Shown here piece by piece: positions 1 through 31,254 of a stretch of 31,254 nt of DNA (positions are counted from its first letter, which is position 1; every line of letters begins with the position of its first letter). The DNA is from a virus. The position numbers and the translations under genes were made by a program. The notes beneath the pieces were generated by a model that saw only the letters and a list, made by a program, of their open reading frames with translations, was not told the origin of the DNA and made no database searches. The stretch covers positions 1 to 31,254 of the IMG/VR virus record IMGVR_UViG_3300008108_000218; one strand, written 5' to 3'.

Positions 1-40
1 CATAGAATAATCTTATAGGAAAATTACGAGGAAAACTCAA

Positions 41-1186
41 ATGTCAGATAAGTTAAACGAAAAGTTTGAGGAGCTTGTAACTGAAGCTGGAATTATTGTT
101 GAAGCGGGGGATCCTATGCCAACCGTAACAGCAGCAGTTATTCCAGGTGGTCAAGGTTCCGCTCCTGGTCAGGTTAGCGATGCTCAGACCAGAGGTGGTG
201 GCAAAGATCCACAACCTACAGTTACCACTCAAGCAGTTGCTCCTTATCATCAAACTCAAGGCACCGATCTCGGTGGTCCTAAGCCAGATGGTAATGACGA
301 GGGTGAAGACAACCCTGGAGCAAAAGCTGCCGCTCCTATTACGCCAGTTAGTGGTGATCCCCAGCAAAGAGCTGGCGAATCAACTGGCATGAATGCAACG
401 CCAACGGTTGGTGCTCAAGTAGCATATGGAACCAGCACTGGTCCAGATGTATCTTATCCAATCAAGCCTTCGTTTGAAGAGATCGACTTATCTGGTGACG
501 TTGCTGCTCTTACGGAAGGTGAAGATCTTTCGGAAGATTTCAAAACAAAAGCAAAAACAATTCTAGAAGCTGCTGTCAAGTCACGTCTTGCTGAAGAGGC
601 AGTAAAGCTAGAGGAAGCTTTTGAAGCTAAAGTTAATGAGAAAGTAGAAGCTATTAAAGCAGAACTTTCCGAAGAAGTAATGGGAACCGTAAATTATGCT
701 ATTACCAATTGGGTAGAGCATAACCAAGTTGCTATTGATCGTGGTCTTCGCAATGAGATTACTGAGGACTTCATCGCAGGTCTTAAGGGTCTCTTTGCTG
801 AGCACTACATCAACATCCCCGACGAGAAAGTTGATGTTGTCGAGGAAATGACTGACCAGCTTTGTGAGATGGAAGCACGCCTCAACGAACAGGTTGAGCG
901 TAACATTGAATTAAATAAGCGTCTTGCTGAGTCGCATAAAGACATTATTCTGAATCAAATTTCAGAAGGTCTTGCTGATACTCAGAAAGAAAAACTTGCT
1001 TCGCTAGCAGAGGGAGTAACATTTGAATCAGTAGAGAAATTTACTGAAGCAGTCAAGACTCTTCGTGAGTCATACTTCCCTAACGCTGCACCTATTGCAG
1101 ACGTAACCGATGAAACTCCAGTAGAATCACAAGATATGGCACCAGCAATGGCAGCGTATCTAAATGCAATTTCACGCTGGAAGTGA
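41..1186 (+). CDS. 22: prohead core scaffold protein gp22
   Basis: This is the probable T4-type prohead scaffold, which forms the core around which the gp23 shell assembles and is later degraded by the gp21 protease. The 381-aa product has a low-complexity N-terminal part rich in Gly, Pro, Thr and Ala (about residues 20-140). A long charged helical, coiled-coil-like part follows (about 150-340), rich in Glu, Lys and Ala. It is longer than T4 gp22 (about 270 aa), mostly through the N-terminal part. Several L/I-x-E sites followed by a small residue (for example ILE-A and LTE-G) fit the known gp21 cleavage rule. The ATG at 41 follows GAGGAAA. The call rests mainly on its position directly before gp23 and on the scaffold-like composition, because scaffold sequences diverge quickly. 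Confidence 0.85.
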   Translation: MSDKLNEKFEELVTEAGIIVEAGDPMPTVTAAVIPGGQGSAPGQVSDAQTRGGGKDPQPTVTTQAVAPYHQTQGTDLGGPKPDGNDEGEDNPGAKAAAPITPVSGDPQQRAGESTGMNATPTVGAQVAYGTSTGPDVSYPIKPSFEEIDLSGDVAALTEGEDLSEDFKTKAKTILEAAVKSRLAEEAVKLEEAFEAKVNEKVEAIKAELSEEVMGTVNYAITNWVEHNQVAIDRGLRNEITEDFIAGLKGLFAEHYINIPDEKVDVVEEMTDQLCEMEARLNEQVERNIELNKRLAESHKDIILNQISEGLADTQKEKLASLAEGVTFESVEKFTEAVKTLRESYFPNAAPIADVTDETPVESQDMAPAMAAYLNAISRWK

Positions 1187-1190
1187 ATTT

Positions 1191-1198
1191 TATAAATA
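1191..1198 (+). promoter_or_regulatory. late promoter of gp23
   Basis: TATAAATA is an exact match to the T4-type late promoter -10 box. It starts 5 bases after the gp22 stop, and a leader with AAGGAGA leads to the gp23 ATG. It should be read by host core RNA polymerase with gp55, which is encoded in this window. Confidence 0.8.
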
Positions 1199-1238
1199 AT
1201 ACATAACTACTTTTCAAAGAAAACACAAGGAGACACTA

Positions 1239-2666
1239 ATGTTTAACGCTAGACATCTCCAGGAAAAGTGGGCACCTGTTCTTGAGCACTCCGAGGCTCC
1301 TTCCATTCAGGATAAGTATAGACAGGCTGTTACCGCAGTTCTCCTGGAAAACCAAGAGAGAGCACTCCGTGAGGAGAGAGCTATTCTTAACGAGACCACC
1401 CCTGTAAATAGCTTCACTGGTTCTGCAGGTCTTAATGGCGCATCAGGCGCTGCTCTATCATCAGCTGCTAATAACGCAACTGGACTTGCTGGTTTTGATC
1501 CAATTCTAATCAGCCTAGTTCGTCGTTCGATGCCAAATCTAATGGCATATGACGTTTGTGGTGTTCAGCCAATGAGCGGTCCTAATGGACTTATTTTCGC
1601 AATGCGTTCACGCTACGAGAATCAAGCTGGCGAAGAAGCACTCTTCAACGAACCAGATACTGGATTCTCTGCTGGTTACGACGCTGCACTTGGCGATTAT
1701 AACGTTCGCAACGGTGCTGGTTCTGGTGGAGATTCTGAGGGTAACAACCCTGCTCTACTCAACGATGCTTCACCTGCAGCTAATGCTTATGAAGTTGCTC
1801 GTGGCATGAGCCGTGAGAACCTTGAGCGTATGGGCGAGTCAGGTCGTCTCTTCCGTGAGATGAGCTTCAGCATCGAGAAGACCTCTGTAACTGCAAAGTC
1901 CAGAGCACTACGTGCTGAGTACACTCTAGAGCTTGCACAAGACCTTAAGGCTATCCATGGTCTTGATGCTGAGCAAGAGCTTGCCAATATTCTTTCCAGC
2001 GAAGTTCTTGCTGAGATCAACCGTGAGGTTGTTCGTACAGTTTATACTGTTGCTAAGAAAGGTGCTCAGAACAACGTTGCTAACGCTGGTATCTTTGACC
2101 TTGACGTTGATTCAAACGGTCGTTGGTCGGTTGAGAAGTTCAAGGGTCTTCTATTCCAGATTGAGCGTGATGCTAATGCTATCGCTCAGGACACTCGTAG
2201 AGGTAAGGGCAACTTCCTAATTTGCTCGGCTGACGTTGCTTCAGCTCTTGCAATGGCAGGCGTTCTTGACTATAGCTCAGGTCTAACTGGTGCTGGTGGT
2301 CCTTCCATCGGTGGCGTTGATGACACTGGCAACCTCGCAGTTGGCACCATCAATGGTCGTATTAAGGTCTTCGTTGATCCTTATTCGGCTAATGTTTCGG
2401 ACAAGCACTACTATGTCATGGGTTATAAGGGTTCTTCACCTTATGATGCTGGTCTATTCTATTGCCCATATGTTCCTCTCCAGATGCTCCGCAGCATTGA
2501 TCCAGAGACCTTCCAGCCTAAGATTGGCTTCAAGACCCGTTACGGCATGGTATCGAACCCATTCGTTACCACCAACGGTGCTTATAATGGTACTCCTGAT
2601 GGCGAGGCACTCACCGCTAACGCTAACATGTACTACAGAAGAGTACAAGTTATCAACCTCATGTGA
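1239..2666 (+). CDS. 23: major capsid protein gp23
   Basis: This encodes the 475-aa major head protein of T4-like phages (HK97 fold), which forms the hexamers of the capsid. The sequence reads as a cyanophage gp23 throughout, including the stretch around residues 88-110 (SLVRRSMPNLMAYDVCGVQP) and the C-terminal part with FVDPYSANV and YYVMGYKGSSPYDAGLFYCPYVPLQM. It is shorter than T4 gp23 (about 521 aa), as is usual for marine relatives. In T4 the N-terminal propeptide is removed by gp21; LNE at residues 50-52 is a plausible cleavage site. The start has AAGGAGA 7-8 bases upstream. It has its own late promoter and terminator, fitting very high late expression. Confidence 0.97.
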   Translation: MFNARHLQEKWAPVLEHSEAPSIQDKYRQAVTAVLLENQERALREERAILNETTPVNSFTGSAGLNGASGAALSSAANNATGLAGFDPILISLVRRSMPNLMAYDVCGVQPMSGPNGLIFAMRSRYENQAGEEALFNEPDTGFSAGYDAALGDYNVRNGAGSGGDSEGNNPALLNDASPAANAYEVARGMSRENLERMGESGRLFREMSFSIEKTSVTAKSRALRAEYTLELAQDLKAIHGLDAEQELANILSSEVLAEINREVVRTVYTVAKKGAQNNVANAGIFDLDVDSNGRWSVEKFKGLLFQIERDANAIAQDTRRGKGNFLICSADVASALAMAGVLDYSSGLTGAGGPSIGGVDDTGNLAVGTINGRIKVFVDPYSANVSDKHYYVMGYKGSSPYDAGLFYCPYVPLQMLRSIDPETFQPKIGFKTRYGMVSNPFVTTNGAYNGTPDGEALTANANMYYRRVQVINLM

Positions 2667-2684
2667 TTTATCCATAAGGTTTTT

Positions 2685-2709
2685 AAGCTCCCTTCGGGGA
2701 GCTTTTTTT
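2685..2709 (+). terminator. rho-independent terminator after gp23
   Basis: An 8-bp perfect stem (AAGCTCCC / GGGAGCTT) closes a TTCG tetraloop and runs into seven T residues. It is a strong intrinsic terminator placed 18 bases after the gp23 stop. Confidence 0.93.
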
Positions 2710-2714
2710 ATGCA

Positions 2715-2722
2715 AATAAATA
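2715..2722 (+). promoter_or_regulatory. late promoter of the gp3-uvsY-uvsW unit
   Basis: AATAAATA fits the cyanophage late -10 box (NATAAATA). It lies just after the gp23 terminator and 22 bases before the next start codon, so transcription is stopped and restarted within about 15 bp. Confidence 0.65.
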
Positions 2723-2744
2723 GTAGATAGCTTGGGAAGTTGAC

Positions 2745-3257
2745 ATGCCTGCCAATTGGTATAAGGAGCAACCATCAAATAGAAATTACCTATCCCCTAT
2801 TGGATTTAAGATTGTTCTTGAATTATTTGAGGGGGTAGATTTCTTTTGTCAATCAGCAACTCTTCCAGAAATCTCTGTGCCAGTTACAGAAGTTCCAACT
2901 AGGTTTAGAAATTTTCCTATTGTTGGGGGAGGTGGAGTTTCTTATGGAGATCTTAATCTTACTTTTATTATTGATGAAGAATTAATTAACTACAAATCTA
3001 TTCACAATTGGATTAGACGTAATGGAGCTTCTGAGCAGCATATGCCAACAAATGAGCCCCAGTACTCTGGTGGTCAGTTGCATATATTGACATCTAATTT
3101 TAATACTAACCATATTATAGATTACGAAAATTTATTTCCAGTTAGTTTAACTCCAATTCAATTTGATTCTACTGTCACCGATGTAGAATACTTTACAGCT
3201 CAAGTCGTTTTTAAGTATACTAATTACACAATTCGTGACGAAAACTTTAAACTATGA
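2745..3257 (+). CDS. 3: tail completion / sheath stabiliser protein (gp3-like)
   Basis: The 170-aa product fits the tail terminator gp3 of T4-like phages (T4 gp3 is about 176 aa), which caps the tail tube and sheath before the head joins. The gene order gp23 - gp3 - uvsY - uvsW is the usual cyanophage order, and this drives the call. The predicted beta-rich protein, with an N-terminal GFKIVLELFEGVDFFCQSATLP segment and a VSYGDLNLTFIIDEELINY segment, also resembles the tail-tube (gp19/gp54) fold, so a tube-like protein is the main alternative. The start ATG follows a weak GGGAAG. The stop overlaps the uvsY start (ATGA). Confidence 0.7.
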   Translation: MPANWYKEQPSNRNYLSPIGFKIVLELFEGVDFFCQSATLPEISVPVTEVPTRFRNFPIVGGGGVSYGDLNLTFIIDEELINYKSIHNWIRRNGASEQHMPTNEPQYSGGQLHILTSNFNTNHIIDYENLFPVSLTPIQFDSTVTDVEYFTAQVVFKYTNYTIRDENFKL

Positions 3258-3730
3258 AATTTGAACAACTTGTTAAAATCTTTGACCACATCAAATCTGA
3301 GTGGAGCAAAGATACTGAAATTGATTTCCAATTTAAAAATAAAGAATACACAGAAGATCTCGCTAGGTTATCACTTGAGATCCCTTTCCAACACAATAAA
3401 TACTTAAACCATTACACAGATCTTAGTCAAATTAAAACTTCTCTAGAGTTTGAAATTAGAAAACTGGTTAGAGAAAAACGTGAGTACTACGGTGGGGAAG
3501 CAGATCCAAAAGTATACGCAGAAAAACCATTTGGATCTAGTATAAAAACTGCCGAGAAAATGAAGGTTTATCTTGAGTCAGACGAAGAGATCATTAATTT
3601 AGAAGCAAAGATCAAGTATGTTGATCAAGCTTTGCATTATCTAGATCAAGTTTTAAGGATGATTTCACAAAGAAATTATCATGTCAAGAATGCAATTGAA
3701 TGGGAAAAATTCATTAATGGTGACACATAA
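3254..3730 (+). CDS. uvsY: recombination mediator UvsY
   Basis: UvsY loads the UvsX recombinase onto gp32-coated single-stranded DNA during recombination-dependent replication. The 158-aa product is highly charged and mostly helical, close in size to T4 UvsY (137 aa). It carries the LEFEIRKLVREKREYYGGEAD segment (near residue 63) that marks UvsY proteins in cyanophages. It overlaps gp3-like by 4 bp and shares one base with uvsW (TAATG), so the three are probably translationally coupled. Its partner UvsX is encoded at 21051. Confidence 0.9.
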   Translation: MKFEQLVKIFDHIKSEWSKDTEIDFQFKNKEYTEDLARLSLEIPFQHNKYLNHYTDLSQIKTSLEFEIRKLVREKREYYGGEADPKVYAEKPFGSSIKTAEKMKVYLESDEEIINLEAKIKYVDQALHYLDQVLRMISQRNYHVKNAIEWEKFINGDT

Positions 3731-5193
3731 TGTCGAGAATTGTAATCCGCAAAAAGAACGAAGTATTTCTTCAGATCTTGTCCGAACCTCATGTTCATCG
3801 TGAGTTGTCGGACTATTTTTCTTTTGAAGTACCAGAAGCAAAGTTTCTAAAAAGAAATCCAAAGTATCGTTACTGGGATGGAACTATCCATTTGTATTCT
3901 CCAGCCACAGGAGAACTATATGGTGGTCTTTTGCCTCACTTGAAAGAGTGGTGTGGAGAACGTCAGTATCAACTTCAGTATGAAAATAACGATTGGTATG
4001 GGGAGGTAGAAGAAACTAATGGATTTGTTTCTCCTGCTGGAATCAAAGTGTTTATGGATAAGATCTGTAAATATGCTCCAAGAGATTATCAATATGCGAC
4101 GGTATACAAAGCACTGAAGAATAATCGTGGATTATTTTTGTCTCCAACTGGATCAGGAAAATCCTTGATGATTTATAGTATAGTGCGTTATTACGTAGCC
4201 ACTAATAAGAAAATTTTATTGATCGTCCCAACAACATCGTTGGTTGAGCAGATGTTAAAGGACTTCAAAGATTATGGATGGAATGCCGACGAATTCTGTC
4301 ATACAATTTATTCGGGCAAAGATAAGAACACAGATAAGCCTGTCATCATTTCTACCTGGCAATCAATCTACAAATTTCCCAAAAGGTATTTTGACGATAT
4401 TGACTGTGTTATCGGTGATGAAGCACACTTATTTAAGTCAAAATCTCTCACAGGAATCATGACTAAACTTCATAATGCTAAGTATCGTTTCGGATTTACT
4501 GGAACATTAGATGGAAGTAAAACTCACAAGTGGGTTCTTGAAGGATTGTTTGGCTCATGTGAAAAAGTTACGAAAACAGATGATCTGATTAAGAAAGGTC
4601 ACTTGTCCAATTTTCGTATCAAGATTCTTGTCTGTAAGCATGAGTATCAATATTTTGAAGATTATCATTCCGAAATGGAATACATTGTGAACAATCGCAA
4701 GAGAAACAATCTTATTAAGAATCTCGTATGCGATATTGATGGCAACACATTAGTTTTGTTTAACTATGTGGAGAAGCATGGTATGCCATTGTTTGATTTA
4801 ATAAATACTGCTATAGGGGGAGACCGTAAAGTTTTCTTTGTTCATGGTTCAACTGACGTTGAGGATAGAGAAGAAGTCAGATCTATTACTGAACAAGAAA
4901 ATAATGCTGTAATTATTGCATCTTACGGAACCTTTAGTACTGGTATTAATATTAAGAAACTGCACAATATTATCTTTGCTTCACCATCTAAATCTAGAGT
5001 AAGAAATCTACAATCTATTGGTAGGGTATTACGTAAAGGAGAAGATAAAGATATTGCTACTCTTTATGATATCGCTGATGATATCTCTTCAAAGTCAAGA
5101 CAAAACTATACTTTAAACCATTTGGTAGAAAGAATTAAAATTTATGATGAAGAGAACTTTAAGTATGAAACAATAAAAATAGATTTAAGATAA
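3730..5193 (+). CDS. uvsW: UvsW ATP-dependent DNA helicase
   Basis: UvsW is a superfamily 2 helicase that unwinds branched DNA and R-loops, shutting off origin-dependent replication in favour of recombination. The 487 aa (T4: 503) show the expected motifs. Walker A is SPTGSGKS at residues 138-145, motif II is DEAH at 230-233, and TGTLD is motif III. The second RecA-like domain carries STGINIKKLH and a motif VI-like SIGRVLRKGEDK. The first about 100 residues match the small UvsW N-terminal domain. It lies in the late unit behind uvsY, matching the late expression known for T4 UvsW. Confidence 0.96.
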   Translation: MSRIVIRKKNEVFLQILSEPHVHRELSDYFSFEVPEAKFLKRNPKYRYWDGTIHLYSPATGELYGGLLPHLKEWCGERQYQLQYENNDWYGEVEETNGFVSPAGIKVFMDKICKYAPRDYQYATVYKALKNNRGLFLSPTGSGKSLMIYSIVRYYVATNKKILLIVPTTSLVEQMLKDFKDYGWNADEFCHTIYSGKDKNTDKPVIISTWQSIYKFPKRYFDDIDCVIGDEAHLFKSKSLTGIMTKLHNAKYRFGFTGTLDGSKTHKWVLEGLFGSCEKVTKTDDLIKKGHLSNFRIKILVCKHEYQYFEDYHSEMEYIVNNRKRNNLIKNLVCDIDGNTLVLFNYVEKHGMPLFDLINTAIGGDRKVFFVHGSTDVEDREEVRSITEQENNAVIIASYGTFSTGINIKKLHNIIFASPSKSRVRNLQSIGRVLRKGEDKDIATLYDIADDISSKSRQNYTLNHLVERIKIYDEENFKYETIKIDLR

Positions 5194-5195
5194 CA

Positions 5196-5591
5196 ATGGA
5201 AGAAGAATTTTATTCAACTATTAAACTTACTTCTGGTGAAGAAATCATTGCTAAGGTATGTTATCTTCCTGATGAAGATTCTTTATTAATAGAGAATCCA
5301 ATGACAGTAGAAGCTGTTAAAGGTAAATCTTCTCAGGAAGCATTCATACTAAAAGATTGGATTAAATCAAGTTATGATTCAATGTATATTATTAAAATGA
5401 ATCAAGTCATTACTATGAGTGAGTTAGATAAAAAGATAGAAGTATTTTATTTAAAGAATTTATCTGGAGAAGGATTCATAGATCCAGATACTGTTAATAT
5501 TAAACCTAATCAGTTTAGTCAAAGGATGGGTTACTTAGGATCTGTAAAGGAAACTAAGAAGTTTCTAGAAGATATATTTAATAAAAGCTAA
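5196..5591 (+). CDS. Sm-like small protein, paralogue A
   Basis: This encodes an unassigned 131-aa protein. The N-terminal half has the pattern of an Sm-like beta barrel: TIKLTSGEEIIAKV (residues 8-21), a variable loop, then IENPMTVEAV. It ends in a helical, basic tail. The same layout (G-E-x-I-I-A-x-V, a strand with P-hydrophobic, then W or P, an I-K-M/P-x-x-x-V strand and a helix) recurs in the proteins at 17566, 17909 and 18301, so these look like one paralogous family. It starts 2 bases after the uvsW stop and should be transcribed with it. Function is unknown; RNA binding would fit the fold but is only inferred. Confidence 0.75.
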   Translation: MEEEFYSTIKLTSGEEIIAKVCYLPDEDSLLIENPMTVEAVKGKSSQEAFILKDWIKSSYDSMYIIKMNQVITMSELDKKIEVFYLKNLSGEGFIDPDTVNIKPNQFSQRMGYLGSVKETKKFLEDIFNKS

Positions 5592-5630
5592 TGAGTATCT
5601 ATAAGTAATTAATAGATATTATTAATCTTG

Positions 5631-5660
5631 AACCCTGACAGAGTTATTCTACTGGGTTTT
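5631..5660 (+). terminator. possible weak terminator before the gp55 unit
   Basis: AACCC and GGGTT arms enclose a small inner AGA/TCT pairing and are followed by TTATG. The stem is interrupted and the T-run is short, so termination would be partial at best. It sits between the late uvsW unit and the gp55 promoter. Confidence 0.35.
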
Positions 5661-5679
5661 ATGAGGTTTGTCAACCCCC

Positions 5680-5708
5680 TTGACATTCCGATTGCCTCGT
5701 GTTATGAT
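5680..5708 (+). promoter_or_regulatory. sigma70-type promoter of gp55
   Basis: TTGACA (5680-5685) and TATGAT (5703-5708) are separated by exactly 17 bp. TGT just before the -10 box makes it also an extended -10. It lies in a 152-bp gap, 36 bases before the gp55 ATG. The host housekeeping sigma factor should recognise it early in infection, so that gp55 is made before late transcription. Confidence 0.85.
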
Positions 5709-5743
5709 AGATTCAACACAATTATTTTTATTAGTGATGAACT

Positions 5744-6238
5744 ATGGCAAAAACAAAAAGCAAGGAGTTCTATGTAAACAATAAGGAATTCCTACAAGCA
5801 TTGATTGAATACAGAACAAAGGTCAAGCAAGCAAAGGAATCTGGATCTCCTCGCCCCATAGTTCCCAACTATATTGGTGACTGCTTTCTCAAGATTGCTA
5901 CTCACCTATCATACAAACCAAACTTTGTCAACTACATGTTCCGTGAGGATATGATTTGTGATGGCATTGAGAATTGTTTACAATACATTGATAACTTTGA
6001 TCCAGAGAAATCACAAAACCCATTTGCATACTTCACTCAAATTATTTGGTATGCTTTCTTGAGGAGAATTCAAAAAGAAAAGAAACAACTTGAAATCAAG
6101 AACAAAATACTTGAGAGATCAGGTTACGATCAAGTTATGCACACAGATGATTATGGTGCCGATATGGCTGGCATGAACCATAATTATTCTGATATGGGTA
6201 GTATCAAAGAAAACATTGAAACACGAATGAATCGATGA
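5744..6238 (+). CDS. 55: late-transcription sigma factor gp55
   Basis: gp55 is the highly diverged sigma factor that directs host core RNA polymerase to phage late promoters such as TATAAATA. The 164 aa (T4: 185) contain a sigma-2-like segment around residues 65-115. It reads FVNYMFREDMICDGIENCLQYIDNFDP, then NPFAYFTQIIWYAFLRRI, matching sigma region 2 (core binding and -10 recognition). The C-terminal 45 residues are polar and less conserved. No clear Shine-Dalgarno sequence precedes the ATG (leader AGTGATGAACT). The stop overlaps the gp47 start (ATGA), so the two are probably coupled. Confidence 0.93.
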   Translation: MAKTKSKEFYVNNKEFLQALIEYRTKVKQAKESGSPRPIVPNYIGDCFLKIATHLSYKPNFVNYMFREDMICDGIENCLQYIDNFDPEKSQNPFAYFTQIIWYAFLRRIQKEKKQLEIKNKILERSGYDQVMHTDDYGADMAGMNHNYSDMGSIKENIETRMNR

Positions 6239-7278
6239 CAGTAGCACTTATCACTGATCAACATCTTGATGGTAGAAAAGGAAGCATTGCTTTCTGGGAA
6301 TACTTTAATAAGTTTTATGATGAAGTATTTTTTCCAACACTTAAGGAACGAGGGATAACAACAGTTATAGACCTCGGAGATACTTTTGATAATCGTAAGA
6401 ACATTGATTATAATGTTTGGGCTCGTATTCGCAGGAATTACTTTGATCGTCTTGCTGACAACAATATTTCAGTTCATATGATCTTGGGTAACCATTGTGT
6501 TTACTACAAGAACACGAATGAAATCAACGCACCAGATCTTCTTCTCGATACTTACGATAATATTCAGATCTATTCTCAGCCAGAAACAGTAATGATTGAA
6601 GGCACTAAAATTCTAATGTTGCCTTGGATCAATGCTCAAAACTATGAAGAGACAATGAGATGGATCAAGGATACCAGTGCCGAGATTGCTATGGGACATC
6701 TTGAACTGAATGGATTTGAAGTAACTCCTGGTATGCTTCATGAAGGTGGTATGGATCCAGACATCTTCTTCAAATTCAAGCAAGTATTTTCTGGACACTT
6801 CCACCACAAGTCAAGTCGTGGTAACATTACTTACCTTGGCAATCCTTATCAGATGTTCTGGAATGATTACAAGGATCCACGAGGATTTCATCTCTACGAA
6901 CCAAAGTCAAATAAACTACAGTTCATCAAAAATCCATTTGAAATCTTCAAGAAAATCTATTACGATGATTCACAACCACAAGAAATTAATCCAGAAGAAT
7001 ATGCTAATACTTATGTAAAAGTTGTTGTCGAACAAAAAACTGATTTCTTTAAGTTTGAAAAACTAATCGAATCTTTATACAACGCAAACGTCCTTGATCT
7101 TAAGATCATTGAAACAATGGTTGAAAAAGATAAGAAAGATGTGGACATTAATCTTGAAATTACCGATACGCTTTCTCTACTAAATGAATACATTGATGAG
7201 GTAGAGATGTCCGTAAATAAAAACGAACTTAAGTCAATTATGAGATCCCTATATATTGAAAGTTGTGAAGTAGTATGA
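6235..7278 (+). CDS. 47: recombination endonuclease subunit gp47 (Mre11-like)
   Basis: gp47 is the Mre11/SbcD-type nuclease which, with gp46, resects DNA ends for recombination-dependent replication. The 347 aa (T4: 339) carry the calcineurin-like phosphoesterase motifs: DQH at 8-10, DLGDTFDNR around 46-54, GNH at 85-87, a lone MGH, and GHFHHKS. All metal ligands appear intact. The C-terminal 100 residues form the capping and gp46-binding part. It overlaps gp55 upstream by 4 bp and the DUF3110-like gene downstream by 4 bp. Confidence 0.96.
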   Translation: MTVALITDQHLDGRKGSIAFWEYFNKFYDEVFFPTLKERGITTVIDLGDTFDNRKNIDYNVWARIRRNYFDRLADNNISVHMILGNHCVYYKNTNEINAPDLLLDTYDNIQIYSQPETVMIEGTKILMLPWINAQNYEETMRWIKDTSAEIAMGHLELNGFEVTPGMLHEGGMDPDIFFKFKQVFSGHFHHKSSRGNITYLGNPYQMFWNDYKDPRGFHLYEPKSNKLQFIKNPFEIFKKIYYDDSQPQEINPEEYANTYVKVVVEQKTDFFKFEKLIESLYNANVLDLKIIETMVEKDKKDVDINLEITDTLSLLNEYIDEVEMSVNKNELKSIMRSLYIESCEVV

Positions 7279-7541
7279 TGTTTATTCTCACACTCAAAGA
7301 TAAACCAGACGGCGTATTTTCAGTAATAAGCGACGAAGGTGAACAAATTATCCCTATTTTTGAGTGTGAGGATGATGCTGATAGATATCATTTTCAACTT
7401 ACAATGCTAGATGATTATCCAGAGATGCAAATATATGAAATCGAAGAAGATTTAATTGTTAATGCTTGCGAAGAGCGAGACCAAAAATATGCTATCATTA
7501 CGATAGATGATTTCCTGATTCCACCAAAAGATTTACGATGA
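7275..7541 (+). CDS. DUF3110-like small protein between gp47 and gp46
   Basis: The 88-aa acidic protein resembles the cyanobacterial DUF3110 family: an N-terminal strand, then IIPIFECEDDADRYHFQLTM (residues 29-48) and YPEMQIYEIEEDLI. In that family the F-E-D/C-x-D-D-A-x-R-Y pattern recurs in short proteins of unknown function. It is translationally linked to both nuclease subunits (ATGATG overlap upstream, ATGA downstream), which suggests a role with gp46/gp47. That is inferred from position only. Two adjacent ATG codons (7275 and 7278) could each serve as start. Confidence 0.75.
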   Translation: MMFILTLKDKPDGVFSVISDEGEQIIPIFECEDDADRYHFQLTMLDDYPEMQIYEIEEDLIVNACEERDQKYAIITIDDFLIPPKDLR

Positions 7542-9277
7542 TTACATTTAAAAAAATTCGCTGGAAGAATTTTCTTTCTACTGGAAATGTCTTTACTGAA
7601 ATTGATTTAACTAAAAACAAAACCAATCTGATTGTTGGTAAAAATGGAGCAGGCAAGTCAACCATCTTAGATGCGTTGACTTTTTCTCTCTTCGGTAAAC
7701 CGTATAGAAAAATTAATAAACCGATGCTAGTCAATAGCATCAACAGTGCCGATTGCCTCACCGAAACTGAATTTGATATCGGAAACAATCAATATAAAAT
7801 TGTTCGTGGTATCAAACCAGCTGTATTTGAGATATGGCAAAACGGTGCTTTGCTTGATCAAAATTCTTCTATCATTGATCAGCAAAAACAACTGGAACAA
7901 AACATCCTCAAAATGAATTACAAATCTTTTACTCAGATTGTAGTTCTTGGATCTTCAAACTTCATTCCTTTCATGCGACTACCTGTTGCATCACGTCGAG
8001 AAATCATTGAGGATATCCTTGACATCCAGATCTTTTCTGTGATGAATTTAAATTTAAAAGAGAAACTTAAATTTGCTAACGATGATATCAAAGAACGTGA
8101 CTATCAACTTGACATGCTTTCGGAAAAAATTGAAATGCAGAAAGCGTTCATCAGTGATATTGAAAAGAAAACTGAATCTGAAATAGATAGTAGAAAAGAT
8201 AAGATCGATGAGTTTAGGATTGAACAACAGTCCCATGATTCATCTATCATTGACTTTTCTAATAAAGTATCGGAACTTATAGATCGATCTAAAAGTCATG
8301 AAGGTGCTGATGCTAAGCTTAAAAAGCTTACTACTTTAAAAGGGAAGATTCAGCAGAAGTTTAGTAGCTATCAAAAAGAACATCAGTTCTTCAGTGAGAA
8401 TGAAAGCTGTCCTACATGTGGTCAGCATATCGATGATGATCTTAAACAGAATCGACTTGATAAGATCATGGGTTCTATTACTGATCTCAATAAAGGTTTT
8501 GATGAGATCAAACAAACAATTGAAGAAGAAGAAAATCGCCACAAAGAGTTTATCAATCTACAATCCGAAATCAATGATTACAATTCTAAGATTCATTTCG
8601 CTCGCACTACAAATGATCGAATCGAAAGACAGATCAAACAACTCCAACAAGAAATCGAAAACCTTAAGAACCAGACAGGATCGGAAGGTGAAGCGTATGC
8701 AAAGCTTGACGAGTATGAACAGGAGCAGGCAAATCTAAAGAAACAATTAAGTATTGTTAAGGAAGAACGTGAATGTTTGCAAACTGCTGCTATACTGTTG
8801 AAAGATAATGGTATCAAAACCAGAATCATTAAACGGTATCTTCCTGTTATGAATAAACTCGTTAACGAGTATCTTCAAAACATGGATTTCTATGTTAACT
8901 TTACTCTCGATGAAAATTTTGAGGAAACAATCAAATCAAGATATAGAGACATCTTCTCTTACGAATCATTCTCGGAGGGAGAAAAAGCTCGTATTGATAT
9001 TTCTCTTCTGCTTACTTGGAGAGCTGTTGCTAAACTTAAAAATAGCGTTGACACTAACCTCCTTATCCTCGATGAGATCTTTGATGGATCTCTAGATACT
9101 AGTGGTAGTAGTGAGCTTGGTTGGATTCTTAGAAACTTCGACAAGAATACCAACGTGTTTGTTATTAGTCACAAAGAAGGAATGGAAGATAAGTTTCATT
9201 CTACTTGGCATTGCGAAAAAGTTAAAAACTTCAGTTACGTCAAGGAGACGACTTTTGAAGTGGCACAGGAGGGGTGA
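7538..9277 (+). CDS. 46: recombination endonuclease subunit gp46 (Rad50-like)
   Basis: gp46 is the SMC/Rad50-type ATPase partner of gp47. In the 579 aa (T4: 560), Walker A is GKNGAGKST at residues 34-42. A long coiled coil runs from about 180 to 420 and is broken by the zinc-hook CPTC at 291-294. The ABC signature SEGEK is at 479-483, and Walker B ends in LDE at residues 511-513. All catalytic elements are intact. The stop codon lies inside the arm of the terminator that follows, an economical overlap. Confidence 0.97.
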   Translation: MITFKKIRWKNFLSTGNVFTEIDLTKNKTNLIVGKNGAGKSTILDALTFSLFGKPYRKINKPMLVNSINSADCLTETEFDIGNNQYKIVRGIKPAVFEIWQNGALLDQNSSIIDQQKQLEQNILKMNYKSFTQIVVLGSSNFIPFMRLPVASRREIIEDILDIQIFSVMNLNLKEKLKFANDDIKERDYQLDMLSEKIEMQKAFISDIEKKTESEIDSRKDKIDEFRIEQQSHDSSIIDFSNKVSELIDRSKSHEGADAKLKKLTTLKGKIQQKFSSYQKEHQFFSENESCPTCGQHIDDDLKQNRLDKIMGSITDLNKGFDEIKQTIEEEENRHKEFINLQSEINDYNSKIHFARTTNDRIERQIKQLQQEIENLKNQTGSEGEAYAKLDEYEQEQANLKKQLSIVKEERECLQTAAILLKDNGIKTRIIKRYLPVMNKLVNEYLQNMDFYVNFTLDENFEETIKSRYRDIFSYESFSEGEKARIDISLLLTWRAVAKLKNSVDTNLLILDEIFDGSLDTSGSSELGWILRNFDKNTNVFVISHKEGMEDKFHSTWHCEKVKNFSYVKETTFEVAQEG

Positions 9278-9291
9278 CACCCTCCTTTTTT
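9267..9291 (+). terminator. terminator overlapping the gp46 stop
   Basis: AGGAGGG and CCCTCCT form a 7-bp perfect stem around a 6-base loop, followed by TTTTT. The hairpin contains the gp46 stop codon, and its loop carries a candidate -35 box for the next gene. Confidence 0.88.
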
Positions 9292-9303
9292 ATGGTCTAT
9301 ACT
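9274..9303 (+). promoter_or_regulatory. candidate promoter of the VWA gene, nested in the gp46 terminator
   Basis: GTGACA (9274-9279, 5 of 6 to TTGACA) and TATACT (9298-9303) are spaced by 18 bp. The -35 box lies in the loop of the terminator hairpin. The predicted start of transcription would leave a leader of only about 16 bases before the ATG at 9326. Confidence 0.55.
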
Positions 9304-9325
9304 GACTTCAGTTCAGACAAAACCA

Positions 9326-11488
9326 ATGCCCATCAACCACGAAGTCAAAGGCAACCTCGCCAAGCTGCTTGCCACCGAAAACCTTGTGATTGAGCACAAG
9401 AAGGTAGCTACTGCATCTTTTGATGTAATTAACCGTGTTCTGGTACTTCCTATCTGGGATCGTGCTTCAGGCACCGTATACGACCTTCTGGTTGGGCATG
9501 AGGTGGGTCATGCACTCTATACCCCAGCAGATGATTGGCGTGAGTGTTTGACTCAACCCATCCCTCCAGATTATGTCAATGTGATCGAAGATGCTCGCAT
9601 TGAGAAACTGATGAAGCGTAAGTATCCTGGTCTTGCTCGCAGTTTTTACAACGGATATCAAGAACTTAATAAGTCAGATTTCTTCTCTATTGCGGATGAA
9701 GATATGTCTGCGATGTCTCTTATTGATCGTATCAACCTTCACTTCAAGGTGGGTGCGTTTGCACTGATTCCTTTTTCTGAGGATGAGAAGCAGTTTGTTG
9801 AGATGACAGAAGTGGCAGAAACCTTTGCTGATGTCTTGATGATCTGTGAGCAGATTGTATCTTTCCTCAAAGACAAATATAAGGAAGAGCAGATCGAGGT
9901 TTCTGTTGACCGTGAAGAAATTATGCAGGGTCATGGTGGACAATCTATGTCTGTGGATATGGATGGTGATGAATCTTCAGAAGAACCTCAGCAAAAGAAA
10001 GAAGAAGGAGATAGTCAGATTGAAGCGGATGAAGATATTGCTACTGGTAAAAAAGCTGGTGGTCCTTCCGATGAAGAGGTATCTAAAACTCAGCGATCTT
10101 TTGATTCTGAGCTGGAATCTCTTACCGATAAAAATTCTCACGGTCATGAAACTGACTACGTAGAACTGCCTAAATTTGATATCAATAAAATCGTTGCAGA
10201 TAATACTTTGCTTCGTAATTATATCAATGAACAGTTTAATCATCAGCAAGCACAAATTGATAAGCATGTTGATTTGTTTGCAGGAACTGATACTTCATAT
10301 CGTAACTACAAAAAAGAATCTACTAAGGAAGTAAACTATCTTGTAAAGGAGTTTGAGTGTAGGAAATCTGCTGATGCTTATGCTCGTGCTTCCACTGCTC
10401 GCACTGGAGTTCTTGATACCAAGATGCTTCATACCTACAAGTATAATGAAGATCTGTTCAAGAAAGTTTCTATCATCCCTGATGGTAAGAATCATGGTCT
10501 GATCTTTATTCTTGACTGGTCTGGATCTATGAATGATTATCTTCTGGATACTGTCAAGCAACTGTTGAACCTTGTATGGTTCTGTCGTAAAGTTCAGATT
10601 CCTTTTGAGGTGTATGCATTTACTTACGAGTGGAATGATCGCTATGCCGATCCTGATGCAGAATGGGATCGTGAAATCTGTGAAAAGAAAGATGGTCACA
10701 TCATCATCCACAATCGTTTCTCTTTGATGAATATGTTGACATCAAAAACGAATAGCAAAGATTTTGAAAATGATTGTATCAATCTCTGGCGTCTTGCTGT
10801 TCGTCAAGATCGTAAGAGCTACTGCCGTTACAGCTGTCCAGCTGGTTTGGATTTGAGTGGCACTCCTCTCAATGAAAGCATCATTGCACTACATCAAATT
10901 ATTCCCATGTTCAAAAACAGGGAGCAACTTCAGAAAGTTAACGTTGTTATCCTTACCGATGGCGACGGTAACGGTCTTCAATATAGTGTTGATGTTCGTC
11001 GTAAGTATGGTCGTGATGTAGATTATCTTGGTCGTAATACTGTCAATGATTTGACTGCTCTTCGTGATCGTAAAACTGGTCACGTTTATCGCAACTTTGA
11101 TAATGGTCATCGCAATGGTTTGACTACTATTTTACTGGAAAATCTCAAGCACAATTTCCCCTTTGTAAATCTGATTGGATTCCGAATTCTTTCTGGTTCT
11201 GAATTCAGTTATCTGTTCAGGGGAGTGAATGAAATCTTTAGGAATGGTGATGATGCGAAAGTTGCCGCTGCATTTAAAGTGTGGCGAAAGGAGCACTCGT
11301 ATGAATTCAATGACATTGGATATGATGCTCTGTATACCCTTGCCTCATCTAAGCTGAACCAGGACACTACGTTTACTGTCACAGAAGATGCCAGCGATGC
11401 TCAGATCGCCAAGGCATTCCGTGATACAATGAAGACCAAGCGAACCAGCAAGAAAATCCTTTCTTCGTTCGCTACCCTGGTCAGCTGA
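9326..11488 (+). CDS. HEXXH metalloprotease-like protein with VWA domain (CobT-like)
   Basis: This 720-aa protein combines two modules. The N-terminal part has HEVGH at residues 58-62 and NVIEDARIE at 85-93, the layout of a zinc metallopeptidase (two His plus a downstream Glu). An acidic, low-complexity linker covers about 200-290. The C-terminal half is a von Willebrand A domain with the full metal-binding MIDAS set: DWSGS at 397-401, a Thr near 513 in SGTPLNES, and TDGDG near 544. Related cyanophage genes are sometimes labelled CobT-like. Together with the AAA+ gene downstream it looks like a MoxR-VWA type pair, probably remodelling or cleaving a protein. No Shine-Dalgarno precedes the ATG. 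The target is unknown. Confidence 0.8.
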   Translation: MPINHEVKGNLAKLLATENLVIEHKKVATASFDVINRVLVLPIWDRASGTVYDLLVGHEVGHALYTPADDWRECLTQPIPPDYVNVIEDARIEKLMKRKYPGLARSFYNGYQELNKSDFFSIADEDMSAMSLIDRINLHFKVGAFALIPFSEDEKQFVEMTEVAETFADVLMICEQIVSFLKDKYKEEQIEVSVDREEIMQGHGGQSMSVDMDGDESSEEPQQKKEEGDSQIEADEDIATGKKAGGPSDEEVSKTQRSFDSELESLTDKNSHGHETDYVELPKFDINKIVADNTLLRNYINEQFNHQQAQIDKHVDLFAGTDTSYRNYKKESTKEVNYLVKEFECRKSADAYARASTARTGVLDTKMLHTYKYNEDLFKKVSIIPDGKNHGLIFILDWSGSMNDYLLDTVKQLLNLVWFCRKVQIPFEVYAFTYEWNDRYADPDAEWDREICEKKDGHIIIHNRFSLMNMLTSKTNSKDFENDCINLWRLAVRQDRKSYCRYSCPAGLDLSGTPLNESIIALHQIIPMFKNREQLQKVNVVILTDGDGNGLQYSVDVRRKYGRDVDYLGRNTVNDLTALRDRKTGHVYRNFDNGHRNGLTTILLENLKHNFPFVNLIGFRILSGSEFSYLFRGVNEIFRNGDDAKVAAAFKVWRKEHSYEFNDIGYDALYTLASSKLNQDTTFTVTEDASDAQIAKAFRDTMKTKRTSKKILSSFATLVS

Positions 11489-11506
11489 GCAGCTGTCCAC
11501 CCTGAT

Positions 11507-11535
11507 TTGACAGGGGAGAGATTCTCCCCTATACT
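11507..11535 (+). promoter_or_regulatory. sigma70-type promoter with palindromic spacer, CobS-like gene
   Basis: TTGACA (11507-11512) and TATACT (11530-11535) are separated by 17 bp. That spacer is a perfect 17-bp inverted repeat: GGGGAGA at 11513-11519, GAT in the centre, TCTCCCC at 11523-11529. It could be an operator for a dimeric repressor or activator, or a hairpin that ends the upstream transcript, although no T-run follows. The expected start of transcription is near 11542. Confidence 0.82.
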
Positions 11536-11566
11536 AAGAACATCCCAATCAACGGAGCCTTTTGTT

Positions 11567-12670
11567 ATGCCTCGCATGTCCCAGATCAACATGAACGAAC
11601 TGACCGCTTTTATTTCTGAAAACTATGGTAACGATTTCGGCACTAATGCCGTGTATGCTGCAGCAAAACATTTTGATGTTTCTCACCCGACTATTGCTAA
11701 GCGTCTCGATCAATACAAAGTTGGTCATGGTCGTTGGTCGCTGACTGCTGACCAACTTGAGAAAACTTACAATGCACCTGCTGCAGAACCTGCAGTTGAA
11801 ACTGTGGAAAAAGTAAACCTGATTCCTGAAAAAGATGATAACTTCGTCAGCTTTGGTAACTTTAGTGACGTTAAGAAAATTATTTCTTCTAACGTCTTCT
11901 ATCCTGTGTTCATCACTGGCATGTCTGGTAATGGTAAAACTTTCAGTGTGGAGCAAGCTTGTGCTCAACTAAAGCGTGAGATGATTCGTGTAAACATCAC
12001 TATTGAAACTGATGAGGATGATCTGATCGGTGGTTTCCGTCTTGTTGATGGAAACACTGTGTGGCACAACGGTCCTGTGATTGAAGCTCTTGAGCGTGGT
12101 GCTGTTCTGCTGCTTGATGAGATCGACCTTGCTTCTAACAAGATCATGTGTCTTCAGTCCATCCTCGAAGGTAAGGGCGTGTTCCTGAAAAAAACGGGTC
12201 GTTATGTGAAGCCTACCCATGGTTTCACTATCATTGCTACTGCAAACACCAAGGGCAAGGGTTCTGATGATGGTCGTTTCATTGGCACCAATGTTTTGAA
12301 CGAAGCATTCCTTGAGCGATTTGCTCTCACCTTCGAGCAGGATTATCCGACTCCTAAGATCGAGCAAAAGATTCTTGAAAAGCTTTCTGCAAAGCTTGGT
12401 GTTCTAGATGAAGAGTTCTGTCAGAAGCTTGCTTTCTGGGCAGAGCAAATTCGCAAAACCTTCAAGGATGGTGGTGTTGATGAAGTGATTTCCACTCGTC
12501 GTCTGACTCACATCATTCGTGCTTATAGCATCTTCAACAAGCGTAAGAAAGCAATCGAAGTTTGTGTGAATCGTTTTGATGATGAGACCAAGGAATCGTT
12601 TCTTTCTCTCTACAATGCAATTGATGAAAAGGTAGAAACTGTAAATGAAAACCAAGAAGGAATCATCTGA
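11567..12670 (+). CDS. cobS: CobS/MoxR-like AAA+ ATPase
   Basis: The 367-aa product matches the cyanophage gene usually annotated cobS. Walker A is GMSGNGKT at residues 118-125, Walker B ends in LLLDEID (D184, E185), sensor 1 lies in IIATANTKG, and a GRFIGTN...ERFALTF segment carries the Arg finger region. The first about 75 residues look helix-turn-helix-like (NAVYAAAKHFDVSHPTIAKRL), unlike a plain AAA+ protein. The ATG at 11567 is chosen because GGAG lies 9 bases upstream; an in-frame TTG at 11507 would place the start inside the -35 box. True cobaltochelatase also needs CobN, which is absent here, so a chaperone-like role with the upstream VWA protein is at least as likely. Confidence 0.85.
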   Translation: MPRMSQINMNELTAFISENYGNDFGTNAVYAAAKHFDVSHPTIAKRLDQYKVGHGRWSLTADQLEKTYNAPAAEPAVETVEKVNLIPEKDDNFVSFGNFSDVKKIISSNVFYPVFITGMSGNGKTFSVEQACAQLKREMIRVNITIETDEDDLIGGFRLVDGNTVWHNGPVIEALERGAVLLLDEIDLASNKIMCLQSILEGKGVFLKKTGRYVKPTHGFTIIATANTKGKGSDDGRFIGTNVLNEAFLERFALTFEQDYPTPKIEQKILEKLSAKLGVLDEEFCQKLAFWAEQIRKTFKDGGVDEVISTRRLTHIIRAYSIFNKRKKAIEVCVNRFDDETKESFLSLYNAIDEKVETVNENQEGII

Positions 12671-12824
12671 GTTTCACGGGTATGTTGGTAACCTCGCCGT
12701 TCTAACGAGCGGCGAGACCGTGAAAATCCTTGGTGGACATCACCTTAAACTGTTCGTAAAAACACTTGACGGCACAATCAAAGAGTGCTATCATAGTGAT
12801 CTGTCTTATGTATTGGAGGAATGA
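12645..12824 (+). CDS. small SH3/Sm-like hypothetical protein
   Basis: A 59-codon ORF starts inside the end of the CobS-like gene in another frame and ends at the TGA at 12822-12824. The product has the look of a small beta barrel: YVGNLAVLTSGETVKIL, then LKLFVKTLDGTIKECYHSDL. The T-S-G-E-x-V phrase resembles the start of the Sm-like proteins elsewhere in the window, but the protein is much shorter. It has no strong Shine-Dalgarno and would depend on coupling with the upstream gene. It contains the promoter of the next gene. Function unknown. Confidence 0.6.
   Translation: MKTKKESSEFHGYVGNLAVLTSGETVKILGGHHLKLFVKTLDGTIKECYHSDLSYVLEE
12766..12794 (+). promoter_or_regulatory. sigma70-type promoter of the DUF3310-like/gp45 unit
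   Basis: TTGACG (12766-12771) and TATCAT (12789-12794) are spaced by 17 bp, with TGC in front of the -10 box (extended -10). It lies within the 59-aa ORF and probably drives the DUF3310-like gene and the clamp and clamp-loader genes behind it. Confidence 0.72.
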
Positions 12825-12826
12825 TT

Positions 12827-13135
12827 ATGCAATGGAAATACAATGAGGACAAAATCCTCAAGGACATTGAAGAGTATGTGATCAGCACCTATCATGGTCA
12901 CTACTGCGGTGACGAAGAAGGTTTTGATGACATTCAAACAATTGATCTGATGGCAGCAAAGAAACTTGCCTCTGGGTTTTGTCAAGCAAACATCCTCAAG
13001 TATGGCAGCCGATATGGCGACAAGGATGGGCTTAACAAGCGAGACCTTCTCAAAGTCATTCATTACGCCATGCTGCTGCTTCACTTTGATAAACACTATT
13101 CTCGCACTCAAAACGGTCTCCAGGAGTTTAAATGA
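12827..13135 (+). CDS. DUF3310-like protein
   Basis: This encodes a 102-aa product of unknown function. The segment QANILKYGSRYGDKDGLNKRDLLKVIHYAMLLL (about residues 54-86) fits the DUF3310 pattern: a helix with N-x-x-K-Y, then R-Y/A, then a helix D-L-x-K-x-x-x-Y. This family is common in phages, and its members are sometimes called nucleotide-kinase associated without strong proof. The ATG at 12827 is chosen because GGAGG at 12815-12819 gives a 7-base spacing; an ATG at 12821 would sit on top of the Shine-Dalgarno. It overlaps gp45 by 4 bp. Confidence 0.75.
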   Translation: MQWKYNEDKILKDIEEYVISTYHGHYCGDEEGFDDIQTIDLMAAKKLASGFCQANILKYGSRYGDKDGLNKRDLLKVIHYAMLLLHFDKHYSRTQNGLQEFK

Positions 13136-13797
13136 GTAACGTAACTATTTCTCCCCAAACAATGATGGTGCTGAAAAACTTCTCCACCATTAATGGTTCT
13201 ATTCTGATTCGGGAAGGCAACCAGCTAAAAACAATCAGTGTAGGTGAGAACGCTGTTGCACAATATACTTGTGCAGAAACATTTCCCCAAACTTTTGGTA
13301 TCTATGATCTAAACCAGTTCCTTGCTGGTCTGTCTCTTTTTGATAATGCAGTTCTAGATTTTAACAATCCAGAATATGTAACTATTCGTGGTGGTGGTCG
13401 TAGTGCCAAGTATTATTTCTCTAGTCCTGAGATTACCCTGAAAGCAGCACCAGAAAAAGATATTAAATTTCCTGGTGCTGATATGGAATTTACTATTAGT
13501 CAGGAAGATATTACTGCACTTCATAAAGCAAGCGCCGTGTATAGCATTGCTGATCTCAAGTTTCATTCTATTGGAGGGTCTGTAGTCCTCAGCTTGGTGG
13601 ATAAAGAGAATGAAACTAGCAATGTATTCTCACTTGAGTTGCCTGGTGATAACACTGGCGAGTATGAATTTTTCATGAAGATGGAAAATATTCGATTGCT
13701 TCCTGGAAATTATCATGTTAAAATTTCCAAGCATCTGATTACAGAGTGGAAACACACTTCTCTCGATCTCACTTATTATATTGCTCTTGAACCTTGA
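13132..13797 (+). CDS. 45: sliding clamp gp45
   Basis: gp45 is the trimeric DNA polymerase clamp and, in T4, also the mobile enhancer of late transcription through gp55 and gp33. The 221-aa length agrees with T4 gp45 (228). Family features include an N-terminal helix with TMMVLKNFSTINGSILIREG, the mid-chain NQFLAGLSLFDNAVLDF, and a C-terminal beta-rich domain ending in TSLDLTYYIALEP. CAGGAG gives a good ribosome site before the ATG. The stop overlaps the gp44 start by one base (TGATG), giving coupling with the clamp loader. Confidence 0.95.
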   Translation: MSNVTISPQTMMVLKNFSTINGSILIREGNQLKTISVGENAVAQYTCAETFPQTFGIYDLNQFLAGLSLFDNAVLDFNNPEYVTIRGGGRSAKYYFSSPEITLKAAPEKDIKFPGADMEFTISQEDITALHKASAVYSIADLKFHSIGGSVVLSLVDKENETSNVFSLELPGDNTGEYEFFMKMENIRLLPGNYHVKISKHLITEWKHTSLDLTYYIALEP

Positions 13798-14741
13798 TGA
13801 ATAAGAAATTTTTGTGGGTGGAAGAATATCGTCCTCATACTATTGATGACTGTATTCTTCCAGTGAATATTAAAAAATCATTTGAAGGATTCCTTGCTCA
13901 GAAAGAAATCCCTAATCTTCTCCTTTGTGGTTCTGCTGGTGTGGGAAAGACCACAGTTGCCAAAGCGGTGTGTGATGAGATTGGAGCATCCTACATTGTC
14001 ATTAACGGTTCGGACGAGGGACGATTCCTGGATACTGTTCGGAACAAGGTCAGGCAATTCGCCACAACTGTCTCATTGACCTCTGGGGCAGCCCACAAGG
14101 TCGTCATTATTGACGAGGCAGACAACACCACCAGCGACGTTCAGCTGTCGCTCAGGACCGCTGTGGAAGAGTTCCACAGCAACTGTCGCTTTATCTTTAC
14201 CTGTAACTTCCCAAACAAAATCATTGAACCATTGCACTCACGTTGTACGGTTATTGATTTTAAAATTAATAGCACAGAAGTAGATAAACTTCAAGCTAAA
14301 TTTTTTGTACGTCTCAAAACTATTCTTGATAACAATAGTATTGAGTACGAAGATAAAATTTTGATTAAACTAATCAAGCGTTATTATCCAGATTGGAGGA
14401 GGCTGATCAATGAAGCACAGAGACACAGTGCCAACGGACGGATTGATTCTTCTATTCTTGCTGACATTGCCGACATTAATCTGGATGATTTGGTCCGCTC
14501 GCTAAAGAATAAAGAATTTACTACAGTAAAGAAATGGGTTGTTGAAAATATCGATAACGATCCTAATCTTGTTTTGCGAAGAATGTATGAGGTTCTTTAT
14601 GATAATCTTAAACCAGCTTCTATTCCTGAAGCAGTTTTAATTATCGCAAAATATCAGTATCAAATTTCTTTTGTTGCTGATCAGGAGATTAATCTTCTTG
14701 CTTGCCTTACTGAAATTATGATGAGTTGTGAATTCAAATGA
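13797..14741 (+). CDS. 44: clamp loader large subunit gp44
   Basis: gp44 is the AAA+ ATPase subunit that opens and loads the gp45 clamp together with gp62. In the 314 aa (T4: 319), Walker A is GSAGVGKTT (K51), Walker B is the box IIDEAD (residues 104-109), and the SRC motif is at 148-150. The ATG at 13797 is preferred over an in-frame TTG three bases earlier, as it gives the usual MNKKFLWVEEYRP start. It overlaps the homing endonuclease downstream by ATGA, so that gene is inserted without breaking the clamp loader. Confidence 0.96.
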   Translation: MNKKFLWVEEYRPHTIDDCILPVNIKKSFEGFLAQKEIPNLLLCGSAGVGKTTVAKAVCDEIGASYIVINGSDEGRFLDTVRNKVRQFATTVSLTSGAAHKVVIIDEADNTTSDVQLSLRTAVEEFHSNCRFIFTCNFPNKIIEPLHSRCTVIDFKINSTEVDKLQAKFFVRLKTILDNNSIEYEDKILIKLIKRYYPDWRRLINEAQRHSANGRIDSSILADIADINLDDLVRSLKNKEFTTVKKWVVENIDNDPNLVLRRMYEVLYDNLKPASIPEAVLIIAKYQYQISFVADQEINLLACLTEIMMSCEFK

Positions 14742-15415
14742 AAAACGTTGATGAGATCATTCAAAATTTAAGAGATAAAGACATTTGGAATGAAGAAATT
14801 CTTTCCTATATCGAAACTTTAATTAAGAAAGAAATCTGGACAAACATTGTTATAGCAGGTAAAGAATATGACGGATATTCTATTTCTAGTCATGGAAATT
14901 TGATCTCGCATTTTAAACAAATTAGATCTAACGGGCTTATTGTTACTAAAATAGTTGATCCAACGATTAAAAAACCTTGTAAATTTTCTCCTTCTAAAGA
15001 TAAAAATGGTAGAATAACATCAATGTACAAAAAAATTCATTTGCCAAAAGGATTTTTTGAAGGTACATATCTAGAAAATGAAAATTATTTTTCTCAAGCT
15101 AGCACTAGTTTTGCTTATAGAAGAACTCCCCATCAATTAGTTATGGAAGCATTCCTCCCAATTTTCAAATATCCTCCAAAAAGGTTAGAGTTTTTTTGGA
15201 ATGATTTAGCGATTGGAGTAAAACAATGGATATATGAATCTGTAATTATAGATCATATTGATAATGATCCAACTCATAATTGTATATGGAATTTAAGATA
15301 TGGTACTGCTGGTGAAAATACCAGATGGGCAAAGGAACATTATGGGGGGAATTTTACAAACAAAATCAATAGTGCTCCTAAAGTGAAAAAAAATTCTATT
15401 CTCTCATTTATTTGA
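14738..15415 (+). CDS. HNH homing endonuclease
   Basis: This 225-aa protein is a probable free-standing homing endonuclease. A NUMOD4-like motif lies at 34-54 (EIWTNIVIAGKEYDGYSISS, then HGN). The HNH motif is DHIDNDPTHNCIWNL starting at residue 172 (D172, H173, then N181 and N185), followed by GTAGEN. Such genes cut cognate sites in related phages and spread with flanking DNA. It sits between gp44 and the genes leading to gp62, which in T4 are adjacent. Codon use (many AGA, ATA and AAA) differs from gp44 and gp45, which fits recent arrival. The ATG overlaps the gp44 stop, so it uses the host operon for translation. Confidence 0.9.
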   Translation: MKNVDEIIQNLRDKDIWNEEILSYIETLIKKEIWTNIVIAGKEYDGYSISSHGNLISHFKQIRSNGLIVTKIVDPTIKKPCKFSPSKDKNGRITSMYKKIHLPKGFFEGTYLENENYFSQASTSFAYRRTPHQLVMEAFLPIFKYPPKRLEFFWNDLAIGVKQWIYESVIIDHIDNDPTHNCIWNLRYGTAGENTRWAKEHYGGNFTNKINSAPKVKKNSILSFI

Positions 15416-15416
15416 T

Positions 15417-15809
15417 ATGATTAATTTTCAATCCGAAAGTAAAAAATCTGGTGATGAGTTTGAAGATTTTGTTGAACAAGATCTTATTAAACGTAATGGA
15501 ATAATTGTTGGTAAAGATTATTGTGTTCGGAATATTGGCATTGAACTTGATTACATTGCAGATCTTCCATATCGAACAGAGTATGTGGAAGCAAAAGGTG
15601 GGAGATCTGGTGGCAAGAAACGACCAGGAGCACAACGAACAGACAATGTAAAGAAAGCTGTTTGCAATGGTGCGTTACTTAAGTTTTATAAACCAGATGC
15701 ATATTATGTAATCTATTTTTCTGCTAAACCAAAAGAAGATAGTTACTCTCATAATATGATTCTAACAGCTATTCAAGCTGGGTATGTTAATGAGGTTCGT
15801 TATCTATGA
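15417..15809 (+). CDS. PD-(D/E)XK nuclease-like protein
   Basis: The 130-aa product shows the core of the restriction-endonuclease fold: an N-terminal helix with GDEFEDFVEQDL (E20 nearby), then IGIELDYIAD with D45, and VEAKGG with E58 and K60. The D-(12)-E-A-K layout is the classic catalytic signature. A basic loop, GGKKRPGAQR, follows. Candidates are a Holliday-junction or branched-DNA nuclease, or a remnant of a mobile nuclease module next to the HNH gene. It lies between the two clamp-loader genes, so a replication or repair role is plausible but not shown. It begins 1 base after the HNH stop. Confidence 0.75.
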   Translation: MINFQSESKKSGDEFEDFVEQDLIKRNGIIVGKDYCVRNIGIELDYIADLPYRTEYVEAKGGRSGGKKRPGAQRTDNVKKAVCNGALLKFYKPDAYYVIYFSAKPKEDSYSHNMILTAIQAGYVNEVRYL

Positions 15810-15970
15810 ATAAGACAACACCTGAAAATGTAGCAGAAGCAAACTGGGCATTGTTTCGTGCTACAATGAATCTTCCTGCTGCAGCTGCTCATTGTGGCAT
15901 GACCCAAAAGGAAATGAAAATGACTTTCCGTGAATTTTTGAAGTACCACGAACCTGATTATGAAAGTTGA
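15806..15970 (+). CDS. small HTH-like protein
   Basis: A 54-aa ORF overlaps the nuclease gene by 4 bp (ATGA) and gp62 by 11 bp. The product, with residues 20-50 reading TMNLPAAAAHCGMTQKEMKM and then FREFLKYH, looks like a helix-turn-helix: a short Ala-rich helix, the turn CGMT, and a second helix starting QKEMK. The tight overlaps on both sides argue that it is really translated. It may regulate transcription or simply bind DNA; nothing else is visible. Confidence 0.7.
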   Translation: MNKTTPENVAEANWALFRATMNLPAAAAHCGMTQKEMKMTFREFLKYHEPDYES

Positions 15971-16343
15971 ACTTAAAGATTATCTTTATAGCATCAATCA
16001 ATCCAAGAAAAATATCATGGATGATCCTGATGCTGTAAAAAGTTACCCGCCTTTTATTATTAATAAATGTTTAGCTTATCATACTGATAGCATTCTTTAT
16101 GCTAACGAAATGAATCGTTATCCAGAATTGGATAAGAAGATGCAGTATGACTTTTATATAAATAGTTTGAAGCCAAGGAAACGATTTAGTCCCTGGGTAA
16201 AAAAACAAACACTTGAGCATCTTGAATTAGTAAAAGAGTATTATGGTTATAACCATGCAAAATCTCTAGAAGCATTGAGGATTCTCACGACAGAACAACT
16301 TGATCTAATTAAACAAGCATTGAATAAAGGCGGAACAAAATGA
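15960..16343 (+). CDS. 62: clamp loader small subunit gp62
   Basis: gp62 completes the gp44/gp62 clamp loader. The 127 aa are shorter than T4 gp62 (187), as in other marine relatives. The conserved part SYPPFIINKCLAYHTDSILY, followed by ANEMNRYPELDKKMQYDFY (about residues 28-67), with YINSLKPRKRFSPW, is clear. The stop overlaps the regA start by 4 bp (ATGA), as in the T4 gene 44-62-regA cluster. Confidence 0.93.
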   Translation: MKVELKDYLYSINQSKKNIMDDPDAVKSYPPFIINKCLAYHTDSILYANEMNRYPELDKKMQYDFYINSLKPRKRFSPWVKKQTLEHLELVKEYYGYNHAKSLEALRILTTEQLDLIKQALNKGGTK

Positions 16344-16762
16344 CAACTGACATTGAAATTAAATGGCAACAATCTGATATGGTAGAAGTTGCTCTGGGTC
16401 AACCTGATGATTTTCTCAAGGTTCGTGAGACCCTAACTCGCATTGGAGTTGCTTCTAGAAAAGAACATAAACTATACCAATCATGTCATATCTTACATAA
16501 ACAAGGTAAGTATTACATCGTGCATTTCAAAGAACTCTTTGCTCTCGATGGAAAAAAGACAAATCTTTCTCTCAATGACGTTCAGCGTCGCAATCGTATT
16601 ATCCAGTTACTTTCTGATTGGGGTCTTATTGAAGTAGTAACTCCAGATAAAATTGAGGATGTTGCTCCACTCAATCAAATTAAAGTTCTTTCATTTAAAG
16701 ATAAAGATGATTGGACTCTTGAAAGCAAGTATAATATTGGAAGAAAGAAAACTGAGGTATGA
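16340..16762 (+). CDS. regA: translational repressor RegA
   Basis: RegA binds the start regions of several early phage mRNAs and blocks translation, including clamp and clamp-loader mRNAs in T4. The 140 aa (T4: 122) show the family pattern: MVEVALGQPDDFLKVRETLT near the start, SCHILHKQGKYYIVHFKELF, and NDVQRRNRIIQLLSDWGLIE. It directly follows gp62, its classical place. A small extension at the C-terminus overlaps the next ORF by ATGA. Confidence 0.95.
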   Translation: MTTDIEIKWQQSDMVEVALGQPDDFLKVRETLTRIGVASRKEHKLYQSCHILHKQGKYYIVHFKELFALDGKKTNLSLNDVQRRNRIIQLLSDWGLIEVVTPDKIEDVAPLNQIKVLSFKDKDDWTLESKYNIGRKKTEV

Positions 16763-16884
16763 GAACATTAACCATGATGGTGTTAACTCCTAACAAAGAA
16801 GTTAAGTGGTTAACCATACCATGGGGAAAATCTCATCTTGATTGGTATAGAAAACAAGGATATACTATCCTGATGACCGTATAA
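16759..16884 (+). CDS. 41-aa hypothetical protein after RegA
   Basis: This short ORF begins in the ATGA overlap with the regA stop and ends just before a terminator. The product (MRTLTMMVLTPNKEVKWLTI, then PWGKSHLDWYRKQGY) is basic with two predicted strands and a short helix, and matches no family I recognise. The overlap and the terminator right behind it support it as the last gene of the gp45-regA unit. Confidence 0.55.
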   Translation: MRTLTMMVLTPNKEVKWLTIPWGKSHLDWYRKQGYTILMTV

Positions 16885-16888
16885 AATT

Positions 16889-16916
16889 GTGGGGTTTCCA
16901 ACACCCCACTTTTTTT
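16889..16916 (+). terminator. terminator of the clamp-regA unit
   Basis: GTGGGGT (16889-16895) and ACCCCAC (16903-16909) form a perfect 7-bp stem followed by seven T residues. It ends the replication unit that begins at the DUF3310-like gene. Confidence 0.92.
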
Positions 16917-16922
16917 ATGATG

Positions 16923-16931
16923 TGTTATAAT
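16923..16931 (+). promoter_or_regulatory. extended -10 promoter of hsp20
   Basis: TGT directly followed by TATAAT makes a full extended -10 element. No -35 box is visible, since that region is occupied by the terminator arm. The expected start of transcription near 16938 gives an 88-base leader before the hsp20 ATG. Confidence 0.65.
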
Positions 16932-16940
16932 TAGTATGTG

Positions 16941-17020
16941 ATGGGTACGTGGTCAATGACCGCCCATACGCTACGGATGCCGATTAAGGATCCTAATTTA
17001 AACCTCGCTTATTTAAGGAG
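16941..17020 (+). promoter_or_regulatory. structured hsp20 leader, possible RNA thermometer
   Basis: Two hairpins can be drawn in the leader. The first pairs ATGGG (16941-16945) with CCCAT (16963-16967), with an inner GGT/ACC stem. The second pairs CTC and CTT (17004-17006, 17008-17010) with AAGGAG (17015-17020), which is the Shine-Dalgarno itself, across an ATTT loop and one bulged G. A weak stem hiding the ribosome site of a small heat-shock gene is the hallmark of bacterial RNA thermometers. An upstream TCCTAA could pair with the same site instead. This is a hand-drawn prediction, not a computed fold. Confidence 0.5.
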
Positions 17021-17025
17021 ACACC

Positions 17026-17466
17026 ATGACTAAATACACCTGGGATATCTATTCCCCATTTTCAGTAGGTCTAGACGATGTGTTTAATCGTCTAGAGGCA
17101 ATGTCTGGACACAATACCAGTTATCCGCCCTACAATTTAATCAAACACGATGGCAGCAATTACGAAATTGAAATCGCTCTTGCAGGATTTAAAGCAGAGG
17201 AGATCGAAGTATCTACTGAACAGAACATTCTCCGAGTTGCCTCCAAAGTTGAAAAACGAGATCCTGAACGAGTGTACATTCATAAAGGATTGTCGAAGCG
17301 TTCCTTCAACCATTCCTGGCAACTTGCCGATGATGTCCGAGTATCCTCTGTAGATTTTGCTGATGGTCTTTTGACAATCTCTTTAGAAAAAATTGTACCA
17401 GACCATCAGAAGAAAACTACTTATACGATTGGAACAAGTGAGAAGCAACTTCTTATGGAAGCATAA
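17026..17466 (+). CDS. hsp20: small heat-shock protein Hsp20
   Basis: This is an alpha-crystallin type chaperone that keeps unfolding proteins soluble, common in T4-like cyanophages. The 146 aa contain a short N-terminal region (1-38), the alpha-crystallin domain (about 40-130) with the strand NYEIEIALAGFKAEEIEVST and the block LSKRSFNHSWQLADDVRVSS, then VDFADGLLTISLEK. A short tail follows. The usual C-terminal I-x-I anchor is not obvious. AAGGAG lies 5 bases before the ATG. It has its own promoter and terminator, so it is a single-gene unit. Confidence 0.95.
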   Translation: MTKYTWDIYSPFSVGLDDVFNRLEAMSGHNTSYPPYNLIKHDGSNYEIEIALAGFKAEEIEVSTEQNILRVASKVEKRDPERVYIHKGLSKRSFNHSWQLADDVRVSSVDFADGLLTISLEKIVPDHQKKTTYTIGTSEKQLLMEA

Positions 17467-17488
17467 ATAAATCGTATCGTCGGCGCAC

Positions 17489-17530
17489 GGGGCAAAGCTG
17501 GTCAGCATCAGCACTTGCCCCATTTTACTT
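17489..17530 (+). terminator. terminator of hsp20
   Basis: GGGGCAA (17489-17495) and TTGCCCC (17515-17521) form the outer stem. GCTG and CAGC form an inner stem around an 8-base loop. ATTTTACTT follows. The 3' arm doubles as the -35 box of the next promoter. Confidence 0.75.
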
Positions 17531-17543
17531 TGTGTGCTATAAT
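17515..17543 (+). promoter_or_regulatory. promoter of the Sm-like/gp43 cluster
   Basis: TTGCCC (17515-17520) and TATAAT (17538-17543) are spaced by 17 bp, with TGC before the -10 box. The -35 box is the descending arm of the hsp20 terminator. The predicted leader is only about 16 bases and has no Shine-Dalgarno. Confidence 0.7.
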
Positions 17544-17565
17544 AGCTTAGTATATAATTTGGACT

Positions 17566-17907
17566 ATGGAATCAATTAAAATAGTTCTTCTGAGAAATCA
17601 ACTGCAGGTAATTGCAAAAGTTAGTGAACTACAAACAGACGATAACACTCCGTACTGTTTTTTGTTTGAAGTTCCCTTTGTTGTTTCCTTTGATGAAGGA
17701 AGCACTCCAGAAGACCCAAAAATTGTATTTACGGCATTGATGCCTTTTACAAAGAATTTCGCATATAGAATGCCATTTGATCAAGTGATGACTATGGGAG
17801 ATCCTACAGATCCTATTTTAAATAGATATGTGGAAATTGTAAAACCATATTATCCAATCGATGGTGGAGCTGAACCAAACGTAATTGAAAATCAAGAGGA
17901 AAATTAA
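17566..17907 (+). CDS. Sm-like small protein, paralogue B
   Basis: This encodes a 113-aa product of unknown function. IKIVLLRNQLQVIAKVSEL (residues 4-22) and FLFEVPFVVSFDE (about 33-45) look like the first strands of an Sm-like barrel. LMPFTKNFAYRMPFDQVMTM and a helix LNRYVEIV complete the same layout as the proteins at 5196, 17909 and 18301. It is the first gene of the unit leading to DNA polymerase, starts about 16 bases from the predicted transcription start, and has no clear Shine-Dalgarno. The C-terminal tail is acidic. Confidence 0.75.
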   Translation: MESIKIVLLRNQLQVIAKVSELQTDDNTPYCFLFEVPFVVSFDEGSTPEDPKIVFTALMPFTKNFAYRMPFDQVMTMGDPTDPILNRYVEIVKPYYPIDGGAEPNVIENQEEN

Positions 17908-17908
17908 A

Positions 17909-18304
17909 ATGACAACTGAATCTCAAAAACTTAATCCGTCTATTGTTGTTCTTAAAACTGGTGAAAAATTAATCACAATTCTTCAAGAAGCATTTGAAGG
18001 GGAAGGAGAAGAGCAAAAAGGAATTTGTCTTGTAATGAGTCATCCTTATGAATTGTATTTGGTCAATGTTAATAATACAGAAAATCCAGAACAAGATCTT
18101 CAGGTAAAGTTTAGTAAGTGGTGTCCGTATTCTATTGACATCCAATATAAAATTCCTTATGATGGTGTTCTTGCTATTGGACAACCAGATCCAGGACTTG
18201 CTCAAGCATACCAAGCTAAAATTGAGCAGTATGAACAAATGACTGAAAACCAAAGACAACAACAAGAAGATATTGCGAAAGTAATTAATCCTGAAGTAGT
18301 ATGA
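17909..18304 (+). CDS. Sm-like small protein, paralogue C
   Basis: The 131-aa product has the clearest Sm-like start of the family: SIVVLKTGEKLITILQEA, then ICLVMSHPYELYLV, then WCPYSIDIQYKIPYDGVLAI and a helix LAQAYQAKIEQYEQM. A Gln-rich tail follows. The ATG at 17909 is chosen because AGAGGA ends 8 bases upstream; an in-frame ATG at 17885 would add a basic MKIKRKIK extension inside the previous gene. It overlaps the next gene by 4 bp (ATGA). The function is unknown; it may form rings with its neighbours, which is inference only. Confidence 0.78.
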   Translation: MTTESQKLNPSIVVLKTGEKLITILQEAFEGEGEEQKGICLVMSHPYELYLVNVNNTENPEQDLQVKFSKWCPYSIDIQYKIPYDGVLAIGQPDPGLAQAYQAKIEQYEQMTENQRQQQEDIAKVINPEVV

Positions 18305-18555
18305 TCAAACTTATAAAATTTGATGGTGATTGGATTGTTGCAAATGTTTCAGAAATTCCTGAAGTAGAGTTTGGGGATCCTGATTGTGTGTTAAAATATC
18401 CGTATCAAGTTCAGGGGGAGTGCCTTGGACCTTGGCCTCTTCATTCCGATGAACGAGAGATCGTTGTTAGATCATCTGATGTAACAGTAGTCACAGAACC
18501 AAACACTTTCCTTTTGACATCCTACCAAAAAGTTATTGACGAAGAAACAGCATGA
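18301..18555 (+). CDS. Sm-like small protein, paralogue D
   Basis: This is an 84-aa shortened member of the same family: KLIKFDGDWIVANVSEIPEV (residues 3-22), VLKYPYQVQGE, then REIVVRSSDVTVV and a helix LLTSYQKVI. It lacks the C-terminal tail of its siblings. The order B-C-D with stop-start overlaps suggests tandem duplication. The stop overlaps the gp43 start by ATGA, coupling it to the DNA polymerase. Confidence 0.72.
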   Translation: MIKLIKFDGDWIVANVSEIPEVEFGDPDCVLKYPYQVQGECLGPWPLHSDEREIVVRSSDVTVVTEPNTFLLTSYQKVIDEETA

Positions 18556-21047
18556 AATTTTATACCAGTATTGAACAATCTGGAAGCAACATTCTGGTAC
18601 GTGGTTATGAACATGGTAAACAATTTCAAGACAAGATTAAATACAATCCAACATTGTTTCTTCCTTCAGCAAAACCTTCTGAATGGAAAACACTTGATGG
18701 TAAATATGTAAGACCTGTACAACAGGGAACAATTAGAGATGCCAAAAAATTCATCGAAGACCATGGTGAGATCGAAGACTTTCAGATCTATGGTCAAACT
18801 CGATTCTTGAATCAGTATATTCTTGAAGAGTATCCTGGGGAAGAGATTAAATTCGATATGAATTTGATTCGCATCTTTACTATTGATATTGAAACAGGTG
18901 CTGAGAATGGATTTCCTGACATCGAATCTGCTGACCAGGAGATCCTTACTATCAGTGTGAAGGATAGTACTATGGGTCGCATTATTGTGTTTGGTGCCAA
19001 ACCATTCGATAATAAAGATCCCCAGGTTCAGTACATGCATTTTGAAACTGAAACTGGATTGCTAAAAGGATTTTTGCACTGGTGGTCCTCAAATTATCCA
19101 GATATTATTACTGGATGGAACGTTCAACTATTTGATATTCCGTATATCCTTCGCAGAGTTGAACGACTATTTGGAGAAAAAGAAGCACGTATGATTTCTC
19201 CTTGGGGTAATATTCTCTGCAGGGAAATCTATATCAAAGGTCGTAAGCAGATTGCTTATGATATTAGTGGCATTGCCACCTTGGATTATCTTGAACTCTA
19301 TCGCAAGTTCACTTACACCAACCAGGAGTCATATCGACTCGATCATATTTGTGAAGTAGAACTTGGAGAAAAGAAACTAGATCATAGTGAGTTTGATACA
19401 TTCAAGGAGTTCTATACTAACAACTGGCAAAAGTTTGTTGAGTATAACATTCATGACGTTCGCCTAGTGGATAAACTAGACGACAAGATGAAGCTTTTAG
19501 AACTTGCTGTGGTTATGGCATACGATGCTAAGGTAAACTACGAAGATGTTTACTCGCAGGTTCGTATGTGGGATAACATCATCTATGTTTATCTTGCAGA
19601 ACAGAACATTGTAATTCCTCCCAAAAAGGAAAGTCATAAATCTGCTAAGTATGCTGGTGCATTTGTGAAAGAACCAGTTCCTGGTTTGTATGATTGGGTA
19701 GTGAACTTTGACTTGAACTCACTGTATCCACACTTGATCATGCAATACAATATCTCTCCAGAAACTCTTCTTCCACAAAGACATCCAAATGCGAGTGTGG
19801 ATAAACTATTAAATGAAGAGATTGATACATCAGATATTGTTGGTCAATCGCTGTGTGCTAATGGCACATTCTACACAAATGAATATCAGGGATTTCTCCC
19901 TAAGCTAATGCAAAAGATCTACGATGAACGTGTGATCTACAAAAAGAAAATGCTTAAGGCAAAGCAAGAATATGAAAACAATCCATCAGTTGAATTGAAG
20001 AAAGAGATTGCCCGCTGTAATAACATTCAGATGGCACGTAAGATTCAACTCAACTCTGCCTATGGTGCTATTGGTAACGAGCATTTTCGATACTACAAAC
20101 TTGAAATTGCAGAAGCAATTACTTTGTCTGGACAATTATCCATTCGCTGGATTGAGAAAAGCACAAACAAGTATCTTAATAAAATTCTGAAAACTGATGG
20201 AGTAGATTATGTTATTGCTTGTGATACTGATTCTATGTACCTTAATCTTGGTCCTTTGGTACAAAAGATATTCAGTGGACGAGAGAAATCTAATGAGAGC
20301 ATTGTTTCATTCCTTGATAAGGTCTGTGAAATGGAACTTGAAAAGTATATTGAAAGTTCTTACCAAAAATTGGCGGAGTACGTCAAAGCATACGACCAAA
20401 AGATGAAGATGAAACGGGAGAACATTGCTAATCGTGGTTTCTGGACTGCGAAGAAACGTTATGTTCTCAACGTATGGGATAGTGAAGGTGTGCGTTACAA
20501 AGAACCTAAGATGAAAATCTGTGGTATGGAAACGGCACGTTCTTCCACTCCAGCATACTTCCGAGATAAACTTCTCAAAGCATATACAATTATCATCAAT
20601 CAATCAAATGATGAGATCCTTGATTTTATTGATCTGGTAAAAGAAGAAACTCGGAAACAAGATTACTTAAACATCGCATTTCCTAGAGGTTGTAATGGTC
20701 TCAGCAAATATAAAAGCACTGCAGACATTTATACAAAGAGCACACCTGTTCAAGTCCGAGGTGCATTATTGTATAATCACTACGTTCGCAAGCATCAACT
20801 TACTCATAAGTACCCTCTTATCCAAGAGGGAGAAAAAATAAAATTTATCTATCTCAAAACTCCTAATCCTATTAATGAAAATGTGATTAGTTTCTTTGGC
20901 ACAATTCCTAAAGAGTTTAATCTTGACAAGTATGTAGATTACAATTTACAATTTGAAAAGTCATTCTACGATCCTCTTCGGAATGTGCTAGAATGTATCG
21001 GCTGGACTGCCGAACGCAAAGTATCCCTTCTTAGTTTTTTCTCATAA
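18552..21047 (+). CDS. 43: DNA polymerase gp43
   Basis: This is the family B replicative polymerase with 3'-5' proofreading. The 831 aa (T4: 898) have exonuclease motif I as TIDIETG (D112, E114), motif II in TGWNVQLFDIPYI, and motif III in EYNIHDVRLVD. Polymerase motif A is FDLNSLYP (D387), motif B is KIQLNSAYGAIGNE, and motif C is CDTDS (D558, D560). The catalytic set is complete and the gene is not split or interrupted. The C-terminal end FYDPLRNVLECIGWTAERKV, running on into SLLSFF, resembles the clamp-binding tail. It is followed after 3 bases by uvsX. Confidence 0.98.
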   Translation: MKFYTSIEQSGSNILVRGYEHGKQFQDKIKYNPTLFLPSAKPSEWKTLDGKYVRPVQQGTIRDAKKFIEDHGEIEDFQIYGQTRFLNQYILEEYPGEEIKFDMNLIRIFTIDIETGAENGFPDIESADQEILTISVKDSTMGRIIVFGAKPFDNKDPQVQYMHFETETGLLKGFLHWWSSNYPDIITGWNVQLFDIPYILRRVERLFGEKEARMISPWGNILCREIYIKGRKQIAYDISGIATLDYLELYRKFTYTNQESYRLDHICEVELGEKKLDHSEFDTFKEFYTNNWQKFVEYNIHDVRLVDKLDDKMKLLELAVVMAYDAKVNYEDVYSQVRMWDNIIYVYLAEQNIVIPPKKESHKSAKYAGAFVKEPVPGLYDWVVNFDLNSLYPHLIMQYNISPETLLPQRHPNASVDKLLNEEIDTSDIVGQSLCANGTFYTNEYQGFLPKLMQKIYDERVIYKKKMLKAKQEYENNPSVELKKEIARCNNIQMARKIQLNSAYGAIGNEHFRYYKLEIAEAITLSGQLSIRWIEKSTNKYLNKILKTDGVDYVIACDTDSMYLNLGPLVQKIFSGREKSNESIVSFLDKVCEMELEKYIESSYQKLAEYVKAYDQKMKMKRENIANRGFWTAKKRYVLNVWDSEGVRYKEPKMKICGMETARSSTPAYFRDKLLKAYTIIINQSNDEILDFIDLVKEETRKQDYLNIAFPRGCNGLSKYKSTADIYTKSTPVQVRGALLYNHYVRKHQLTHKYPLIQEGEKIKFIYLKTPNPINENVISFFGTIPKEFNLDKYVDYNLQFEKSFYDPLRNVLECIGWTAERKVSLLSFFS

Positions 21048-21050
21048 CCT

Positions 21051-22082
21051 ATGGACTTTTTATCTCAAGTAATTAAAGACAGCAAAAACGAATTTGCTTC
21101 TATTGCTGCCGATGGCGTTGCTGCTGGCGATATTGAATCTTATATTGATACTGGCAGTTATGTATTTAATGCATTAGTATCTGGATCATTATTTGGTGGA
21201 ATTCCATCTAACAAAATTACTGCTCTTGCTGGAGAAAGTGGAACAGGTAAAACTTTCTTCTGTCTTTCCGTTGTTCGCCATTTCCTCAATACTGATCCCG
21301 ATGCTGGAGTCATTTATTTTGAAACAGAATCTGCTATTAGTAAGCAGATGATTGAAAGTCGCAATATTGATTCTAAGCGACTTGTTATTTTCCCTGTAGA
21401 TACTATCGAAGAGTTTAGAACTCAGGCAGTTCGGATCATCGATAAATACATGGAACAGCCAAAGGAAGAACGCAAACCACTTATGTTTGTGTTGGATTCT
21501 CTTGGTATGCTTGCCACCAATAAAGAAGTTGAAGATGCATCGAACGATAAGAACGTTCGTGATATGACCAAAGCTCAATTGATCAAATCTGTATTCCGAA
21601 TTCTTACATTGAAACTCGGTAAAGCAAACATTCCCATGCTCGTTACTAATCATACCTATGACGTTGTTGGCGCTTACGTTCCTACGAAAGAGATGGGCGG
21701 TGGTAGTGGTCTTAAGTATTCTGCTAGCACAATCATTTATCTCGGAAAGAAAAAAGAAAAAGACGGAACAGAACTTATCGGAAACATTATTAAATGTGAG
21801 GCGAAGAAGTCCCGTCTAACAAGAGAAGGATCCAAAGTCGAAACACGCCTTTTCTTTGACGAGAGGTGTTTACAGCAGCACTATGGTCTGCTAGAATTGG
21901 GCGAACGTGCTGGCATCTGGAAGAATGTTGCTGGCAGATATGAAATTGATGGCAAGAAAATCTATGGCAAAGAAATTCTCAAAAACCCAGAACAATACTT
22001 CACTCCTGATCTAATGGAAATTCTTGACCAGCAGGCACAAAAAGAATTTCTTTATGGAGTAGAAGACGATGGAGAGGATTGA
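21051..22082 (+). CDS. uvsX: recombinase UvsX (RecA-like)
   Basis: UvsX forms filaments on single-stranded DNA and catalyses strand exchange with UvsY and gp32. The 343 aa (T4: 391) have Walker A GESGTGKT at residues 61-68, a Walker B-like strand [11 protein letters not shown], and the DNA-binding loop region [14 protein letters not shown]. Residues 280-340 form the usual C-terminal part. It overlaps gp41 by 14 bp, so the recombinase and helicase are made from one message with gp43. Confidence 0.96.
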
Positions 22083-23457
22083 ACAAACAATCTTAAGAAA
22101 CTTATTGTTTAACAGGAACTACTATAGCAAGGTAGTTCCTTTTATTAAACCTGAATACTTTGAAGAACATTGTGAAAAAGTAATCTACGAAGAGATCTGG
22201 GATTTTGCTAGTAAATATCAAGCACAACCAACATCAGAAATTCTAGATATTAACTTACAAACAAGGAAAGATCTAAGTGAAGAAGTTTATCAAAACGCAG
22301 TTAAAACAATTAAAGAACTTAGTGAAGTCGAAGTTGAATATAACTGGCTTCTGGACACAACAGAAAAATGGTGTAAAGACCGAGCCATCTACCTCGCTCT
22401 CCTTGAGTCGATCAAGATCGCAGATGGAGGCAATCAAAAAGTATCAAAGGATGCGATCCCAAGTATCTTACAAGAAGCCTTGGCAGTATCGTTCGATGAA
22501 CACGTAGGTCACGACTACGTTGAAAATGCTACCGAACGTTATGACTATTATCATTTAAAAGAAGAAAAGATTCCTTTTGATCTTGAGAAGTTCAATCTCA
22601 TTACGAAAGGTGGTTTACCTAACAAGACACTAAACGTTGCACTTGCTGGAACTGGTGTTGGTAAATCTCTTTTCATGTGTCATATGGCAGCAGCATGTTT
22701 ATCTCAAGGAAAGAATGTTTTATACATTACGCTTGAGATGGCAGAAGAAAAGATTGCAGAACGTATTGACGCAAATCTTTTGAATGTAAATATTAAAGAT
22801 ATTGGTTCTCTTCCAGAATCAATCTTTACATCTCGCATTAAAGAGATTGGTAACAAGACACAGGGTAAACTTATTATTAAGGAATACCCAACTGCATCTG
22901 CACATGCTGGACACTTTAAAGCATTACTTAATGAACTGAGTTTGAAGAAATATTTCAAACCAGACATTATCTTCATTGATTACCTTAACATATGTGCATC
23001 TTCAAGATACAAAGGTCAAATTGTAAACAGTTACACTTATGTTAAAGCAATCGCTGAAGAACTTAGAGGTCTCGCTGTTGAGCATAACGTTCCAGTTGTT
23101 TCTGCTACTCAAACTACTAGGAGTGGCTTTGGCAATAGCGACGTTGATCTTACCGATACTTCCGAGTCTTTTGGTCTTCCCGCTACAGCTGACTTTATGT
23201 TTGCTCTTATCGCTACTGAGGAACTTGAACAGTCTGGTCGCATCATGGTCAAACAACTCAAGAACCGATATAACGATCCCACCTTCAACAAAAGATTTAC
23301 TGTGGGGGTTGACAGAGCGAAGATGAAGCTGTATAATGTAGATGATTCAGACGGAGCTGCTATCCTCTCAACTGAGGAAGAAGAAACGTTTGAAGCATTT
23401 GAAGACCTATCTAATAGGCAATCCCGTCTCAATAAATTTTCTCAATTCGTAATCTAA
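22069..23457 (+). CDS. 41: replicative DNA helicase gp41 (DnaB-like)
   Basis: gp41 is the hexameric 5'-3' helicase which, with primase gp61, forms the primosome. The 462 aa (T4: 475) contain an N-terminal helical domain (about 1-150) and a RecA-like domain with Walker A GTGVGKS (K199), Walker B around [14 protein letters not shown], and the DnaB motif [10 protein letters not shown] followed by [19 protein letters not shown] upstream supports the ATG inside the end of uvsX. The last part of the gene contains a full promoter for mazG. Confidence 0.97.
23309..23337 (+). promoter_or_regulatory. consensus promoter inside gp41, for mazG
   Basis: TTGACA (23309-23314), a 17-bp spacer and TATAAT (23332-23337) match the sigma70 consensus at all 12 positions. 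It lies 124 bases before the mazG ATG, within codons of gp41. It would give mazG and the genes behind it an independent early transcript. Confidence 0.75.
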
Positions 23458-23460
23458 TCT

Positions 23461-23871
23461 ATGACTAAGCACGTTGACTTTGATCGTTATGTTGAATTCG
23501 TTGATGAAGTAACTTCTGATGCTTCTAAAGAATTCCTTGCACTTTCTGATCGCCTTGTTGAGCTGGATTCTAAAGGTGCCAATATTGAACGACTTCTCAC
23601 TGCTGGCGTTGGTATCAATGCTGAAGGTGGTGAGTTCCTTGAGATCATTAAGAAGATGGTATTCCAGGGTAAGCCTTGGAACGATGACAATCGAGAACAT
23701 CTTATTATTGAGCTGGGTGACATTATGTGGTATGTAGCTCAAGCTTGTAATGCTCTTGGTGTTTCTTTTGATGATGTGATTTCTACAAATGTAAACAAGC
23801 TGCTTAAGCGTTATCCAGGGGGAGAGTTCGATGTCTTCTATTCAGAAAACCGAGCTGAAGACGACCGATAA
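23461..23871 (+). CDS. mazG: MazG nucleotide pyrophosphohydrolase
   Basis: Phage MazG hydrolyses nucleoside triphosphates and has been proposed to affect host (p)ppGpp or to recycle host nucleotides. The 136 aa have the all-alpha MazG fold: GGEFLEIIKKM with E58 and E61, and HLIIELGDIMWYVAQACNAL with E84 and D87, the four metal ligands. It starts 3 bases after the gp41 stop. Single-domain MazG is a standard cyanophage gene. Confidence 0.94.
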   Translation: MTKHVDFDRYVEFVDEVTSDASKEFLALSDRLVELDSKGANIERLLTAGVGINAEGGEFLEIIKKMVFQGKPWNDDNREHLIIELGDIMWYVAQACNALGVSFDDVISTNVNKLLKRYPGGEFDVFYSENRAEDDR

Positions 23872-24007
23872 AATTTATCACGTCTATAAGCAAAAAGAAG
23901 TAGTTGCTCATAACATTTCTAAAGAGGATCTAGATTCAATCTATGATCCTCGGCAACATGAGTATGAGGAACTTGAAATAAATAACTATACAGATGCATC
24001 TTACTGA
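23831..24007 (+). CDS. 58-aa hypothetical protein overlapping mazG
   Basis: This ORF overlaps the 3' end of mazG by 41 bp in another frame, with GGGGGAGAG just before its ATG. The product (MSSIQKTELKTTDKIYHVYK, then VVAHNISKEDLDSIYDP) is charged and matches nothing I recognise; it may be a small alpha/beta protein. Its stop lies in the hairpin before tRNA-Ser. Confidence 0.6.
   Translation: MSSIQKTELKTTDKIYHVYKQKEVVAHNISKEDLDSIYDPRQHEYEELEINNYTDASY
23977..23984 (+). promoter_or_regulatory. possible late promoter before the tRNA genes
   Basis: AATAAATA matches the late box, but it lies inside the 58-aa ORF and the surrounding DNA is AT-rich, so a chance match is possible. If real it would read through the tRNA genes. 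Confidence 0.35.
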
Positions 24008-24016
24008 TGCTTTTTT
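23996..24016 (+). terminator. short hairpin with T-run before tRNA-Ser
   Basis: GCATC, a TTACT loop and GATGC are followed by six T residues, ending directly at the first base of tRNA-Ser. A 5-bp stem is weak for a terminator. It may end the mazG transcript partly or help process the tRNA. Confidence 0.45.
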
Positions 24017-24101
24017 GGAGAGGTGGTCGAGTGGTTTATGGCACTGGTCTTGAAAACCAGCGAGGTGCAAGCCTCCGTGGGTTCAAATCCCACCCTCTCC
24101 G
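24017..24101 (+). tRNA. tRNA-Ser(UGA)
   Basis: This is an 85-base cloverleaf. Acceptor arms GGAGAGG (24017-24023) and CCTCTCC (24094-24100) pair fully. The anticodon stem CTGGT/ACCAG holds loop CTTGAAA with anticodon TGA at 24051-24053. A long variable arm typical of class II tRNAs and a T-arm with GTTCAAATC follow. The 3' CCA is not encoded. Phage tRNAs usually support codons common in the phage and rarer in the host. Confidence 0.95.
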
Positions 24102-24120
24102 TTTAGCTCATCTATAAATT

Positions 24121-24282
24121 ATGAAAATCAATCTTTGGTATTGCGAACAAATGAAACAATGGAGATGGACTCTTGTTGATGATCATCGTCCAATTATTCG
24201 TCAAGAATCTGGTCAACGTCCAGACCTTCGTGACGCAATGAATGATGTAGCAAACACAGTAGAATATATGTTGGGGAATTAG
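24121..24282 (+). CDS. 53-aa hypothetical protein between the tRNAs
   Basis: A short ORF fills the space between the two tRNA genes. The product (KINLWYCEQMKQWRWTLVDD, then RPIIRQESGQRPDLRDAMNDV) looks like a small alpha/beta protein with a two- or three-stranded sheet and a C-terminal helix. Its TAG stop (24280-24282) lies inside tRNA-Ala, a 10-base overlap. There is no good Shine-Dalgarno, and CTATAAAT upstream may be a degenerate late box. Confidence 0.6.
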   Translation: MKINLWYCEQMKQWRWTLVDDHRPIIRQESGQRPDLRDAMNDVANTVEYMLGN

Positions 24283-24345
24283 CTCAGTTGGTAGAGCACC
24301 TGCTTTGCAAGCAGGCTGTCAGGAGTTCGAGTCTCCTATTCTCCA
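24273..24345 (+). tRNA. tRNA-Ala(UGC)
   Basis: This is a 73-base cloverleaf. Acceptor GGGGAAT (24273-24279) pairs with ATTCTCC (24338-24344) with a G-U pair at the third position, the alanine identity element G3-U70. The anticodon stem CCTGC/GCAGG encloses TTTGCAA with anticodon TGC at 24306-24308. The T-arm AGGAG/CTCCT holds TTCGAGT. CCA is not fully encoded. Confidence 0.95.
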
Positions 24346-24348
24346 TTT

Positions 24349-24356
24349 AATAAATA
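24349..24356 (+). promoter_or_regulatory. late promoter of the 375-aa unknown gene
   Basis: AATAAATA is placed 4 bases after tRNA-Ala and 25 bases before the ATG at 24381, in a typical late position. A TATAAT at 24361 has no matching -35 box and is less likely. Confidence 0.6.
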
Positions 24357-24380
24357 TTTGTATAATTTTTTTTACCTACA

Positions 24381-25508
24381 ATGCCAAATAAGATAAATCC
24401 TTTTTCTGGATTATCTAAAGAAACAATTGAACAAATGTCTGAAAAAGGTACTGTATGGATATTTAATAGAGCGTTAATCAATAATATAAGATATAATAGT
24501 ATTGAAGATATAAAAAGAGATCCTAAATTTAATGAGTTGAAAAAAATTTGGCGGGGTAGTGTTCCTGATGCTTGGTTGCTTTCTTATTATAAGCAGCAGG
24601 AAGAGATGCTAAAAAAATTTGGATCGTCTGAATGGTCTAGATTTAAATATGGTTCTGGTAGTTTTATGGATTTTATAAAAGATGTCCTTAGAACTTTAAA
24701 TATAAATTCCGAAAATAAACTTAGATATGAGCAATGGAATCCAACAGATATTTGGATGATTAAAAAAAACTCTATTACCAAAATAAAACGTCAAATATCT
24801 AAAAATATAAAAAGAAGGAGTCAGACAATAATTGAGTTGAATGATTTGTTAAGATCTTTGATAAAAAATAAAGAACTTATTGGAATATCTTTAAAAAAAA
24901 TTGGCACTGGGGATGCAAAATTTATTTACATTAATGTAGATATAGATGGGGTAGAATCTTTAGTTAGGGATAATACTAATATTAATGTTGTTAGTAATAT
25001 CGAATATTCTCTAGATCAACTTCAATGTAAAGTTGAATTTGACGGAGGAGATAAAATTCAAATTACAAATAACACAGGACAAAATAAACCAGATAATTTA
25101 AAATTTGAAGTTATTATAAAAAAATCTGGTGGAAAGGGTGGTAAAGTTGTGATAAAAGATCTTTCTGATTTAATGAAAAATTATGGGAAAAATTTTAGTA
25201 ATAACTATAAAAGATATCCTTTAACCAGTGAAAACTATGAGAGAAATAAAAATGAGTATAAACAACTGGTGAATATTCTAAAACAAAAAAAGGTTATATC
25301 ATCAAATATTTCATTTAATGAATTTGACGATGCTATATTAAATCTTTACGAAAATGATAAACCATATTATGCTATAACTAAATTAATGGAATTAAAATTT
25401 TTAAGTGCTGCTATTCAAATCAATGATCAAAATGAATTTTGGACTGATATGTATTATCTTGGATTAAAAGTTGGAAATAAATTTGCTCCTCATGGGAAGT
25501 TGTACTAA
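24381..25508 (+). CDS. AT-rich unknown protein with DIW and GISLKK motifs
   Basis: I do not recognise this 375-aa protein with certainty. The N-terminal third is helical and basic. Around residues 112-120, RYEQWNPTDIWMI is followed by a Lys/Arg-rich helix, then ELNDLLRSLIKNKELIGISLKKIG (about 146-169). The order N-P-x-D-I-W, a helix, then G-I-S-L-K-K is reminiscent of PD-(D/E)XK nucleases, where D and the last K would be catalytic, but this is only a resemblance. Codon use is strongly shifted to AT (many ATA, AAA, AGA and TTA) compared with uvsX or gp41. It follows a late promoter, so it could be a virion protein. It shares its last base with the next start (TAATG). Confidence 0.7.
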   Translation: MPNKINPFSGLSKETIEQMSEKGTVWIFNRALINNIRYNSIEDIKRDPKFNELKKIWRGSVPDAWLLSYYKQQEEMLKKFGSSEWSRFKYGSGSFMDFIKDVLRTLNINSENKLRYEQWNPTDIWMIKKNSITKIKRQISKNIKRRSQTIIELNDLLRSLIKNKELIGISLKKIGTGDAKFIYINVDIDGVESLVRDNTNINVVSNIEYSLDQLQCKVEFDGGDKIQITNNTGQNKPDNLKFEVIIKKSGGKGGKVVIKDLSDLMKNYGKNFSNNYKRYPLTSENYERNKNEYKQLVNILKQKKVISSNISFNEFDDAILNLYENDKPYYAITKLMELKFLSAAIQINDQNEFWTDMYYLGLKVGNKFAPHGKLY

Positions 25509-25801
25509 TGAAAAATTTTAAACAGCTGAGACAAGAAACTCTTCGTGAGCGTTATATTCAAAAAGAAGTATTCCAAGAAGGTGACTATGTTATGTCTGTA
25601 GTTACTGGAGAGAAAGGACGTATTCATCGTTCTGGAACTAACTATGTAATTGCTATTACAGAAGGTGGACAGATGTTTCGTGCATGGGTAAAAGATATAC
25701 GTGAAGTCAATGTATCTGAAAACATAAATAAAGAAAGGAAAAAAAGTATATTCTTTACAAATGGACAGACAGAAACCAACGACAACAGTTCGTCATTATG
25801 A
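25508..25801 (+). CDS. KOW/SH3-like small protein
   Basis: The 97-aa product has an N-terminal basic helix (KNFKQLRQETLRERYIQKEV). A small beta-barrel follows: FQEGDYVMSVVTGEKGRIHR, then TNYVIAITEGGQMFRAWVKD (about 22-62). The G-D-x-V-x-x-x-x-x-G-x-x-G-x-I layout is KOW-like, a fold that often binds nucleic acid or protein. Similar short proteins occur in cyanophages without known role. The C-terminal 25 residues overlap the next gene by 41 bp and are low complexity. Confidence 0.75.
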   Translation: MKNFKQLRQETLRERYIQKEVFQEGDYVMSVVTGEKGRIHRSGTNYVIAITEGGQMFRAWVKDIREVNVSENINKERKKSIFFTNGQTETNDNSSSL

Positions 25802-26708
25802 TGATTTCACTAAAGCATTAATTGAATCAACCGCTGCTTATCTTGGTGGTGATAAAGTAGTTTCTGAAGAAGGTATTCCCACGCTTCCGAAGAAAGAAAA
25901 TACAGATACAACTGCGAAGAAAGATCCAAAAGCAGGTGCAGCATCAGCAGATCCTGCAGTAGATCTTCGTACTGGATCTGGAATTAAACAATCACATGGA
26001 GCTACAATTCGCAACACAAGTATTCTTACTAAAGAAGAGAAGTGTAAAGAATGTAAGAAAGATCCTTGCTCTTGTGATGAGAAAGAAGATAAGATGGATG
26101 AATCATGTGGTTCTTCTCATGGTGAAATGAAGAAGGAAAAGAAGGAGAAAAAAGAAAACGAAAAGATGGATGAAGTATTCAACGTATTTGTTGACGATGT
26201 TCATTATGTTTTTGAAAAGAAGAATTCTGAAGGTAAAGAGCAAGGTCTTGATGGCAAAGCTTGCTGGAAAGGATACAAAAGAATGGGCACTAAACAAAAA
26301 GGTGGTAAGACAGTTGATAACTGCGTAAAGGCTGGTTATGAACCAATCGGTGAACTAATGCTCGATGAGAAGGCACCTCCAGGTGCAAAGTATGAGCGTA
26401 TGGTTAAGCATATTAAAAAAGGTTATTCTGAAGGTGGTGTAAGCGAAAAGGAAAAGTCAATCGCTTATGCTACTGCTTGGAAAGAAAAGAATAAAAAGAA
26501 AGCAACCAAAGAGGAATTTGAAATTACTGAAAAGAAACTTGATCCTCTTGGTAAAGAAGATAAGGATATTGATAATGATGGTGATCATGATAAGTCGGAT
26601 AAGTATCTTGCCGCTCGTCGTGGAAAGGTAAGCAAGATTATTGCTGCTAAGAAAAAGATGAAAGAAGATACTGAAATTCGTAAGGAGATTGAAGAAGAAA
26701 AAAAGTGA
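25761..26708 (+). CDS. Lys/Glu-rich protein with Cys cluster and EF-hand loop
   Basis: This 315-aa protein of unknown function has several recognisable pieces. Residues 1-35 look ordered. Residues 36-90 are low complexity. A Cys cluster C95, C98, C103, C105 could bind zinc. About 110-140 is extremely rich in Lys and Glu. A domain with WKGYKRMGTKQKGGKTVDNC and one with YERMVKHIKKGYSEGGVSEK, continuing SIAYATAWKEK, recur in cyanophage proteins. DIDNDGDHDKSD at 269-280 matches a calcium-binding EF-hand loop at all key positions. The ATG overlaps the preceding gene by 41 bp and has only a distant GAAAGGA, so this start is less certain. It may be a virion or head-associated protein. Confidence 0.75.
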   Translation: MDRQKPTTTVRHYDDFTKALIESTAAYLGGDKVVSEEGIPTLPKKENTDTTAKKDPKAGAASADPAVDLRTGSGIKQSHGATIRNTSILTKEEKCKECKKDPCSCDEKEDKMDESCGSSHGEMKKEKKEKKENEKMDEVFNVFVDDVHYVFEKKNSEGKEQGLDGKACWKGYKRMGTKQKGGKTVDNCVKAGYEPIGELMLDEKAPPGAKYERMVKHIKKGYSEGGVSEKEKSIAYATAWKEKNKKKATKEEFEITEKKLDPLGKEDKDIDNDGDHDKSDKYLAARRGKVSKIIAAKKKMKEDTEIRKEIEEEKK

Positions 26709-26827
26709 AAGGGGCAACCGTTGAGGTAATGCCCAATCTTCCTACTGATGTAGATCATGCAGATAAATCGAGAAAAAAGAATAAGAAGTATGTTCTTAAG
26801 GCACTGAGAAGTCAAGAGAAAGAATAA
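26705..26827 (+). CDS. 40-aa basic hypothetical protein (GTG start)
   Basis: This short ORF starts at GTG overlapping the previous stop (GTGA) and ends just before the next late promoter. The product contains ATVEVMPNLPTDVDHADKSR, then KKNKKYVLKALRSQ, with a basic C-terminal half. The coupling-type overlap supports translation, but the start codon is unusual and no family is recognised. Confidence 0.45.
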   Translation: MKGATVEVMPNLPTDVDHADKSRKKNKKYVLKALRSQEKE

Positions 26828-26830
26828 ATA
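26823..26830 (+). promoter_or_regulatory. late promoter of the 56-aa gene
   Basis: AATAAATA overlaps the stop codon of the preceding 40-aa ORF and lies 36 bases before an ATG with a strong AAGGAGG site. Confidence 0.55.
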
Positions 26831-26866
26831 AAAAAGGGAAACCCGAAATAACATAAGGAGGATATT

Positions 26867-27037
26867 ATGGGAGTAGTAGTAGAGGTTCTAAAACCAATTA
26901 TTTTTGCAGCAATGAATTCTTGCCACACTAAGCGTCTTGTAGTAGAACTACTTGATCGCTATGTAAATACCACAGACAATGATATTGATAATGTAATTGC
27001 TGGTACTGTAAGAGCAGCACTTCTAAAAGGTTGCTGA
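26867..27037 (+). CDS. 56-aa hypothetical protein with strong ribosome site
   Basis: A 56-aa ORF has AAGGAGG 5 bases before its ATG, one of the best ribosome sites in the window, a late promoter in front and a strong terminator behind. The product (MGVVVEVLKPIIFAAMNSCH, then TKRLVVELLDRYVNTTDNDI and IAGTVRAALLKGC) is mostly helical. The first 17 residues are hydrophobic and could form a short membrane or packing helix. The isolated unit suggests high late expression. Function unknown. Confidence 0.7.
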   Translation: MGVVVEVLKPIIFAAMNSCHTKRLVVELLDRYVNTTDNDIDNVIAGTVRAALLKGC

Positions 27038-27062
27038 TTTAAACTTAAAAAATATAATTCCT

Positions 27063-27085
27063 GGGGAGGTAACTCCCCTTTTTTT
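27063..27085 (+). terminator. terminator after the 56-aa gene
   Basis: GGGGAG (27063-27068), a GTAA tetraloop and CTCCCC (27073-27078) are followed by seven T residues. The loop is a stable GNRA type. The last T is also the first base of the next late promoter. Confidence 0.93.
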
Positions 27086-27092
27086 ATAAATA
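27085..27092 (+). promoter_or_regulatory. late promoter of the Ig-like virion gene
   Basis: TATAAATA, an exact late box, begins at the last T of the preceding terminator and is 35 bases before the ATG at 27128. TTTGGAG lies upstream of that start. Confidence 0.8.
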
Positions 27093-27127
27093 TTTCTTAG
27101 ATATAAAGTTCAATTTGGAGAAATTAA

Positions 27128-28000
27128 ATGTCTCTATACGGGAAAGATGATTCAAACGCTAACGTAACCAAAGCTGGTCGTGGAGTCGCTGCATCATCAC
27201 AGGCAAAAACAATTGTATTTGTAGATAATACTGAAGCTGCTCTATCAGAAAATAAGCTACGTGGACTTAATGCTCCAGGCTGGTGGGCATATTATACGTT
27301 TACTGATTGTGATGGAAATACTCGCCACAAAGCAGAGCATTTAGTAACTATTGCTGATCCAGAAGCTAATGCTTCAGAAACACAATCTGATGATACACTA
27401 GCAGCAGACGTAGCATCAGCTATTACTATTTCTGGTCAGCCATCTAATCAATCGACTAGCACTCCATCTGGTGCAATTCTAACTGTAACTAGAGCTGGAA
27501 CTGCTGCTACTGGAACTGGATCTTACACCATTACTGATGCAACTGCTGGTGTAACAGTCGCTAATGTTTCTGGTGGTGCTGCCCCATCTGGTACATGGTC
27601 ACTTGGAATTTCTAGATCTGGCGGAACTTATACAGTTACTGTTAATGCTGGTGGTGCAAACTTTGCTGCTACCGATACTATCACTATTCCTGGTGATCTA
27701 CTTGGCGGAGCTGCTACAACCAACGATCTTGTTGTTACTGTTGCTACCGTTGCAACTGCAGCAGCAACATTCAGTGTCACTGCATCTGCTACAACTGGTT
27801 CTCTTGTCTATCAGTGGCAGCGTAGAACAAGCAGCACAGCTAAGTGGACAAACGTATCTGGAGCTACTAGTTCTTCCCTTGCTCTTACTGGACTTACTAC
27901 AACTTCAAGTGGTTACCAGTATCGTGTCAAGCTTACATCATCTGCTGGTGCTGAAGAGGTTATCTCTAATACAGCAACACTTACAGTTACCGCTGCATGA
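27128..28000 (+). CDS. Ig-like domain virion protein
   Basis: The 290-aa protein is rich in Ala, Thr, Ser and Gly with no charged stretches after residue 95, typical of a virion surface protein. Residues 1-90 form a separate domain (YGKDDSNANVTKAGRGVAAS, later GWWAYYTFTDCDGNTRHKAE) that I recall from cyanophage structural proteins. Residues 95-205 are beta-rich repeats. The C-terminal about 85 residues form an Ig-like domain: TGSLVYQWQRRTSSTAKWTN, then the SGYQYRVKLTSSAGAEEVIS strand with the tyrosine-corner pattern. It could decorate the capsid like T4 Hoc. An exact late box and good ribosome site suggest abundant product. Confidence 0.82.
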   Translation: MSLYGKDDSNANVTKAGRGVAASSQAKTIVFVDNTEAALSENKLRGLNAPGWWAYYTFTDCDGNTRHKAEHLVTIADPEANASETQSDDTLAADVASAITISGQPSNQSTSTPSGAILTVTRAGTAATGTGSYTITDATAGVTVANVSGGAAPSGTWSLGISRSGGTYTVTVNAGGANFAATDTITIPGDLLGGAATTNDLVVTVATVATAAATFSVTASATTGSLVYQWQRRTSSTAKWTNVSGATSSSLALTGLTTTSSGYQYRVKLTSSAGAEEVISNTATLTVTAA

Positions 28001-28008
28001 TTTAATGT

Positions 28009-28365
28009 ATGATTTTTGATGAGTTGACTAAAGATAATTGGATCATGTTTGCAATGAAACATTATGATAATCCAACATCGGTAACGTATGAGGATTTTGA
28101 AGAAGATTTGAATCGATTCAAATATATCAAAAGATTATTTAAAAGATATGAAACAACTGGTGAATTGAAAACTCATCTTATTTTAAATCATATTATTCTC
28201 ATGTATAATGCTTTTGATGATGCTGCCACGCCACTTTTATTTTTTAAAATAGAAGCAACGTATTGGCCATTATTGAAAGCATTTCTACTGTTCCTAAATA
28301 GATTACCAGAACCCCTTAACGATAATATCAATCAAGAATGTCTGAAGCAACTGAATCTAATTTGA
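28009..28365 (+). CDS. conserved helical protein of marine T4-like phages
   Basis: The 118-aa product is mostly helical: NWIMFAMKHYDNPTSVTYED, then FEEDLNRFKYIKRLFKRYET, LILNHIILMYNAFDDAATPL and ALLFFKIEATYW-like strands. I believe this is a widespread family of unknown function in marine myoviruses, but I cannot name it with certainty. There is no clear Shine-Dalgarno; its ATG lies 9 bases after the previous stop. It overlaps the next gene by 28 bp. Confidence 0.72.
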   Translation: MIFDELTKDNWIMFAMKHYDNPTSVTYEDFEEDLNRFKYIKRLFKRYETTGELKTHLILNHIILMYNAFDDAATPLLFFKIEATYWPLLKAFLLFLNRLPEPLNDNINQECLKQLNLI

Positions 28366-29060
28366 ATGAAATGAAAGCAGGTGATGGATCTGCATTATCC
28401 ATGCCACCTGCTTTAGTGTTCGTAAAACCACGATCACATAGAGCATATAAAAAAGCAAATAAAGATTACATTGACGGACGTTCAAAGGGAGCAAAAAGTT
28501 TACTCTCTCGCATCAACCGAAGAAAGAAAATGAAAGAAGAATTAGAAAACTTAATTTCTGAAGCGGCTCCCTCGGAAACCGAGAGAGCACAAAAACAAAT
28601 TACGCAACAGAAAAAGTTAAATCGTGCTAAGGATCTCCAGAAAAAGAGAGCCGAAGCAAAATCAAAAATGCAGCAAAAAACTAAGGAAATGGATACCTTA
28701 GTTAAAGCACGCCTTTCTGATTTCAAAAAGAAAGCAGCAACACAACAACAAAAAGTATCCATGAAAAACTCTTATGAACCCCAAGGTGAAATTATGAATG
28801 AATCAACAACTACTGTAGACGCTCTTGAAGTTGCACTTCGTGTTGCTACATCCGAACTAAACCCAAGTGGAGAAACTGAATTTGCCAAGATTACTTTTGG
28901 TGATGGCACTCAACAGAATCTTGACAACTTCTCTGCTAAGCGTATTGCCGCTGCTTACGCTCAGCTTGACGATGCTAATAAAGATAAATATCGTTATATG
29001 CTGAATAAAGATGCTGTTACATTCCAAAGTGCTCTTGAGTTTGCAGTAAAGAACGTTTAG
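28338..29060 (+). CDS. two-part unknown protein, basic coiled coil plus compact C-terminal domain
   Basis: The 240-aa product is not recognised. Residues 1-45 include PPALVFVKPRSHRAYKKANK. Residues 55-150 are very basic and helical (many Lys, Arg and Gln) and probably a coiled coil. After a short linker, residues 153-240 form a compact domain (TTTVDALEVALRVATSELNP, later FAKITFGDGTQQNLDNFSAK). An in-frame ATG at residue 153, preceded by AAGGTGA, could give a separate short form. The domain boundary coincides with this ATG and with a change in base composition, so a fusion of two genes is possible. The ATG at 28338 overlaps the previous gene by 28 bp. Confidence 0.68.
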   Translation: MSEATESNLNEMKAGDGSALSMPPALVFVKPRSHRAYKKANKDYIDGRSKGAKSLLSRINRRKKMKEELENLISEAAPSETERAQKQITQQKKLNRAKDLQKKRAEAKSKMQQKTKEMDTLVKARLSDFKKKAATQQQKVSMKNSYEPQGEIMNESTTTVDALEVALRVATSELNPSGETEFAKITFGDGTQQNLDNFSAKRIAAAYAQLDDANKDKYRYMLNKDAVTFQSALEFAVKNV

Positions 29061-29072
29061 TAGGCTACGTAG

Positions 29073-29498
29073 ATGTTTAATAATAAAGATATAGCAAAAC
29101 TAGATGTATTGGAATCTAAATTAAACATCTACGAATCACTTTCTAGGGAAATGTTAGACAAGTTGGAAACAGCAGTGGATAAAATATCCGATGCTAATCA
29201 ACACATTGCTAATATTCTTACTAAACATGATGAAAAGATTGAACAAAGTGTGAAGACAGATGAGCTTATCGTCAAAATGATTGACGATGTTAAAGAGCAA
29301 AACTCAAAAGAACATGCTACTGTCATCAAAAGATTAGAAACAGTAGAGGCTAATATCGCTGAGTTATCTAAATTCAAATGGCAGGCGGCAGCTCTGGTTG
29401 GAGCTGCCGTTTTGATTGTGGGGTTCGTGGTCCCATTCGTTGACAACCTCATGCCGATGCACTATAATGGAGGGAGCGAGCCGACCCTTCGTAAATGA
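29073..29498 (+). CDS. coiled-coil protein with C-terminal membrane anchor
   Basis: The 141-aa product has a long coiled coil (about 5-100, heptad-like Leu/Ile/Val), one membrane helix at 104-123 (QAAALVGAAVLIVGFVVPFV) and a short polar tail. The layout resembles XhlA-type or holin-associated phage proteins, so a role in lysis or at the cell membrane is possible; anchoring a replication complex is another idea given the primase next to it. Its last codons hold a perfect promoter. It overlaps gp61 by 4 bp (ATGA). Confidence 0.72.
   Translation: MFNNKDIAKLDVLESKLNIYESLSREMLDKLETAVDKISDANQHIANILTKHDEKIEQSVKTDELIVKMIDDVKEQNSKEHATVIKRLETVEANIAELSKFKWQAAALVGAAVLIVGFVVPFVDNLMPMHYNGGSEPTLRK
29440..29468 (+). 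promoter_or_regulatory. consensus promoter of gp61-nrdA inside the membrane-protein gene
   Basis: TTGACA (29440-29445), 17 bp and TATAAT (29463-29468) match the sigma70 consensus at all positions. The predicted transcript start near 29475 leaves a 20-base leader before the gp61 ATG. It should give early expression of primase and ribonucleotide reductase. Confidence 0.85.
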
Positions 29499-30490
29499 GT
29501 TACATTGACATTAAGTACATCAACTTAGTTTCGCCACAGCTTCAATTATTTTCAAAGAAGAAATCTGATCTCTACAACTTTAGGTGTCCCTATTGTGGAG
29601 ATAGTCAAAAGCATAAAAACAAAGCACGAGGATACTTCTTCAAGAAGAAGAACGACACTGTTTTTAAGTGCCACAATTGTGGTGTAGGAAGAACGTTTAC
29701 TAACTTCTTGAAAGATCACAGTCCTTTGCTATATGATCAGTATGTCCTTGAAAGATACAAGGAAGGACTTACTGGCAAAGGATCTCAAACACCAAATCCT
29801 GACTGGAATTTTCAGGAACCAAAATTTATCAGCAAACGTGAAAATTCTTTAGATTTGAAAAAGATCTCGGAACTAAATATTACACACCCAGCACGGGAGT
29901 ACTTAGAAAACCGAAAAATTAAATACCTGGAAAAATTTTATTACTGTCCTAAATTTAAAGAATGGACTAACTCTCAAGTAAAAGTTTTTGATACTTTGAG
30001 AAAAGATAGTCCGAGGATTATTATCCCACTCAAGGACCAAGAGGGAAAACTATTTGGATACCAGGGGAGGTCGCTATCTCCCAAAGCAAAGATTAGATAC
30101 ATCACAATCATGCTTGATGAATCAAAACCAAAAGTGTTTGGTCTTGATACAATAAAAACTGACGAGATTGTTTATGTCACTGAAGGACCATTCGACTCCA
30201 CTTTTCTTACCAATAGCATTGCTATGTGTGGTAGTGATGTTGACCTTAGCAAACTTGCTTGTAAATTCGTATTCGTCTTCGACAACGAACCAAGGAACAG
30301 AGAAATTGTATCTAAGATTGCTAAGACCATCGAGCAAGGTTATCCAGTAGTTATCTTCCCCAAGAGCATTGTTGAAAAAGATATCAATGATATGGTCATG
30401 GCTGGACATGACGTGCAAAGTATGGTAGAATCGAATACCTACCATGGACTAGAAGCAAAACTAAAACTATCTGAATGGAAGAAAGTATGA
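29495..30490 (+). CDS. 61: DNA primase gp61
   Basis: gp61 makes RNA primers on the lagging strand with the gp41 helicase. The 331 aa (T4: 342) have a zinc ribbon with C31, C34, C59 and C62, a linker, and a TOPRIM catalytic core with TEGPFDS (E230) and FVFDNE (D263, E265). DINDMVMAG lies in the last TOPRIM helix. The ATG overlaps the previous stop. GGAGGGAG lies about 20 bases upstream, rather far, so the start may rely on coupling. Confidence 0.95.
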   Translation: MSYIDIKYINLVSPQLQLFSKKKSDLYNFRCPYCGDSQKHKNKARGYFFKKKNDTVFKCHNCGVGRTFTNFLKDHSPLLYDQYVLERYKEGLTGKGSQTPNPDWNFQEPKFISKRENSLDLKKISELNITHPAREYLENRKIKYLEKFYYCPKFKEWTNSQVKVFDTLRKDSPRIIIPLKDQEGKLFGYQGRSLSPKAKIRYITIMLDESKPKVFGLDTIKTDEIVYVTEGPFDSTFLTNSIAMCGSDVDLSKLACKFVFVFDNEPRNREIVSKIAKTIEQGYPVVIFPKSIVEKDINDMVMAGHDVQSMVESNTYHGLEAKLKLSEWKKV

Positions 30491-31254
30491 GCAACGGGAT
30501 TAAAGTTAAAAAGCGTGATGGTTCTATTGAGCCTCTCAACCTAGATAAAATTCATCGAATGGTTGATGAAGCATGTGAAGGTCTAGCTGGAGTATCTTCT
30601 TCTCAAGTAGAAATGAATTCTGGCATTCAATTCTATGATGGCATTACTACAGAACAAATTCAAGAAATTCTTATTCGTTCTGCTAGTGATCTTATTTCTC
30701 TTGATATTCCAAACTATCAATTCGTAGCAGCACGACTTTTGTTGTTTGCTCTTCGTAAACAAGTATTCAATAAGAATGTTTGGAAAGATGGTATGCCATC
30801 AGTGTTTGATGTAGCTGCTTACAATGCAACTATTTTAAAAGTATATGATGAAGAAATTTTAGACAAGTATTCGGATGAAGATTGGGTAAAAGTTAATGGG
30901 TGGATTGACCATCATCGTGATTATCTTTTTTCATACGCTGGTCTTCGTCAAGTAGTCGATAAGTATTTGGTTCAAGACCGTAGTTCTGGAGAAGTTTTTG
31001 AAACTCCTCAATATATGTACATGCTAATTGCAATGACATTGTTTGCTGAGTATCCTTTATCTACCAGAATGGATTATGTAAAAAGGTATTATGACGCAAT
31101 CTCAAAGCACAAAATCAACATTCCAACTCCCATCATGGCAGGAGTTAGAACAACTCTCAGGCAATTTGCAAGCTGTGTTCTTATTGATTCTGATGACACC
31201 CTCAACAGCATCTTTAGCAGTGACATGGCTATTGGCAGGTATGTTGCTCAAAGG
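30487..31254 (+). CDS. nrdA: ribonucleotide reductase class I alpha subunit, 5' part
   Basis: This is the first 256 codons of NrdA; the gene runs off the end of the window (T4 NrdA is about 750 aa). NrdA reduces ribonucleotides to deoxyribonucleotides with NrdB. An ATP-cone-like start (IKVKKRDGSIEPLNLDKIHR) is followed by the helical R1 domain with TPQYMYMLIAMTLF. The active-site region PTPIMAGVRTTLRQFASCVL contains the first redox cysteine. The ATG overlaps the gp61 stop (ATGA), so primase and dNTP supply are coupled. No sign of an intron or inserted gene appears in this part. Confidence 0.96.
   Translation, partial: MSNGIKVKKRDGSIEPLNLDKIHRMVDEACEGLAGVSSSQVEMNSGIQFYDGITTEQIQEILIRSASDLISLDIPNYQFVAARLLLFALRKQVFNKNVWKDGMPSVFDVAAYNATILKVYDEEILDKYSDEDWVKVNGWIDHHRDYLFSYAGLRQVVDKYLVQDRSSGEVFETPQYMYMLIAMTLFAEYPLSTRMDYVKRYYDAISKHKINIPTPIMAGVRTTLRQFASCVLIDSDDTLNSIFSSDMAIGRYVAQR

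Follow-up and report, generated by a model that had tools for sequence, protein, structure and literature searches.

Four small proteins of a T4-like cyanophage, here called A, B, C and D, are paralogues that belong to one phage Sm-like family, that of the solved protein 3BY7 (Pfam DUF6561 together with Sm_like). They are encoded in the window, a virus record 31,254 bases long that represents a fragment of a Kyanoviridae-type phage. An earlier note, made by eye from the sequence, had proposed such a family of four with an Sm/LSm fold, and all four ORFs were confirmed at the positions it gave. The genes concerned and the signals next to them are listed here.

3730 to 5193, plus strand: UvsW helicase (phrog_16, E 2.6e-123), immediately 5′ of A
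5196 to 5591, plus strand: Sm-like protein A, 131 aa, between uvsW and gp55 (phrog_471)
17489 to 17521, plus strand: RNA hairpin, probably a terminator, 3′ of hsp20
17515 to 17543, plus strand: putative extended -10 promoter of sigma70 type (TTGCCC-17-TATAAT, TG before the -10), 5′ of B
17566 to 17907, plus strand: Sm-like protein B, 113 aa, first gene of the predicted gp43 operon
17909 to 18304, plus strand: Sm-like protein C, 131 aa, with a Q-rich tail (T4-GC 176 type)
18301 to 18555, plus strand: Sm-like protein D, 84 aa (T4-GC 177 type)
18552 to 21047, plus strand: gp43 DNA polymerase (phrog_262, E 0), overlapping D

The start of C is the ATG at 17909; a mechanical ORF list puts it at a TTG at 17885.

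Kinship of the four proteins

Relatives of A and C were gathered from viral contigs and those of B and D were taken from the same loci, giving family alignments of 41 (A), 19 (B), 45 (C) and 29 (D) sequences. Within the record, the phrog_431 profile matched all four proteins: C, itself a phrog_431 member, with E about 1.8e-34 to 1.4e-32, B with 7.5e-21, A with 1.0e-7 and D with 5.6e-4. No match to this profile was detected in T4 or in 14 control genomes. Profile-profile comparison joined B to C (E 1e-20), B to D (7e-7), A to B (6e-6) and C to D (3e-4). The same pairs scored 2e-21, 1.3e-7, 1.4e-6 and 8.6e-6, respectively, in a rerun that added the hsp20, regA, gp55, gp62 and uvsY families of these loci as controls, in which every control pair remained at E 0.019 or worse. 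The A-C comparison was marginal (0.0016-0.0025) and a direct A-D link was not seen in profile-profile comparison (E 0.11); these two pairs are connected via B, 3BY7 and structure. The paralogy first suggested by eye was thus borne out by profiles.

The motif layout from which it had been read held in part. A P-x-x-[V/L] element and a V-x-[T/A/V] strand are present in all four proteins, but the first element is exact only in A, being broken by a Q in B and an L in C and one residue shorter in D. The motif was loose and the relatedness drawn from it was right.

In a tree built on an 85-column core, B and C were sisters (bootstrap 91), and the B, C, D and A proteins of the window type formed separate groups. 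The deeper nodes, which would order A, D and the pelagiphage copies, received supports of 11-45, and we claim no root or ancestor. Purifying selection acts on each of the four genes (dN/dS 0.02-0.25). A non-exhaustive scan of bacterial and archaeal genomes found no relatives of D, and a host origin is therefore without support.

Sm fold and the solved relative 3BY7

Pfam searches assigned A to Sm_like (PF16243; 9.6e-9, 35.7 bits against a cut-off of 29.4), and B and D to DUF6561 (PF20198; 1.1e-7 and 32.2 bits for B, 3e-21 and 75.7 bits for D, cut-off 27). C reached 13.7 bits with DUF6561, below the cut-off of 27, and is joined to that family via B at a profile E of 1e-20. The sequence of 3BY7 itself exceeds the DUF6561 cut-off, so this family of ‘unknown function’ has a solved Sm-like member.

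The Pfam result also bears on the name of A, a protein with relatives in 459 phage records. Phage annotations commonly label it ‘methylamine utilization’, as does phrog_471. Only Sm_like exceeded its cut-off in A, and no metabolic domain was found in Pfam. Since A matches Pfam Sm_like and has a predicted Sm fold, the name is probably wrong and looks like a copied error. A function in methylamine utilization is spoken for by the annotation and by nothing else; against it also stands the position of A, always between uvsW and gp55 where this could be examined, and we give it practically no credence.

The crystal of 3BY7 (id JCVI_PEP_1096686650277), released in 2008 under a PDB title that includes the words ‘structurally similar to Sm/LSm-like RNA-binding proteins’, contains five chains of one sequence. 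In the designed cage TIP60 (7EQ9) this protein serves as the pentameric LSm component (PMC10374429). Profile searches of the PDB, which the earlier note had suggested, returned 3BY7 or TIP60 as the best solved match of each protein: 3BY7 at 7.7e-7 for B and 1.3e-4 for D, TIP60 at 2.5e-4 and 3BY7 at 4.7e-3 for C, and weakly TIP60 at 0.021 and 3BY7 at 0.031 for A. Single-sequence searches of the PDB gave nothing useful for A and B, and for C only TIP60/3BY7 at E 0.2-0.6.

Structure prediction for A and D, each as a single protein, agreed with the profiles. The AlphaFold model of D had a pLDDT of 91.7; that of A (74.6) was confident in its core and poor in its tail. In Foldseek searches 3BY7 ranked first for A (E about 6e-5, TM up to 0.88 over the target) and stood in the top group beside TIP60 for D (E about 6e-5). 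Next came spliceosomal Sm, LSm1-7 and archaeal SmAP chains (E 0.002-0.09, probability 0.93-1.00, TM about 0.5). Among predicted viral structures, numerous matches to the D model were cyanophage proteins, and weaker ones came from phages of Sinorhizobium, Rhizobium, Agrobacterium, Stenotrophomonas, Acidovorax and Ralstonia. The models thus support a five-stranded Sm barrel in A and D, and homology and profiles support the same predicted barrel in B and C. Each protein would consist of this barrel followed by a C-terminal helix, with an additional tail in A, B and C.

Only a single paralogue is represented by 3BY7, unlike the four of the window, and its nearest phage relative found is a gene of pelagiphage Mosig (L161:4001-4315, 44% identity) rather than of a cyanophage. 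This Mosig gene is found two genes 5′ of gp43, matching the location of B, C and D. Because it is the closest phage relative found, the source of the 3BY7 structure may be a pelagiphage. A 2009 paper on 3BY7 reportedly proposed a cyanophage origin and a pentamer.

Gene neighbourhood and expression signals

Among the genes tested, the order in the window is uvsW, A, gp55, gp45, gp44, gp62, regA, hsp20, B, C, D, gp43, mazG, and Synechococcus phage Sf-FR1 has the same order. The interval between gp44 and gp62 also holds an HNH endonuclease-like ORF (14738-15415), possibly a homing endonuclease, and, between this and gp62, a 130-aa ORF without PHROG match (15417-15809). An Rfam scan of the window identified two tRNA genes (24017-24101 and 24273-24345) and no further known RNA family.

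As the earlier note had observed, one of the genes follows uvsW and the other three lie in tandem, coupled to the DNA polymerase gene. A begins 2 nt after the uvsW stop. B and C are separated by 1 nt, and C/D and D/gp43 overlap by 4 nt each (ATGA). The uvsW-A-gp55 arrangement was found in all 83 testable loci (two further loci end at a contig edge), and the D/gp43 overlap of 4 nt recurred in 70 of 73; the loci behind these neighbourhood counts are related, and the numbers do not represent independent events. The uvsW-A-gp55 arrangement is also present in P-SSM2 and in pelagiphage HTVC008M, and in Mosig one small ORF is inserted between A and gp55.

The overlap with gp43 would fit tandem genes that serve mainly as leader reading frames setting gp43 translation, their products having little function of their own. 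The selection on the genes (dN/dS 0.02-0.25) and the conserved folds count against this, as does A, which occupies no such position, and we regard it as very unlikely.

Profiles detected between one and four copies of the family in each of eight Kyanoviridae genomes. Four were found in the complete genomes of Sf-FR1, ACG-2014j and ACG-2014b, three in those of S-PM2, S-SSM7 and P-SSM2, two in Mosig and one in HTVC008M; a profile search for T4 homologues found none. The fourth copy varies, being B in the window and Sf-FR1 and a second C-type gene in ACG-2014j. In Synechococcus phage ACG-2014b it is an Sm-like gene of phrog_527 type directly 3′ of gp44 (L162:6001-6294), a position that no such gene occupies in the window. 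Of 80 C-carrying loci, which are likewise related to one another, 39 also have B; S-PM2, S-SSM7 and P-SSM2 are without it, unlike the window and Sf-FR1.

The last observation bears on whether B, C and D together, or C with D, assemble into a single mixed ring in the manner of eukaryotic LSm subunits. They are tandem, overlapping and probably co-transcribed paralogues, two of them sisters, as such a ring would suggest. On the other side, roughly half of the loci with C have no B, so a ring requiring all three is not universal; the five chains of 3BY7 share one sequence, and A is encoded away from the others. On balance we find a mixed ring doubtful.

When 40 distinct regions 5′ of the first Sm-like gene were compared, 37 contained a site with a 17-nt spacer; in the exceptions (L005, L014 and L038) the ends were probably clipped during extraction. 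The gene behind this conserved extended -10 promoter is B or C, following hsp20. Consensus promoter sites are no commoner across the region than in shuffles, and the promoter call therefore rests on conservation. The conserved site places the Sm-like genes at the head of the predicted gp43 transcript. The site usually overlaps a hairpin. RNA folding of 17478-17566 gave -29.6 kcal/mol (z -2.7), and both in the window and in many relatives the -35 of the Sm-gp43 promoter falls within the 3′ arm. A is probably co-expressed with uvsW, from which 2 nt separate it, and a separate promoter-like site lies 5′ of gp55. A would thus be made alongside the UvsW helicase, and the three tandem proteins would be produced before gp43 and coordinately with it.

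Possible roles of the Sm-like proteins

Ring formation by A-D is made plausible by the five chains of 3BY7 and by its place as the pentameric LSm of TIP60; the ring state is taken from this one relative, whose identity to the window proteins is about 25% or less. By analogy with this solved pentamer, A-D would most likely assemble as small rings. They would bind RNA or ssDNA, with a role in replication or RNA handling. We put the chances that the four are small rings of the 3BY7 type serving nucleic-acid transactions at the fork or on phage transcripts at about even.

The barrel fold of the A and D models is shared with Hfq and with eukaryotic and archaeal Sm/LSm/SmAP rings. In contrast to these, the window proteins carry their helix at the C terminus rather than the N terminus, show little sequence similarity and have a strongly acidic character (pI 4.2-4.8; family medians of 4.2-4.3 for C and D). 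No Hfq family was among the Pfam matches up to E 1, and the low pI of all four argues against their acting simply like Hfq. Acidic RNA-binding Sm subunits do exist.

The RNA-contact residues gave a mixed picture. Arg57 of D is invariant in the window-type group and lies between the last two strands, in V-V-R-S-S-[DNE]-I, at what we take to be the place of the Sm2 Arg in RNA-binding Sm proteins. In the wider D group this residue varies (C in S-SSM7, T in ACG-2014b); in A the place is occupied by K, P or R, and B, C and 3BY7 lack a Sm2-like Arg. The Sm1-like G-x-x-[IV] start fits partially.

Alternatively, the acidic rings may dock not on RNA but on proteins, such as the polymerase, the clamp loader, UvsW, or host RNA polymerase or RNase. 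Such docking would suit the acidity of all four and the strict linkage to gp43 and uvsW, and it has precedents in Sm-like proteins that act via protein contacts: Rof docks on and inhibits Rho (PMC11018626), and cyanobacterial Hfq acts with the pilus ATPase PilB and does not bind RNA (PMC10989914). The invariant Arg57 of D at the Sm2 position and the existence of acidic subunits that do bind RNA weigh against it. With the fold and Arg57 set against the acidity, the lack of the Arg elsewhere and these precedents, we consider RNA or ssDNA handling by A-D an evenly balanced proposition, and protein docking appreciably less probable, though a serious contender.

Already known are the fold, one solved structure (3BY7, 2008), the Pfam families and the link to cyanophages. 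T4-like cyanophages (Kyanoviridae) routinely carry these genes: T4-GC 139 (A), 176 (C) and 177 (D) are the same genes in the same places in S-PM2 and P-SSM2, 176 and 177 also occur in S-SSM7, and all three are annotated without tested function. Pfam DUF6561 and Sm_like and PHROGs 431, 471, 483 and 527 cover these proteins, but as separate and mostly unnamed families. New here are the recognition of A, B, C and D as members of a single superfamily, of which one phage can carry up to four, the sister relation of B and C, the predicted leading place of Sm-like genes in the gp43 operon, and the finding that the name ‘methylamine utilization’ is unsupported for A.

Several unnamed core genes of abundant T4-like cyanophages are thereby united as one Sm-like superfamily. 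It is the hosts that lend this its interest: the Hfq of cyanobacteria does not bind RNA (PMC10989914), and the hfq gene is missing in 10 of the 12 Prochlorococcus strains examined (PMC2518516). That cyanophages carry an Sm-like system of up to four subunits, possibly in mixed rings, which handles RNA at the fork or on transcripts in hosts whose Hfq is missing or does not bind RNA, strikes us as improbable as a whole. Because such hosts are without a working Hfq, whether the phage supplies RNA-binding rings of its own is a clean, testable question.
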